From a virus: a stretch of 51,998 bases of DNA. The position numbers and the translations under genes are program-made. Positions 1 to 51,998 of this stretch are shown here, piece by piece. The notes beneath the pieces were generated by a model. The model was not told the origin of the DNA and ran no database searches. It saw only the letters and a program-made list of their open reading frames with translations. Position 1 is the stretch's first letter; each line of letters opens with the position of its first letter. The stretch covers positions 1 through 51,998 of IMG/VR virus record IMGVR_UViG_3300038420_000078, one strand, 5' to 3'.

Positions 1-151
1 TAGGAGTCGCGTTAAGCTGGAGCAGCGCCAATCGACCTGTTCCGGTCCAAACTCACAGGGCCAGCACTAACCGCACAGGTTCCCGTTGTAAGGGGGGCCG
101 GTCCTTAGCGGAAAGCGGAACTGTGTCATTAACAGATAGAGGGATAGGGGA

Positions 152-406
152 ATGAAAGTCTGGATCAGCAAATACGCCTTGAGTGGCGGAATATTTGAGA
201 TGGAAGTGAATGAACCGCGTGTTTATTCACATACTGAATTAATTAGCGATCCCGATAATCCGCTTCGTTATTTTCATGGCGATGGCAACGAATGGCATCG
301 CACGCAAGAGGGTGCATTCATCCGCGCCGAGCAAATGCGTCTGGCGAAAATCAGGTCGCTTGAGAAGCAAATTACCAAGTTAATGTCACTCAAGTTCCAT
401 GCCTAA
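152..406 (+). CDS. hypothetical small phage protein (84 aa)
   Basis: First gene of the leftmost plus-strand cluster. The ATG follows a GAGGGATAGGGGA ribosome binding site. The product is polar, starts with a possible beta-rich half (MKVWISKYALSGGI) and ends in a charged helix with a Lys/Arg-rich tail. I recognise no family. The 151 bases before it contain no convincing ORF. Codon use is like the neighbouring early genes. It is probably an accessory early phage gene; function unknown. Confidence 0.6.
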   Translation: MKVWISKYALSGGIFEMEVNEPRVYSHTELISDPDNPLRYFHGDGNEWHRTQEGAFIRAEQMRLAKIRSLEKQITKLMSLKFHA

Positions 407-435
407 TCCGCCATTCCAACCAAGGAGACGATGCA

Positions 436-657
436 ATGAATGACACATCAGAAGTTGCCGTTAGCGCCGGGACTGTGGTCGATTTCGACGGTGAAGAACT
501 TGCAAAACGCTTTGCCGCATTCATGCGAGAGCAGGGGAGATTGCCAGCGTCCGAACGATGCAATCTGCAAATGGCATGCGCTGCCCTTGCGAACATCGCG
601 GGAGAATACGTTATCGAGACTCTTGGCGGACACGTATCACTCATCACGGGGCATTAA
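436..657 (+). CDS. hypothetical small phage protein (73 aa)
   Basis: Start ATG is preceded by AAGGAGACG, a strong ribosome binding site 5-6 bases upstream. The protein is acidic at the N-terminus and largely helical. Competing ORFs in other frames lack such a start signal. No family recognised. It lies 29 bases after the previous gene and probably shares its transcript. Confidence 0.6.
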   Translation: MNDTSEVAVSAGTVVDFDGEELAKRFAAFMREQGRLPASERCNLQMACAALANIAGEYVIETLGGHVSLITGH

Positions 658-659
658 CA

Positions 660-734
660 ATGAGCGGATTTTCAGAGCGCACGAAGACCGCTATCGGCGA
701 CCTCGCGGGCGTCATGGCGGCGGAAGGCGTGTGA
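660..734 (+). CDS. possible 24-aa peptide
   Basis: A very short ORF beginning MSGFSERTKTAIGDLAGVM starts 2 bases after the stop of the previous gene, as expected for translational coupling. There is nothing but its position and phage-like composition to support it, so it may be chance. Confidence 0.25.
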   Translation: MSGFSERTKTAIGDLAGVMAAEGV

Positions 735-841
735 TGGATTTTGTCGGATAATTATTGTTTCACGGCGGAAATATTAGTTGCTAATTTAACGCGGTGTGTT
801 AGATTTAATTCAGTGAGAAACACCTGCCACGGAGACGGAAA

Positions 842-1012
842 ATGAAAACCGAAATCGTATGTATCAAGCGCTACGGCCTTAGCATTATTGCCACGGAAGG
901 CGCGGACTTCGCCGCCAAGGTGACGCAACTGCAATATGAACCCGGCAAGATTTACGATCCACGGATCGGTGTGCAGCAGGAATGGCTTGTTCCTATCTAT
1001 CCCACCCATTGA
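842..1012 (+). CDS. hypothetical 56-aa protein
   Basis: The ORF starts MKTEIVCIKRYGLSIIATEG and ends IYPTH. The start is set by GCCACGGAGACGGAAA, a leader motif that recurs before other genes here (12827, 13917, 14722). The 184 bases before it (658-841) hold only the tiny ORF at 660 and an AT-rich stretch that could contain a promoter, with no clear consensus. Likely a small beta-rich protein; family not recognised. Confidence 0.5.
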   Translation: MKTEIVCIKRYGLSIIATEGADFAAKVTQLQYEPGKIYDPRIGVQQEWLVPIYPTH

Positions 1013-1021
1013 CGCAACACC

Positions 1022-1045
1022 GGGCGGCCTAGCGCCGCCCTCTTT
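1022..1045 (+). terminator. GC hairpin, possible weak terminator
   Basis: A 7-bp perfect stem (GGGCGGC / GCCGCCC, 1022-1028 and 1034-1040) with loop CTAGC is followed by TCTTTCT. The T tract is interrupted, so termination may be partial. It sits between two small genes, 10 bases after a stop codon. Confidence 0.45.
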
Positions 1046-1064
1046 CTGCTACGGAGCTACCCAG

Positions 1065-1193
1065 ATGTCCTACATGATTGAAATGCTGACGGCCGATATG
1101 AGCCAGGAACAACTTGTAACTGCTTTGGCTGCCTTACCATGCTTCGCGCTGTGCGTGGTTTTCCTCGCCGGCGTGATCGCGGTGCGGCCATGA
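1065..1193 (+). CDS. small membrane protein (42 aa)
   Basis: A longer in-frame ORF is open from 936, but it would run through the previous gene. The ATG at 1065 follows ACGGAGCTACCCAG and gives a 42-residue product with one hydrophobic segment (about residues 18-38, rich in Ala, Val, Leu and Cys), so it is probably a single-span inner-membrane peptide. Its stop overlaps the next start (ATGA at 1190). Confidence 0.5.
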   Translation: MSYMIEMLTADMSQEQLVTALAALPCFALCVVFLAGVIAVRP

Positions 1194-1348
1194 GAGGCAT
1201 TGCAATGGCCATCGTAGGTGCGACATGGATTTGGGCGCTAAGCGCTGTTGCAGATAAAGTTCGTGAGACTGCGGAATACAACAACGCAGTTTCTGGTGCC
1301 ACGTTCTGGTTCATCGCCACAGTCATCGTTATCGCTGGAGGCTGGTGA
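1190..1348 (+). CDS. small membrane protein (52 aa)
   Basis: Begins in an ATGA overlap with the previous gene. The product has two hydrophobic stretches (about residues 3-18 and 36-51), consistent with a hairpin membrane protein. Together with the upstream 42-aa peptide it forms a coupled pair of membrane peptides. No family recognised; function unknown. Confidence 0.5.
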   Translation: MRGIAMAIVGATWIWALSAVADKVRETAEYNNAVSGATFWFIATVIVIAGGW

Positions 1349-1599
1349 TGAGTGCTAAGGACGTTGTCGACTATCTCAATAGATTAGACGCGCATCTGGC
1401 AATGCTTAGTCCAGATGCCGCTCTGAAGGATGTTGAGAGTGAGCTCAAGCGCGTGGCGCACCTCGAGCAAGCTGTCGCCGCATGGGCCGAGAAGGGTAAG
1501 GGCGAGTCCCCGTCACGTTTCTCGGCTTGGGATTTGGGGATAATCGATGGCGAACTTGCCATGCGAGCACAACGCCAGCGCGAGAGGACTGCGCCATGA
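1348..1599 (+). CDS. hypothetical helical protein (83 aa)
   Basis: The ATG at 1348 overlaps the upstream stop (TGATG); a GTG one codon earlier is the alternative. The sequence is soluble, helical and charged, with a middle segment (DVESELKRVAHLEQAVAAW) suited to a short coiled coil. No family recognised. A tiny 18-aa ORF (1596-1652) starts in an ATGA overlap with its stop and may or may not be translated. Confidence 0.55.
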   Translation: MSAKDVVDYLNRLDAHLAMLSPDAALKDVESELKRVAHLEQAVAAWAEKGKGESPSRFSAWDLGIIDGELAMRAQRQRERTAP

Positions 1600-1658
1600 T
1601 CGGCTTGGGCATAAGTGCATTTCTCGACACGATTCGGGCGGAGCAGGCGTAGGGAGAA

Positions 1659-2015
1659 ATGAGCATGTATCACAGCAAGAGGACTCCGGTGCCATGGGCG
1701 GTTTGCGCCGATAACCGCAGCGGCATGACGTGGAATATTGAGATCACGGACGAGAGTGGCGACAACCGGATTTGCTTCATGTCACATGACGACACGCGCC
1801 AGAATGCGCGCGGGCTGGCCAACGCCGCGTTCATCGCCCATGCGGTGAATTGCTATGACGATCTGATCGAAGCGCTTGTAATAATCGCGGATCAACACAT
1901 TGGCGATCAGCCTTCGGCTATCGACATTGACGAAGCAGCATGGAACGCGCGCTGCCACTCGAATTTGCGGACGATTGCGCGGCAGGCTCTCGTCAAAGCC
2001 AAGGGAGAGACATGA
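1659..2015 (+). CDS. conserved-type phage protein (118 aa)
   Basis: Start ATG is preceded by AGGGAGAA. The C-terminal half (AAFIAHAVNCYDDLIEALV and following helix) resembles a common type of small alphaproteobacterial phage protein of unknown function. The N-terminus looks beta-rich (PWAVCADNRSGMTWNIEI). Four-base overlap with the next gene places it in an operon. Confidence 0.65.
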   Translation: MSMYHSKRTPVPWAVCADNRSGMTWNIEITDESGDNRICFMSHDDTRQNARGLANAAFIAHAVNCYDDLIEALVIIADQHIGDQPSAIDIDEAAWNARCHSNLRTIARQALVKAKGET

Positions 2016-2269
2016 TGTCTCGCCAATATCTGTTCGATGTGACGCTCACGACGACGATCCGCGTCAATGCGAACGATCTGGCGACTGCCGCCGCGAAAGT
2101 CCGCGCGCTGTTCGCCGAGCACGAGGCCCATCTTGGAATGATCGACGGCGATTCCGTTGTCGCGTCGCTCAATGTCGAGGGTGACTTGGATTTGGTCGAG
2201 ATCGAGGGGAGGCGATATGAGCCGTTACCGCACGAAGCATACAGACACGCAAGTCATCACTCTGAATGA
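2012..2269 (+). CDS. hypothetical protein (85 aa)
   Basis: Starts in the ATGA overlap with the previous stop. The product alternates a beta strand (YLFDVTLTTTIRVNA) with a helix (LATAAAKVRALFAEH) and another strand, a small alpha/beta fold typical of accessory phage proteins. No family recognised. Its 3' end overlaps the next gene by 53 bases. Confidence 0.55.
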   Translation: MMSRQYLFDVTLTTTIRVNANDLATAAAKVRALFAEHEAHLGMIDGDSVVASLNVEGDLDLVEIEGRRYEPLPHEAYRHASHHSE

Positions 2270-2576
2270 GAACGACGACGCGGCGTTCTCGGTCGAGATC
2301 GACTTTTATGTCACGCCTGGCTCGCCTCAGACATGGGAACAGCCTGCCGAAGGACCGGAAATCGAGATCATCCGCGTGAGCCCCTACACGACGCGCAAAC
2401 GGTATCCTGGCGAGGGTGCCATATTCGTGGGGCGCGGCGAGGTCACATTCTTCCTCGATTGCCCGAAATGGCTTGAGCGGCTGCTTATCGAGGCCGTGGA
2501 CGTGGATAAGCTCCAAGCCGAGGAAGCCGATCCGGATCGAGAATACGACCGACGAAGAGACGAGAGGATGGCATGA
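2217..2576 (+). CDS. hypothetical protein (119 aa)
   Basis: The ATG at 2217 follows GAGGGGAGGCGAT, a strong ribosome binding site, and is preferred over an upstream in-frame start at 2157 that would overlap the previous gene more. The protein is acidic and looks beta-rich in its first 80 residues; the C-terminus is a charged helix. Unrecognised. Confidence 0.6.
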   Translation: MSRYRTKHTDTQVITLNENDDAAFSVEIDFYVTPGSPQTWEQPAEGPEIEIIRVSPYTTRKRYPGEGAIFVGRGEVTFFLDCPKWLERLLIEAVDVDKLQAEEADPDREYDRRRDERMA

Positions 2577-2800
2577 CCGAGATCATTAAAGTTCAACGCC
2601 CACTCAGGACGAATGATCCAACAATTCCTTGGCTAATTTACGATAAGAGCCGCAAGCGCGAACAGCAATTGCCGCAAAGCGTCATCCCACCGGCTGCTGT
2701 GGAAGCCCTTGGCGATGATCCGAAGGGATATTTCGAAGGCCATTGGTCATCGATTGTCGGATGGGCCATCGGCAAGCGCGTGAAGGATCAAAGGTGGTGA
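2573..2800 (+). CDS. hypothetical protein (75 aa)
   Basis: ATGA overlap with the previous gene. Basic protein with aromatic residues near both ends (IPWLIYDKSRKR; GHWSSIVGWAIGKR). No motif recognised. It may bind nucleic acid judging from its charge, but this is only a guess. Confidence 0.55.
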   Translation: MTEIIKVQRPLRTNDPTIPWLIYDKSRKREQQLPQSVIPPAAVEALGDDPKGYFEGHWSSIVGWAIGKRVKDQRW

Positions 2801-2801
2801 A

Positions 2802-2990
2802 ATGACCGAGATCACAGATGACGGCACCGAGGCGCTGCAAATCCGCCTGCGGGATGCGACAGTCCCTGAACTGCGCGAGATCATATCTGGCGCATGGACA
2901 GATTCCGTCACGCGCACGCTGGCGCGCCGGGAATTGGAAAGCCGGCTGCGATTCGCCGCGGCCGCGAAGGCTGCAGAGAGGGGAAAGTAA
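2802..2990 (+). CDS. hypothetical helical protein (62 aa)
   Basis: Starts one base after the previous stop and shares the N-terminal pattern MTEI with it. Predicted to be almost all helix, with an Arg/Ala-rich C-terminus. No family recognised. Position in a tight row of genes supports translation. Confidence 0.55.
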   Translation: MTEITDDGTEALQIRLRDATVPELREIISGAWTDSVTRTLARRELESRLRFAAAAKAAERGK

Positions 2991-3623
2991 ATGGTTGACG
3001 TGACAAAAATCAGCATTGGCGACGAAGTGACGATCCGCGCGCGTGTGACATCGCTTGAAAATGGCTTGATTTATATCGGTCTCGACAATGAGGAAATCAG
3101 CATCCTTGGAACCGAGATTATTTCGCACGAGCCACGATCGCTTGCCCAGCGCCTCGCTGGCCTAACGGTCGAGCAAATCGAGGCGGCACTCGCCCGTAAG
3201 GATTCGGCATTGTCCGAGGCGTTCGAGACGGCCGGGACGCACATAGCGCGGGCGCGGCGTGATGCGGGCGACTTAAAGCGGCGCCCGAAGAACACAGGAA
3301 CCGGCGAAGCGGACGCAACTCCTTCGCCGCAGGTCGCGGGAGAAGTTCTCATTGGCGCAAGCGTAAATGACACGTTTGCAGTCGAACCGGGACAGGACAA
3401 TAAGTCCACGACGGAAACCGCTGCGGCCGCCCCCGTCCACGCGCCGAACAAGCCCAGCGTAGTGCTCGCCGTGGCCCACGCTAACGCCGCCGAAGGCAGG
3501 CAGGTTTTCAATGCTTGGTTCCGACACGGACTAACCGAAGTCGAGCGCGCGGGGCTCGATGGTCATATCGCGAAACTTCTGGCCGAGGCTGATAAGGCCG
3601 ACGTCGCCAAGGCGGAGAGTTAA
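2991..3623 (+). CDS. hypothetical two-part protein (210 aa)
   Basis: Begins directly at the end of the previous gene. Residues 1-45 look like a small beta barrel (ISIGDEVTIRARVTSLENG), residues 50-90 are helical, then a Pro/Ala/Thr-rich linker leads to a second helical region (about 155-208). The arrangement suggests a multi-part adaptor or nucleic-acid-associated protein, but no family is recognised. Confidence 0.6.
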   Translation: MVDVTKISIGDEVTIRARVTSLENGLIYIGLDNEEISILGTEIISHEPRSLAQRLAGLTVEQIEAALARKDSALSEAFETAGTHIARARRDAGDLKRRPKNTGTGEADATPSPQVAGEVLIGASVNDTFAVEPGQDNKSTTETAAAAPVHAPNKPSVVLAVAHANAAEGRQVFNAWFRHGLTEVERAGLDGHIAKLLAEADKADVAKAES

Positions 3624-3989
3624 ATGCACACGAAATACAAGGTCATTCCGGCCACGGACACCCCAAGCCAAATCACCGAGCACAACTGCGATTTACCGGA
3701 AAGGCCAACTTATCAGCAGATTCGAACGGTCGTCGAGCCCTATCTAAAGGTCGCGCGCCCGGAGGCGCGGCTTGAGCATGTGAGCGTGCTGGGAGACGAT
3801 GGCGAACGCGCGGATATGTTCGTCGACGACGTCGGCGCGCTCAGTGGACTTCCCATCAATTTAGAGGCAACTCGGCGTTATCACCGAGCGTCGATCGAGC
3901 GCTGCGAAGAGCAGGTCGACGGGATCATCCCAAACGCCCCGAGAATCCATGGATGCGCCGTGCTGTTTGCAAGGAGAATATGGTTCTGA
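3624..3989 (+). CDS. conserved-type phage protein (121 aa), DUF3846-like layout
   Basis: Starts immediately after the previous stop. The C-terminal pattern (PINLEATRRYH, then IHGCAVLFARRIWF) matches a common small phage protein in which a short helix with a conserved Asn/Ala/Thr cluster precedes a Gly-Pro/Ala-Val-Leu-Phe strand; the layout is like DUF3846. Function unknown. Last gene before the terminator at 4013. Confidence 0.6.
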   Translation: MHTKYKVIPATDTPSQITEHNCDLPERPTYQQIRTVVEPYLKVARPEARLEHVSVLGDDGERADMFVDDVGALSGLPINLEATRRYHRASIERCEEQVDGIIPNAPRIHGCAVLFARRIWF

Positions 3990-4012
3990 TCGTTCCGCCG
4001 CTCTGAAACGCC

Positions 4013-4044
4013 AAAGGCCGCCGGATTGCTCCAGGCGGCCTTTT
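4013..4044 (+). terminator. strong intrinsic terminator
   Basis: A perfect 10-bp stem (AAAGGCCGCC at 4013-4022 with GGCGGCCTTT at 4034-4043), an 11-base loop and a TTTT run. It closes the plus-strand early cluster. Because the stem begins with AAA, it can also act in the other direction for the converging minus-strand operon that ends at 4191. The remaining bases to 4190 hold no ORF I can support. Confidence 0.85.
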
Positions 4045-4190
4045 ACGTCCGGTTCCTGCCACGGAGAATAATCGGAAGAACGGTGCGGGTGCGGGACCAT
4101 TGATCTCGGAGCGCAGCGGTTCCTCGGTTACACCGGACAAGCGAGATATAGCGCCGTCCTCCAGTGTCGTCTATCCGGAGTCGGTCGTTT

Positions 4191-4436
4191 TTAATCCAAT
4201 AACCCCCTCGCCATCAAAAAGTCGCTGATCTTATCGGCGGTCAATCCAGACGCAGGAACCATGATTTTTCGAGCAAGTAGCAGCAATTCAATCGCGATTC
4301 GGCGATCCGTTTCCGCGGCGCGCGCGCGTTCGAGCAAATTGCCATTAGAAACGAGAAGTTCCTCGGCTCTCGCCGTCCGCTCTCGCGCGTGCTGGTTGGC
4401 GATGACCAAGAGCTCTTCAAGATCGCGTTTCTTCAT
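4191..4436 (-). CDS. hypothetical helical protein (81 aa)
   Basis: Last gene of the long minus-strand operon. The product is one charged helical stretch (residues 1-50, coiled-coil-like with Glu/Arg) followed by a hydrophobic helix and a C-terminal segment (ADKISDFLMARGLL) that resembles a small helical capping domain. No family recognised. It lies 13 bases after the DnaA-like gene. Confidence 0.55.
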   Translation of the reverse strand: MKKRDLEELLVIANQHARERTARAEELLVSNGNLLERARAAETDRRIAIELLLLARKIMVPASGLTADKISDFLMARGLLD

Positions 4437-4449
4437 TTCGTAGACCTAC

Positions 4450-4920
4450 TTATTCGCGCGCGACCGCTGCCTTAATCGCACTGATATGATTCTCCAGTGG
4501 AGCTCCGTTGTAAAGTTCTCCAGAATCGACGCGCACCTTATTGCTCGCGAGCGCATTGATGACCGTGGCGTGGTTGCCTCGTCCGAATCCTCTGGCGATT
4601 TGCAGTAGAGAATATGGCGTGAGCTGTTTCGTCACCGCCATCGCCGCGTGCCGAGCGACTATTAAGCCGCGATTGCCACGCTTTCCGATCATGTCCATGC
4701 GCGAGACGCCGAACTGGCGTTGAGCCGCCTCACGGATTTCAGAGATCGTCGGAATGGATCGATTGGCATGAAATCGCGGGATATTCAGCGGCGCGTTATA
4801 AATAGGGCCGTCGGCATAAGGTGGATTCGCGCGGAGCGCAATGGCTGCCGCAATGGCGCGTTCCCGCAATTTTCGTTCGATCACCTTGGCGAGCGGGCCT
4901 TGTCCTGGTTGAAATGTCAC
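4450..4920 (-). CDS. DnaA domain IV-like protein (156 aa)
   Basis: Residues about 58-130 match the DNA-binding C-terminal domain of the replication initiator DnaA: a helix (ISEIREAAQRQFGVSRMDM), a basic segment, an ARHAAMAV helix and the signature GRGNHATVINA (family pattern GxRDHTTVxxA). The AAA+ ATPase and the N-terminal domains of DnaA are absent; residues 1-57 are a basic leader. It therefore probably recognises DnaA-box-like DNA without ATP-driven assembly, and could help replication start, compete with host DnaA or act as a repressor. Overlaps the upstream gene by ATGA. Confidence 0.8.
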   Translation of the reverse strand: MTFQPGQGPLAKVIERKLRERAIAAAIALRANPPYADGPIYNAPLNIPRFHANRSIPTISEIREAAQRQFGVSRMDMIGKRGNRGLIVARHAAMAVTKQLTPYSLLQIARGFGRGNHATVINALASNKVRVDSGELYNGAPLENHISAIKAAVARE

Positions 4921-5462
4921 GAAAACGCACTCCCGTTTTTTGAACTCTCACCGCGATGCTCGCGCGGGTTCTCGAAGCCTGGATCACCAAGTATGGCTCC
5001 AGTGACGACGATTCCTCGTGTCGCGCGTCTCGGCTCTGGAAGAGGATCGCGATCATTGAGACGTTGAGGCGCGATCGGCATTTTATCCTCAATTTCAGTC
5101 GATTTGCGTAATGGCGGATTTTCCTCCTCTTTTTTTGTGGGCACAGCTTGAGGCTTGGCGAATCGCCGTGCCACGCCGATCTTACGAGCCATTTTCTTAA
5201 CCGCCTCGACCGAGCGCCCGATCTTATCAGCAATCACGAATGCAGGAATGGATGTGTCCGGGTAGAGCGCGCGGACGATTTCGATCTCTTCCGGAGTCCA
5301 GTCGGGGCTCAATCCGGCCCGGACATAAACATTCGCCTCATCACCCAGGGCGCGCCGGGCCGTCGCACGCTTCGGCGGAAAGATTCGATAGCCTTCGGCT
5401 TTGAGGGCATCGAGGATCGCGCGGGCGATGGAATCTGGTGTCGGGTAAGTTTGACCGGTCAT
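4917..5462 (-). CDS. GcrA/Myb-like HTH protein (181 aa)
   Basis: Residues about 54-97 form a helix-turn-helix region that begins WTPEEIEIVRALYPD and continues with IADKIGRSVEAVKKMARKIG, the layout seen in GcrA-type and SANT/Myb-like DNA-binding domains. GcrA is the alphaproteobacterial cell-cycle regulator that works with sigma-70 at methylated GANTC sites. The rest is low-complexity and charged. It sits between a methyltransferase and a DnaA-like protein, which fits a regulatory role. It overlaps both neighbours by 4 bases. Assignment to GcrA itself is tentative. Confidence 0.6.
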   Translation of the reverse strand: MTGQTYPTPDSIARAILDALKAEGYRIFPPKRATARRALGDEANVYVRAGLSPDWTPEEIEIVRALYPDTSIPAFVIADKIGRSVEAVKKMARKIGVARRFAKPQAVPTKKEEENPPLRKSTEIEDKMPIAPQRLNDRDPLPEPRRATRGIVVTGAILGDPGFENPREHRGESSKNGSAFS

Positions 5463-6829
5463 TCTGTTTCCTTACGCGATAAAAACGCCTCTATGAACGC
5501 TCGCGCGGCTTCCGCGTTGATGGCGTTGCCGTAGCCACGGAGCATTTTTGCGCGGGACTTTCCTTCGTAGGGGCTTCCTGATCCCAATCGGAAGGCAGAG
5601 CCATTAACCAGCGGCTGAAGTGAGGCGCCAATTGGCCTCCATCTGTTGTCTGTGCAGAAAATCCAGTCAGCATCTCGCCAGAAGCCGTTAACCGGGCCGG
5701 GCCGCAGAGCATCGCCACTTGATCCGCCAAGAAGTAATCCGCTTCCGCTCTTTTTGATGTCGTTCCAGGAGACAGCCCTCCCTTTGCGTCGTTCGCTCGC
5801 GGGGTTTTCCAGCTCGCCAGCGCCACATCCGCCGATAGAGCCCCGTTCGCTTGATGCGGTCCGCCCTTCGTCCCGTCCGTCGCCCGCGGCGTGTTCCAAC
5901 TCGCCAGGAAGACTTGATCTTCCAGCCTGGATTTTCCGTCGTGCGCCCGATCCGGGTTCCCCGTTCCGCCATTGTTTGTCACTCGAGGCGTAGCCCAGCT
6001 CGCGAACTTCGCCACCCCGTTCAACGTCACAGAGACCTTGCCGCCGTCCGGTGTCCTGCCCGTCGCTGAGGCTCGCCCCATTTGGTGGCCCCCGTCGCCG
6101 TTCCCTTTCACCGGACTCGGCCAGCCGGCAAGCGCCACTGTCTTCCGGCTGAAATCGCAGTTCCCTGCCTCGTTGTAGTTCTCGGTCGCGGGAGAGCCCG
6201 CCATCGGCGTTGGCCACGATGCCGTCTTCACCTGCCGGCATAGCGACAAACTCGCGTAGCTTCCGTCCTCTCGCCGGTGCGCCCCGTGGCCAGATGTCGC
6301 ATCGCAAACCAGCGGGGTGTTCCACGGCGCTTGCAACGAACCAAAGTCGCTGGCGGATATGCGGCGCGCCGACGCCCGCAGAAGGGAAATTGACCGCCCC
6401 GCAGGCGTAACCAATTCCTTCCAAGTCAGATTGAACAAGGTCGAGCCATCCGTGGCGCACCGCATCGCCAACCTGTTCACCAAAGATTGTTGTAGGGCGG
6501 CGCTCGCCGATGAGATGGAACCAAGCCGGCCATAGGTGCCGCTCGTCAGCAAAGCCTTTTCCGCCGCCTGCCGCGCTGAAAGATTGGCAGGGGCATGAGC
6601 CGGTCCAGATCGGTCTGTCGTCCGGCCATCCGGCCTGTCGCAAGGCATAGGACCAGACTCCAATGCCGGCGAAGAAATGACATTGAGCAAATCCAGCAAG
6701 CTCGTCTGGCGCAACATCGCGAATATCCCTTTCATCAACCTCGCCAGGCGCGATATGGCCGGCTGCGATAAGGTTGCGGAGCCATTGCGCCGCGTGCGGG
6801 TCGTGCTCGTTGTAATACGCCGCCATCAA
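5459..6829 (-). CDS. dcm: C5 DNA cytosine methyltransferase (456 aa)
   Basis: Transfers a methyl group from S-adenosylmethionine to C5 of cytosine in a target site. Motif I FAGIG (53-57), motif IV with PCQ (80-82; C81 is the catalytic Cys), motif VI as EQV (118-120, instead of the usual ENV), motif VIII RQR (159-161) and a C-terminal motif X GYGNAI (about 432-437) are present in order. The region between about 170 and 390 should hold target recognition; it is low in hydrophobics and contains repeated short units such as ELENPASERRKG and ELEHAAGDG. Those units are read in another frame by the overlapping ORF 5491-6717. It starts in the ATGA overlap with the helicase. It probably protects phage DNA from host restriction. 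Confidence 0.88.
   Translation of the reverse strand: MMAAYYNEHDPHAAQWLRNLIAAGHIAPGEVDERDIRDVAPDELAGFAQCHFFAGIGVWSYALRQAGWPDDRPIWTGSCPCQSFSAAGGGKGFADERHLWPAWFHLIGERRPTTIFGEQVGDAVRHGWLDLVQSDLEGIGYACGAVNFPSAGVGAPHIRQRLWFVASAVEHPAGLRCDIWPRGAPARGRKLREFVAMPAGEDGIVANADGGLSRDRELQRGRELRFQPEDSGACRLAESGERERRRGPPNGASLSDGQDTGRRQGLCDVERGGEVRELGYASSDKQWRNGEPGSGARRKIQAGRSSLPGELEHAAGDGRDEGRTASSERGSIGGCGAGELENPASERRKGRAVSWNDIKKSGSGLLLGGSSGDALRPGPVNGFWRDADWIFCTDNRWRPIGASLQPLVNGSAFRLGSGSPYEGKSRAKMLRGYGNAINAEAARAFIEAFLSRKETE
5491..6717 (-). CDS. overprinted ORF inside dcm (408 aa), W-x-T-P repeat protein
   Basis: A second long reading frame lies fully within the methyltransferase gene. ATG at 6717 follows AAAGGGATATTCGCG, a usable ribosome binding site. 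The product has an N-terminal Ser/Pro-rich part (SARQAAEKALLTSGTYGR), six units around W-x-(T/S)-P (for example SWNTPRATDGTKGG and SWKTPRANDAKGG, spaced 29-42 residues), and a C-terminus with SRWLMALPSDWD. From memory, very similar proteins occur in many proteobacteria and phages as separate annotations. Each W-x-T-P unit coincides with a repeat of the methyltransferase frame. It may be a genuine overprinted gene, or only an echo of the conserved dcm frame; I cannot decide. Confidence 0.45.
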   Translation of the reverse strand: MLRQTSLLDLLNVISSPALESGPMPCDRPDGRTTDRSGPAHAPANLSARQAAEKALLTSGTYGRLGSISSASAALQQSLVNRLAMRCATDGSTLFNLTWKELVTPAGRSISLLRASARRISASDFGSLQAPWNTPLVCDATSGHGAHRREDGSYASLSLCRQVKTASWPTPMAGSPATENYNEAGNCDFSRKTVALAGWPSPVKGNGDGGHQMGRASATGRTPDGGKVSVTLNGVAKFASWATPRVTNNGGTGNPDRAHDGKSRLEDQVFLASWNTPRATDGTKGGPHQANGALSADVALASWKTPRANDAKGGLSPGTTSKRAEADYFLADQVAMLCGPARLTASGEMLTGFSAQTTDGGQLAPHFSRWLMALPSDWDQEAPTKESPAQKCSVATATPSTRKPRERS

Positions 6830-8517
6830 AACACACCCGCTAATTCATCTGACGGTGCTGTCTGTCCTTCGAGCGTCTCGAATTTGTCCTTTTCAGGATA
6901 GGTGTCGGGATAACCGCGCACTGGCTTGTTTCCGACCCAAAGCCATCTTCCGGATCGTCCGATAATCTTGAAGCGTTTTTCCAGCGACTCGCCGTAACGC
7001 TTATAATGCTTGCGAATCAGGTCGTCAGATGGCGGATTGCCGCCCTCGTCAGGCGTGGCTGCGAGACGATATTCCTCTTTCCATATATCCCAATCGACTG
7101 CGAACGTTGTCGCTGGGACTCCGGCATCTTCCATAATTTTGTCCGGGAATCTTCCGGATTTTTTGATCGCGCTCCATAGCGCGGCGAAGATCGGGGCTTC
7201 ATTCACGCCGAGGGCGAACCCCTTGGCCTCAGCCGCCTTCCTAGCTGCGTCTTTCTGGCCGACCTGGAGCACGACGCATGAAGTGATCGCCTTGCCATCA
7301 TCAGGTCTCTGACCGATGACGACCTGCTTGAGTTCGAATGACAGCATGGCGCCCGCCGCGCCATCCTTCACTTTGTCAAAACGGATCGTTCGCACGCCAT
7401 TCGCGCCGGCGGCTACCATGGCGACCGTATCGACATCGCCCTTTAGAGAGCCATGCCCGCGCATTGTCGTTCCTCCCTTGGGGAAATGGTGCAGGAAGCA
7501 CACATGAGCGCCGGTGGAGCGCGCCAGACGCTTGCCGTGGTCGATTACGCCGCTGACATCCTGCCCGCTGTTTTCGTTCGCGCCAGCAGTCGCGCTCGAC
7601 CATGTGTCGATGATGATAAGTCGAGGGTTCGCCCGATCACTCCATTCGTCCACGATCTTTTTGATGGTGGAATGGAACACTTCGGCGTTTCCATCTGGCC
7701 TGAAAAGATTGATGCTCTCTGGCAGAATTTCTAAAGGAACAGTTGAAAAATCTATGTCTTGTCCAAAATGCGCTATCCATCCGGGGATACGTTGATTTAA
7801 GAGTCCGCTTCCTGACTCGCCGCTTTGATAGATGACGAGACCCGGCTTCGTCCGTTTGCCGAGCACGTCTTGGCCCAGGGCCACGCAAATCGCCGCATGA
7901 AGCGTGACGAATGTTTTGCCACTTTGCGATTCCCCCGCAATGAAGCTGATTTCCCGCGCCATCATCCAGTCATCGACCACAAAATCAGGAACGACGATGG
8001 GCCGCGTGGAGACTTCGCCAATCGAAATACGGCCCAATCTATTTTCTCGCCCGCGCGCCGCGCTCGACACCCGCGATTCGAGGCGCCCAAACTCTTCACG
8101 CGCCAGCGCCATCGCGGTTTCGGACAGCGGCCCGACGCCGCCTTGGGCAGCCGCCGCGCGAATCACATCTAGCGAGCGCACGATTTCCCGTCGACGCCAG
8201 AGCTCGACGATCATCGCAGCATATTCCGCCGCGAGACCGGTCGGAACCGCGCTCGACGCGAGCCTGGCGAGATAGGGCCGAATTTCGAAGTTGTCCGGCA
8301 TCTCGACCGAACTCATGGCTTGCAGGACGGTCATCAGCGATGGCGTGAGTCCTTCGACCTTGGCGCGTGTCGCGGCCCTGAAAATTTCGCCATGCAATGG
8401 CTCCGAGAAATGATCTGGATGGATTATGCCCTCAATGCAATCGAGCCCTTCTGCTCGCAAAAGAATCGTTCCGAGGAGCGTTTGCTCGGCTTCGACATTG
8501 CGGAGCGGATCGCTCAT
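6826..8517 (-). CDS. DnaB N-domain / RepA-type replicative helicase (563 aa)
   Basis: Residues 5-145 match the DnaB N-terminal domain (VEAEQTLLGTILL, then HPDHFSEPLHGEIF). Residues about 185-400 are a RepA/AAA_25-type RecA-fold ATPase with Walker A GESQSGKT (195-202), Walker B LIIIDT (300-305) and a HH pair (343-344) in the position of the hexameric helicase sensor. Family knowledge points to a hexameric 5'-3' helicase that unwinds the phage replication fork. The C-terminal 150 residues resemble the extra domain of phage RepA-like proteins. Overlaps dcm by 4 bases. Confidence 0.85.
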   Translation of the reverse strand: MSDPLRNVEAEQTLLGTILLRAEGLDCIEGIIHPDHFSEPLHGEIFRAATRAKVEGLTPSLMTVLQAMSSVEMPDNFEIRPYLARLASSAVPTGLAAEYAAMIVELWRRREIVRSLDVIRAAAAQGGVGPLSETAMALAREEFGRLESRVSSAARGRENRLGRISIGEVSTRPIVVPDFVVDDWMMAREISFIAGESQSGKTFVTLHAAICVALGQDVLGKRTKPGLVIYQSGESGSGLLNQRIPGWIAHFGQDIDFSTVPLEILPESINLFRPDGNAEVFHSTIKKIVDEWSDRANPRLIIIDTWSSATAGANENSGQDVSGVIDHGKRLARSTGAHVCFLHHFPKGGTTMRGHGSLKGDVDTVAMVAAGANGVRTIRFDKVKDGAAGAMLSFELKQVVIGQRPDDGKAITSCVVLQVGQKDAARKAAEAKGFALGVNEAPIFAALWSAIKKSGRFPDKIMEDAGVPATTFAVDWDIWKEEYRLAATPDEGGNPPSDDLIRKHYKRYGESLEKRFKIIGRSGRWLWVGNKPVRGYPDTYPEKDKFETLEGQTAPSDELAGVF

Positions 8518-8678
8518 GCTATCATATCCCCTGGATAAACCGGCGCGCTATCGAACGGCCACTCGCCGATGCACGAATAGCATCCATGAGGCGGCATCAT
8601 GCGCGTGATGATCCAACCGAGCGCCGCGAACGCCTCGCTCCGGCTATGGGGGATGTAAACGAGCGTCCTAATGCTCAT
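8514..8678 (-). CDS. hypothetical protein (54 aa)
   Basis: Fits the gap between two real genes with ATGA-type overlaps on both sides (8675-8678 and 8514-8517), so it is very likely translated. The sequence has several Pro, Cys (CYSC) and Trp residues, possibly a small metal-binding or beta-hairpin protein. No family recognised. Confidence 0.6.
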   Translation of the reverse strand: MSIRTLVYIPHSRSEAFAALGWIITRMMPPHGCYSCIGEWPFDSAPVYPGDMIA

Positions 8679-9040
8679 GACGCCTTCCGCCAGCGCGCTG
8701 CCTGAACCTTCTTACCGAACCCCGCGAGTAGTGGCTGAATATCTGGCTGATGCGCCATCACTGAAATGATGATATTCGCGGCGGCGTCCAATGCCTCGGC
8801 GGTCGCGCTCATGGGCTGGCAGGCCCGCTCTGACGCTTCCTGCTCGCAGTAGGCCGTGCGCCATAGAGCTTCGAGACATTCCTGATATTTCACCGCGCGC
8901 CGCACGCCGCCGGCGATATGGTCGCCCCGAATCTGACGGACGAACTGCACGACCAGTTCGCGCTCTGCGGGATTTAATTTTAGCTCAGACGCTACATTGA
9001 TTTCCGGAGAGTTGGGAAGTATAAAAGCGGGGTTATTCAT
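8675..9040 (-). CDS. hypothetical phage protein (121 aa)
   Basis: The ATG at 9040 follows GGAGCCCAC and begins MNNPAFILPNSPEINV; an in-frame start 13 codons upstream is less well supported. The protein is helical and contains a middle segment with charged and Cys residues (ALWRTAYCEQEASERAC) and a hydrophobic helix (AANIIISVMAHQ). It sits between the helicase and the resolvase; a replication-accessory role is only inferred from position. Confidence 0.6.
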   Translation of the reverse strand: MNNPAFILPNSPEINVASELKLNPAERELVVQFVRQIRGDHIAGGVRRAVKYQECLEALWRTAYCEQEASERACQPMSATAEALDAAANIIISVMAHQPDIQPLLAGFGKKVQAARWRKAS

Positions 9041-9164
9041 GTGGGCTCCGACAAGCTCATATGCGGTCTGGCGACGCAATCGACCAGTCCAATTGAGCCG
9101 GGGTGTTTGGCGACGCCTCGGCTCTCTTTTTCAAAGTTACGTCTCGATCGCGACCGGCGTCAAG

Positions 9165-9704
9165 TCAGAATGGCGCATCCATTCGTAATCCCAAATCGCC
9201 TTCGACGCCATATGCTGGAATCAATCGCGCTCTCTCAAAAAACAAAACCCCCACGGCATCCGCTTCATCGTCTGATTTCACGTCGATACCGAGATTGCGG
9301 CAGCGGGAGACGCATTCATTTTTGAGCCACGCGCGCCGGTGCAGCGGGAGAACCGTCTTCGGTGCCATCGACTGACCGAGGAAGAAGCGCCTCCAGGCGG
9401 CCGGCGCGACACGCTGCGGAGGCCGAATCCCTCGACGATATGCGAGCTCATCGCACACCGCCGCGAGCCCAAAAAGACGCGGAGCCGACGACGCGGTTTT
9501 TTCCGAGATGAAAGCCGCCTCGATGACTAGATGGTCGATTTGATTGCCCACGATATTATCGCTCAACCAATCACGGAAGGTCGCGAAGCACATTCCAGCG
9601 CAATCCCGCCCGACGCTGACCGAACCGGACGCGGGTTTGTCCATTCCCGGTTTCCATCTTGCGAAGCCAACCGAGCCGCTTAAATCGAGGCTGAGTATGT
9701 GCAT
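9165..9704 (-). CDS. RuvC-like crossover junction endonuclease (179 aa)
   Basis: RNase H-fold resolvase. From the chosen start (MHILSLDLSGSVGFARW) the expected acidic residues are visible: D7 in the first strand, E62 in LVIEAAF, and D145/D146 and D149 in SDDEADAVGVLFF at the C-terminal helix. This matches phage RuvC-like Holliday junction resolvases, which cut branched DNA before packaging. A start 22 codons earlier is possible but would overlap the HNH gene by more bases. It belongs with the RecE/RecT-like genes of the other strand. Confidence 0.8.
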   Translation of the reverse strand: MHILSLDLSGSVGFARWKPGMDKPASGSVSVGRDCAGMCFATFRDWLSDNIVGNQIDHLVIEAAFISEKTASSAPRLFGLAAVCDELAYRRGIRPPQRVAPAAWRRFFLGQSMAPKTVLPLHRRAWLKNECVSRCRNLGIDVKSDDEADAVGVLFFERARLIPAYGVEGDLGLRMDAPF

Positions 9705-10231
9705 TCCGCGTCTTTCTTTCGTCTTGGACGCTGATTGTTGTTCTGCTCTTTTCGAGTTGCCCAGCGGCAATTTTCCGGCTCGTAGTTGCCATCGTTATCT
9801 TCCCTGTCGATAGAATATTTAGGCGACGGCCTATGCCCCATGTCAGAAAAGAAATTCTCGAAGCTATTTATCCACCTATCGCATATGGTGATACCTCGAC
9901 CGCCATAATTCTTAAAATCTTTGACCTTTGGGTTGAGGCATCTTCGTTTCATGGCTGACCAGCACCTATATTCAGTGGTCTCCTTACGTCCACCCAAATA
10001 GGTCTTCCGGCTGTGCCCGTGCGTCGTTAGCGTTTTTGATGCGATCTCAGCATGGAGGCACCCACATGAGCGCGTATATCCTATCCGCAATGACGTGCCC
10101 CGGATTATCGTCTCATTTCCGCAGTCGCATCGGCATACCCATTGCGCCTGACCGCGTCGACTACTTTCTGCTCGACGGATAACCGACAAACGACCGAACG
10201 TCTGTCCGAGATAATCCTTAACAGCAACCAT
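9680..10231 (-). CDS. free-standing HNH-type endonuclease with zinc ribbon (183 aa)
   Basis: The C-terminal half (EYRCWSAMKRRCLN, NYGGRGITICDRW, SIDREDNDGNYEPENCRWAT) is typical of a widespread phage family related to HNH homing endonucleases. The N-terminal part has a four-Cys zinc ribbon (C-R-C-D-C-G around 33-38 and SCGC around 55-58). ATG follows GGAGGCGACG. It overlaps the resolvase start by 25 bases. A mobile endonuclease that spreads by cutting endonuclease-free relatives is the likely role; it is inserted in the operon without breaking it. Confidence 0.7.
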   Translation of the reverse strand: MVAVKDYLGQTFGRLSVIRRAESSRRGQAQWVCRCDCGNETIIRGTSLRIGYTRSCGCLHAEIASKTLTTHGHSRKTYLGGRKETTEYRCWSAMKRRCLNPKVKDFKNYGGRGITICDRWINSFENFFSDMGHRPSPKYSIDREDNDGNYEPENCRWATRKEQNNNQRPRRKKDAECTYSASI

Positions 10232-10243
10232 CGTCGCCTCCGA

Positions 10244-10798
10244 TCAAGCGTTGCCGACTTCCTTGAACCCGCGCATGAGAATCGCTTGGCCTTCATTCCA
10301 TCCGCGCGACCACTCTTGGCCGGCAACCGAAGTTTGATCATATGGATTTGTCTCGGCGCCTTGGCCCATCTTCCCGGCTTTAATGCCCTTGAGGAAGGCC
10401 CGCTCGTTCACTGCTTCCTCTGCCGCATCGGGGGAATCGAACAGCTCAAAATTCTGATAAAGCGGCACGCTGAGATATTTCGAATATTGGGTGATCGAAT
10501 TGAACTTAGCTGTGATCTCGTGCTCGTCTAGGCTCGCCAAATGCCGCACTGCGTCCAGCGTTTTTAGGTCCACGCCATCCGATTTTGCCAATTTGCGCGC
10601 GGATCGTAGGTTCGCGACGGCGGTGTCTTTTTTTCCTTCAGCCGCGACGATCTTGCTCAAATGGAGCAGAACCAATGACTCAGAGACATTTGTCCTCGGC
10701 TCAATGGCCTTCTCGTTTTCCGGTTTCGGCTCTTTGTTTTTTGAGCCCGCCGGGCGTCCGCGGCCTCTTTTCGTCGGTTGTGCGTCGGTCATTGTCAT
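10244..10798 (-). CDS. RMF-like C-terminal domain protein with AT-hook-like start (184 aa)
   Basis: Residues about 8-22 (KRGRGRPAGSKNK) look like an AT-hook, a minor-groove DNA-binding motif. The C-terminus (about 132-181) has the pattern of ribosome modulation factor: G-x-x-x-G, NPY, then W-x-x-GW-x-x-GQ. RMF inactivates ribosomes in stationary phase, but RMF-like domains are also common in phage proteins of unknown role. The middle is helical. Its 5' end overlaps the upstream gene by about 98 bases. Confidence 0.6.
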   Translation of the reverse strand: MTMTDAQPTKRGRGRPAGSKNKEPKPENEKAIEPRTNVSESLVLLHLSKIVAAEGKKDTAVANLRSARKLAKSDGVDLKTLDAVRHLASLDEHEITAKFNSITQYSKYLSVPLYQNFELFDSPDAAEEAVNERAFLKGIKAGKMGQGAETNPYDQTSVAGQEWSRGWNEGQAILMRGFKEVGNA

Positions 10799-11174
10799 AA
10801 CTTCCCTTTCGTTTGAACGGCGCTCCCAGTTTTAAAACTTGGGCCGCCTCGAACTCATCGTCGGAAACATCGCGCAACTGGCGATTGATCCATACGCCCA
10901 ACTTATCGAACTCGACGCCGGATTTCTCGATCAATTTGCGGTCCATGTAGGCCACGAGTCGCTTATAACGGTCGAAGTCCAATTGACCGCGAGCCATGCC
11001 TCGACGCCAATTCGACAGGAAGGCAACATTGCTGAGCGCCTCATAAGAGATCACCCGATCCGCCGTTCCCGTGATCGCGCGAAAAACCGCGAGATAGGTC
11101 GCGAGCGCATCGGATAAATCCTTGTCAACGCCTCGGGGGATCGCCTTGAAGTCGAATTTGGATTTTTCGATCAT
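10701..11174 (-). CDS. hypothetical phage protein (157 aa)
   Basis: ATG at 11174 follows CAGGGAAA; a TTG at 11285 is the alternative and would add 37 residues. The central helical part (DLSDALATYLAVFRAITG, then VAFLSNWRRGMARGQ, RYKRLVAYMDRKLIEKSG) looks like a compact all-helical domain; the C-terminus is basic and disordered. No family recognised. The long overlap with the RMF-like gene is unusual and may couple their translation. Confidence 0.5.
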   Translation of the reverse strand: MIEKSKFDFKAIPRGVDKDLSDALATYLAVFRAITGTADRVISYEALSNVAFLSNWRRGMARGQLDFDRYKRLVAYMDRKLIEKSGVEFDKLGVWINRQLRDVSDDEFEAAQVLKLGAPFKRKGSYDNDRRTTDEKRPRTPGGLKKQRAETGKREGH

Positions 11175-11253
11175 TTTCCCTGAGCGCGTCACCGTTTCCA
11201 ATTGGCAACGAAAATGCGCTAGAAGCGGATTGTTGTCAAGAAGCGCTGGACCG

Positions 11254-11478
11254 TCAATTGGCGCGGGCGCGGATGGCGGCAGCAACCTTTAGCCGGCAAA
11301 CATATGTATTGCGCTTTTGGCTTGGAGAAATCGATTCGGCGACTTTCGCGCATGCCTCGCGCTCGGCGGCGACGGCAGCATTTATGGCGCTGTCAGCGGC
11401 GTCTACCACTTCGACCTGCCGGGCGTGCATCTTCGGGTCTCGCATCGCGCCGTAGGCCTCGTGTTCGTCGTCGGTCAT
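11254..11478 (-). CDS. hypothetical helical phage protein (74 aa)
   Basis: ATG at 11478 follows GGAGACGAGAGAA; ATG at 11493 is the alternative. The sequence MTDDEHEAYGAMRDPKMHAR followed by a helix with AAVAAEREACAKVAE resembles a common type of small phage protein that carries an AEREACA helix. Function unknown. First minus-strand gene after the 610-base non-coding stretch. Confidence 0.55.
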   Translation of the reverse strand: MTDDEHEAYGAMRDPKMHARQVEVVDAADSAINAAVAAEREACAKVAESISPSQKRNTYVCRLKVAAAIRARAN

Positions 11479-11558
11479 TTCTCTCGTCTCCATTTTCGCG
11501 CCGCGCGCGCCGGACAAATCGCGGACAAATTTGCGTTAAGGCCTCTGTTGGTACGTGT

Positions 11559-11591
11559 CGAGTCTTGTGGAATCGAACCTCCCCAGACTCG
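11559..11591 (-). repeat. hairpin with tRNA T-arm-like loop
   Basis: Perfect 7-bp inverted repeat CGAGTCT / AGACTCG separated by 19 bases. On the minus strand the loop reads GGGGAGGTTCGATTCCACA, close to a tRNA T arm (GGTTCGATTCC), directly against an acceptor-like stem. The T stem is only partly paired and no D or anticodon arm is present, so this is not a tRNA gene. A relic of a tRNA 3' end such as an attP core is one reading. Confidence 0.35.
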
Positions 11592-12054
11592 GGTTGTGGC
11601 AGTCGTTTTGGCTCTCCGAGGGGTATTTCGAAGTTTTCCTCTCGCGCGGATGGATTGTGGAATCTGGATTATTGTCTCTCCCATAAAGCGCCCCATTGGG
11701 GCTTATGGGAACTCGCCAAGAGTCTTAATTTAGATTCTACCCTGTACTCCGCGCGAGCGCGCCCGGGGGACGGCGCCGGCGAAAACCAGACGCCGCAAGC
11801 AATCGCAGGTTATCCGCCATATTTCAGACAGGAGGCTGCGATCGCCGTGTTGCGGCGTCGTTTGGTGGGGATTAGCTGGGCTCGCGCGTCATGATCGCGC
11901 GGGCTCGGCGGGGGAGCGCGAGGCGTCTAAGACGAATTGATGGGGACGGGTTGCGCAATCGGCGCGGAATTGGTAGAAATGTCTCGTTTTCGCATGGCCG
12001 TTCCAGCGGTTGTGCGTCGGTTTTGGGCCTGATGAACCCTAATCGACGGGAATG

Positions 12055-12085
12055 GGCGGCAGGTTTCGACCTGCCGCCTTTCTTG
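12055..12085 (+). terminator. strong plus-strand intrinsic terminator
   Basis: Perfect 10-bp stem (GGCGGCAGGT / ACCTGCCGCC) closed by a TTCG tetraloop, then TTTCTTGTTT. It is well formed for plus-strand transcripts, yet all nearby genes are on the minus strand, so it must end either an unannotated plus-strand RNA or antisense transcription. Confidence 0.75.
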
Positions 12086-12088
12086 TTT

Positions 12089-12463
12089 CTAAATCCTGCG
12101 TGCCGTTTTGGCAAGGACTAAGAGATGTCGTGATTTGTGCGCCAAAAGACTGTTGCGCTTTTTTTCCAACTGCTCATGCGTCAGGACCGTAACAAGGTTC
12201 CCATTTTTAAAACAAAACACGCATTCCGGTGTTTTCAGGCTGGAGGCTCCGGCATCAGAAGCATCTGCGCATTGCGCCAGTAAATCCGCCTTTATGAGCG
12301 CCAAGACGCCGGGAACTTGGACGTCTAACCACCTGAGAAACGGTCCGTCATCAAGGCGCTTCCGTTGCGGATCGGCGATGGCGAACTCGGCGCGCATCGC
12401 GGGGATATCAATATCCTTAATCCGTTCGAGATAGCGTACTATGGAATGTGCGGAAACAATCAT
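12089..12463 (-). CDS. conserved-type phage protein (124 aa)
   Basis: ATG at 12463 follows AGAGGGAATC and begins MIVSAHSIVRYLERIKDIDI, a pattern (AH-x-I-x-RY-x-ER) common to small alphaproteobacterial phage proteins. The longer open frame upstream is a shadow of the HTH gene. The C-terminal part (CVFCFKNGNLVTVLTHEQ) looks like two beta strands and a helix. Function unknown. Overlaps the upstream HTH gene by 4 bases. Confidence 0.6.
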   Translation of the reverse strand: MIVSAHSIVRYLERIKDIDIPAMRAEFAIADPQRKRLDDGPFLRWLDVQVPGVLALIKADLLAQCADASDAGASSLKTPECVFCFKNGNLVTVLTHEQLEKKRNSLLAHKSRHLLVLAKTARRI

Positions 12464-12732
12464 GATTCCCTCTTTGAAACCCCGATCCGCAGCGCCGGAC
12501 ATCCCGCGCATATCCGCGTTCCCGCCTCGATCACCGCCAGCGCCTCGGCGACGGTCGGGCTGGTCACACCGCCGATAATTTGCGCGATTCGCCCCTGTGT
12601 CACGCCGAAATGCGTAGCGATGTCTTTCTGACGGACACCCAGCGCGGCCAGCTCGCGCGCGAGGGCATAATCGAAGGTCGGAGGGCGCCCGAGAGGGCGG
12701 CCCGGTAGGTCGTTTAGGGTCGCGTAGGTCAT
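12460..12732 (-). CDS. HTH DNA-binding protein, possible regulator (90 aa)
   Basis: Residues about 27-55 form a helix-turn-helix (LAALGVRQKDIATHFGVTQG, then RIAQII). It is the first gene of the minus-strand operon and faces the divergent plus-strand operon across a 94-base promoter region, the classic place for an autoregulatory switch protein. The N-terminus has a GRPLGRPPTF segment like the basic leader of some phage HTH proteins. The C-terminus has a Cys pair (CAGC). Confidence 0.65.
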   Translation of the reverse strand: MTYATLNDLPGRPLGRPPTFDYALARELAALGVRQKDIATHFGVTQGRIAQIIGGVTSPTVAEALAVIEAGTRICAGCPALRIGVSKRES

Positions 12733-12774
12733 TTCGCTTCCTTATTAAATTTTCCATTTCCTGTATTTTTATGC

Positions 12775-12803
12775 TTGCATTGTTTCCATAACGCAACAAT
12801 AAT
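12775..12803 (+). promoter_or_regulatory. divergent promoter region, plus-strand promoter
   Basis: TTGCAT, 17 bases, then AATAAT (5 of 6 to the -10 consensus), followed 24 bases later by the ATG of the 182-aa gene with GCCACGGAGG as its ribosome binding site. TTGC...GCAA inverted ends (12775-12796) around the spacer could be an operator for the HTH protein encoded on the other side. A weaker minus-strand promoter overlaps it. Confidence 0.55.
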
Positions 12804-12826
12804 AATTTGCCACGGAGGAAAAACAC

Positions 12827-13375
12827 ATGACGAGATCGACATATGACAAGGGCGAGTTGCTGCGGTTGCTGGAGCGCGTTCAATCCGCCGATCGACCGGA
12901 ACGGGAACTCGATGCCGAACTGTGGCTGCTGCTGACGCCTGGCGCGACGCGCAAGCAAACGCCGGTGAAATCAACGACCGGGTTGTGTCCGGATTATACG
13001 ATCGACGAGACGCGCGACGAAACAGGCGCGCTAATCACCGTTCCATCGTTCACAAAGTCACTGAATTGCGTCGTCGGACTTATCGAGCGCGCCCTGCCGG
13101 GGTGGTGGTGGAAATGCGGGACGTGCCACATGAGCGACGACGCATGTATGGCGCCGGATTATAACTCGCCGATTCATGGCTCACGATTAACCCGCGAGTT
13201 CCCGCTTCCCGAGCCCCACCAAGAATGGATCGATGAATTCGGTTCCGCGCACGGCCCGTTCGACGCCGGGTTCGACACAGACCGCCGCCCCGCGGGGAAT
13301 TTGCCACTCGCTCTACTGGAAAGCCTGTTGAACGCCTTAATCGCCATCCAGGAGATAGAACATGACCATAATTGA
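12827..13375 (+). CDS. phage protein with LLERV/ALPGW motifs (182 aa)
   Basis: First gene of the plus-strand operon, behind a clear promoter. The N-terminus (LLRLLERVQSADRPERELDA) and the middle segment VVGLIERALPGWWWKCG follow a widespread phage family of unknown function in which a calculated conserved ...ER-x-LPGW motif and a final Ala/Leu-rich helix (LPLALLESLLNALIAIQE) recur. There is no known biochemical role. It overlaps the following HTH gene by 14 bases. Confidence 0.65.
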   Translation: MTRSTYDKGELLRLLERVQSADRPERELDAELWLLLTPGATRKQTPVKSTTGLCPDYTIDETRDETGALITVPSFTKSLNCVVGLIERALPGWWWKCGTCHMSDDACMAPDYNSPIHGSRLTREFPLPEPHQEWIDEFGSAHGPFDAGFDTDRRPAGNLPLALLESLLNALIAIQEIEHDHN

Positions 13376-13631
13376 TTCACGGGCGCGACTGACCAAGGGC
13401 GGAAAATTTTTCCGAGATCCATGCCGTCTCACGCCACGCGAACGCGAACTTCTCCAAGCGCTCGCCGCGCATGGTGATTACAATGGCGTCGCCGCAGCGC
13501 TCGGTCTCAAGCGCGCGTCGGTGTCGGAACGATTCGCGATGATTCGTGAGAAGCTCTGCGTCGCGACGAACGAGAAGGCGATCGAGGCGGGTCTATCCCG
13601 CAACGAAAACATGGAAGGAACGAAGTCATGA
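13362..13631 (+). CDS. LuxR-type HTH protein (89 aa)
   Basis: Residues about 22-75 match a LuxR/GerE-type helix-turn-helix: LTPRERELLQALAAHGDYNG, then VAAALGLKRASVSERFAMIREKL in the recognition-helix position. There is no receiver or other sensor domain, so it is a stand-alone DNA-binding module. Likely a transcriptional regulator of the phage early or middle genes. Overlaps the genes on both sides. Confidence 0.7.
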   Translation: MTIIDSRARLTKGGKFFRDPCRLTPRERELLQALAAHGDYNGVAAALGLKRASVSERFAMIREKLCVATNEKAIEAGLSRNENMEGTKS

Positions 13632-13828
13632 TTCAATTTGCCATCGCCCATCCATATCTGTCCATTATTGCGGTAATCTATCTGGCGACCGCCATTCTGG
13701 GATGGATGTTCATCGCTGGCGCAGCTATCGCCAGCCGCGAAGACAAACCCGCCAAATTCGATCCGATCCCGCTCAACCCCGAGCAAGAGCGCGCCGCGCA
13801 AGCGAGCGGCGAGAAAATCGCGCGCTAG
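13628..13828 (+). CDS. single-span membrane protein (66 aa)
   Basis: ATGA overlap with the HTH gene. Hydrophobic segment at about residues 8-33, followed by a charged, Pro-rich tail. It would lie in the inner membrane with the tail in the cytoplasm or periplasm. No family recognised. The operon segment ends here, since a new promoter follows. Confidence 0.55.
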   Translation: MIQFAIAHPYLSIIAVIYLATAILGWMFIAGAAIASREDKPAKFDPIPLNPEQERAAQASGEKIAR

Positions 13829-13849
13829 CGTTTCCGTGTGAAAATATTA

Positions 13850-13878
13850 TTGACATGCTTCGTCGATTAGATAATAAT
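13850..13878 (+). promoter_or_regulatory. sigma-70-like promoter
   Basis: TTGACA (13850-13855, perfect -35), 17-base spacer, AATAAT (13873-13878, 5 of 6 to -10). It lies about 39 bases before the ATG at 13917 and is the best consensus promoter in the window. The downstream leader contains CAACGGAGGACGAAAG, the same type of ribosome binding site as at 12827. Confidence 0.75.
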
Positions 13879-13916
13879 CGAAACATAAGACGAATCGCCG
13901 CAACGGAGGACGAAAG

Positions 13917-14384
13917 ATGAACTATTCAACCGCTGTTTTTTTGATCAATGATGACGTGCGAGCCATCGCCTGCACCTATGAGGCAGATGAGAAGGCGAAG
14001 CGCGAAATTTTCAAGACGCTCGACAAATCAATCGCCAAGGATGACTTTGTTGTGGTTCCGACTGACACGCGCCACAAGATGACCGTCGTGAAGGTTGTCG
14101 AGGTTGACGTTGATGTTGATCTGGATTCTTCCATTCCCATGCAGTGGATCGTCGGCGCGGTCGAGCGGCACGATTATGAACGCATCCTCAAGATGGAGGA
14201 GCAGGCCATCGAGACGATCAAGTCCGCTGAGAAGCGCAAGAAGCGCGACGAAATGCGCGCCGCGATCTTCAAGGACCGTGAAGGCATGCTGAATGGCCTT
14301 AGCCTGACGCATCTGGACGCGTCTGTCGATGAAGTCCAGACGGCTTCGGCTCCTCGTCCACTTACGCCCGACACCGAGTTTTAA
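13917..14384 (+). CDS. conserved-type phage protein (155 aa)
   Basis: The N-terminal half looks like a beta-rich domain with a conserved-looking segment (DDFVVVPTDTRHKMTVVKVV) found in many phage proteins of unknown function; a charged helix (about residues 88-115) and a short tail follow. The product is soluble. It has its own strong promoter, so it is likely to be made in quantity early in infection. Confidence 0.6.
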   Translation: MNYSTAVFLINDDVRAIACTYEADEKAKREIFKTLDKSIAKDDFVVVPTDTRHKMTVVKVVEVDVDVDLDSSIPMQWIVGAVERHDYERILKMEEQAIETIKSAEKRKKRDEMRAAIFKDREGMLNGLSLTHLDASVDEVQTASAPRPLTPDTEF

Positions 14385-14390
14385 CCCCTT

Positions 14391-14482
14391 TGTGCCCCGC
14401 CTATTACTTCAGGCGCCGCCGGGGCACACAAGAGGTCTTCGCATGCGCGAAGACCTGATCTTTCCCTAAGAAGGAAAAGATC
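14391..14482 (+). ncRNA. array of three hairpins, candidate structured RNA
   Basis: Three consecutive inverted repeats: TGTGCCCCG / CGGGGCACA (14391-14399 and 14420-14428), AGGTCTTCGC / GCGAAGACCT (14433-14442 and 14447-14456, tetraloop ATGC), and GATCTTTCC / GGAAAAGATC with one bulged A (14457-14465 and 14473-14482). No T tract follows any of them, so they are not ordinary terminators. They lie between two genes of one operon, just before the strong ribosome binding site of the zinc-ribbon gene. Confidence 0.5.
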
Positions 14483-14507
14483 GCCGAGGAGGGGGAGCTA
14501 TTGTGGC

Positions 14508-14759
14508 GTGGAAAGTTCGGGATGGTTCCCCTTAACCGGGATAATTCAAATGGCATCTTGTTTGAAATGCGGGAAGCGCAAGCTGCCGCGCGATAAGCAC
14601 GGCCGATACAAATGCGCGAGATGCGGCGTCATGCCGAGTAACAAATGGCTCGATCAGGGCGGAAACCCCACGCGCCAACTGATCTGTGAAAACGTCGAGA
14701 CTCTGCCACGGAGAAAAGAAGATGCCGTCACCTGGAAACCTTTGGATCGAAATCCCTGA
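14508..14759 (+). CDS. small zinc-ribbon protein (83 aa)
   Basis: Two CxxC pairs (CLKC and CARC, 15 residues between them) form a zinc ribbon near the start. GTG at 14508 lies 9 bases after GGAGGGGGAG; the ATG at 14550, which begins MASCLKCGKR, is the alternative and would look more like a normal zinc-ribbon N-terminus but has no ribosome binding site. Such small phage zinc ribbons usually bind nucleic acid or protein; the partner is unknown. Confidence 0.6.
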   Translation: MESSGWFPLTGIIQMASCLKCGKRKLPRDKHGRYKCARCGVMPSNKWLDQGGNPTRQLICENVETLPRRKEDAVTWKPLDRNP

Positions 14760-15060
14760 GCATTTGCGCGGCGGACTTGCGCGTTGGCTTATTCATGGGC
14801 TTCCCCCAGGAAGTTTTCTTTCGTCGGCAATCGCCGGTGATTTGTTCGCCGCTGCCGCGCGAGCCGATGATGTCTCACTTGCTGGGCTGGGCTACGTCGC
14901 CCGCTTCCTTGATATTTTCGCACCCGCAGATGCGAAGGGTGCCGTGAGCAAAAGATTTTGGGGAATATTCTCTCATCAGACCCGCGACTTGGAATTGCGT
15001 CTCTCATTCGAAAATTATCCGGAGTTCATTGAATTCCTCACGAAGGAATCCGAGCTATGA
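14722..15060 (+). CDS. hypothetical protein (112 aa)
   Basis: ATG at 14722 follows GCCACGGAGAAAAGAAG and overlaps the end of the zinc-ribbon gene by 38 bases. The protein begins MPSPGNLWIEIPEHLRGGL and is helical, with a hydrophobic central helix. It overlaps the RecE-like nuclease by ATGA, so it is probably co-translated with the recombination genes. No family recognised. Confidence 0.55.
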   Translation: MPSPGNLWIEIPEHLRGGLARWLIHGLPPGSFLSSAIAGDLFAAAARADDVSLAGLGYVARFLDIFAPADAKGAVSKRFWGIFSHQTRDLELRLSFENYPEFIEFLTKESEL

Positions 15061-16127
15061 GCCAGAATGCCATGGAGATCGCGGGTGAGGTTCCCAAGCG
15101 CCGTGAGATCATCCGGCACGATCCGGGTGTCTACGTCGGACTGTCTGACGAGGCGCATCACGCCGATGACGCGCTAGGATCGACTGACATCCGCCATCTA
15201 TGCATTTCAGGATCGGATTATTGGTGGCGATCAAAATATAATCCGCTGCGTGACGAAGAAGAGACGAAGGCGCAAACGAATGGCCATGCGCTGCATCATC
15301 GCGTGTTGTTCGGCGAAGAGGAATTTTTGAGGAGATATCTGCGCAAGCCGGTCAAAGCCGAGCACCCTGGCGTGCTTTCGACGGCGGACGAGATCAAGGG
15401 CGCGCTCAAGATGCTGGGACTCTCGACCAGCGGCTTGAAGCCGGAATTGACGCAACGGCTGTTGCGGTCGTCGACGCGGTTCAATGTTTGGGACGCGATG
15501 CTTGCCGAGGCCGAGGCGACCGGCAAGGTTCTACTGGACGCCGATGATTACGACCGCATTCGCATCTCGACGGCGATGATCGAAAAAAATCCAAGCCTCG
15601 CGCGGTGTTTCCAGAATGGCTTGCCAGAAGTCTCTGTATTTTGGGAAACCGGTGGCGTGCGCTTCAAGGCGCGGTTCGATTATCTGCGGCTCAACTCGAT
15701 CGTCGATCTTAAATCTTTCACGAATGTCATGGATCGGCCAATTGAGCAGGCCATATCCTCGGACCTGGGAAATAAACGGCTCGACCTCCAGGCAACCCAT
15801 TACATGAACGGTCGCCACCGCGCGCGTGACTTGATCCGCGAGGGCCGCGTATTCGGCGATGTGGATCGCGACTGGCTGGCGCAACTCGCCGATATCGACA
15901 GCTTTTGCTTTGTCTGGGTCTTCTACACGGTCAACGGCGCGCCGATCGCGCGCGCTTGGCAATACGATCCCGGCACCATGACGGACCAAGCCGCAGCCAT
16001 TTGGATCGAGCGCGCGGTCGACATCTACAAGGAAAATAGCGCGAGATTTGGTCTCGAAAATCTATGGGTGGATCAAACTGAGATTCACACGTTCGTTGAC
16101 GAAGATTTCCCGAGGTGGGTCCGATGA
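15057..16127 (+). CDS. RecE-like PD-(D/E)XK exonuclease with SAP motif (356 aa)
   Basis: Phage exonuclease of the RecE / PDDEXK_12 type, which resects double-strand ends so that a partner annealing protein can load. H80/H81 (GHALHHRVLF), E191 (PEVSVFW), D208 (KARFDYL) and the D217-L-K219 triad sit in the order H-E-D-DxK of the fold. An insertion at about 109-136 (STADEIKGALKMLGLSTSGL and following KPELTQRL) fits a SAP DNA-binding motif. The RecT-like gene lies 193 bases downstream after one small gene. Confidence 0.8.
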   Translation: MSQNAMEIAGEVPKRREIIRHDPGVYVGLSDEAHHADDALGSTDIRHLCISGSDYWWRSKYNPLRDEEETKAQTNGHALHHRVLFGEEEFLRRYLRKPVKAEHPGVLSTADEIKGALKMLGLSTSGLKPELTQRLLRSSTRFNVWDAMLAEAEATGKVLLDADDYDRIRISTAMIEKNPSLARCFQNGLPEVSVFWETGGVRFKARFDYLRLNSIVDLKSFTNVMDRPIEQAISSDLGNKRLDLQATHYMNGRHRARDLIREGRVFGDVDRDWLAQLADIDSFCFVWVFYTVNGAPIARAWQYDPGTMTDQAAAIWIERAVDIYKENSARFGLENLWVDQTEIHTFVDEDFPRWVR

Positions 16128-16321
16128 AATCCAATCTAGTCGATCTCGATGTCGAGATTCATCGTGACGAACCAATCGAGAAGGCGGTTCTCGTTATTTT
16201 CAATGGCGAAAAACACTGGCTTCCGCGCAGTCTGATTGAGATTGAATACAAGGACCAGTCCGAGCAGTCCGCCACTGTGACTATGCCGGAATGGCTCGCC
16301 ATCAAAAAAGGACTCGTGTGA
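16124..16321 (+). CDS. hypothetical beta-rich protein (65 aa)
   Basis: ATG overlaps the nuclease stop by 4 bases. The sequence is a run of beta strands (KAVLVIFNGEKHWLPRS, ...QSATVTMPEWLAIKKGL). It lies between the RecE-like and RecT-like genes and could be a small partner of either. No family recognised. Confidence 0.6.
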   Translation: MKSNLVDLDVEIHRDEPIEKAVLVIFNGEKHWLPRSLIEIEYKDQSEQSATVTMPEWLAIKKGLV

Positions 16322-17298
16322 TGAACGATCAAGTTCATGAAGATGGCGCGCCGAAGACATCAGAGGCCGATTGGCCTTCAACTCTCGCGGGCGTGGCGCT
16401 AGAAATCGCCGCGAATCTGGACAAGGCCAATCCAGAAGAGGCGGAGATGGTGCGCGCGTTGGCTAAGCGGCTATTCGATGCAGCACAATTGCCCGCGACC
16501 GTTGAGGCGCATCCCGCCGCCGCGCCGCCGCCCTATGTTCAACCTTCCGCCCCAGTCACTCAGAAGACTCCCGTCGCTGCGGGAAGTCACCCGACGGCTA
16601 TCGTTCCAACGGACATGGATTCAGCGTGGCGTCTCGCCACGGCCGTCCATAAGGCCGGCATGACCCCCTATGGAATCGACACGCCGGAAAAGGCAATGAT
16701 CGCAATTATGACCGGCCTCGAGGTCGGGCTACCGCCGATGATGGCCATGCAGGGAATCGCGATCATCGGCAATCGGCCGACGATCTGGGGCGACGCCGCC
16801 CTTGCCTTGGTGCGGTCGTCTGGATTGCTCGAGGAGTTCGAGGAATACGTCGATGGCGAGGGCGACGAGCGCGTCGGCGTTTGCACAGCGAAGCGCGTCG
16901 GCGTCGCCAAGTCGATCACTACGCGGTTCTCGGTCGCTGAAGCGAAACAGGCCGGTCTCTGGCAGACTGAAGCGGTAGTCCAAAAGCGCGCCAAGGGCGG
17001 CGGAACCTATGAAGCGAAGAACGACTCGCCATGGTTCAAATATCAATCGAGGATGCTGAAGATGCGCTCCCGCGGCTTCACGCTGCGCGACCTGTTCACG
17101 GACGTTCTCAAGGGCCTCTATCTGCGCGAGGAGTTCTACGGCTCGCCGGAAGAGGAAAAACCAGAAGTCACGCGCGTTTCCGATCCATTCGCGGGCGAAG
17201 GCCCGCGCCAGATTACCGTCGGCTCCTCCCCGATGGCGACTACCGGGGCGGGTTCGCCCGAGCTCGTCCCGGTTTCTTCCTCAAAAGAATCGGCATAA
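16321..17298 (+). CDS. RecT-family single-strand annealing protein (325 aa)
   Basis: The core from about residue 105 (AWRLATAVHKAGMTP, AMIAIMTGLEVGLPPMMAMQ, GIAIIGNRPTIWGDAALALV) is the RecT pattern; family members bind single-stranded DNA and pair homologous strands. A Pro/Ala-rich linker (about 60-100) precedes it, and a Gly/Pro/Ser-rich tail follows the C-terminal YQSRMLKMRSRGFTLRDLF segment. The protein works with the RecE-like nuclease upstream in phage recombination. Start overlaps the previous stop by one base. Confidence 0.82.
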   Translation: MNDQVHEDGAPKTSEADWPSTLAGVALEIAANLDKANPEEAEMVRALAKRLFDAAQLPATVEAHPAAAPPPYVQPSAPVTQKTPVAAGSHPTAIVPTDMDSAWRLATAVHKAGMTPYGIDTPEKAMIAIMTGLEVGLPPMMAMQGIAIIGNRPTIWGDAALALVRSSGLLEEFEEYVDGEGDERVGVCTAKRVGVAKSITTRFSVAEAKQAGLWQTEAVVQKRAKGGGTYEAKNDSPWFKYQSRMLKMRSRGFTLRDLFTDVLKGLYLREEFYGSPEEEKPEVTRVSDPFAGEGPRQITVGSSPMATTGAGSPELVPVSSSKESA

Positions 17299-17664
17299 AT
17301 GTCGATCGGTCACGGCGAGAAGCGCGATGCGCACCTCAAATTCATCCGGCGCTGCCCATGCTGCATTTGTGGGGGCGAGCCATCCGAGGCCGCGCACGTC
17401 CGTTTTTCGGATGCGAAGACGGGTAAGGTGTCAGCAGTCGGCCAGAAGCCAGGGGACGAGTGGACTGTGCCCTTGTGCGCACGCTGCCATAGAGAAGGGC
17501 CGCAGGCTCAACATAAATCTGGAGAGTATGGATGGTGGATGGCGCATAGGATCAACCCGATTGAGCTTGCCCGGCGGCTATTTGCGGTATCGCCAGACAT
17601 TGAGCGCGGCGAGAGCATAGCGAGGCAGGCGCGGAGATTGGCGCCTTGGAGGGAGACGGCATGA
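17299..17664 (+). CDS. HNH/DUF968-like recombination nuclease (121 aa)
   Basis: Contains a CxxC zinc pair (CPCCICGG), an AHVR segment, a KPGDEWTVPLC-x-x-CH metal-binding region and a following helix (QHKSGEYGWWMAHRI). This pattern belongs to the beta-beta-alpha-metal nucleases of the DUF968/Rap/YbcO group found next to phage recombination genes. The immediate neighbourhood of the RecT-like gene supports a role in branched-DNA processing. It starts directly after that gene's stop. Confidence 0.68.
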   Translation: MSIGHGEKRDAHLKFIRRCPCCICGGEPSEAAHVRFSDAKTGKVSAVGQKPGDEWTVPLCARCHREGPQAQHKSGEYGWWMAHRINPIELARRLFAVSPDIERGESIARQARRLAPWRETA

Positions 17665-18788
17665 ACGAGGAACGATCCAAGTCAAATCTAGCCGATGATG
17701 CGCGCAAGATCGCGAAGGCGTTGAGGTTTTATGCTCATGTCACTGGTGGCAAAACAGATGCTCTCGCTCTAGCCGAATCATTGCCGGGAAAGATCGAGGC
17801 GTCAGAGGCGTGGGGCGCGGAGCAATCATGCAATGCCGAAATTCTAAGGTTGAAATTGGAGTCGATAGAAAGCGGCGACGCCGAGATCGGCCTTCTGGCA
17901 CAAGCGCAAGACGCCATCGATCAACAAATCATGCGAGCCGAAGCCGCTGAATCCCAACTCATCCTCGTAACGAAAGAGCGGGATGAACTCAAATCGTCTG
18001 TTAAAACCTACGTAAAGGAATCAGATGAGCCACTAGAACGTTCCGAGACCGTCGAATCCCTTCCGGGGAAGATCGATGCGCTTATCGACGCCAAAAACAA
18101 AGCACAGGCGAGCATGGTTGAGTCCATGCGCCAAATGAATGCAAAGGCAGTAGACCTCGATGAAGCGCGGAAGAAGATCGAGGCGTTGGAGAAAGAGCGG
18201 GACGATGCGCAAACCAACGCTCGACGATGCAGCGATGATTATATGGCGTTGCGCAAAACGCTTGCCGAAACAGAACATCAAGTTGACGCGCTGCAATCCC
18301 ACCTTGTCACCATGACGAAGGAACGAGATGAGGCGAACGAGCTTGCCGACAAGGTTGCGGCAGATTCCCACTTCAATTTCAATTCCGCTTGCCAAGAACG
18401 CAAGCGCGCTGATGCCGCAGAATCTGAATTAGCCCGCGTCACAGCCGAGCGGGACGACGCACGGGCTGGGAGAAAGATGATCAGCAACGGTTCCTGGGAC
18501 ACCAGCGTCATGTTCATGGAGTGTCAGAAAGAACAGGACACACTCAAATCCCAACTCGCCGCGCGTGACGCGGAAATCGCGAAGTTGCGGAAGTTGCTAG
18601 GTTCCCCGAGTATGGTCAAAAAAACGCCTGCCGGCCCAGAGTTGTTTATTTTCGGCGTCAAAGTTACGTCATGGTTTGGAACGTCGAGCAATGAACGAGC
18701 TTATAAGCTCGCAAACGATATTGACGAATCATCATATCGCGCCGCCATCGCCGCGTCTTTCGCCGAGAAGGAACAATTCCATGATTGA
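17661..18788 (+). CDS. long coiled-coil protein (375 aa)
   Basis: Starts ATGA-overlapping with the previous gene. From residue 25 to about 300 it is a charged heptad-like coiled coil; three segments with the same pattern (AESQLILVTKERDEL, QSHLVTMTKERDEAN, AESELARVTAERDDA) suggest internal duplication. The C-terminal part (about 325-375) returns to a globular, helix-strand composition. Similar repeats occur in Ead/Ea22-type phage proteins. Probably a structural or scaffolding accessory of replication; no enzyme motif. Confidence 0.6.
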   Translation: MNEERSKSNLADDARKIAKALRFYAHVTGGKTDALALAESLPGKIEASEAWGAEQSCNAEILRLKLESIESGDAEIGLLAQAQDAIDQQIMRAEAAESQLILVTKERDELKSSVKTYVKESDEPLERSETVESLPGKIDALIDAKNKAQASMVESMRQMNAKAVDLDEARKKIEALEKERDDAQTNARRCSDDYMALRKTLAETEHQVDALQSHLVTMTKERDEANELADKVAADSHFNFNSACQERKRADAAESELARVTAERDDARAGRKMISNGSWDTSVMFMECQKEQDTLKSQLAARDAEIAKLRKLLGSPSMVKKTPAGPELFIFGVKVTSWFGTSSNERAYKLANDIDESSYRAAIAASFAEKEQFHD

Positions 18789-19134
18789 TAAATCAAAGAT
18801 GCTGGTCGAAAGGCTCCGTGACATTGAAGAGTGGGCGCGCGACTGTGGCTGGCATAATCACGCATCGACCGCGTGCGAGGCAATCGCTATCCTAGAGGTT
18901 GACCGCGCCGAAATCGTCGAATCCCAACTCGCTCCACGCATCTCGGATGCCTATACGCAAGGCGTCAAGGATGCGGCGAATAAGGCCAAACAACACGCGC
19001 ATGGCTACGGTCAATATCGCGATCACGCGCAGGCCAAGAGTGCGTGTGAGACGCTCGCCACGGAAATTCTCGCGCTTCTCCCCAAGGAGCCCGCGACCGA
19101 TGATGTGCGGAAGAAGGAGGAGAAGAAAGAGTGA
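18781..19134 (+). CDS. hypothetical helical protein (117 aa)
   Basis: ATG at 18781 follows AAGGAACAATTCC and overlaps the coiled-coil gene by 8 bases. The sequence has helices with a middle segment (GVKDAANKAKQHAHGYGQYR) rich in His, Lys and Tyr and ends in a lysine/glutamate-rich tail. It shares the phrase ILEVDRAEIVESQLAPRIS with phage Ead-like proteins. Function unknown. Confidence 0.55.
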   Translation: MIDKSKMLVERLRDIEEWARDCGWHNHASTACEAIAILEVDRAEIVESQLAPRISDAYTQGVKDAANKAKQHAHGYGQYRDHAQAKSACETLATEILALLPKEPATDDVRKKEEKKE

Positions 19135-19256
19135 TGAACGATGAAACCATTGAATTGATCGTGAGACTTTCAAAAATCTCACGCAAGTTTGATCGTCCAG
19201 AAGGATCAGAAGAGTCGCGTGATATAAGCCGTAGTGATGGGGAGGGGTGGATATGA
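19134..19256 (+). CDS. hypothetical peptide (40 aa)
   Basis: ATGA overlap at both ends (with 18781-19134 and with 19253). Its Lys/Arg and Ser content suggests a small soluble helix (MNDETIELIVRLSKISRKF). Supported by position only. Confidence 0.4.
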   Translation: MNDETIELIVRLSKISRKFDRPEGSEESRDISRSDGEGWI

Positions 19257-19555
19257 AACGGACAATTATGCAAATATCGTCTGCTCAGACAGATAATCTC
19301 ACTCACAATTCAGGATGTTATGTCCTTTGTGACGACGGATCATTTTGGTTCTTTGACAACGGGAACGGCTGGATACAAATGCTGAATATACCTCAGTTTA
19401 AGCTCATAAAGAAGCCAAGAACTAGAAAATCCGAAGGGACCGTCCGTGCCGCGAAAGCGCGATGGGCGACAAGGACTCCAGAGGAGCGCAAGGAACACAT
19501 GCGTAAGCTGTATGAACGCAAACTTGCGAAAAAAGATTTCGACACAAATGCGTAG
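19253..19555 (+). CDS. hypothetical basic protein (100 aa)
   Basis: ATG at 19253 follows GGGGAGGGGTGGAT. N-terminal half: aromatic beta strands (CYVLCDDGSFWFFDNGNGWI); C-terminal half: a basic helical segment (EGTVRAAKARWATRTPEERK) ending in a Lys-rich tail, which suggests nucleic acid contact. No family recognised. Confidence 0.5.
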   Translation: MKRTIMQISSAQTDNLTHNSGCYVLCDDGSFWFFDNGNGWIQMLNIPQFKLIKKPRTRKSEGTVRAAKARWATRTPEERKEHMRKLYERKLAKKDFDTNA

Positions 19556-19682
19556 GTATACAATTAAGAGGGGCGGCGCGGGAAAGACGGCTTCGCAAGT
19601 TAATGAGTGGTTTAATGATTCCGCCCGCGCCATCTTAGAGCCGATCCCCGAGAAGACGCCGCTAGAACCACCAGCTCTGTGA
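19548..19682 (+). CDS. hypothetical peptide (44 aa)
   Basis: ATG at 19548 overlaps the previous gene by 8 bases. Basic N-terminus (MRRYTIKRGGAGKTASQVNE) and Pro-rich C-terminus. The supporting evidence is only its position and composition. Confidence 0.35.
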   Translation: MRRYTIKRGGAGKTASQVNEWFNDSARAILEPIPEKTPLEPPAL

Positions 19683-19717
19683 CCGCCTCCATTGAGGCTT
19701 AACTAGGAGAGAACATC

Positions 19718-20095
19718 GTGAAACTCGTAGACAAATTACTAAACACTAAGGAAGCCGCTTTGGAGTGGAGCGCAACACAACGCGACAACCGGCTTCGGTC
19801 GATTTCTCAGAATGCCGTTCAACAGGCGCGCATACCTTTTGGTCGCGGTTTTGATCCGTTCACGGACGGCGACGCACAAGCCGCCAACGACATCTACTTA
19901 ATCTTGCAGCGGCTTGAGCGTAGAGAGGAGATTGTCGCTGAACAACAGCATCAGTTGCTTACGCCGGTCGCCAAACCGGACACGGACGCCGTCCTAGCCG
20001 ATGTCGCGAATGTGATCACGCATCCTCGCGACGCGGAATTCAAACCAATTGATGATGACGGCGGTTATATTCGCCCGACCGACGACGCGGCGTAA
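19718..20095 (+). CDS. hypothetical protein (125 aa)
   Basis: GTG start after TAGGAGAGAACATC. Helical middle (about 15-75, with QDNRLRS and DIYLILQRLERREEI), then an acidic C-terminal tail ending DDAA. Looks like a soluble accessory protein. Followed by a hairpin terminator, so it closes this part of the operon. Confidence 0.5.
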   Translation: MKLVDKLLNTKEAALEWSATQRDNRLRSISQNAVQQARIPFGRGFDPFTDGDAQAANDIYLILQRLERREEIVAEQQHQLLTPVAKPDTDAVLADVANVITHPRDAEFKPIDDDGGYIRPTDDAA

Positions 20096-20105
20096 TCAAT
20101 CGGGG

Positions 20106-20139
20106 AAGATCGGAAAGGTTTTGCGTTCCGGTCTTTCTC
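20106..20139 (+). terminator. probable terminator
   Basis: AAGATCGGAA (20106-20115) pairs with TTCCGGTCTT (20126-20135) with one G-T wobble; loop of 10 bases, followed by TCTC. The T run is weak, so read-through into the next small genes is likely. Confidence 0.45.
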
Positions 20140-20156
20140 AATCTTAAAGGTGCGAC

Positions 20157-20303
20157 ATGAGAGCAATAGCGATGGCGATTCTAACTCTGGCGATGATGTG
20201 GACAGAGTATAGCCTTCACGACCCGGAGATGAAGAAATTTATCGGGTTTGTGGCCACTTGCTTCCTTTGGTTATCGTTTTGTCTCATAATATTGGGGCTT
20301 TAA
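20157..20303 (+). CDS. two-span membrane peptide (48 aa)
   Basis: Begins MRAIAMAILTLAMMWTEYS and has a second hydrophobic helix (about 29-48) ending LIILGL. Small hairpin membrane protein. Ribosome binding site AAAGGTGCGAC. It resembles the other small membrane peptides in this part of the window; no family recognised. Confidence 0.5.
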   Translation: MRAIAMAILTLAMMWTEYSLHDPEMKKFIGFVATCFLWLSFCLIILGL

Positions 20304-20305
20304 CC

Positions 20306-20527
20306 ATGAAACAATATGTCATAGCCGCGTTTTTTGTCGCTCTGGCTTCTCCGACTCTTGCCGACCCGGTTTTGGTCCGCATAGATGAGCCGCCAGCGTG
20401 GCCTCTCTTGGCACGGCTCGACAGACCGCATGCCAATGACGTGAGCGAGGCTATCGAGCGCGTGGCTACGCCCGAGGATAGGACGAAGCATCATCATCAT
20501 CATCATAGGCATGGGAGGCACCGATGA
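20306..20527 (+). CDS. secreted protein with His-rich tail (73 aa)
   Basis: ATG at 20306 begins MKQYVIAAFFVALASPTLAD, a good signal peptide with a cleavage site after ...SPTLA. The mature part is short and the C-terminus is HHHHHHRHGRHR, six successive His and more His around Arg/Gly. Such a tail binds divalent metal. The genomic context is otherwise small phage genes, so a periplasmic metal-binding or structural role is only inferred. Overlaps the next gene by ATGA. Confidence 0.55.
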   Translation: MKQYVIAAFFVALASPTLADPVLVRIDEPPAWPLLARLDRPHANDVSEAIERVATPEDRTKHHHHHHRHGRHR

Positions 20528-20694
20528 AACTAATATTTACCCCAGCAGAATGCTACTCAGGCTGCGAAGATAAAGATTGCCCATACACGCATCGTGATAT
20601 GTGGCAATATGTGAATAAAGACGGCTCACTATCAGATGGATTTGATTCCGAGGCCGAAGCAACTATCGCATCGTTAGCGGAGAGAGAGGAATGA
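20524..20694 (+). CDS. small Cys-rich protein (56 aa)
   Basis: ATGA overlap with the His-tailed gene. Cysteines at positions 10, 14 and 19 (ECYSGCEDKDC) could bind metal; a helix follows. No family recognised. It is coupled to a gene with a signal peptide, but lacks one itself. Confidence 0.45.
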   Translation: MKLIFTPAECYSGCEDKDCPYTHRDMWQYVNKDGSLSDGFDSEAEATIASLAEREE

Positions 20695-20954
20695 AAGCCG
20701 CCATCTTTATCGTCTTTCAGATGGTCGTTACAACTTTGGCTCTAATGAGCGGACGCGGCGTCATCACCGGCACAGGAGACGCAGATGATACCGACTTGCG
20801 CAATCGCGACATGTTTCGCGATACCGGTTTGGGAGAGGGTGGGCGCGGCGCATTTGAACACACAGGAGGAGAGAATGAGAGCCGCCATCTTCATAATCGC
20901 GGAGATCGTGATTTTGTCTTACGGTCTTTTGAGCCTTTTGCTCGGCGGAGGTAA
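20691..20954 (+). CDS. membrane-anchored hypothetical protein (87 aa)
   Basis: ATGA overlap with the previous gene and a strong GGAGAGAGAGGA site. A hydrophobic segment (MKAAIFIVFQMVVTTLALMS) is followed by a Gly/Asp/Arg-rich tail, which overlaps the next small ORF in another frame; the last third may be translated only by chance. Compare the similar start MRAAIFII of the next ORF. Confidence 0.35.
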   Translation: MKAAIFIVFQMVVTTLALMSGRGVITGTGDADDTDLRNRDMFRDTGLGEGGRGAFEHTGGENESRHLHNRGDRDFVLRSFEPFARRR

Positions 20955-20961
20955 ACGATGA
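20875..20961 (+). CDS. single-span membrane peptide (28 aa)
   Basis: ATG at 20875 follows AGGAGGAGAGA, the best ribosome binding site around, and gives a 28-residue peptide MRAAIFIIAEIVILSYGLLS... that is almost entirely hydrophobic. It is a near-repeat of the N-terminus of the 20691 gene. In frame, an upstream ATG at 20785 with GGAGACGCAG could give a 58-aa form. Ends in an ATGA overlap with the HNH gene. Confidence 0.4.
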   Translation: MRAAIFIIAEIVILSYGLLSLLLGGGKR

Positions 20962-21452
20962 CGTTAGAACAAATATTCTCAATCGTTGATTCGATCTCTC
21001 CGAATGAAAACGGATGCAAGATTTGGCCATTATCGCTAGCTGGCAGCGGACTATATGCGTGTGCCGTGATTCCAGATGGTGGGACTTCACGAGTCCATCG
21101 TCGTGTTTTAGTAAGAAAGTTAGGAAGAGAAATATTGTCTGGATATTGTGCTTGTCATACCTGCGATACTCCAGCTTGCGTAAACGAGGATCATCTATGG
21201 GAAGGAACAAATGCGGACAACACGACTGATGCGAAAGCAAAACATCGCTTGGCATCTGGACGCAATCACGGGATGTTTGGAAAGGGCTATCTGCGACTAG
21301 GAGAAAATCATCCATTTTATGGTAAAAAACACAAGGATTCCACAAAAGAACTTATCAGCATTTCAAGGAAAGGTAAGCCTGCACACCCTAATTGGCGAGT
21401 GGGGTTGGCACAATATCTTTTGCAACGTCATACTAGATATTGGGGAGCGTAA
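20958..21452 (+). CDS. HNH homing endonuclease with NUMOD-like tail (164 aa)
   Basis: HNH_3-type core: RVHRRVLVRKLGREILSGYC, then CHTCDTPACVNEDHLWEGTN, where the conserved His/Cys/Asn residues that bind metal are visible. The C-terminal part (GKKHKDSTKELISISRKGK) matches the NUMOD3 DNA-binding motif of homing endonucleases. It overlaps the previous stop by 4 bases and is more AT-rich than its neighbours, consistent with recent arrival as a free-standing mobile gene. Confidence 0.8.
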   Translation: MTLEQIFSIVDSISPNENGCKIWPLSLAGSGLYACAVIPDGGTSRVHRRVLVRKLGREILSGYCACHTCDTPACVNEDHLWEGTNADNTTDAKAKHRLASGRNHGMFGKGYLRLGENHPFYGKKHKDSTKELISISRKGKPAHPNWRVGLAQYLLQRHTRYWGA

Positions 21453-21454
21453 TA

Positions 21455-21655
21455 ATGATTCACTTGCTCGCGCCGATTGCGCTCGTCAGTTATATCGTTT
21501 CCGCAATCGTGGGAAGCTGCTTCGCAATAATCCTGAGTTGCGCGTGGATGGCGCTTGACAGAGTGGTTACGCGCATCGTCATCAAATCACGAACACGAAG
21601 AGCACGCGCTAAAACGGTCGTCAGTGTTTCTGGCGTGGAGAAGACTTTCGTTTGA
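21455..21655 (+). CDS. membrane protein (66 aa)
   Basis: ATG follows TGGGGAGCGTAATA. One long hydrophobic stretch (about residues 3-40) and a basic C-terminal tail (RIVIKSRTRRARAKT), the positive-inside layout of a small inner-membrane protein. It is the last plus-strand gene here and overlaps, tail to tail, the small minus-strand ORF at 21621. Function unknown. Confidence 0.5.
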   Translation: MIHLLAPIALVSYIVSAIVGSCFAIILSCAWMALDRVVTRIVIKSRTRRARAKTVVSVSGVEKTFV

Positions 21656-21815
21656 TCCGCTCCGGGTTCGCGCGATCCCGTCGCCGTCGCCCTTGTGCTC
21701 GGACCTTCTCCGGATTGAGGCGTTGCCAGCGACGATGGCGAGAATTTATCTCCTCGCGATTCGCAGCGTGGTAAGCGCGGAAATAGGGTTTGCGATCTTT
21801 CACTTCTTCCCACAT
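21621..21815 (-). CDS. HNH-leader-like fragment or small basic protein (64 aa)
   Basis: The repeated pattern of aromatic and basic residues (YHAANREEINSRHRRWQRLN) is the kind of leader that precedes the nuclease domain in some phage HNH proteins, including the one at 38080. No catalytic part follows. It may be a truncated HNH relic or a small DNA-binding protein. Its start overlaps the next gene's end by 16 bases. Confidence 0.4.
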   Translation of the reverse strand: MWEEVKDRKPYFRAYHAANREEINSRHRRWQRLNPEKVRAQGRRRRDRANPERIKRKSSPRQKH

Positions 21816-22138
21816 TGATGTTCAAGCCAGACCATCCGATTCTCTACCTCTTGCTGAGTCGCGGATCGTTCCCGGTCAAAAATAAGATGCTCGTCCTTGG
21901 TGAACATCAAGCGGCGATTTTCCACCGCGATTGCGTCCACATAATCGCGTAAATTCATTATTTTATTTTCGAGGTCTTTCAACTTCTCCTCGTTGTGACT
22001 TATGCCGGCGACCGAGTAATTTTGATCCGCCACGCGGAGGGCATTTTGCAACCCAGCATAGAACGCCATGAACACCAAGAACGCGCTTATCCAGCCGCCG
22101 GTCACTAGCAACCCTTGCTTTGGATCACGTTCTGTCAT
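21800..22138 (-). CDS. membrane protein with coiled coil (112 aa), spanin-like layout
   Basis: N-terminal cytoplasmic stretch, one membrane span (about 15-35, GGWISAFLVFMAFYAGLQNA) and a long charged coiled coil (about 50-100). This is the layout of an inner-membrane spanin, but it is also common in other phage membrane proteins. The lysis genes lie further upstream on the same strand (25742-26642). Assignment is inference; a lipoprotein partner is at 24128. Confidence 0.45.
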   Translation of the reverse strand: MTERDPKQGLLVTGGWISAFLVFMAFYAGLQNALRVADQNYSVAGISHNEEKLKDLENKIMNLRDYVDAIAVENRRLMFTKDEHLIFDRERSATQQEVENRMVWLEHQCGKK

Positions 22139-22141
22139 TTA

Positions 22142-22166
22142 GGCGCTCCCACGGCGCGAGAGCGCC
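22142..22166 (-). promoter_or_regulatory. hairpin covering the ribosome binding site of 21800-22138
   Basis: GGCGCTC and GAGCGCC form a 7-bp stem (11-base loop) in the gap of 40 bases before the ATG at 22138. On the mRNA the downstream arm GAGCGCC overlaps the GGGAG ribosome binding site, so the folded form should reduce translation. Confidence 0.4.
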
Positions 22167-22178
22167 ACCATTTAGGGT

Positions 22179-22484
22179 TTAAGGTGCATTTTTTGCCGAC
22201 CCAATATTCAATCCGCCAATATCCAACAGCTTACGAGGCCATTCCCACCACGAACCATGCGATGCTTTTGGCAGCGCGGCGGCCAGTGCGGCGCAGGACG
22301 CGATGACGGACAAGACAGGCTGCAATGCCGTCCAAGCGGCGGCGAGGTCGGCGGCGGCTGTTTGCAGCCCGGATAGAGCCGCTTGAAACGCCCCAATGCT
22401 CGGAATGGCGGGAGCGGCGGTCTGAGCGCTCGCGATGGTGATAAACGCGGCAAGCGCCACAAGCGAGTAGATCAGGATTTTCAT
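22179..22484 (-). CDS. secreted Ala-rich protein (101 aa)
   Basis: MKILIYSLVALAAFITIASA is a signal peptide with an AxA cleavage site. The mature part is Ala/Leu-rich helices followed by a Trp-containing C-terminus. Ribosome binding site TAGGAACTCGTC. Proteins of this type are common in alphaproteobacterial phage lysis/accessory blocks; the function is unknown. Overlaps the preceding gene by 4 bases. Confidence 0.55.
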   Translation of the reverse strand: MKILIYSLVALAAFITIASAQTAAPAIPSIGAFQAALSGLQTAAADLAAAWTALQPVLSVIASCAALAAALPKASHGSWWEWPRKLLDIGGLNIGSAKNAP

Positions 22485-22681
22485 GACGAGTTCCTAGCTA
22501 GAAGCCGGCGCAACGCCTTCACGTTCACCGGCTTGGTTATGATCACGTAGGTCACGGAGCACTTTGGCTTTTCGAGATGGCGCGCCGCAAGCGTATCGAC
22601 CTCGGGAATGACAACACCGGCCGCGCTTATCGCGAGACCGATGAATTGTACGAGACCGACACCCGCGAGCAGCGCGCCCAT
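22481..22681 (-). CDS. small membrane protein (66 aa)
   Basis: A hydrophobic segment at about residues 4-25 (LAGVGLVQFIGLAISAAGV), then a basic soluble tail. ATGA overlap with the secreted protein. No family recognised. Confidence 0.5.
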   Translation of the reverse strand: MGALLAGVGLVQFIGLAISAAGVVIPEVDTLAARHLEKPKCSVTYVIITKPVNVKALRRLLARNSS

Positions 22682-22690
22682 GATTCGACC

Positions 22691-23056
22691 TTACGGGGTA
22701 AGCGTCCAACCCTGCGAAAGATAGAGCGGAGCGACGGTCGGATTGGCCTGATACCACGCGATGCTCATGGTCTTCGCGGCGGCGTTCAATCCCGTTGTCG
22801 CCTGAACCGCCGCTGGCGTGGGCGCGGGCGCTCCGGCCACGGGGCCGCCCGTCACGGGGTGAATGATGTTCGTCAGGCCGAGCGGATCGAGAGCTTTGAC
22901 GACATCCGAATGCCCGAGCGACGCGACAACGGCGTTCGCAGCCAATCCCATCGCGGCGTTTTGAAAGATAGTATTGAGAACAGCCGAGTTCGATTGGCCA
23001 GCCCCGCCGACTAAATTAGTCAGAGCGCCGCCAAGATTGATATTGGGAAGATTCAT
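22691..23056 (-). CDS. hypothetical phage protein (121 aa)
   Basis: Begins MNLPNINLGGALTNLVGGAG and is Gly/Ala/Pro-rich, with a possible long helix in the middle; the C-terminus YQANPTVAPLYLSQGW is polar-aromatic. It has a remarkable leader (23057-23129) that folds over its ribosome binding site, so expression is likely regulated. Family not recognised. Confidence 0.55.
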   Translation of the reverse strand: MNLPNINLGGALTNLVGGAGQSNSAVLNTIFQNAAMGLAANAVVASLGHSDVVKALDPLGLTNIIHPVTGGPVAGAPAPTPAAVQATTGLNAAAKTMSIAWYQANPTVAPLYLSQGWTLTP

Positions 23057-23129
23057 ATCTCAGTCTCCAGTTTGTGGTCCGAGGGCGCTGGAGATACCTT
23101 GCGAGATCGCCCTCTGACCTCTCGCAAGG
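23057..23129 (-). promoter_or_regulatory. structured leader with two hairpins and complementary loops
   Basis: Reading the minus strand, CCTTGCGAGA pairs with TCTCGCAAGG (10-bp stem), and TCTCCAG pairs with CTGGAGA (7-bp stem) where CTGGAGA contains the ribosome binding site of the 121-aa gene. The loop of the first hairpin (GGTCAGAGGGCG) is complementary to the loop of the second (CGCCCTCGGACC) with one mismatch in twelve, giving either a kissing-loop complex or an alternative 12-bp helix that frees the ribosome binding site. There is no T tract, so it is not a terminator. Suggests translational control. Confidence 0.6.
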
Positions 23130-23135
23130 ATTCTG

Positions 23136-23336
23136 TTAGTGCTTGTCGCCAAAAAAGGGGTGCGAGAACCCAGCGTTGTCGGCCATGCGCCGCATCATGT
23201 CGCACATGTGCTCGACGGTTTGCTCCAACGCGTCGACGCGCTGTTCTGCCGCGGCAAGCGCGGTGGTGATGCGATCCGACAAAGCGCTGATCTGCTGTTC
23301 TTGGGCTTGAAACAGGTCTTCAATTTGCTTGTCCAT
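23136..23336 (-). CDS. small coiled-coil protein (66 aa)
   Basis: Charged heptads from residue 5 to 55 (IEDLFQAQEQQISALSDRIT and on), a continuous coiled coil, followed by a short tail with His and Phe. ATG after CAGGAGGCTGTC. Likely oligomeric; family not recognised. Confidence 0.55.
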   Translation of the reverse strand: MDKQIEDLFQAQEQQISALSDRITTALAAAEQRVDALEQTVEHMCDMMRRMADNAGFSHPFFGDKH

Positions 23337-23360
23337 GACAGCCTCCTGTTGTGCGGCGGA

Positions 23361-24086
23361 TTAGAATTTACGATCTCGTTCCATGCGGCGCAAACATTCC
23401 TCGGGAAGTTCATCATGAAGTATTTCATAGCCGCAGCCGATGCATCCGCCCTTCCATGATCCGGAACGCTCGCCGACTTCCGCGCTGAATGTCACATCGA
23501 TTGCTCTCGTTACTTTTCCAATCGGAAGCCACGGTAACCATCGCCATCTCCACTCGCGCTCCTCCACGCCAATCGTCGCGATACAATTTTGGATTTTGCC
23601 CGACTTCAAAACATAGCGATATGGTAGTTCTTTCTTCCATCGCGGTAGATCGGCGAAACAAAACCAATCGCATTGCGGTTCGCCGATAGAAACCTGATCT
23701 CGCGGGGTTCTTGAACCGGCAAGTTCCGTAATCCAGTTACGTCCATCTTGAGCGAGAATGGAGTGACGATAAAAAGTTGGGCTCCAAGGCGCATGGAGAA
23801 TTTTTGTGTAATCCCCCCAATGCAACATGATCTCAGACCAACTATCGGGCGACACGCCAATCCCCCATTTATCGATCATCTGATCTTTTGGCTTTCGCCT
23901 AGGAAAAGGCAATTTGATGAAAATGTTCGGCCATCCGAAATGGATATGAAGCGACCAGTCTTCATCTTCTTCCCAATTCATTAGGGCTAAGGCAAAACCA
24001 AACTTCCCGGTTATTTCCGCCCAAGGCGATTTCGCACGCCAATGACGGCCATGATCTATCATCATAAATCCTAAAATGCTTGTCAT
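23361..24086 (-). CDS. hypothetical Trp-rich phage protein (241 aa)
   Basis: Many Trp/Tyr/Pro residues and beta-strand-like segments (FALALMNWEEDEDWSLHIHF, then HAPWSPTFYRHSILAQDG, REWRWRWLPWLPIG). The C-terminus has a CIGCGYEI zinc-like turn. The same layout is found in hypothetical proteins of related phages, where its role is unknown. The first codons MTSILGFMM offer alternative starts at the second or third Met. Confidence 0.55.
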   Translation of the reverse strand: MTSILGFMMIDHGRHWRAKSPWAEITGKFGFALALMNWEEDEDWSLHIHFGWPNIFIKLPFPRRKPKDQMIDKWGIGVSPDSWSEIMLHWGDYTKILHAPWSPTFYRHSILAQDGRNWITELAGSRTPRDQVSIGEPQCDWFCFADLPRWKKELPYRYVLKSGKIQNCIATIGVEEREWRWRWLPWLPIGKVTRAIDVTFSAEVGERSGSWKGGCIGCGYEILHDELPEECLRRMERDRKF

Positions 24087-24127
24087 CGCTCTTGTCCCCA
24101 GTTGCGTAGAGCCGCCGCGCGGCGGGT

Positions 24128-24289
24128 TCAGTTCATGTTACACGCGATATGGCCGCGTTCACAGTTACCAGCGGAGCAAGACGAAAGCATGATGAACGCA
24201 GCGAGGATTATAGCCGCGCCAAAAAAGCCAATCCAGAACGGGCGGCCATCATGCCAAATAGCTCTTGTGAGCGATCTGCCTATTCGCAT
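24128..24289 (-). CDS. small lipoprotein (53 aa), o-spanin-like candidate
   Basis: A hydrophobic segment ends in LSSCSAG (about residues 35-41), a lipobox with Cys38 for lipid attachment; the short mature part has two more Cys. The start is coupled to the gene upstream: its ATG and that gene's TAA stop share one base at 24289. A small outer-membrane lipoprotein on the lysis strand is what an outer-membrane spanin looks like, but the short mature part makes this tentative. Confidence 0.45.
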   Translation of the reverse strand: MRIGRSLTRAIWHDGRPFWIGFFGAAIILAAFIMLSSCSAGNCERGHIACNMN

Positions 24290-24726
24290 TACTCTTTGCC
24301 CTCGACATGATCGGCGACTCGCTCACGCGCCTTTGAGAGTAAAATCACCGCGTCGGTTAACGCGAGGCTGCCACCGGCATGCTCAACGGCATGCACTGCT
24401 TCTAGGATCGCAAGTTCCGCTGGCGTCATCCAACTCCTATCGGTGCGCGTTGGAATACCATCGGGGCGATTAGCGGGACGCACATCCCCGTCTTTTTTCC
24501 AATCATCAAGCGCGGCGTAATAGGGATTGGCCGCGCGATCCGCTGCCAGCTTTATCTTTTTCCAATCTCGGAACGGACAATATTTGTGAGTGCAAAAATT
24601 GGCGAGCATCATTTCTGACTTTCCGCCGGCTCCCGTTCCGCATTTAGGACATTCCTTGAGCTTGCCAACGTCGGTAGTTCTGCAAAACGCGCGAATGCGA
24701 TCATCGTCTTGGCTAGTCCACGTCAT
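24289..24726 (-). CDS. zinc-ribbon phage protein (145 aa)
   Basis: ATG at 24726 after the GGGAGGGACGATGAC site, which lies inside the 48-bp repeat. Cys pairs (KECPKCGTG ... FCTHKYCPF) make a likely zinc ribbon at residues about 25-55, followed by a helical C-terminus with LTDAVILLSKARERVADH. Similar proteins occur in phages; no role known. The upstream in-frame start belongs to the repeat. Confidence 0.5.
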   Translation of the reverse strand: MTWTSQDDDRIRAFCRTTDVGKLKECPKCGTGAGGKSEMMLANFCTHKYCPFRDWKKIKLAADRAANPYYAALDDWKKDGDVRPANRPDGIPTRTDRSWMTPAELAILEAVHAVEHAGGSLALTDAVILLSKARERVADHVEGKE

Positions 24727-24727
24727 G

Positions 24728-24775
24728 TCATCGTCCCTCCCGCCACGCCCTGAACGTATTCTCGCGCACATCCGG
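24728..24775 (-). repeat. 48-bp direct repeat, copy 1
   Basis: Identical over 48 bases to 25004-25051. It spans the last codons of the gene at 25004 and the GGGAGG ribosome binding site. Here it belongs to a coding relic (24728-24808). Confidence 0.85.
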
Positions 24776-24808
24776 ATCAAGCGTCATTAGATAGGCGTCG
24801 CGCGGATC
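24728..24808 (-). pseudogene. relic of a duplicated gene C-terminus
   Basis: In frame, this stretch reads DPRDAYLMTLDPDVRENTFR followed by AWREGR and stop, which differs from the C-terminus of the 130-aa protein (25004-25396) by only a few residues. No start or body precedes it; the preceding bases are the end of the 65-aa gene. It is the remains of a tandem duplication. Confidence 0.7.
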
Positions 24809-25004
24809 ACTTGCGGATTTCCCCGAGGCATTCGGCTGTGATCGGCGTTCCTTTGAGCGCATCTTTCGTGACCATGCAACTTAGCTCGTCAGGCATTTCG
24901 ACGCGCTTTTGCTCCGTGGATGATTCTGTGCATCCACCAGGGCAATAGACGAGATTCCCCGGCGGTAGATGGGTGACAAATGTTAGGATCAGAAACCAGT
25001 GCAT
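24807..25004 (-). CDS. small secreted or membrane protein (65 aa)
   Basis: ATG at 25004 (or the ATG just before it, 25007) uses the GGGAGG site of the 48-bp repeat. N-terminal hydrophobic helix (MHWFLILTFVTHLPPGNLVY) then a Cys-containing mature part (four Cys). A periplasmic disulfide-bonded protein is likely. Overlaps the gene upstream. Confidence 0.5.
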   Translation of the reverse strand: MHWFLILTFVTHLPPGNLVYCPGGCTESSTEQKRVEMPDELSCMVTKDALKGTPITAECLGEIRK

Positions 25005-25051
25005 CATCGTCCCTCCCGCCACGCCCTGAACGTATTCTCGCGCACATCCGG
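25004..25051 (-). repeat. 48-bp direct repeat, copy 2
   Basis: Same sequence as 24728-24775. Here it encodes the last residues (PDVRENTFRAWREGR) of the 130-aa protein, including its stop, and the ribosome binding site for the next gene. Confidence 0.85.
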
Positions 25052-25396
25052 TTCGAGTGTATCCAAATAAGCGTCGCGCGTGGCGTCATCCACGACCGCG
25101 CAAGAGAATCGATCAGACCCGTCAGTCCATTCCCACACGGTTTCCTCGCACACGTCTTTCAACACAAGCACGTGCTGGTCGCAGATGTCAGCTGTCTGCT
25201 CTGAGTCGCAGAAAGCGTATAAGTTGCCACGCTTCGGCGGATCGCAGTCGTCAGCGGTCGCGCCAGGCGTGCCGCATGTGTGATAGGCTTTGGCCCATGC
25301 TGGAACATCCTGCGCATACGCCCGTCCGACCAACACGCCGATGATAGCCACGAGCCAGAATAATCCGGCGATTTCCAAGGGTGAAGGTCGGCGCAT
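25004..25396 (-). CDS. secreted Cys-rich protein (130 aa)
   Basis: Start ATG at 25396 (MRRPSPLEIAGLFWLVAIIG) with a signal peptide cleaved after the AYAQ region; a TTG 6 bases earlier is less likely. The mature protein has six Cys (HTCGTPG, DDCDPP, FCDSEQ, ICDQH, VCEETV, SCAVV), fitting a disulfide-rich periplasmic protein. No family recognised. A copy of its C-terminus lies downstream (relic). Confidence 0.55.
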   Translation of the reverse strand: MRRPSPLEIAGLFWLVAIIGVLVGRAYAQDVPAWAKAYHTCGTPGATADDCDPPKRGNLYAFCDSEQTADICDQHVLVLKDVCEETVWEWTDGSDRFSCAVVDDATRDAYLDTLEPDVRENTFRAWREGR

Positions 25397-25398
25397 GG

Positions 25399-25482
25399 TC
25401 AATCCTTTATGGCGAGCGAAAAGCCAAGAAACACCAGAACACCGACAAGGAACACAACTGCAATCATATCGTGGGTGGTCAT
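25399..25482 (-). CDS. single-span membrane peptide (27 aa)
   Basis: MTTHDMIAVVFLVGVLVFLG and a short tail, almost entirely hydrophobic. GGACGTGAG ribosome binding site 4 bases upstream. It lies between two secreted-protein genes, with a 4-base overlap of the gene upstream. Could be a small holin-like or regulatory peptide. Confidence 0.45.
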   Translation of the reverse strand: MTTHDMIAVVFLVGVLVFLGFSLAIKD

Positions 25483-25742
25483 CTCACGTCCTCAGCGCTC
25501 GGTAGGCATACTGCCTCGACGTATTCCCGCTGCTCACGCGCGAAGCGAGGCGAATGCGGGTCAATGCCAGCATAGCGGGCGAATACGGCAAATTCCGCCT
25601 TGGCGGAAACATAGCAGTCTGGAATTTTCTGGTTGTGGATAGCCCAATCGCGATAGTCAGGTGCCTCCGCGCGGGCCTCACGCATATGCACGGCGAGAGC
25701 GAGAAGCGCGATCATGATGATGGCGATGATTACAGAGCGCAT
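25479..25742 (-). CDS. secreted protein (87 aa)
   Basis: Signal peptide MRSVIIAIIMIALLALAVHM followed by an AEAP cleavage region; the mature part is polar with two Cys. Ribosome binding site GGAGG is inside the stop of the endolysin, with a one-base overlap. No family recognised. Position directly after the lysozyme suggests a lysis accessory. Confidence 0.5.
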   Translation of the reverse strand: MRSVIIAIIMIALLALAVHMREARAEAPDYRDWAIHNQKIPDCYVSAKAEFAVFARYAGIDPHSPRFAREQREYVEAVCLPSAEDVR

Positions 25743-26203
25743 CAGGCCTCCGCGTCATGGGTGCGGAACGCAACGAGAGCCATGTCCGCCCAGCGGAACC
25801 GATCCGCATAGGCGGGAACCCCCGCGCGCTCGTAGCTGCGCTCGAATGATACCGTCGCATCATATAGTGTCTTCGCTTTGGCCACAGCTCCAACGCAACC
25901 CCGATAGATACCCGACAATTCGCTTTTCATAAAACCGTAATTGCCAGCATCGGATCGCCAATCTACTTTGTTGCGCTCGCAGTAATCGAGAAATTCATGA
26001 GCGCGCGGGCCAGTCCATTGTTGCCATCCATAACCGCCTTGGCCGGGAGATGCACCAATCTCGCGCAATGCCGTGAATCCGAGGCATTCACGGCCCGTAT
26101 TGCCGAGGATGCCAGCAGCTTGGAAATCGGTCAGATGAAAATCGCGCATCAGCCAACGGATGACGATCGGAGCTTTGGCTTTAAATGTGTCTTCGGCGTT
26201 CAT
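25742..26203 (-). CDS. endolysin, phage_lysozyme2-like (153 aa)
   Basis: The pattern AAGILGNTGRECLGFTALRE with the catalytic Glu39 and then GGYGWQQWTGPRAHEF matches the phage tail-lysozyme / Phage_lysozyme2 family, which hydrolyses peptidoglycan. No signal peptide is seen, so it needs a holin to reach the cell wall. ATG at 26203 (an upstream ATG at 26209 is possible). It overlaps the membrane gene before it and so belongs to the lysis cassette. Confidence 0.8.
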   Translation of the reverse strand: MNAEDTFKAKAPIVIRWLMRDFHLTDFQAAGILGNTGRECLGFTALREIGASPGQGGYGWQQWTGPRAHEFLDYCERNKVDWRSDAGNYGFMKSELSGIYRGCVGAVAKAKTLYDATVSFERSYERAGVPAYADRFRWADMALVAFRTHDAEA

Positions 26204-26463
26204 TACCATATCCCCAGCCCGTGTAATCCAAAAACGCTGATTGAGAGAAATACCGCGACGCCGCCCAAATGTTCATATACCCGCGCCTCGAAAGACTTTC
26301 CGGGCCGACGAACTGGATCACCCCATCGCCAATTTGGAAGCGACTTTTCATCGTGGCACGCCCAACGCGCGAACAACCAAATCCCAAGCGCGATCCAGGC
26401 GGCTATCGCGATCCATTCGACGAAGAGAACGTCTATGCCACAAAGTTGTGAAGGGATTTGCAT
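26203..26463 (-). CDS. two-span membrane protein, holin candidate (86 aa)
   Basis: Hydrophobic segments at about 13-34 (VEWIAIAAWIALGIWLFARW) and 66-86 with a charged, basic loop between. ATG follows CAGGAGCTACGCC. Small size, two spans and direct coupling to the lysozyme gene make it a good holin candidate, though no sequence family is recognised. Confidence 0.55.
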   Translation of the reverse strand: MQIPSQLCGIDVLFVEWIAIAAWIALGIWLFARWACHDEKSLPNWRWGDPVRRPGKSFEARVYEHLGGVAVFLSISVFGLHGLGIW

Positions 26464-26519
26464 GGCGTAGCTCCTGTTAGGAGACGTTTGGGTATTCTAG
26501 CATGGCATACCGCAGCCTA

Positions 26520-26642
26520 CTATCTGCCTCTTTCGACCTTTTCGAGAAAGGCAAGGATGGCGTCGAGACGGCCGCTAATAGCAATGAGTAGACCTATTAT
26601 GACGCTTATCAGGAATATGATCACCACGATTAAAAACTCCAT
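26520..26642 (-). CDS. single-span holin-like peptide (40 aa)
   Basis: GGAGGGGATG ribosome binding site and a 40-residue product MEFLIVVIIFLISVIIGLLI... whose first 25 residues are hydrophobic, followed by a charged helix (RLDAILAFLEKVERGR). A start at 26771 would add an unlikely leader that runs into the divergent promoter. First gene of the lysis block. Confidence 0.5.
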   Translation of the reverse strand: MEFLIVVIIFLISVIIGLLIAISGRLDAILAFLEKVERGR

Positions 26643-26681
26643 CATCCCCTCCACGCTCGCGCCGATTAGCAGCCTATTGAC

Positions 26682-26710
26682 ATTAGACGGCGAATTGACG
26701 ATCATGTCAA
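26682..26710 (-). promoter_or_regulatory. minus-strand promoter with palindromic operator
   Basis: On the minus strand TTGACA, 17 bases, then TCTAAT (5 of 6 to -10). The -35 lies inside the palindrome TTGACGATCATGTCAA (26695-26710), which looks like an operator. It drives the lysis block (26642 and downstream). Confidence 0.6.
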
Positions 26711-26729
26711 TCGTAATATCGGAGGTGAC

Positions 26730-26912
26730 ATGGTTAGAAAGTTTTATCACAGCTTCCCTGAGGTTTTGCAATCGCGATTCCTACGAGGGACATTCGAGAA
26801 AATGGATAGCCTGCTCAGTGAAAGCGAGAGCCGGGCGGAGCTTATCCGTTTCGCGGTTCAACGCGAGATCGAACGGCGCGAGCGCGCGAAAGCAAAGGAG
26901 ATGGATAAATGA
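26730..26912 (+). CDS. ribbon-helix-helix-like regulator (60 aa)
   Basis: ATG follows CGGAGGTGAC. The C-terminal half (ESRAELIRFAVQREIERRER) has the helical spacing of the second part of a ribbon-helix-helix protein. The gene diverges from the lysis block across the palindrome, so it could be the regulator that binds there. Family assignment is tentative. Confidence 0.5.
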   Translation: MVRKFYHSFPEVLQSRFLRGTFEKMDSLLSESESRAELIRFAVQREIERRERAKAKEMDK

Positions 26913-27151
26913 GTGACCGAGTGTTTTGGGCGGCAATTTTATTGGCGCTGGCGATGCTTCTTTTGATTCCGCCACCAGATCGAACGGCTCAATTACCTAA
27001 GCAGGTGAATTCAAAAGCGTGTAAATCAGACAGTTTCGTGGTATGGGACGGGTCTGAAATGAAGTGCAAAACGGCCGAGGAGTTGTGCTTATTTATTGAT
27101 CCTAAAAATGGGATTCTGTCCGATAAGGGTGTACCGTGTCATGCGGATTAA
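26909..27151 (+). CDS. secreted or anchored protein (80 aa)
   Basis: ATGA overlap with the upstream gene. Hydrophobic N-terminus (VFWAAILLALAMLLLIPPPD) acts as a signal or anchor; the periplasmic part has four Cys (KACKSD, MKCK, ELCLF, PCHAD) probably in two disulfides. No family recognised. Confidence 0.5.
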   Translation: MSDRVFWAAILLALAMLLLIPPPDRTAQLPKQVNSKACKSDSFVVWDGSEMKCKTAEELCLFIDPKNGILSDKGVPCHAD

Positions 27152-27237
27152 CCCCTCCACCGCGCCCAAGCGAACCGAACCATGATCGCCGCGAGCGCGA
27201 TAATTAACGATGCTCGAAAGGACCACGAAGCGGTCAT
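27148..27237 (-). CDS. single-span membrane peptide (29 aa)
   Basis: Last gene of the virion operon: MTASWSFRASLIIALAAIMV then a basic tail. ATGA overlap with the gene before it; its stop meets the plus-strand gene tail to tail. The short length and lack of similarity leave the role open. Confidence 0.4.
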   Translation of the reverse strand: MTASWSFRASLIIALAAIMVRFAWARWRG

Positions 27238-27377
27238 AGGGTTCCCGATCCAATGCGTTGCAGCACTGCCGCCGTCAGTGACGTGAGGGTCACATAGAAG
27301 TCCGTGTAGGCACCAACAGCCACGGTCATCGCTCCGTTGAGTGTTAAGTAGAATTCGATGTTTTTAGCGATGGCCAT
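27234..27377 (-). CDS. hypothetical peptide (47 aa)
   Basis: Begins MAIAKNIEFYLTLNGAMTVA; hydrophobic and beta-prone. It follows the tailspike gene after 15 bases and precedes a membrane peptide. No family recognised; translation supported by the ATGA coupling. Confidence 0.4.
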   Translation of the reverse strand: MAIAKNIEFYLTLNGAMTVAVGAYTDFYVTLTSLTAAVLQRIGSGTL

Positions 27378-27391
27378 GTTTTATACTATCC

Positions 27392-29311
27392 TCATGCACT
27401 AATCCGTCTCAGTTTTAACGATGACCCGGCTGCTATGGTAGTGCCTGTCCCGCTTGAAGCGTTCTGTGCTGCTCTTGGTAAAAATGTTCCATAGTCAGCG
27501 GCGGTCACGGTAAATACACCTCTAGCAAATACTTCCGTAGGGGCTGTAATTGCCCCACTATTTACTGCGGTGGCCAATGCTGCTATGTTTTGATTAGTTA
27601 TTAACGTAGTCCCTCCGTAAATCTTCACTGATGCGTTAAGCATTGATACCGTGGCGGTTCCACCGTTAAAATCAATATTTATCCCGCCAGCGGCAACCCC
27701 CGCCGTTATCAACAGTTGTAATTCAAATTCATATGTAGAACCGGGGTTTAAATTTTGCCATCCTGTCGGTAAATAGATTGTGCCTAACCCGGTGATTGCA
27801 GCCAGCATCGTGTTCGATGTATAAGTAATTGGACTTGTAACATAGGTATCTCCTAGAAATCCTGGGATACCTCCAAATGTTACATCGCAGTCCGCCCTAT
27901 TATATCCAGAAGCAAAATACGCGACAACTCTGGTTTGCGATGGAATACTTATATTCCTATTTTGATCGATAAAAGTGAAACTGGCTCCTGCATCAGCATT
28001 ATAGCACTCTATAAGAGCTGTCATTCCGGCATAATATGCAGCCATAACGGCGCAAGACCCTGTTGGCATATCTTGGCATATTACCTCGGTAATCGTCGCC
28101 ATCCCAGCGTTGTAAACGCCATATGCAATTCCAGTGCCGCTCACCTCAGCGTGTATATCTTCAACATGCGCCTCTGAATTCGAGTCTATCCATACCCCAT
28201 AAAATGGATTTGCTGGTGTATTAACAGTAACCGCACTAATAGTCTTTATGCTGATTTGATGCGATGATTGTAAATAAATACCAGCAATACACCCAGTACT
28301 GCCCCATATATCAATACGCTCTATAGCATTGTGCGCAGGGACATTCCCACCTAGCGATCCATTATACCATATACCATACTTAGTAGGATAAGCTAGCCCA
28401 CAATCAATAACAGCACATTGCTCCTGAACACTCTCACTATAAACACACGTTAACCCGGAAACTGTGTGTGGGTTTGATATAGCTATACGCTCCAGTATGG
28501 TCGCAAACGCCGTGGGTGAGGCATCGTTCCATCGAGGGCCTAGTTGAATCATCCAAGGATAAGTTGTGGAATTCCATGTTGACGCCGCCCATATTCGAGT
28601 GTTTAACGATCCTTGACCACTCAGGATAACACCATCAGGAATAACAATAGTCGCGGATATTTGATACTCTCCAGCCGGTAAAAGAGCAAAATTTCCTTGT
28701 ATCGCACCTTCGCCAGAATAGTTTGTTTGGGTAGCAGTTTCACATAGATTAAGCCATAATTGAAGATTGTTGGTTACGTCCGCGCCATCCACCAAAACTC
28801 CGCACGCTCCTGCATTAACAGGCCCGTTGACGACTAGCTGCCACCAGGTTCCGTTGCTATCTTGGAGCGCCATCGGGCCAGAACAGCAAGTGAATGGGGC
28901 GGTTCCGGCGGATGACGTGTTGACGCAGCCGCCGACCAAGGCGGCAAGAGCGACGGTATAGGTAGTGCTGACTGAGAATGCCCCAGATGCGAGGCCGTAT
29001 CCAGAGACGTAGTAGGTCGTTCCGGCTACTAACCCCGTTGGGAGAATGCCACCAAAAATGACTGGTGCGCCAGCAGGCAACCCATGAGAAGCCCACGAAA
29101 CCACAGCGGGAGACGCATCGGTTATCGTGACGGTGGCGGAATTGACGCCTTGATTGGTGTAAGCGCCTCCAGCGCCCAGATCTCCAGCCGTCGAAAACCC
29201 AGTCGTGACAATCGTGTTTATGCCCGCCGCCGGCTTATAAGTTGCGATAGCCGCGCGGGTGATTCCAGTGGCGGTGGTGAATGGAGACGGGGGAAAAAAT
29301 TCGCCAGCCAT
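27392..29311 (-). CDS. beta-helix tailspike-like protein (639 aa)
   Basis: ATG at 29311 begins MAGEFFPPSPFTTATGITRA. After an N-terminal 110 residues, the middle has long runs of short strands (AIERIDIWGSTGCIAGIYLQ, SHQISIKTISAVTV, HVEDIHAEVSGTGIAYGVYN) typical of the right-handed beta-helix of pectate-lyase-like tailspikes. Such proteins bind or cut host surface polysaccharide. The DNA is clearly more AT-rich than its neighbours, a sign of separate origin. The gene lies next to other fibre genes at the distal end of the virion operon. Confidence 0.65.
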   Translation of the reverse strand: MAGEFFPPSPFTTATGITRAAIATYKPAAGINTIVTTGFSTAGDLGAGGAYTNQGVNSATVTITDASPAVVSWASHGLPAGAPVIFGGILPTGLVAGTTYYVSGYGLASGAFSVSTTYTVALAALVGGCVNTSSAGTAPFTCCSGPMALQDSNGTWWQLVVNGPVNAGACGVLVDGADVTNNLQLWLNLCETATQTNYSGEGAIQGNFALLPAGEYQISATIVIPDGVILSGQGSLNTRIWAASTWNSTTYPWMIQLGPRWNDASPTAFATILERIAISNPHTVSGLTCVYSESVQEQCAVIDCGLAYPTKYGIWYNGSLGGNVPAHNAIERIDIWGSTGCIAGIYLQSSHQISIKTISAVTVNTPANPFYGVWIDSNSEAHVEDIHAEVSGTGIAYGVYNAGMATITEVICQDMPTGSCAVMAAYYAGMTALIECYNADAGASFTFIDQNRNISIPSQTRVVAYFASGYNRADCDVTFGGIPGFLGDTYVTSPITYTSNTMLAAITGLGTIYLPTGWQNLNPGSTYEFELQLLITAGVAAGGINIDFNGGTATVSMLNASVKIYGGTTLITNQNIAALATAVNSGAITAPTEVFARGVFTVTAADYGTFLPRAAQNASSGTGTTIAAGSSLKLRRISA

Positions 29312-29312
29312 A

Positions 29313-30338
29313 TCAGTAGACCTCCATGAACGAGACAAGTTCCGACGAACCGGCGATGCCGTAAACAGCCGCGCCGCCGTCGATGACGAGGTTTGCGCCT
29401 TGCGTGCCAATCAGCGGAACGCCAGTTGCCAGCGCGACGCCAGATGCTCCCACGCGGACCAGCGTATTGCCCTCTTGGAAAATAGTCACGTTTTTCCGGC
29501 CGGTTCGCGCCGCGACGATCAAAGTCGCGGTTACTCCGACCGTGACCTGATTGGTGGCGATGTTGGCGTAGGTTTCGCTGATAAATCCAATGTTGTTTCC
29601 ACCATTCGGCAGAGGCGTTCCTAGCGCCGTGACGCTATCGGTGGCGCTAAGTTCATAAGCAATCGTGGTCGTGCCGGAACCGGCGGAAGTCTGAACCAGC
29701 AGAATCGCGGTCCAGCCCCCGATATTCACTTTAACGACATTGTTGGCTGAAAAGGTCTGTCCTAAAATTCCTGATGTTGGGTTGACGTAGTTGAGATTTC
29801 CAGTCGTCGTTCCGTCCGGCATAAGGCCATAAATCGAGATCGTCCCGAACGTTCCATTGTTCGTAAGGGATAACCGCATTGTCCCCATGCTGTCGGTAAT
29901 TGGAATGGCGACGCAGCCCGCCGTCGTCGTGCCATTGAGCGTCGAACCGCCGTTATAACCAGAAGCGCATGTGGCGGCGGTCGCTGTCGTCGCGGCCGCG
30001 ATGGTTAATCCAGTTCCGGCCCAATCAGGTTCCGATACATGCAAATTTCCAGCACTGCCGACTAGGAGCGGGGCTTGAAGGCCATTAGTTGGATTAAAGC
30101 TATGCTGCGTATAGGTATATGGGCCACCAATCACGTCTGCGAATGCCAATTGACCGAGGGTCGTGCCGCTCGAATAGGCCGATCCTCCGGCATAGAGCCC
30201 CCATGCGGCGGCCGTGCTTGGCGATACAAAAAACGGAAGACCAGATGAACCGCCTTGACCCCAACCGATGGTTTGCGCACGCGCGGGCGCTGCCAATGCA
30301 AGCAGCGAGCAGATGATAAGTCCTAAAATGCGTCTCAT
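29313..30338 (-). CDS. virion-type protein with signal peptide (341 aa)
   Basis: MRRILGLIICSLLALAAPAR (AxA site before Q) is a clear Sec signal peptide. The mature protein is beta-rich, Gly/Thr/Ser-rich and ends in a domain (VTATLIVAARTGRKNVTIFQ, then AAVYGIAGSSELVSFMEVY) shared with the 122-aa protein at 50215. The signal peptide is odd for a virion protein assembled in the cytoplasm. A secreted adhesin-type or host-surface protein is another possibility. It lies between the tailspike and a small secreted protein. Confidence 0.5.
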   Translation of the reverse strand: MRRILGLIICSLLALAAPARAQTIGWGQGGSSGLPFFVSPSTAAAWGLYAGGSAYSSGTTLGQLAFADVIGGPYTYTQHSFNPTNGLQAPLLVGSAGNLHVSEPDWAGTGLTIAAATTATAATCASGYNGGSTLNGTTTAGCVAIPITDSMGTMRLSLTNNGTFGTISIYGLMPDGTTTGNLNYVNPTSGILGQTFSANNVVKVNIGGWTAILLVQTSAGSGTTTIAYELSATDSVTALGTPLPNGGNNIGFISETYANIATNQVTVGVTATLIVAARTGRKNVTIFQEGNTLVRVGASGVALATGVPLIGTQGANLVIDGGAAVYGIAGSSELVSFMEVY

Positions 30339-30379
30339 GTTTTTGCCCTTATCATTGCTCGATGCCCGTATTTTTGGCG

Positions 30380-30619
30380 TTACTTGGCCGGTTCGGCGGC
30401 GGGAGTCGGGTGAGCAACCGGCGCGGGCGGCGGAGTGAATGCTCCCTGCACCTTTTTGAAAGCCGGAGCGGCCTGCGACGCCGCGATCTGTGCATTGATG
30501 ACCGCCTGCAACTCGGCTTGCGTCAGAGTGACGGTCGGCTCCTCGGCGGCGAACGCCAACCCAATGCCCATGCCGAACATAAATCCGGCGATTGCGAGGG
30601 AGATTTTGAACGATTTCAT
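30380..30619 (-). CDS. small secreted protein (79 aa)
   Basis: ATG at 30619 starts a signal peptide (MKSFKISLAIAGFMFGMGIG, cleaved near AFAA). The mature part is a helix with TLTQAELQAVINAQIAAS and a Pro/Ala-rich tail. It sits between tail-fibre genes. No family recognised; role unknown. Confidence 0.5.
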   Translation of the reverse strand: MKSFKISLAIAGFMFGMGIGLAFAAEEPTVTLTQAELQAVINAQIAASQAAPAFKKVQGAFTPPPAPVAHPTPAAEPAK

Positions 30620-30718
30620 CTGTTTTTCCTTTAGCAGAGCGGTGGACCGGTCAAGTCTGCTGTTATACCCCGTCACCCTGACCGATCCGAAATCGCGTGA
30701 CGGGAATTTCTTGTTATA

Positions 30719-30901
30719 TCATCGACGCCGTGGCGGCGCATGAAAAGAAGCAGCGCATTCCGACGGCATCTGTTTATAGACCGATAACGTCACGGGACCC
30801 TGAGGACCGAGAACGGTTTTGGAAGTCTTCTCCAGCGTGCATGTGGCCGCGTTAGCGCTCCCGCTGAAGATCAGACACAAACCAAGAAAGAGCCATCTCA
30901 T
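30719..30901 (-). CDS. small secreted protein (60 aa)
   Basis: Signal peptide MRWLFLGLCLIFSGSANAAT followed by a mature part with two Cys and a basic C-terminus. ATG lies 10 bases after the long fibre gene. Together with the previous gene it forms a run of secreted small proteins inside the virion operon. Confidence 0.5.
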   Translation of the reverse strand: MRWLFLGLCLIFSGSANAATCTLEKTSKTVLGPQGPVTLSVYKQMPSECAASFHAPPRRR

Positions 30902-30911
30902 TTTGTTTCCT

Positions 30912-33900
30912 TCACTGATCTAGTTCGGCTGATCCAACAGGAACCGTAGCGGCGGCGGTCGTCGATGTAACGAACAAGAGATCATAAGGCTGCCCAGCGG
31001 TTATCGTCGCGGTATGCGTCAGATCGCTGCAAGTTGTAGCGGCTGCCGAGATCGTGCATGTCGGTCCGCTCGCCGGCGAGGCGTTATTCACTCTAAGCGT
31101 TACCGTAAACGTCTGTCCGGTTCCGGGCGCGACATTGACAAAAGCGTAAAGATTTCTAAAGGTTCCGGCCCGAGGTGTTATCCAATTGGAGGTATTTTCT
31201 GTCGTTGAAGTCTGATAGCCCATATAATAAGTAGTAGCTGGGGCGGTTATCGTGCCAGGCGCGCCGAAATTGGCGATTGTCGGCACGCTACCATAAATAG
31301 CAGGGCCTCCCGCCGTGCTGGCCGCTATGGCCAATGCAGTCGGGACGTTGAGGCCGAGGCCCGTAATCCCGCTGAGGGGAACCGCGGCCGCCGTGACCGA
31401 CGTGTTGCAGCCAAATCCCGTGCTGGTCGTCCAATTCACGGCGGAAGCGGCCGTGCTGCAGGATGTCATGGCGAGCGCGGTTGGCGATGCGGAACTGGCG
31501 GTCGCATTACCGACAACCGTATTCGCGGCCTGTGTAGCGAGGACACTGAGCGGATGCGTTCCCGCGCCGGCCACTGTTCCCGAGAATGTCGGACTGGCCG
31601 ACAAAACCATGTTTCCCGTGCCTGTGACGGCATTCGAGAGCGTGACGCCGCCATAGGTCAAAGCCGCGCTTAGTGTCGTGGCCGGAGTGATCGTCACCGC
31701 CCCCGTGGAGACGTTGCCGATTCCGATTGTGCCAGAGCCCTTGGCGTTGATGGTCAGAGCTTCATTTGTCCCTGACGAAATGACTGAAATCGCGAGACCG
31801 CCGGCCGCCGCCGCCGATTTGATATTGATCCCGGTCGCGGAAGACGCCGTGGACGCGTCCACGTTAAACGCTGGGTTTGTCGCGCCATTTAGCCCCACTG
31901 CTAGCGCGTTCGCGGACGCGGAAGTGATCGTGTCCGCCGCGCTTGTGAGTGTGGAACTGATCGCCGCTGTTCCGGTGATCGCAAGCGCGTTTGAACCGAT
32001 TGTGGCGCCATTGAGCGCAAGTGATGTCGCCAAGAGAGTCGTGAATTTACCCGTCGCCGCGGTCGTCGCGCCGATGGCTCCTTGGAAACCTGTGCTCGTC
32101 ACCGTGCCGCAACTTAGTTGCGTGGTCGTCGTTGGCGCGGTGCATCGGAAATCGAGATATGATCCATGCGCGGTTGCGCTGAAATTCTCTTGCGCCACCA
32201 TATGAACGCCGGAGGTTCCGACTGATGCCCAAGAAGTTCCGTCAAACGGCCTGGTGTCAAAATCGGCCAAAACCGCCCCGGACAAAACTCCGCTCGGAGA
32301 TGCCTCCGTTCCATTGGCTGTGCGAGCAACGAAGCTTGGATAATCCACTCCAAACGTCATTATTTCGACATTGGCGGCGGTTGAGTTAGCGGCGACGATT
32401 TGTAATCCAGAGCCGGTAAGCGCTTCCGGCGCGGCTGAATTCAAATCGACAATTATCAGTCCGGAAGTCGTCAAAGATGTGAGCGTTCCGACACTCGTCA
32501 GAGACGAAAGCGTGACGCCAGATGGCAGCGTTGTTCCTGTGAGCCCGCTCGCGGGAGCCGACGCCGCTGAGATTGACGTATTACATTGAAACCCGGCCGC
32601 GATTTGCCATTGGAGCGCGCTACCCGCCCCATAGCAGGAAGGCATTGCGAGAGCCGATGGCGTGGTCGCGGTCAATGCGCCAACCACGGTGTTCGCGGCT
32701 TGTGAAGCCAATCCCGCCAACGGTAGTCCAGTGAGATAGGTAGCCGTGCCGCTACTCGGAGTTCCGAGCGCGCCGCCGTTGACGACGAAAGAACCCGCTG
32801 TGCCGATGTTCACGCTAACTGCGGTCGGGACGCCAGTTCCAGGAGTCACCGTCGCGAGCGCCCCGAAAGCCGTCCCACTGGTCTTGGTGCAAGTCAAAGC
32901 GCCGGTGTTGGCAAGCGTGCAATCGCCCGACGCAGTAACCCATGTCGGAATAACCGACCCATTTTCGACTAGGAACTGCCCGGATATGCCGGTGGTCAAA
33001 CCAGACACGGTTGTTCCGTTTGCGGCATAATAGGCAAGATCATATGCGTTTCCGGACGAAACCGTTCCGCCGCCACCGCCCGTGGTGCATGGGCCACCGG
33101 CATCGGTTACGCCATTAGAACCCCATTGCAGACAGTCGCCGACCGTTGGAACGACGGTATTTACGAGCGGAAATCCGCTTGCATGATTGACCTGGATTGC
33201 TAGAGCCGTCTCGACGCCAGGTCCAAAGCCAGAGAGCACTGCTATCGGGATGGTCCCCGATCCAGACGCCGTGCCTGAAAACACAGGACTCGCCAGAGTT
33301 TTGTTGGAAAGCGTCTGCGCCAATCCGATCATGTCGAACGTGTCGCTGGCCGTCAATGCGGGGATTGTCGCATTGTAGGCAGACGATCCGGTGTAGGCCG
33401 TGACGATCGTGATCGTGGCAGTTGACGTATTGCCATAAAGCGCGATTGATCCGGCCAATGTGCCGGACGTTCCCAAGGTGGGTGTCGGCGTGAAAGCCGG
33501 GCCAGCACCAGCTAGAACCCCGCCAACTGCGCCTGTGATCGCGATGTTGCCGGTCGCGGCGGTAATCGTCAGAGGGCTGCTTGCCGTAACCGCTGGAGTG
33601 CCGCTTGATGTTCCAACCATCCATAGTGGAGAGCCAGCGGCGGCTTGAGGTTCGATTGCAAATGAGCCGGACGTAGAGCCATTGAGTTGAATTTTTCCGA
33701 GATTGCCTCCGTTCGCCCCGAGCGTGATCTGCGCCTGCGGGCCGGCAAAATTCTGCGTGACGGAATAGGTGCCGGCATGTGCGTAATTGAGCGACGCGAC
33801 CACGGCGCCCGTCGTCGGACTAATAGTCAGGCTCCCGTCTGAATTGGTGACGGAGCCAACCGCGCCAGATCCGGAACCGCAAGGCGATCCGGTGATGCTG

Positions 33901-35777
33901 AGTTGTCCCGTGCTGCCAGCTTGCACGCATGACGTTCCGCCGCTGGCGAGCCCCGGAATGAGCACGGAAGCGCCAGCTTCCGTGCTCCCGAGAAACATGA
34001 CATTGTTTCCTGCCGTCCACGTCATATTATTTTCAACGCTGCTGGCATTGAAATAATTAAAGACAATACTTTGAGAAACTACGTTAGCTCCGCTCGTGGC
34101 GGACGCACCGAGAGCCAGTCCCCATCCCGCAACGCCGTCGCCAGTGGTGATGGCGGCGAAAGAGTAAGTGCCAGTAAGCCAAAGTCCAACCGGCGAAGTG
34201 CTTATGTCTTGAATCGACGCGATCGAATGAGTAGTGGGAACTAGAGTGCTGATTCCAAGTCCAATATCTGCATTGTCGTCGATCTCGATATCGGAAGTGG
34301 ACGCCGAATATGGACCGGCGATTAACATTCCGTAAAAGGCTTGAGTTTTAGGCCCAGGGGGCGAGGCAAAACTTATATAAGCAGTTATAGTATGTGTGCC
34401 GTATCCTCCTACATAAATCGTATAGCAATCAATTACTCCAGGAGTGCAATCAATTTGGCCCCCCTTGTTAAAGTCAAACTCGGCTCCGATCATAAATGAA
34501 TTATCAGCCATCGAACTTACATCATGCGATTCACCCCATGAACCACCAGCGACATTTGCATGCGTAACCCAAGAGTAGAATGCTCCGACCTTATTGGCGA
34601 CGATGGAGTTGTTAACATAGGTCCATGTGAGCACCCCATCCGAGCATGTTCCGCTGACGCAGGTAGGAGGCGTCGCACCTGACGTTCCGAGGCCCGCAGT
34701 TGAATAAAGATTTCCTGCATTGTTCACATAAAACAGTGAAGGCGTCGCGGAGAGCCATCCCCACGTTACCGCGCCGTCCGAGCATGTTGCATCAAGGGTC
34801 GGACAATTCGGAGCCGTCGGGCCAGATGTCCCGCCCGGTGCCGAGTAATAGAGATTCCCCCCGCTGGTCACATACGAAAACCCAGGATAGACGTGTCCAG
34901 TGACCCATGCCGCGCCAAAAGGCGTCGTGGCGGTCCAAGGAGGCGAAAGCCCCGTGTTGGATACGCTATCGAGCGAAAACAGATATTCCGACTTGCTCGC
35001 GTCGAGCGCCGTCGTCCAGCGCCCATAAACCGCCGTCAGAAAATCATTTGCGATACATCCGGTGAGATAACAGACTTGAAGAGTCGCGCCTCCGGCGGAA
35101 ACCGCAAATATGTCGGCCGGAGGAGATTGCAAATTGACAACCGATGCCGATCCTGTGAATTCAGAGATTCCTCCGAAAACAGGCGACGTTGCGGATGGTA
35201 GTCCGAGTGGATTATTTAGTGCATAGCCCAGCGCTGAAAAAACATATGCTCCATATGTGAACTGTTCCAGCAAGCCAGCACTTCCCCCAGTTCCGATATA
35301 GAGTCCATATCCCGCAACAGAACTTGTAATAGCAGTGCCAATACCTATCGTGCAATCTTTTAGAAGCGTTCCTATAGTGTTATTCCAACAGGCGAAATCG
35401 TTTACCGTCGTCGAACCCGGACCGGTAATACCACCACCGCCCGTTCCGAATGGCCCGACCGTTTCGCCATTGACTCGCGCATAGACACCATTTGAAGTCG
35501 CCCAAAGATCGCCATTGACTGGCGATGTTGGCGCGACTCCGGGAGGAATGTTAAATCCGCTCGAACTTAGGGATGATGGATTTGTTATGAGTTCTCCGGT
35601 CATAACTCCGCCGGCGATGTTCAATGGTGTATAACTTAAAACATCTTGTTTTGTCGCAAATGCCGCGTTCCACTGCGCGGCGGTTGGAACTTCTCCATGA
35701 TAAAACCCAGGATTACTTTGACAGAACGCTGTTCCACTAAAAAGACAAAATAATGCCGAGAGTATTATCTTGCGCAT
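30912..35777 (-). CDS. giant tail-fibre-like protein with signal peptide (1621 aa)
   Basis: Start ATG at 35777 (MRKIILSALFCLFSGTAFCQ) gives a signal peptide; the next segment GEVPTAAQWNAAFATKQDV then TPLNIAGGVMTGELIT is the N-terminal layout of phage tail fibres that attach to the baseplate. The body is Gly/Ser/Thr/Ala-rich beta repeats, with an internal duplication around AANTVVGNATA ... CNTSVTAA and AANTVVGALTA ... CNTSISAA. Long fibre proteins normally have no signal peptide. It may be a fibre that uses the periplasm, or a surface protein. Length is far above common fibres. Confidence 0.6.
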   Translation of the reverse strand: MRKIILSALFCLFSGTAFCQSNPGFYHGEVPTAAQWNAAFATKQDVLSYTPLNIAGGVMTGELITNPSSLSSSGFNIPPGVAPTSPVNGDLWATSNGVYARVNGETVGPFGTGGGGITGPGSTTVNDFACWNNTIGTLLKDCTIGIGTAITSSVAGYGLYIGTGGSAGLLEQFTYGAYVFSALGYALNNPLGLPSATSPVFGGISEFTGSASVVNLQSPPADIFAVSAGGATLQVCYLTGCIANDFLTAVYGRWTTALDASKSEYLFSLDSVSNTGLSPPWTATTPFGAAWVTGHVYPGFSYVTSGGNLYYSAPGGTSGPTAPNCPTLDATCSDGAVTWGWLSATPSLFYVNNAGNLYSTAGLGTSGATPPTCVSGTCSDGVLTWTYVNNSIVANKVGAFYSWVTHANVAGGSWGESHDVSSMADNSFMIGAEFDFNKGGQIDCTPGVIDCYTIYVGGYGTHTITAYISFASPPGPKTQAFYGMLIAGPYSASTSDIEIDDNADIGLGISTLVPTTHSIASIQDISTSPVGLWLTGTYSFAAITTGDGVAGWGLALGASATSGANVVSQSIVFNYFNASSVENNMTWTAGNNVMFLGSTEAGASVLIPGLASGGTSCVQAGSTGQLSITGSPCGSGSGAVGSVTNSDGSLTISPTTGAVVASLNYAHAGTYSVTQNFAGPQAQITLGANGGNLGKIQLNGSTSGSFAIEPQAAAGSPLWMVGTSSGTPAVTASSPLTITAATGNIAITGAVGGVLAGAGPAFTPTPTLGTSGTLAGSIALYGNTSTATITIVTAYTGSSAYNATIPALTASDTFDMIGLAQTLSNKTLASPVFSGTASGSGTIPIAVLSGFGPGVETALAIQVNHASGFPLVNTVVPTVGDCLQWGSNGVTDAGGPCTTGGGGGTVSSGNAYDLAYYAANGTTVSGLTTGISGQFLVENGSVIPTWVTASGDCTLANTGALTCTKTSGTAFGALATVTPGTGVPTAVSVNIGTAGSFVVNGGALGTPSSGTATYLTGLPLAGLASQAANTVVGALTATTPSALAMPSCYGAGSALQWQIAAGFQCNTSISAASAPASGLTGTTLPSGVTLSSLTSVGTLTSLTTSGLIIVDLNSAAPEALTGSGLQIVAANSTAANVEIMTFGVDYPSFVARTANGTEASPSGVLSGAVLADFDTRPFDGTSWASVGTSGVHMVAQENFSATAHGSYLDFRCTAPTTTTQLSCGTVTSTGFQGAIGATTAATGKFTTLLATSLALNGATIGSNALAITGTAAISSTLTSAADTITSASANALAVGLNGATNPAFNVDASTASSATGINIKSAAAAGGLAISVISSGTNEALTINAKGSGTIGIGNVSTGAVTITPATTLSAALTYGGVTLSNAVTGTGNMVLSASPTFSGTVAGAGTHPLSVLATQAANTVVGNATASSASPTALAMTSCSTAASAVNWTTSTGFGCNTSVTAAAVPLSGITGLGLNVPTALAIAASTAGGPAIYGSVPTIANFGAPGTITAPATTYYMGYQTSTTENTSNWITPRAGTFRNLYAFVNVAPGTGQTFTVTLRVNNASPASGPTCTISAAATTCSDLTHTATITAGQPYDLLFVTSTTAAATVPVGSAELDQ

Positions 35778-35811
35778 TTGGACGTGTCCCTTTAGCGAGT
35801 TCATTTTGATT

Positions 35812-36363
35812 TCACGAATTCTTAGGCCAAGCGGGGATCGGCGATGGCGGCGTATCGATTTGTGCCGTAGTCGTGATGGTTCCAGCATTGATCGCCATCA
35901 TGACGGCTCCCCATGTCGCCTGAACGGCAACATAAAAGTTGCAGATCGCCTCGAATATCGTCTCTACTTGCTGCGCGGTCAGCATGACGACACCACTTGG
36001 AAATACGTGAGTGATTGCCGCGCTCGGATTGGCGATGGCGAACGCCGAAGCGGCGCTCACGCGCGCATAGCTTAGCACATCGGTTCCGCATTGGATATTT
36101 TGTGCCGGATGGCCAGAAGAGGCAATGTCGATAGTGATCCCGCCAGTCTCGATCATCGAAGCCTTTTTCTTGGCATAGGCGATGAGTTGGGAGGCTGTAT
36201 AGATCGGCTTCGGCGGAGCTGATGCGATTCCTTGCGCATCTATCAACCAGCCGACGGCGACCTCTGGATAACTGGAAACGTCAACAATCCTGATGCCGGC
36301 ATTGAATTTCGGATGGCCTGGATGGAGCGCGAAGACAACGCCATTATAGACTTCCGCGAACAT
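35812..36363 (-). CDS. DUF4376-like tail protein (183 aa)
   Basis: ATG after AAGGAGAAAGAA (36363). The N-terminus (FAEVYNGVVFALHPGHPKFN) resembles the start of small fibre-associated proteins; the C-terminal half (VFPSGVVMLTAQQVETIFEA ... AINAGTITTTAQID) matches DUF4376, a domain of tail fibre or fibre-assembly proteins. Likely accessory of the fibre downstream. Overlaps none but is 11 bases from the next gene. Confidence 0.6.
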   Translation of the reverse strand: MFAEVYNGVVFALHPGHPKFNAGIRIVDVSSYPEVAVGWLIDAQGIASAPPKPIYTASQLIAYAKKKASMIETGGITIDIASSGHPAQNIQCGTDVLSYARVSAASAFAIANPSAAITHVFPSGVVMLTAQQVETIFEAICNFYVAVQATWGAVMMAINAGTITTTAQIDTPPSPIPAWPKNS

Positions 36364-36373
36364 TTCTTTCTCC

Positions 36374-37408
36374 TTATCGCAACTCATAAATGATGACGAT
36401 GCCCGGCGCGCCATTTCCGCCCGTCAAGGCGCTTCCAGCTCCGGCATTGGAAGTTCCGCTGCCGCCTGACCCGGGTGTCTGTGCGGCGGAACCATTGAAA
36501 GATGCCGGGACAGCCGTTCCGCCGCCTCCGAAAAAGGAAGATCCGCCCGGACCTCCGAAACCATCCCCTGTGTCATTGAGCGTGAATGTCACGCCGCTCG
36601 GGCCGCCCGTGGCGTTGATGATGTTTCCACCCGTGGCTATCGCGCTTACCGCGCCGCCGCTTATGAATAGATTCGTCGATGGTCCGAAGATGACTCCGCC
36701 CGGTCCACCAGGCGCGCTGACGAACGCACCAAAGGATGACGTCCCGCCAGCCGTTCCGGCGGCGCCTGCCCTGCCAACGCCCTTCGCGCCAACCGTCACT
36801 GTCGTTCCGGCAAAGCCCGATGTTATGAGGCTTTTTCCATAGGCTCCGGCAGGCCCCGGCGCTCCAACGGATATTTGCCCCGAAGTCGTGGCGGGAGCGC
36901 CGCCTCCGCCCGCGCCGCCTCCAACCACCTCGACAATGATCTTATTGGTTCCTGATGTTGGCGTATAAGGGCCAGATGACGTGAAGACTTGAATATTAAG
37001 GATGCCCGGTAAAAATACGGCCCAATTCGCGCCGCCAGTGTCAGGATCGGACGTATTGTTGTCGGCGGTGGAAATCCAATAGTTACCCAATGTCGCAGCG
37101 GCGACAACCGCACCTTGGGGATAGCCGCCGATCGCCGTGGAAAATGCCGAGTCCCATGCAACCGGTCCTCCGACCTGGAACCATTGATCCCAAGAAGTCG
37201 AAGCATTTAGAATTCCATTAAAATCCCGGCCATCTGGTGCTTGCCCACCCGAAGGAATCGGGGTGAATGTCAGCGGCGGAAATCCTAATTCGAACGAAGC
37301 CGCTCCGGGAGCGCTTGTCGTCAGTGGAATTGTTCTAATCGTCGTCCCCGGAGTCGCATCGGCCGCGAAGGGAACCTGGAATTTAGCCGGTATCTGTGAA
37401 GCTAACAT
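36374..37408 (-). CDS. tail fibre with glycine-rich receptor-binding domain (344 aa)
   Basis: The N-terminal 120 residues (including GGQAPDGRDFNGILNASTSW) are a fibre attachment type common in phages. From about residue 165 the sequence is a polyglycine-rich domain (VEVVGGGAGGGGA, FGGPGGSSFFGGGGT, GAGSALTGGNGAPGIVIIYE), like the sandwich of polyglycine helices of the gp38-type adhesins that decide host range. So it is the likely host-recognition tip. Confidence 0.65.
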   Translation of the reverse strand: MLASQIPAKFQVPFAADATPGTTIRTIPLTTSAPGAASFELGFPPLTFTPIPSGGQAPDGRDFNGILNASTSWDQWFQVGGPVAWDSAFSTAIGGYPQGAVVAAATLGNYWISTADNNTSDPDTGGANWAVFLPGILNIQVFTSSGPYTPTSGTNKIIVEVVGGGAGGGGAPATTSGQISVGAPGPAGAYGKSLITSGFAGTTVTVGAKGVGRAGAAGTAGGTSSFGAFVSAPGGPGGVIFGPSTNLFISGGAVSAIATGGNIINATGGPSGVTFTLNDTGDGFGGPGGSSFFGGGGTAVPASFNGSAAQTPGSGGSGTSNAGAGSALTGGNGAPGIVIIYELR

Positions 37409-37414
37409 TGGAGT

Positions 37415-38083
37415 TTAGGCTCCCTGCACGACTGTCGCCAGCACGCCAGACGTGCGAGGCAGGATTCCAGATGCGATGATTGCCGCCTGGACCGGGCTTA
37501 GAGCAAAATCAAACGTATAAGTCATAGTCAAATTCATTCCATCCGTCACGTAACAATTTCCTTGGCCCGGAAACAGTGACAAGAGAATCTGATTAATCGC
37601 GGGGATGGAGCCATTGCATATATTCGCCAAAGCCTTAGCGTATATCAATATGCGAAAGGCATCGTCAGTCAGAGAAAAGTTGGAAGTGAGGGGCGATTGG
37701 CCATCATAGAATATTCCCTGACCGAATGTTCCTATTTGTGGAGATTGTTGTTCAAAACCGAAATATATTCCAGATGTAAGCGTTAATACTCTATTAACGC
37801 CAACTATTCTTCCCCACACATCAAGACCATAACCTTCGGCAGTTGCTACATTCATGATTGTATCATAAAATGCATCAATATTCGCGGTTTGGTCGAAATA
37901 ATCAGCGAAATTGCTGCAAAGTTCAGTAATTATGTTTGAATTAGAGTATTGAGAAATTATTGTAGTCCATATATCAAAAGGCGCAATATCTCCTATAGGA
38001 GACGATCCTATCGTAAATGTTCCTATGGCATTTTGTCCTGATGCTGCGCCAGCAGAATATCTAGGATAAGTAGGTCCACTCAT
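37415..38083 (-). CDS. tail protein I-like / DUF2612 (222 aa)
   Basis: Pattern YGLDVWGRIVGVNRVLTLTS, then FRILIYAKALANICNGSIPA is that of DUF2612 phage tail proteins and, by position after the J gene, the counterpart of P2 gpI. It connects the baseplate wedge to the fibres. The DNA is locally AT-rich. It overlaps the HNH gene by 4 bases. Confidence 0.72.
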   Translation of the reverse strand: MSGPTYPRYSAGAASGQNAIGTFTIGSSPIGDIAPFDIWTTIISQYSNSNIITELCSNFADYFDQTANIDAFYDTIMNVATAEGYGLDVWGRIVGVNRVLTLTSGIYFGFEQQSPQIGTFGQGIFYDGQSPLTSNFSLTDDAFRILIYAKALANICNGSIPAINQILLSLFPGQGNCYVTDGMNLTMTYTFDFALSPVQAAIIASGILPRTSGVLATVVQGA

Positions 38084-38688
38084 GATGCTTTTCGTTCCCT
38101 CTCTAATTGTGCAAGAAACTCTTCATAATTCTTAGAACTCTTTCGTCTGTTGCATGTTGGACAAAGTAATTGAATATTGGAATCGCAATGTAGACCTCCC
38201 TTTGATATCGGTATTATGTGGTCAATATGATAATTATCTTTAATATCTATTGAGCATGAATTGCAAACATAATTCTGATTTTGCATCATTCTGGGAATAC
38301 ATCCCCACGAAAGCCGACCACCTCCAGCTCGTTTTGCACCGCAATAAAGTCGGCTATATATGGTATATGCCTCCTTATTGGATTCTCGATATCTTTTTAC
38401 GGATTCCTTAATTTTATCATCATTTTTTATATAGTATATATGATGAGATTTTATAGTTTTTTCTGGATTTTCATTTCTCCATTTTGCAGTCCGCAAACGC
38501 TCGGCTTCTCTGTTTTCGGCAGCCCTTTTGGCAGAACGTTGACGATGTTTTTCTTTGGCATGAGGTTGCGCGTGGGACTTCCTCACAGAAGCTCTGTGTT
38601 TTTCTCTATTTTCTGGCTTAGCAAGCCAGCGGGCCATACTCTCGCGATGAGCGGCCCTTTTTTCTTCATTGGTCATTTTCTTTTTCAT
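38080..38688 (-). CDS. HNH endonuclease within the tail operon (202 aa)
   Basis: A long basic helical leader of repeated ENREK-like segments (residues 1-110) precedes an HNH domain: CNSCSIDIKDNYHIDHIIPI, then NIQLLCPTCNRRKSSKNYEE with the metal-binding His and Cys pairs. AT-rich, unlike the flanking genes. It overlaps both neighbours by exactly 4 bases (ATGA), so the operon is not interrupted. A free-standing mobile endonuclease is the best reading. Confidence 0.82.
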   Translation of the reverse strand: MKKKMTNEEKRAAHRESMARWLAKPENREKHRASVRKSHAQPHAKEKHRQRSAKRAAENREAERLRTAKWRNENPEKTIKSHHIYYIKNDDKIKESVKRYRESNKEAYTIYSRLYCGAKRAGGGRLSWGCIPRMMQNQNYVCNSCSIDIKDNYHIDHIIPISKGGLHCDSNIQLLCPTCNRRKSSKNYEEFLAQLERERKAS

Positions 38689-40562
38689 CCGATTTGCACG
38701 ATCACATTAGCCGCCGTGATCTCGGGTTCTTGATTGATGTTTAGGGAAACGCTCTCATTGTCCACCGCGCAACTCGTGATCGAAACTCCGCAAGTTACAG
38801 CCGCGCTTGATGCCGTTGTATCGAGGCTCGTCGAATAAACCCCTGCCCCGCCAGATACTCCGGAAATGAACCCCGTGATCGTCGTCCCCGTTGGAATTCC
38901 AACACCGGCAATTACGTCCCCAATTCCAATTAGGCCAGTGACCACTGACGCGGTGATCTGATTCGCGATATTGCGTGTCCCGGTGAATGTCGCGCCGGCA
39001 ATCGTTAAGGTCTGATTGAGAATATAGGTTCCGATCCCACCTGCTCCGGTTCCAAGAGAGATGATTTGCACAGCGGCGGCTATCGTACCATTTGAATCGC
39101 CACCACTGATGAATTGACCTACTGCCAAGATCCCAGAGGTAACGGCAGTGACATTTAACGTAGTGCCGGATATCGAACCGACGACAACCGCGCTCGCCGC
39201 ATTGTTTGAACCTACCTGTATTGATTCGATAAGCGCCCATGCGCCCAAGATAGCGACGACGGTCACGTATTGAGCGCCAAGGATCGTCGATCCGATTCGC
39301 GCACGCGGCGGTGACGGAACATTGTTCGCGGGAGAAGATGCGATTGTCGTCGATGGGACAGTTTGGGCAAGAGAGACTTGATAAGTCCCCGCGTTTCCTT
39401 GTCCAGTGATTTCCTGATAAATCGTCGTCCCTGGAACGACATTCGCGCCAGAAATAAGCTGACCGGGACCAATCGTGCCAGAAATTACACTTGAAACGGT
39501 CAATGTTGTCCCGACTATCGATCCGATGAATTCGGCTCCAGAATTTAATCCATTAAAAGACGATACGATTGCCGCCGCGATAAGTGTTTGTGCGTTCGAA
39601 GGGATGTTTGGCCCATTGAAGAGCGTCACCAGGAAATATATTTGAAGGCTTTTCGGCGTTTCCCATGTAATCGTATATTGTGGCACCGGTGGTGAAAATG
39701 CCGGGTTCGGATCGGATACAACTTGCGTATTGTTTCCAGAATAAAGAGGGATGCCCGGCGGTTTTTTCTGCCAGATTGCTAAAGCTATTGCCGCAGAAGA
39801 TCCCCCCGTCACGGCGATATAAAGCGTGTTCGCGGGGATGGAAATGCCACCAATTGTCGCCGGAGCGCTTGAAGGATTGTCCACCACATAGGCATCGAGA
39901 ACGCCTGGAACATTCGAAAGGAGGGTTCCGAGCATCGCTGTGTTTGAGTTGACCGCATTCGACGCGATCGATTGTTGCCGCCGTAATTCGAACTGCTGCG
40001 ATGATTCGGCATTATTCCCGACAGTGCCGCCAATGACCGTCGCCGTGTCCCATCCAGAAATGTTTTGATAAATCTGGACTGACGACGGAACCGCGATAGG
40101 ACCAGGGGTCAAACATGCGAAAGAAAGCGTGATCGTCCCACCTCCGGGAGGAAGCGTTCCAGCTTCGGTGCATTGATAAATATTCCCGCTAGAATCATAA
40201 ACTGAGGCATATTGAGTTGGACCGGCTGGAAGTGTCGCACCTGAACCAAGACATTCTACTTCAATTACTGTCGGTTCAGCCGGAAGCCGCGTCAGAAAGT
40301 TTATTCTGGCGATAGCGTCTTGGCTTCTACCTTGTGCGAATTGTGGATCAAATTGCGTTGAGAAATATATCACGGTTTGATAGCTATTGTTGATCGCCGC
40401 CGCGAGGCTTGATGTAAGCTGACCTTGGGGAGTGTTTAGATTAAAATTGAATGTTACATTATAAGATATATTATAGTCTTGCTGCACGCCGGCAAGAATA
40501 GCCGGACCTGACGGCGTTATCGGCCCGGCGGTTCCCCAGGAAATCGGCGGAACAAAAGTCAC
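38685..40562 (-). CDS. baseplate J-like protein with three inserted modules (625 aa)
   Basis: GTG start. Residues 1-345 and the C-terminal part follow the baseplate J (gp47) family, which forms the wedge ring with gp25/W just upstream. Three copies of a repeated module are inserted at about 346-409, 461-528 and 536-588 (for example GTTLTVSSVISGTIGPGQLI, QGNAGTYQVSLAQTVPS). Without these modules the length would be near normal. Similar modules occur in the sheath and two other virion proteins. Confidence 0.75.
   Translation of the reverse strand: MTFVPPISWGTAGPITPSGPAILAGVQQDYNISYNVTFNFNLNTPQGQLTSSLAAAINNSYQTVIYFSTQFDPQFAQGRSQDAIARINFLTRLPAEPTVIEVECLGSGATLPAGPTQYASVYDSSGNIYQCTEAGTLPPGGGTITLSFACLTPGPIAVPSSVQIYQNISGWDTATVIGGTVGNNAESSQQFELRRQQSIASNAVNSNTAMLGTLLSNVPGVLDAYVVDNPSSAPATIGGISIPANTLYIAVTGGSSAAIALAIWQKKPPGIPLYSGNNTQVVSDPNPAFSPPVPQYTITWETPKSLQIYFLVTLFNGPNIPSNAQTLIAAAIVSSFNGLNSGAEFIGSIVGTTLTVSSVISGTIGPGQLISGANVVPGTTIYQEITGQGNAGTYQVSLAQTVPSTTIASSPANNVPSPPRARIGSTILGAQYVTVVAILGAWALIESIQVGSNNAASAVVVGSISGTTLNVTAVTSGILAVGQFISGGDSNGTIAAAVQIISLGTGAGGIGTYILNQTLTIAGATFTGTRNIANQITASVVTGLIGIGDVIAGVGIPTGTTITGFISGVSGGAGVYSTSLDTTASSAAVTCGVSITSCAVDNESVSLNINQEPEITAANVIVQIG
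38799..39527 (-). repeat. three virion modules in the J protein
   Basis: Protein-level repeats at 39336-39527, 38979-39182 and 38799-38957, each with the pattern T-x-L-x-V-x-x-V-x-S-G-x-(I/L)-x-x-G-Q, G-T-x-I and G-G-x-G-T-Y-x-V. The third lacks the first strand. Confidence 0.7.
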
Positions 40563-40566
40563 TATC

Positions 40567-40953
40567 TTATTCTCCCTGTGGGATTATCACGAAGAAATTC
40601 TGGTAGCTAGTTTGTCCGGTTCCCTGTGCCACAACCTGAATTTGACCAGAGATTGCGCGATTGTCGAATGATGACAGGAAAACTATCGCCGTGGCAACAC
40701 CGGGGACAGTGAGCGCCGCATTAACTAGCTGCTGTTTCAGCAATGGGAGATTGGGAACCGATCCGAGAATTGTCTGCCACGGAATCCCTATCTGAGTATT
40801 CCAATATTCTTCGCCAAGCCATGTCCGGACGGCGGACGCGGCATCTTGCGCGAGGTTATCCGGCGGGGACATGGGCGCAAGCGCCATGTTACCCGCGGCA
40901 TCCACGGTCAAATCCCAGGTATCGTCTAGTAGCATTGTCGCGAGGCCTGCCAT
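40567..40953 (-). CDS. gp25/W-like baseplate wedge protein (128 aa)
   Basis: Residues 1-40 (LLDDTWDLTVDAAGNMALAP) and the strand pattern around LPLLKQQLVNAALTVPGVAT match the phage gp25 / P2 gpW family, a core baseplate wedge part that nucleates sheath assembly. Directly precedes the J gene, the standard order. Confidence 0.75.
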   Translation of the reverse strand: MAGLATMLLDDTWDLTVDAAGNMALAPMSPPDNLAQDAASAVRTWLGEEYWNTQIGIPWQTILGSVPNLPLLKQQLVNAALTVPGVATAIVFLSSFDNRAISGQIQVVAQGTGQTSYQNFFVIIPQGE

Positions 40954-41667
40954 TTACGTTCCCGGGGTCGGTGGTGCGCCATTGGATGGGTGCGTGTGAG
41001 ATTGTAGCGTAACGCTGTCAGAGCCACCAGCGCCCGCTTGGATGGCTCCGCTCGCCTGTATCTGCCCGACGACTTTGAGGATGCCACCGGCCGGCGTGAA
41101 ACTTATGCCTTCCGCCGAAGTCTTGATGATATTCGAAAATCCATCCGTGATCGTCAGCGATCCGTCCGAACCAAGATTGAATGTCGCCTTAGTCGCCTTC
41201 CCGTTCAGAAATCCGCCGAAATAGAGCCCATCCGATATGTTGTTGCGCCGATAGCTACCAGGATTGACCTGAAGATTGGCCGTATTATTTGCGGATGCTT
41301 TTTTCAGCGCCGAGATGTCGACATCGGAGCAAGCCATCATGCCGACGTCGCCAATAGACGGGTCCATTGTGATCGACCAGCCACCTCCCTGCATTCGAAA
41401 GAACGGGATGCCATAGACCTTTGCGTTTGGCGTCGCGTTGCCGGAACCGTCGAGTTGATTCGTGAGGATTTGAACGTCAACTGTTCCTGCCGGCCCTGGA
41501 GAGCCCGATCCAGGATGAACAGCGACGACCTGCACCATTTTCACCGCCGCGACCTTTGCGATCCTTTGCCGTATCATGAAGTCAACGGCATCGAACTCCG
41601 AATTTGAGTCATATGGGTCTGCTTGTCCATATCCAGACTGATCTTGGTTAGAAACCGATCCTGCCAT
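40954..41667 (-). CDS. Gp138-like baseplate spike protein (237 aa)
   Basis: The N-terminal OB-like part (IRQRIAKVAAVKMVQVVAVH, GTVDVQILTN) and the middle follow the Gp138 N-terminal domain family. The C-terminal SHTHPSNGAPPTPG has the His-x-His metal site and Pro-rich tip of central spike proteins that puncture the outer membrane. Its ATG overlaps the stop of the HNH gene by one base (TAATG). Confidence 0.75.
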   Translation of the reverse strand: MAGSVSNQDQSGYGQADPYDSNSEFDAVDFMIRQRIAKVAAVKMVQVVAVHPGSGSPGPAGTVDVQILTNQLDGSGNATPNAKVYGIPFFRMQGGGWSITMDPSIGDVGMMACSDVDISALKKASANNTANLQVNPGSYRRNNISDGLYFGGFLNGKATKATFNLGSDGSLTITDGFSNIIKTSAEGISFTPAGGILKVVGQIQASGAIQAGAGGSDSVTLQSHTHPSNGAPPTPGT

Positions 41668-42041
41668 TATCCTATCCTCGCGAATTCACCGAAATTAAGT
41701 GCCGATGCTTCAATATAGGCTGCATGAGCATCTTCTGGCGCGTCGAAATAGCCAAGGTGGATTTGTTTCTGCAAAACCTTAATGTGTGCCATCCATTTTT
41801 TTGCACGATTATTCCAGCAAACTCCCTTGAAACCACTGGTACTATTTGTCTGTCTCTGACGGTTTGCATTGTTTTCCGAATTATTACATTCTCTAAGATT
41901 CACAAACATGTTATCAGAGCGAGTGCCATTTTTGTGGTCTATCTGGTCCACTGGCCATTCTCCAATCATAGGATCATATACCAATATTGATCTAAGATAT
42001 TCTGCTGTTAATTCCTCATTTTTGGCCATTTTGATTCTCAT
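41667..42041 (-). CDS. HNH endonuclease with AP2-like domain, shortened (124 aa)
   Basis: GEWPVDQIDHKNGTRSDNMF, VNLRECNNSENNANRQRQT is the HNH nuclease core; the C-terminus (SGFKGVCWNNRAKKWMAHIK ... HLGYFDAPEDAHAAYIEA) is an AP2-like DNA-binding domain. In this family the region between the YDP start and the GEWP motif is normally some 40 residues longer; here they are adjacent (LVYDPMIGEWPVDQ), which looks like an internal deletion. Starts in an ATGA overlap with the hub gene. May be inactive. Confidence 0.72.
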   Translation of the reverse strand: MRIKMAKNEELTAEYLRSILVYDPMIGEWPVDQIDHKNGTRSDNMFVNLRECNNSENNANRQRQTNSTSGFKGVCWNNRAKKWMAHIKVLQKQIHLGYFDAPEDAHAAYIEASALNFGEFARIG

Positions 42042-42979
42042 GTCACAGGGGGTAGGATGCTGCGGGCGAAGCCCGGATTGTAGGCATACAGCGTTTGCGC
42101 CCACTCACCCTTTGGATACAGCGAATCGAGGTCGAGATCGACTTTGCGAACCGCCCACTGAGACGGATAATTCGATGTCGGTTGTGCTCCCGATATTCCA
42201 GAAAGCAAGCTGCTATTCACCTTAATAAGGCTTCCCATGGTTATTTGTGGGTTGAATAACGTCTTGACGATTATCCCTTGTGTCGTCAAAGATGGATACG
42301 AAATCATGCCGTTTTCTGGCGAAATCGTCGGAACATTTGGTGTGTTGCGGTTGCCGCCATCCGGGAAAATAGAGAGTGTGGTTCCATTGATGATGGCAAG
42401 TTTGACGTTCGCATGCGCGCAGATATCTTTTGCCTGCTCCAGAAATGATCCAGTGAGGCTTGGAGATGAAATCTGAGCGGTGACACCATTGTTTTCGAAT
42501 TGAAAGCCCATGGCCGTCGCGAGGCTCGAGACCACATCAGCGACATTGACGGTCCCTTGATATGAAGAAACCGTCGCCGGCGTCGTCGCTTGCGCGAGAC
42601 CACTTAAAACCTCAAAGATGAATGGGACATTTGGCTGCGCCGAGAAGTCTGGCGTTGCCGAAATGATCGTCCCGCCGAAGATCGTCGAAAGGCCGCCGTT
42701 CGCATCTCCGGCCTGGATTGTGAGTTGATTGCGGGTGACTTGATTGTAGACCATTCCCAGCGTCGTCAACTGGTTCATGAGGCTTTGCGTCATGCCGTAG
42801 ACTTTGACCGTCGCCCTGCAATTGACCGACGCGCCAGCATTTTTGATCCGAACCGATATCCTCGACCCTGAGAGCGTGACCGTGCTCGTCCCGCTTTCGG
42901 CAAAGGTATTTGGTTGACCAGTTCCTGCGTTGGTCGCGAGCTGTACGGTTACAGACAAAAGTTTTTGGGTAAAACTCAT
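42038..42979 (-). CDS. baseplate hub protein (313 aa)
   Basis: MSFTQKLLSVTVQLATNAGT ... IKNAGASVNCRATVKVYGMT is the N-terminal layout of phage baseplate hub proteins (gpD/gp44 type), in which two barrel domains bind the spike and tail tube. The middle (TVNVADVVSSLATAMGFQFE) and C-terminal parts (TLSIFPDGGN, LIKVNSSLLSGI) also fit. It lies between plug and spike genes as expected. Confidence 0.72.
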   Translation of the reverse strand: MSFTQKLLSVTVQLATNAGTGQPNTFAESGTSTVTLSGSRISVRIKNAGASVNCRATVKVYGMTQSLMNQLTTLGMVYNQVTRNQLTIQAGDANGGLSTIFGGTIISATPDFSAQPNVPFIFEVLSGLAQATTPATVSSYQGTVNVADVVSSLATAMGFQFENNGVTAQISSPSLTGSFLEQAKDICAHANVKLAIINGTTLSIFPDGGNRNTPNVPTISPENGMISYPSLTTQGIIVKTLFNPQITMGSLIKVNSSLLSGISGAQPTSNYPSQWAVRKVDLDLDSLYPKGEWAQTLYAYNPGFARSILPPVT

Positions 42980-43296
42980 CCGGAGAATCCCAGCGTGGCG
43001 AGATCATCCGGCGCGAGATATACGAGTTCGAACCTAGACCCGAGGCCGATAAATACCGGATCGGACGTGCCTTGCTTGTCGTTGAAGACGAGATCGCCTT
43101 CGAACCCTATGTAAGCATCCACAACGATCCTAACCAAATTCTCGCAAATCACGCATGAAAGAAGCAATTCATCCGAGACATAGAGCGTCAGGAATAGCGC
43201 CATGTAGAATTGCTGCACGTTAATCGTGCAGCTTTGTCCATTCAAATTTATCTGAAGCGTCTGGTTTGGGATTGGGAGCAAAGGGACGGTTTGCAT
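42976..43296 (-). CDS. baseplate plug protein, Pam3-plug-like (106 aa)
   Basis: Pattern LPIPNQTLQINLNGQSCTIN ... GFEGDLVFNDKQGTSDPVFI ... LGSRFELVYLAPDDL matches the small phage plug proteins that close the tail tube at the baseplate hub (as in cyanophage Pam3). ATGA overlap with the hub gene. This is a structural protein of about normal length. Confidence 0.65.
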   Translation of the reverse strand: MQTVPLLPIPNQTLQINLNGQSCTINVQQFYMALFLTLYVSDELLLSCVICENLVRIVVDAYIGFEGDLVFNDKQGTSDPVFIGLGSRFELVYLAPDDLATLGFSG

Positions 43297-43967
43297 TAGT
43301 TAACAGCTCCCGGAACGATATTCTGCTGAGTCGAATTAGTCGTCGTCTGCGGCTGTTGAGCCCCATTCGATTGCTGTCCAGCGGCTCCCGGCTGTTGAGT
43401 GTTGCCAAAATTAGCGCTTGCGGTTACAGGGATTTCCTTGAACCACAAATCAACTGAGATTAGCGAGACGCCATGCTCGGCCGTCCGGCGCCAGTTAATG
43501 TGCGTGCAGTTGACGGAACTGAACACCATTTCCGGCGTTACGACATCAAACAATGAGAAGCTATTTGAGATCGCCATGCAAGTTTGAAGGAACGCTTGCC
43601 GATCCGAAACCGAACCTCCTCCAGCCAAGCGCAGCTTCACATCGAAAGGCATCGTTACCTTATCATATGCTTGAAAAGCTCCTTGTTCCTGTGGATAGGT
43701 CGAGATCGGCCATTCTTGGGCATATTCGAACTCGACGGTCGACGCAATGCACGGCGAAATGTTTGGCGATCCGGCAACCGATGAGACTGACGCCACAGCG
43801 GATAATGCCGAGATCAGCGAGCCGCCGCCATATGGAGTGGCCGGGGTGATGACCGGCGACCCATTCAAATACACGCCCCATGATGGCGCGGTCAGAGAGC
43901 CCAGCAAAAGATTGGCGGCGTCCTCGACCAAAAGTCCGGCATCATTGGCGAAGTCGGTGAAGCTCAT
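43296..43967 (-). CDS. baseplate/tail protein following the tape measure (223 aa)
   Basis: Between the tape measure and plug genes. The sequence is beta-rich, with a Gln/Thr/Asn-rich C-terminal tail (QQSNGAQQPQTTTNSTQQN). The position fits a hub-associated or baseplate-initiator protein, but no specific family is recognised. The start overlaps the tape-measure stop by ATGA. Confidence 0.5.
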   Translation of the reverse strand: MSFTDFANDAGLLVEDAANLLLGSLTAPSWGVYLNGSPVITPATPYGGGSLISALSAVASVSSVAGSPNISPCIASTVEFEYAQEWPISTYPQEQGAFQAYDKVTMPFDVKLRLAGGGSVSDRQAFLQTCMAISNSFSLFDVVTPEMVFSSVNCTHINWRRTAEHGVSLISVDLWFKEIPVTASANFGNTQQPGAAGQQSNGAQQPQTTTNSTQQNIVPGAVN

Positions 43968-45649
43968 GCAATTTGTCCAAAATTGGCACTTCCGGCAAGG
44001 ATAGCAAGCTTGAGATCATTGTCCACAGCTTGGGCGATCGATTTTGAATCGGTCGCATTTGGCGCATTCACGTGAACATCTCCGACCGTAATGGTTGTGT
44101 TCTTATCACCCCCGGCGTAATTCGCGCCTTGGGCTCCCATGACGCCCGGCGACATCCACGCTCCTGGCCCAGGAATTCCGGTCTCTAATCCTGGCTTAAA
44201 AGGAACTCCTTGCGTGTTATTCGTGAACGCATGATTCCCAATCATCAGTGCATTGTTTCGATTTAGACGTCTCGCCCACGCAGCAGTCGATGCGCCCGGA
44301 TTTGCATAATAGATCGAACCCGCCGTTGGATCGTTTAATTGGCCGGCATAAAGGCGTCTGGCCACATCCATTGCCGTCGCCGATGGCTGTCGCGGCGTTC
44401 CCTGAAACTCTTGCCCACCGCGTGCATAGGCCTGAGAATAAGGGTCCGCTCCAAATCCTCCGAAATTGCTTGCCGCCCGATTCCCCATAACAGCGCCAAC
44501 AGCTTCCATGCCGAGACGTCCTTCTCCACCGGCCTCCGCTTCGATCATCGCAGCCACAGCGCGAATTTTTTGTTCATCAGATGAAAATCCGGAAATCTTC
44601 TTTCCCGAGGATGAAGTTTCTCCCTTAAGACGTTTAGCCATTTCGCTATAGGTGTTTTTTCTTCCATAAAGCTGATCAGCGGTTTCATTTAGACCCATGG
44701 AACGAAGAATGTGCTCGGAACTTCCAAATGCTCCATGCAATGTCTCGCCGCTGCCAATAACTCCTTTCATCTCTTTCATAGCGTCGCCAATGAACGGAAT
44801 TTTCTCAATCAATGTGCCGAAATCTTTGATAAGAGATCGAACCGTGATTAATATTTCAGAGAATGTATCAAGCATTCCTTTTAATGCAGGAAGAAATGGT
44901 CCGACTATTTGACGAGTTAAGCCTGTAAATGAATCGCCAAGATCAGCTAACGCATGCTGATATTCCTGCGCCGCCTTTGTATTGGCTTCTGTGACCGGAA
45001 CTAATCTTCTTCCCTCTTCCAAAAGCTCTCGAACCTTTGGCAATCCTTGGATCAAAAGATTGATCATGTCCTCATTGATGCCAGGGAGGAGTGACAATCG
45101 CCCCGCCGCCGTGCGCGCATCCATCCCAGCGACAGCCGCCGAAATGTCCTTATAAATCTCCGAGGCGGTTTTCAGTTGGCCGTTGGTCTTATACATCGTC
45201 ACGCCAAGGCTCTGGAGCACCGGCAGCACGTTCGACTCGCCGGTCTGGGCAAAGCGCGTCAGTTCCCCATTCATGCCACCCAGCGCCGCGTTAGCGGATT
45301 CCGTGCTACCTCCCATCGTCTTGATGGCATGCTGCCATTCGACGATATCTTGAGCGCTAATTCCAAGGGTGAGGGACAACCGACCAGTACGCGCATCCAT
45401 TGATGTCAAAGCATTGACTGCTACGCCGACCTGTTCTCCAACAATCGCGAAAGCACCGAGCGCGGCAATCTTTTTTATGCCTTCGAAGAAATCCAGTGTC
45501 TTCGCGCCAGACTGTTCGATATTCTTGGTGCGGCGGGTGAACTCCGTCTCAAACTTACGGAGTGAATCGGCAGCTTTTCTCTGGCCGGCATCGAATTTGG
45601 CAGGGTCCAATCCGAGCGTAATTACGAATTCGTCAAGGACTGTCGCCAC
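43964..45649 (-). CDS. tail tape measure protein with SleB-like hydrolase (561 aa)
   Basis: GTG start after GAGGTAAAAA. Residues 1-300 are helical, with hydrophobic segments, as in tape measure proteins that set tail length; the small size suggests a short tail (about 80 nm if 1.5 angstrom per residue). Residues about 362-476 (RAVAAMIEAEAGGEGRLGME, GAVMGNRAASNFG, DPTAGSIYYANPGASTAAW) match the SleB/Hydrolase_2 cell-wall hydrolase fold, with E370 or E372 as likely catalytic Glu. It would clear peptidoglycan during injection. Confidence 0.78.
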   Translation of the reverse strand: MATVLDEFVITLGLDPAKFDAGQRKAADSLRKFETEFTRRTKNIEQSGAKTLDFFEGIKKIAALGAFAIVGEQVGVAVNALTSMDARTGRLSLTLGISAQDIVEWQHAIKTMGGSTESANAALGGMNGELTRFAQTGESNVLPVLQSLGVTMYKTNGQLKTASEIYKDISAAVAGMDARTAAGRLSLLPGINEDMINLLIQGLPKVRELLEEGRRLVPVTEANTKAAQEYQHALADLGDSFTGLTRQIVGPFLPALKGMLDTFSEILITVRSLIKDFGTLIEKIPFIGDAMKEMKGVIGSGETLHGAFGSSEHILRSMGLNETADQLYGRKNTYSEMAKRLKGETSSSGKKISGFSSDEQKIRAVAAMIEAEAGGEGRLGMEAVGAVMGNRAASNFGGFGADPYSQAYARGGQEFQGTPRQPSATAMDVARRLYAGQLNDPTAGSIYYANPGASTAAWARRLNRNNALMIGNHAFTNNTQGVPFKPGLETGIPGPGAWMSPGVMGAQGANYAGGDKNTTITVGDVHVNAPNATDSKSIAQAVDNDLKLAILAGSANFGQIA

Positions 45650-45652
45650 TTT

Positions 45653-45943
45653 TTACCTCTTCGTTTCCGCCTGCCTCTTCATCATTTCCATAACGACGCG
45701 CTCATTATGCTTATTCACCATATAGACTTCCAATAAATCATACAAATCTTCCACGGAATAATCAGTTTGTAAATCTCTCAAGGTAACTACAGGTCGATCC
45801 ATTGAAAGTGCAGATGCTATGCTTGCTGGGACGTTTGCATATTCGGCGAGAGTTGCCGCGCCATGATCGCCGAAATCAATTTCGAGATGGCGTCGGCCGG
45901 ACAGAAACCCGAATGTAATTTGATTACCTCCGATCTGAGCCAC
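45653..45943 (-). CDS. tail assembly chaperone T part (read by -1 frameshift)
   Basis: The open frame downstream of the G part. The upstream ORF (45817-46317) overlaps it by 127 bases in another frame, and a GGGTTTC heptamer at 45904-45910 lies in the overlap in the right phase. A -1 slip gives a 221-aa GT fusion: 138 residues of G then 83 of T. A stand-alone GTG at 45943 could start a 96-aa product. Both forms together act as tape measure chaperones in lambda-like tails. Confidence 0.72.
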   Translation of the reverse strand: MAQIGGNQITFGFLSGRRHLEIDFGDHGAATLAEYANVPASIASALSMDRPVVTLRDLQTDYSVEDLYDLLEVYMVNKHNERVVMEMMKRQAETKR

Positions 45944-46317
45944 ATTCTTGTCGCGACTTCCTCAATATCATCGTCGCTGATAATCGGCGAGGTGACGGGG
46001 AAGTTCGTCTGCGGGTCACGCTTCTTCGGATCGCGAATAATCTGAACGCAATCGAGAAGCTCATCCATGATCGGGATGACTTCTTCAGCCTGTATTTGAC
46101 CCCTAAGGAATGTGTCGACGCCGAGCATAAAGATGCCCTCCATACCCATGCCCTGGACGCCCACGACGTCGATCTTGCCGCCGCCCCGATTGTAAGCGAG
46201 CATCGCACGCAGAGCCCACTTTTCAGCCCGGTCCGCTGGCCATTCCTCGATCATAAAAGTTTTTCCTTTATCTCGGCCGCAATAATTCGGTGCCGAAACG
46301 ACTGCCTTTTTGCGCAC
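45817..46317 (-). CDS. tail assembly chaperone G part (166 aa)
   Basis: GTG start after AGAGGCTGAC. The protein lies between the tail tube and tape measure genes, the position of lambda gpG. It is helical with a central basic part. About 28 residues before its own stop, the slippery heptamer GGGTTTC sends some ribosomes into the T frame. Assignment rests on position and frameshift geometry. Confidence 0.72.
   Translation of the reverse strand: MRKKAVVSAPNYCGRDKGKTFMIEEWPADRAEKWALRAMLAYNRGGGKIDVVGVQGMGMEGIFMLGVDTFLRGQIQAEEVIPIMDELLDCVQIIRDPKKRDPQTNFPVTSPIISDDDIEEVATRMWLRSEVIKLHSGFCPADAISKLISAIMARQLSPNMQTSQQA
45904..45910 (-). promoter_or_regulatory. -1 slippery heptamer GGGTTTC
   Basis: In the G frame the sequence reads TC-G GGT TTC-T, which fits X XXY YYZ. 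After a -1 slip the frame reads GGG TTT CTG TCC, exactly the T frame. The heptamer lies in the 127-base overlap of the two chaperone ORFs. Stem-loop downstream not checked. Confidence 0.75.
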
Positions 46318-46318
46318 G

Positions 46319-46549
46319 TCAGCCTCTTCTCGTCGGTCTCAGTGTTGGATAGTCGGGATCAGAAGATTTATTGTCGGCTGATGCGACATTTAGAGGAGGC
46401 CCGCAATCCACTGGCGTCAAAAATTCAACCCGAGTGACTTTGCCGCTCGCTGCGTCGAAATCGATAGCCTTGACCACCGGACAATATTCACGGCTCCCAT
46501 GATCCTCGCCACACCAGCGGCAAGAAACGGTTTCTTTGGCATCGCGCAT
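46319..46549 (-). CDS. small zinc-type phage protein (76 aa)
   Basis: Residues MRDAKETVSCRWCGEDHGSR with two Cys (CRWC), then YCPVVKAIDFDAASGKVTRV with a further Cys: a conserved-looking small phage protein with a likely zinc site. ATG overlaps the tail tube stop by one base; a TTG at 46552 is the alternative. It lies between tube and chaperones; role unknown. Confidence 0.55.
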   Translation of the reverse strand: MRDAKETVSCRWCGEDHGSREYCPVVKAIDFDAASGKVTRVEFLTPVDCGPPLNVASADNKSSDPDYPTLRPTRRG

Positions 46550-46983
46550 CAATTCGCCGCGGGTGAAACGAGATTCCAGACGATGCGATAAGTTCTCGGC
46601 TGCAAAAGCTTCTTAACCTCGGGCATCGACGGATATTGCTCAAGACCGCCGTTAGAACAAGCCAGTTTCAGACCAATCGAGGGAAGGTAAATAGTCCCGC
46701 TCAGCGTGTAGACATCCCCAATCGCCTGTTGCTGCGCATTGATGATGTCAAAGAACGCATTCGAAGCGCTGTTGGCCTGCAAATGGATATTCTGAACGCG
46801 CTCTGTCCAGACGAAACCGAAGCTCAAAACGCCATCGACGCCCATATAGCGCTCCAATATGGTCGCGGCATCCATGCCGGTCACATTGTCTGCGCTGAAG
46901 CCCTGGAGTTGCTGTGGGACGGGAAACAGCGTCGCTTGCGATAGCGTGATGACCGCATTAGCGCCTGTGAGAGAAGCAACCAT
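46549..46983 (-). CDS. tail tube protein (144 aa)
   Basis: ATG at 46983 begins MVASLTGANAVITLSQATLF, and the product (VDGVLSFGFVWTERVQNIHL, VYTLSGTIYLPSIGL) is a small, mainly beta protein. Position directly after the sheath gene, the size and the layout fit the tube subunit, which stacks as hexamers inside the sheath. A longer open frame upstream is a chance extension. Confidence 0.68.
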   Translation of the reverse strand: MVASLTGANAVITLSQATLFPVPQQLQGFSADNVTGMDAATILERYMGVDGVLSFGFVWTERVQNIHLQANSASNAFFDIINAQQQAIGDVYTLSGTIYLPSIGLKLACSNGGLEQYPSMPEVKKLLQPRTYRIVWNLVSPAAN

Positions 46984-46993
46984 TTTGATCCCC

Positions 46994-49165
46994 TTACGTG
47001 AGCGCGACGGAAGACAAGTCGATCGATTGGACGCTACCACGATCCAAATAAAAGAAGCTAATCGGCCAAGGCCCTCGCGTCGATCGAACAGTCGGCGGTG
47101 GGACATTCACTTGCAAATAATAGCCTATAGTCTGGATCGACGAGGCCGCGTCCAATCCTGCGACTTCATTGATATAGGCGATCTGAGATGACGAAAGATT
47201 ACCCGGTCCATAAGCGCCAAAGATAAGTCCTTGGCCAATAGGACCAGACATCGATTCCTCGATAATCGAAGCTCCCGCCAGCGAAAACGGAATAGAGGGC
47301 ACATTCTGAAAGAGCGTTAGAAGTGTGATTTGGAATAGGCTGCTAAGCCAAATCTGATTTTGGTAACTGTCCATCCATGCGAATGGTCCGGTTATTTCAC
47401 CATTATAAGTCCAATCGAATGTTGATGCGCCGGTGGCATAGGCTCCATAAAAATTGTAGCCATTGGCCGCGAGATTTCCCGCGGTGGTCGGGTCGGTGAC
47501 ATTCGCCAGAATTCCCGCCTGTTCCCGGAAAGCGAAGGTCGTGCGCCCATTGGTGGCGTTGTAATTGATCGATGCGGCGACGCCAAGAATGAAGGCGGCC
47601 TTGCCATCATCTTCGGTCTTGCCGCCTTCCCATTCAAGCCATGTTCCCGAATTTTGGTTCGCTTTGAGGATTTGACCGAGACAGGAAGGCGCATCGCTCG
47701 AACTCGCTGGACTTTCGTCCGGGTCCCAACAAACATAACCGAATCGATTGCCGCCTAATGCGCTGTTGTTCCATGCAGCAAAGGCTTGCTTCTGCGTATT
47801 CCCGACGCCCCCATCGGGATCAAAGATCGTCATGAAATTAACCCACGCCTGATTGACAAGAATCAGAGCGTTCATGAAGGTTCCTGGCACCGCCGCCGCC
47901 GCTCCTTGGGAAAGAACGGCTCCGGTCGCCGAGGTCAAATTCAGGGACTCGGCTAGAGTTCCCGTCGCATAAGCGGATGTCGAAGCAACGCCGGTAATGC
48001 CAGACGTGAAAATGAATCCGCCGGTCGTCGAATTGTAAGAGACGGTCATTGGCGTTGCTATGGTCGTGAATGCGCCGCTCGCAACATCTTGCTGCACGCC
48101 ATTAGTCTGGTAAGTCCCGACGCCGCCGGCAGGATCTCCGGTGAGTTGCGCCGTGATGATCGGGCTGCCAGTTAAACCGGCATTGACGAGCGTCTGCCCA
48201 ACGGCGATTGTGGGACTGGCGCAAACGGTCACATCAAGAACCGTTGAAGTGGACACCATGCTTCCACTGGCAATCCCTTGAGCAGAGATGCCGCTCAGTT
48301 GATAGGTTCCCGCGCCTCCGGTCGTTCCGGTGAGCTGCGAGATGATAACCGCGTTCGCCGCTACCGTGGTGACGATATCTCCGGCCGAAAGCAGGCCCGT
48401 CACGCTCGTAGCGTCCAGCACTGTGGACGTTCCAGTAACGGTGGCACTCGTCATATTGCCGCCGGTCGCCGGGGCGCTGAGTTCGAATGTCGCGCCGACG
48501 CCACCGCCCGGCGTGCCGGTGAGTTGCTTGACGATATAGCAACCCGCGGGCAATGGGTGGCTGCCATCGGTTCCCGAAACAAGGTCGCCGGCCGAAAAAT
48601 AACCATCAGTCAGGGAACCGAACGTCAGCGTAGTTCCTGTCGTCGTGCAGGTGGCGGCATGTCCGCCCATCGACGCCGTTAGCGCCGCGCCCATCGACGC
48701 GGTGAACGAAGCCTCGGTCGGATTGGTGAAAGCAGCTTGAATCGCATTGGCGATTGCTGTTGGCGTTGGATCGCCGGCAAAACTGATGGAACTGATCACA
48801 TGCGGATAACCGTCCATCACGACGGTCAACGACCCAGACAAGGCTTCCAATTGAGTTTGGCTCAGCGTGATCTTTGCGCCGCGCAAATAGGCCGGAACTG
48901 CTTCGTTATATTGAGCGATGTAAAGAGTTGATGGGGAAATCGAGGCTCCTTCATAGCCGTTGAAATAAATCCCGGCTTCTGTCGCTTCGTATGAAGCCGC
49001 GCCGAAATAGCCTTCTACGGCGGCCTGATTCGGAAACGAGAGGACTGCCCCGATCGGAACCAACGGATTTGTCGTCAGCATCAAGCCGGCGCCATTCAGA
49101 CCTGTGCCACCTACTCCGAGGACGCTCGGAATGACATTGACAATTTCACTTGCGGGGATCGTCAA
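46994..49165 (-). CDS. tail sheath protein DUF3383 with a large insertion (723 aa)
   Basis: TTG start after CGGAGTATGAGCC gives TIPASEIVNVIPSVLGVGG..., the N-terminal pattern of DUF3383 sheaths. The first 160 residues and residues after 370 belong to this family. Residues about 165-368 (about 200 residues) are an insertion of three or so copies of the repeated virion module. Normal DUF3383 sheaths are 350-500 residues. The insertion should lie on the outside of the contractile sheath, in some two hundred copies. Confidence 0.8.
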   Translation of the reverse strand: MTIPASEIVNVIPSVLGVGGTGLNGAGLMLTTNPLVPIGAVLSFPNQAAVEGYFGAASYEATEAGIYFNGYEGASISPSTLYIAQYNEAVPAYLRGAKITLSQTQLEALSGSLTVVMDGYPHVISSISFAGDPTPTAIANAIQAAFTNPTEASFTASMGAALTASMGGHAATCTTTGTTLTFGSLTDGYFSAGDLVSGTDGSHPLPAGCYIVKQLTGTPGGGVGATFELSAPATGGNMTSATVTGTSTVLDATSVTGLLSAGDIVTTVAANAVIISQLTGTTGGAGTYQLSGISAQGIASGSMVSTSTVLDVTVCASPTIAVGQTLVNAGLTGSPIITAQLTGDPAGGVGTYQTNGVQQDVASGAFTTIATPMTVSYNSTTGGFIFTSGITGVASTSAYATGTLAESLNLTSATGAVLSQGAAAAVPGTFMNALILVNQAWVNFMTIFDPDGGVGNTQKQAFAAWNNSALGGNRFGYVCWDPDESPASSSDAPSCLGQILKANQNSGTWLEWEGGKTEDDGKAAFILGVAASINYNATNGRTTFAFREQAGILANVTDPTTAGNLAANGYNFYGAYATGASTFDWTYNGEITGPFAWMDSYQNQIWLSSLFQITLLTLFQNVPSIPFSLAGASIIEESMSGPIGQGLIFGAYGPGNLSSSQIAYINEVAGLDAASSIQTIGYYLQVNVPPPTVRSTRGPWPISFFYLDRGSVQSIDLSSVALT
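48062..48673 (-). repeat. virion modules inserted in the sheath
   Basis: Three module copies at protein positions about 170-241, 243-305 and 306-367. Shared features: TSTVLDVT-type strand, (V/I)-G-(Q/D), I-x-(A/S)-Q-L-T-G and G-G-(A/V)-G-T-Y-Q. Confidence 0.7.
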
Positions 49166-49240
49166 GGCTCATACTCCGAGTTAGTCGTGATCTTGGAATT
49201 TGCGGATTTGTAACACGAAACGTCCTACTCGCGCAAAACA

Positions 49241-50218
49241 TCAAATAGGATATGCTGCTTCCACGCTGACAAATGTTGGATCGACCGAATCGGCGAATGT
49301 TTGCGGAACCTGAATCGTTTGATGAACCTCGAGATGGCAATCCAAACCCCACCTCCATTCATATTGCGACTCGGCATTAACAAATGGCCTTTGTGCTGGA
49401 TCGTCCGCGTAGAGCGGAACAACCCCATTTAGTGACCCCGATAAGCCAGCAAAGAAGTCCACTCCAAACTCATCACGTAACGCCGTCGATATTGTTTGAG
49501 AAAAATCTCCGCTTGTCGTGTCGCTTGAATGGCAATCGATTTGAACAGTTATTCCAGCATCCTGAGTTAAGGTTTTCCATCCAGCGTTCATAGTTTCATT
49601 TATTATTGTTTGTGAATTAGAAATAAGATACGTTCCGATTCCTCCACTGCCGCTTTGAAGGTCGATTACTTGTGTTCCGATTGCAACATTTTCGCCAAAA
49701 ATGGAAGCTCCGACCAATATCTCTCCGGTTTGGACTTCGGCTACGGTCAGTAAATTTGCGGAAATCGATCCGGTGAATTTTACATCTTGAAAATTATCGA
49801 CATTCGTTGCCAACCGAACAAATCGAATAGGCGTCATTACGACGAACCACGGGTTTGCCGGTTCCGCCGCGCGGTTTGGCTGCCCTGCGATTACATCGAC
49901 GCCCGTTGCCAGTGTGACGCCAGTTGGCGCTGAGCCGAGAGTTTGCGAAAATGAGACCGAATACGTTCCAACTCCGCCCGCGGTTCCGCTGATTTGAGAT
50001 TGAATAGTGGTTCCTGATGCGGCTCCGAGAACTGGCGAATAAAGTTCAATAGTGCCCTCGATGATATTGCTCACCGTCAGCACGTCGCCTGTGATCCATC
50101 CCGAAAATACCGCCGGAGGATCGCCACTGAAAGGTCCGGGCAAAATTTCATACAAAAAAGCCGAGAGAGCGGCCTGAACCGTTGATTGACTGAGCGATAT
50201 CGGAAAGGGAATAATCAA
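49241..50218 (-). CDS. tail terminator-like (LIC_12616-type) protein with two modules (325 aa)
   Basis: TTG at 50218 lies behind GGGAGG and overlaps the previous stop as TTGA. The pattern ISLSQSTVQAALSAFLYEIL, AGQPNRAAEPANPWFVVMTP and IRFVRLATNVD fits the LIC_12616-type phage tail terminator family, which stops tube growth and joins head to tail. Two modules are inserted (about residues 38-100 and 149-212). The C-terminal domain (GWKTLTQDAGITVQIDCHSS) completes the family domain. Confidence 0.65.
   Translation of the reverse strand: MIIPFPISLSQSTVQAALSAFLYEILPGPFSGDPPAVFSGWITGDVLTVSNIIEGTIELYSPVLGAASGTTIQSQISGTAGGVGTYSVSFSQTLGSAPTGVTLATGVDVIAGQPNRAAEPANPWFVVMTPIRFVRLATNVDNFQDVKFTGSISANLLTVAEVQTGEILVGASIFGENVAIGTQVIDLQSGSGGIGTYLISNSQTIINETMNAGWKTLTQDAGITVQIDCHSSDTTSGDFSQTISTALRDEFGVDFFAGLSGSLNGVVPLYADDPAQRPFVNAESQYEWRWGLDCHLEVHQTIQVPQTFADSVDPTFVSVEAAYPI
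49583..50107 (-). repeat. virion modules in the terminator
   Basis: Two module copies at 49919-50107 and 49583-49774, with GDVLTVSNIIEGTI ... GTAGGVGTYSVSFSQTLGSA and NLLTVAEVQTGEILVGAS ... GSGGIGTYLISNSQTIINET. Confidence 0.7.
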
Positions 50219-50583
50219 TAGACCTCCCACGCATTGCAAACGGTGCTCGATCCTGTCGCTATGGCATAAACCGCCGCTGTCACAGGGAGCATGATCGAAC
50301 TGCCTGCTGGCAACTGTGGCGATCCCGCGAACGTCACCCCGCTACCGCCCAGAGCGACAGTCGCCGCGCAAATGATCGCAACACCCACTCGACCTGTTCC
50401 CGGAGTGCCTATGCGCGCGGCGACCAACAATGTCGGTGACGTCGTGACCGTCACGGGCGCGGGACCGGTGAAATTTCCAGATCCGACCGGTGGATATATA
50501 TCGTTCGCGGCATTGGCGAAGTCAGGCAAAGCCAAAAGAGATGCGATTAACGCCAATGAAAATGCTATTTTTCTCATCATCAT
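50215..50583 (-). CDS. virion-associated protein with signal peptide (122 aa)
   Basis: MMMRKIAFSLALIASLLALP with cleavage near NANAAN is a signal peptide. The rest is the small domain shared with the C-terminus of the 341-aa protein at 29313 (TLLVAARIGTPGTGRVGVA, and AAVYAIATGSSTVCNAWEVY). Overlaps both neighbours by 4 bases within the head-tail gene row. A signal peptide in a head-tail module is unusual. Confidence 0.5.
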   Translation of the reverse strand: MMMRKIAFSLALIASLLALPDFANAANDIYPPVGSGNFTGPAPVTVTTSPTLLVAARIGTPGTGRVGVAIICAATVALGGSGVTFAGSPQLPAGSSIMLPVTAAVYAIATGSSTVCNAWEVY

Positions 50584-51407
50584 GATCCATCCTGCGCGGT
50601 TATTAATATCTTAACCCATCCAGCGCTAGAAAACCACGGCTCGACGGGTTGCTCAACCAACCAGACAGAGCCATCCGGCAAAACAACCAAATCGCCGCCT
50701 CGAAGCGTCACTCGAACAATTCCCTTAATGTCGAGACTGGCATAAAGAACGCGATGCGAACCTTGCAAATTCAAATAATCGGTATGTCTTAGATCGCTGG
50801 CGCTTTGAGCCTGGATTTGAGCCAAAATCGTCAGCGAAGTCGTCATGGCTTCCGACGCCACGGTTTGTTGCTGAGTGAGGCTATAGAGGCCAGCGCCGCC
50901 TGTTGGCCCTGATATCTGTCCCGTGATCATGGTTCCGACGGCCAGAGCACTTGTCGTGTCCGCGAGTGTTTGGCCTATCGCGAGTTTTCCCGAGGCGACA
51001 TCCGAGGCATTTAGGACCGTGCTGAGGGCGGTGACGTCGCATTGAGCGAGCGCGCCGGGGAACGGAACCATATTAAGCTGATAAGTGCCAGCGTCGCCGG
51101 CTGGCCCGAAGATTTGATCGATGATGGCGCAACCCGCCGGAAGGGCATTTATTCCATCCGTGCCTGAAATGATGTCTCCAGACTGAAGGCTCCCGGTGAT
51201 AACGGAAATGACCGTTAGGATTCCGGTCTCGTCGCAACTCGCCTGGAAAGTTCCGCCGATGGATGCTGTGATCGATCCCGGCGTTGCATAAGCCGGTTGT
51301 GTCGTTCCGTCTGGAGCCTTCGTGTTTCCGATGCCCTGGCGCAATTCGACGAACTGGTTAGGATTTACCGCGCCGATGGCTGATGAAACGAGTTGATGTA
51401 GATTCAT
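50580..51407 (-). CDS. head-tail connector-type protein with two modules (275 aa)
   Basis: Starts MNLHQLVSSAIGAVNPNQFV and ends in LRHTDYLNLQGSHRVLYASL ... GWVKILITAQDGS, the layout of a phage neck/connector protein family found between capsid and tail genes. Two modules are inserted in the first two thirds (about 51-123 and 126-190). Overlaps the next gene by 4 bases. Confidence 0.6.
   Translation of the reverse strand: MNLHQLVSSAIGAVNPNQFVELRQGIGNTKAPDGTTQPAYATPGSITASIGGTFQASCDETGILTVISVITGSLQSGDIISGTDGINALPAGCAIIDQIFGPAGDAGTYQLNMVPFPGALAQCDVTALSTVLNASDVASGKLAIGQTLADTTSALAVGTMITGQISGPTGGAGLYSLTQQQTVASEAMTTSLTILAQIQAQSASDLRHTDYLNLQGSHRVLYASLDIKGIVRVTLRGGDLVVLPDGSVWLVEQPVEPWFSSAGWVKILITAQDGS
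50838..51257 (-). repeat. virion modules in the connector protein
   Basis: Two module copies (TGILTVISVITGSLQSGDII ... DAGTYQLNMVPFP and STVLNASDVASGKLAIGQTL ... GGAGLYSLTQQQTVASEAM). Confidence 0.7.
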
Positions 51408-51437
51408 CGGCGCGCCTCGCTATTTTTCGAACACCCA

Positions 51438-51998
51438 TTACGTCGCGAGAACGCCGAGTCCCGTCGTCGCACCACCCGCCGCGCTGATCTGTCCGACATA
51501 AATCGCCCCGGTGGCCGCGATCGCCCCGGCGCCGACGGATATGCAAGCGGGATCGAGAATGATGTTGCCAGCCGGGGTGCCGCCGGCGTTGGAGATCGCG
51601 ACTGTCATGGCAGTAGCCCCGAAATTGTGAAACACACATCCTTGAAGCGCGAGATAGCGATCCATTCCGTTTGCGGCCACCAAGATATGAACGTCCGATG
51701 CTTGGGTGACTTCGGATTGGAACAAGCACGATTTCATCACATTGCGCGCCGTGCCCGCGATGAGTTCGAGGGAAGCGTTTGCCAACGACGCGCGCACTAC
51801 GGTATCGAGACCGATCGTGCATCCGACGAAAAGATTTTCGCCCGAACCGCCAATTGTGAGAGAGCGCATCCCGGCCAGCGCCGCCGTCGTCGCGTCGCCG
51901 CCGCCGAAGAATTGAACATTGCTATAATAGTTCCGACCACCATTATCCGCCCAACATACCTGAGAAGCGGTCGCGCCAGTAAATCCGCCATGATATGT
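51438..51998 (-). CDS. beta-helix-like virion protein, 5' end missing
   Basis: The frame is open to the right end of the window, so the start is missing. The visible 186 residues (GGRNYYSNVQFFGGGDATTA, LFVGCTIGLDTVVRASL, NVMKSCLFQSEVTQASDVHI, ALQGCVFHNFGATAMT) show the regular strand pattern of a right-handed beta-helix, as in phage head-decoration or fibre proteins. It precedes the connector genes, so a head-side structural role is likely. Confidence 0.5.
   Translation of the reverse strand, partial: TYHGGFTGATASQVCWADNGGRNYYSNVQFFGGGDATTAALAGMRSLTIGGSGENLFVGCTIGLDTVVRASLANASLELIAGTARNVMKSCLFQSEVTQASDVHILVAANGMDRYLALQGCVFHNFGATAMTVAISNAGGTPAGNIILDPACISVGAGAIAATGAIYVGQISAAGGATTGLGVLAT

Follow-up and report, generated by a model that had tools for sequence, protein, structure and literature searches.

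Phages have been known to carry accessory Ig-like domains for some twenty years, and what these are for is still mostly conjecture. Their presence on phage virion proteins was reportedly described by Fraser et al. in 2006. On each particle of phage Douge, 919 Ig-like domains are displayed at the surface, and domains of this kind were shown to bind host glycans (PMC13033339). Among the closest described systems are the E217/Pa193-type myoviruses (PMC10329688), with the same gene order and the same families of sheath, collar, gateway, tube, hub, and baseplate J protein as the phage studied here. The sheaths of E217 and Pa193 have no modules, and their cores align to our sheath (8env and 9b42).

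The window –the whole stretch of DNA that was analysed– is an entire viral record of 51,998 nt and belongs to a soil phage. An HMM scan of all six frames found exactly ten copies of a module of about 60 residues, in four genes only: three each in the baseplate J protein and the sheath, and two each in the terminator and the collar protein (Table 1). The first-pass annotation had proposed ten copies of one pattern distributed in this way; the HMM returned the same genes and the same numbers, and the positions were right, with modules spanning 38790-51221. To avoid circularity, the profile was trained without all copies of one gene and then searched on that gene. Every copy was recovered at 21–52 bits, and shuffled versions of the same held-out proteins (100 shuffles each) reached at most 7.1 bits. 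Pairwise protein identity between copies is 20–48%.

Table 1. Module-carrying genes and module copies in the window
Feature	Coordinates	Strand	Remarks
Baseplate J (E217 gp44-like, PHROG_6)	38685..40562	minus	625 aa, three modules, two insertion sites
Module J1	39336..39515	minus	J site 1, before RARIGST
Module J2	38982..39170	minus	J site 2, near C-terminus
Module J3	38790..38954	minus	J site 2, tandem with J2
Tail sheath (DUF3383, E217 gp31-like)	46994..49165	minus	723 aa, three tandem modules, one site
Module sheath1	48440..48640	minus	HMM scan
Module sheath2	48251..48430	minus	HMM scan
Module sheath3	48062..48250	minus	HMM scan
Tail terminator/gateway (E217 gp29-like; PF23961, PHROG_1876)	49241..50239	minus	332 aa, two module sites
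Module term1	49928..50092	minus	HMM scan
Module term2	49583..49762	minus	site also occupied in L014, L015, L055
Collar/head-closure protein (E217 gp28-like, PHROG_1912)	50580..51407	minus	275 aa, two modules
Module collar1	51069..51221	minus	HMM scan
Module collar2	50838..51023	minus	HMM scan

The sheath core belongs to the DUF3383/E217-like sheaths (Pfam DUF3383, E 5e-94), and the whole protein is oversized, as the annotation had claimed: it has 723 aa, where two relatives without modules have 492. What had been called a connector protein does carry two modules, but it is an E217 gp28-type collar protein (PHROG_1912, E 2e-25, with synteny in agreement and a weak Pfam match, E 0.003). A fifth carrier, an XM1-gp53-like minor capsid protein (PHROG_2122) with two tandem modules (L017 916-1893), is encoded beyond the window end, directly upstream of the gene for the major capsid protein. 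It is seen in two contigs that are 99.97–99.99% identical to the right end of the window and extend past it. These two further modules bring the total for the phage to at least 12 copies, spread over five virion proteins.

Other genes lie among or near the carriers, all on the minus strand. An HNH endonuclease gene (38080-38688) sits between J and a gp45-like gene; in Aeromonas phage 56, an HNH gene is found just upstream of J instead. A homing-endonuclease-like gene with HNH_3 and AP2 (41667-42104) overlaps the baseplate hub gene, and about 370 bp of it are absent from the near-identical contig L113. Between the collar and terminator genes, a 122-aa ORF with a signal-peptide-like start (50215-50583) had no match in Pfam and PHROG searches and is absent from Pantoea phage PA-1. 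A gene for a 320-aa protein (51438-51998, complete in L017 4885-5844), with a weak match to DUF1565 (beta-helix), is located between the neck and collar genes and is also absent from PA-1. A 1658-aa ORF (30912-35888), located at the fibre end of the virion genes, had no match in the Pfam search.

The modules are clean insertions and not core parts of their carriers. In the syntenic phage PA-1 (OQ847583), all five carrier proteins are present without modules: minor capsid protein 162 aa, collar 122, terminator 183, sheath 492, and J 410, against about 320, 275, 332, 723, and 625 aa in the window phage. The tube protein, without module, has 146 aa and is nearly the same size in both phages. Aeromonas phage 56 has empty sites too. 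The Pa193 sheath (PDB 9b42) aligns to residues 17–151 and 373–696 of ours (E 2e-16), so that about 220 residues replace about five; the E217 sheath (8env) matched in Foldseek with E 4e-22. Of 133 named phages with a related sheath, the 25 that were listed also have the site empty, their matches falling into two pieces that span ~1.46–1.48 kb. There is one insertion site in the sheath and in the minor capsid protein, two in J and in the terminator, and one or two in the collar protein. The second sites of J and of the terminator are occupied in other lineages as well, that of J also in a Rhizobiales bacterium prophage (L108). The module had been described as inserted into otherwise family-like proteins, and module-free homologues exist for every carrier. 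Since empty sites occur in all five, we rule out that the segment is a core part of each protein.

We read the module as a compact all-beta domain that folds on its own and belongs to a family not yet described. The AlphaFold2 model of a single module is all-beta and confident (pLDDT 95, pTM 0.82), with four strands (2–14, 25–28, 36–40, and 48–66), in line with the one common fold that had been assumed for the copies; the predicted model of the sheath has low confidence over modules 1–2. None of 86 diverse modules matched any Pfam or NCBIfam family, Ig-like profiles included, and PDB sequence searches gave no chain matching the module. In the PDB fold search, no Ig beta-sandwich matched significantly (the Ig-type adhesin FdeC only at E 1.8, TM 0.35), and we therefore reject Ig-like membership. 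The earlier comparison with Ig-like domains stands for the optional addition to different virion proteins, but not for fold and profile. Membership in the carbohydrate-binding modules (CBM) is also out, with no Pfam CBM match, 0.1% Trp, and one conserved Tyr that lies within a strand and is probably buried. The best Foldseek match in PDB was 8eci_1, a protein of Arthrobacter phage Bridgette (TM 0.67, probability 1.0, E 0.044), which judging from its length of 124 residues is probably a capsid decoration or cementing protein. Among predicted viral proteins (BFVD), ten fold matches fell below 1e-3, including an HK97-type capsid protein, P22 gp10, and a collagen-repeat protein of Indivirus, a giant virus. 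We found no description of the module in the literature. A module consensus query had no match among named phages, a result open to BLAST low-complexity masking and thus not a measure of rarity there.

We counted modules per protein family in about 160 related phage loci, after dropping near-duplicates of several loci; the sample is biased to relatives, as loci were taken in order of their similarity to the queries selected. Modules are most frequent in minor capsid proteins (55 of 70 homologues), followed by J (58/96), terminator (75/146), sheath (73/159), and collar protein (11/124). Sixteen other virion families had no module, with 0/38 to 0/153 homologues each. These are the portal, head morphogenesis, protease, major capsid, and three further head and neck proteins, together with the tube, chaperone, tape measure, two gp37/38-like proteins, hub, spike, gp25-like wedge, and gp45-like protein. 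One of 65 fibre homologues has a single module, and the virion family PHROG_3645 has one module in at least two loci (L218, L220; L249 has a similar ORF). The E217 counterparts of the five carriers are the capsid decoration, collar, gateway, sheath, and baseplate nut proteins (PMC10329688). The location part of the earlier surface-decoration claim is supported: apart from rare other carriers, modules are confined to proteins exposed in E217, and the 16 other families are empty.

Outside these families, contig scans placed the module in tail fibres, in P22 gp10-like head closure proteins (PHROG_578), in the PHROG_12985 proteins next to these, and in others. In an unrelated phage, one tail fibre joins a module with several CBM5/12 domains (L089 4924-8391). 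Only 3 of 297 sampled Rhizobiales genomes have any module; in the Rhizobiales genome of L108, all six lie inside 15 kb of one prophage. Among a few cellular matches is a secreted-looking protein on a bacterial MAG contig (L107 1013-4006), which contains several degenerate tandem modules.

Copy numbers vary from 0 to 4 per protein among relatives and from 0 to 10 in total in the loci where all five carriers are readable. In 42 of 49 loci the presence of modules follows a nested order, against a null mean of 23.6 and a null maximum of 33. Independent branch pairs showed no linked module change between proteins, at low power, and nested presence may therefore reflect shared descent. A coordinated gain of modules in different proteins is unsupported by these branches despite the nesting.

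Regarding how the copies spread, the nearest relative of a module lies in the same gene for 255 of 311 copies (shuffling expects 79, maximum 101), and in the same genome for only seven (4.6 expected). Most insertions are thus old and have been passed on within their gene. We rejected a recent duplication inside the window phage, with no DNA-level match between sheath and J, sheath and collar, or J and terminator, and at most 48% protein identity. The spread between genes that had been proposed is seen in relatives: in L114 and L116, a sheath block of a leader and two modules recurs in J at a third site, with 62% protein identity over 174 aa and 68% DNA identity over 437 bp. L118 and L125 are single cases of copying between genes. 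In the window lineage, by contrast, copies mostly descend within their own gene, so that between-gene spread is old there.

Relatives also show a patch of recombination that is limited to modules. Over several kb, L113 is almost the same as the window, yet 32 of their 38 differences in the sheath fall in a patch at nt 840–1092, inside modules 2–3. At 49244-50092, the terminator is swapped for a diverged allele from within module 1 onwards (dS ~0.6). This evidence comes from one strain pair, and we do not claim the modules as hot spots. With dN/dS (ratios of the values as printed) of ~0.11–0.36 against 0.08–0.24 in the cores of the same pairs, which are not independent of each other, the modules are kept by selection, with constraint looser than in the cores.

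With moderate confidence, and by analogy with Ig-like domains on phages, we propose that the modules, with a fold of their own, would clothe the entire virion as accessory domains and make it adhere through many weak contacts. Phages of this clade have inserted one to four modules into loops of the outer-surface proteins, i.e., minor capsid protein, collar, terminator, sheath, and J. The modules, probably facing outwards, may together bind weakly and multivalently to polysaccharide or other surfaces, whether of the host or of its soil and peat setting, and so may keep the phage near cells until the fibres bind. Tandem arrays and changes of site could tune the number of contacts offered. By E217 stoichiometry, a virion would carry about 1032 modules (2x180 + 2x6 + 2x6 + 3x204 + 3x12), an estimate that assumes tail length and capsid size as in E217 and the minor capsid protein as gp24. 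The composition of the modules (57% G/S/T/A, 3.3% charged) counts against adhesion, since with near-zero charge, almost no Trp, and one conserved Tyr the classical aromatic sugar-binding platform is absent. A bolder version, which we consider possible but doubtful, is an interchangeable skin of the whole virion: cassettes would move by copying among the genes for sheath, baseplate, neck, and capsid proteins, recombination would exchange them between phages, and the adhesion of the particle could be adjusted with no change to the tail fibres.

Since the solved structure closest in fold probably belongs to a capsid decoration protein, a cementing role would fit equally well. Modules of neighbouring subunits would then contact one another or the adjacent protein and so strengthen sheath, neck, and capsid against stress in soil. 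Dimeric capsid cementing proteins in Bridgette (PMC13033339), the high frequency of modules in minor capsid proteins, and the proposal of extra sheath domains as tail stabilisers (PMC9230969) all point in this direction. A fitted lattice contact would hardly allow the variation in copies per protein, though, and the same module occurs in collar, J, and fibres, where the proteins around it are very different, so we hold structural cement to be unlikely.

Still less likely is nearly neutral accretion, where tolerated loop insertions are multiplied and moved by repeat recombination with little function. That modules recombine, and that gains and losses in different genes are uncorrelated on independent branches (at low power), agrees with it; purifying selection on the module codons, open frames maintained in hundreds of copies, and the absence of modules from the 16 other virion families, whose loops could be tolerant too, do not. 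Least probable is an inert or shielding coat, in which a low-charge Thr/Ser/Gly-rich surface would cut non-specific sticking to soil particles or shield the virion: charged residues are scarcer in modules than in sheath cores (3.3 vs. 8.8%; Lys+Arg 0.8% in modules), but a module beside carbohydrate-binding modules in the L089 tail fibre suits adhesion better.

The phages of this clade form a natural gradient, from 0 to 10 modules over five proteins, with empty sites and near-identical strains, in which the function of accessory domains spread across a virion can be put to the test. Moreover, a widespread domain family that is missing from annotation libraries is defined here.

Compared with known systems, the module has several partial counterparts. 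PHROG_21413 (unknown function) and PHROG_38233 (tail fibre) contain it as an internal stretch of their profiles, and they are whole-protein clusters, not domain definitions. Bridgette 8eci_1 is the best PDB fold match, with 24% identity and E 0.044, but it is a separate 124-residue protein and not an inserted repeat. The extra sheath domains of PMC9230969 are likewise beta-rich and placed away from the tube-facing core; that study ties them mainly to large genomes, whereas the module occurs in 1–3 copies per sheath and is shared with proteins of the capsid, neck, and baseplate. The Ig-like domains of phage virions, including those of Douge (PMC13033339), are likewise small beta domains, optional, promiscuous, and exposed on unrelated proteins, and they are thought or shown to bind glycans weakly. 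Our module differs from them in fold and sequence, with about 60 residues placed in loops and in tandem across five virion proteins of one phage.
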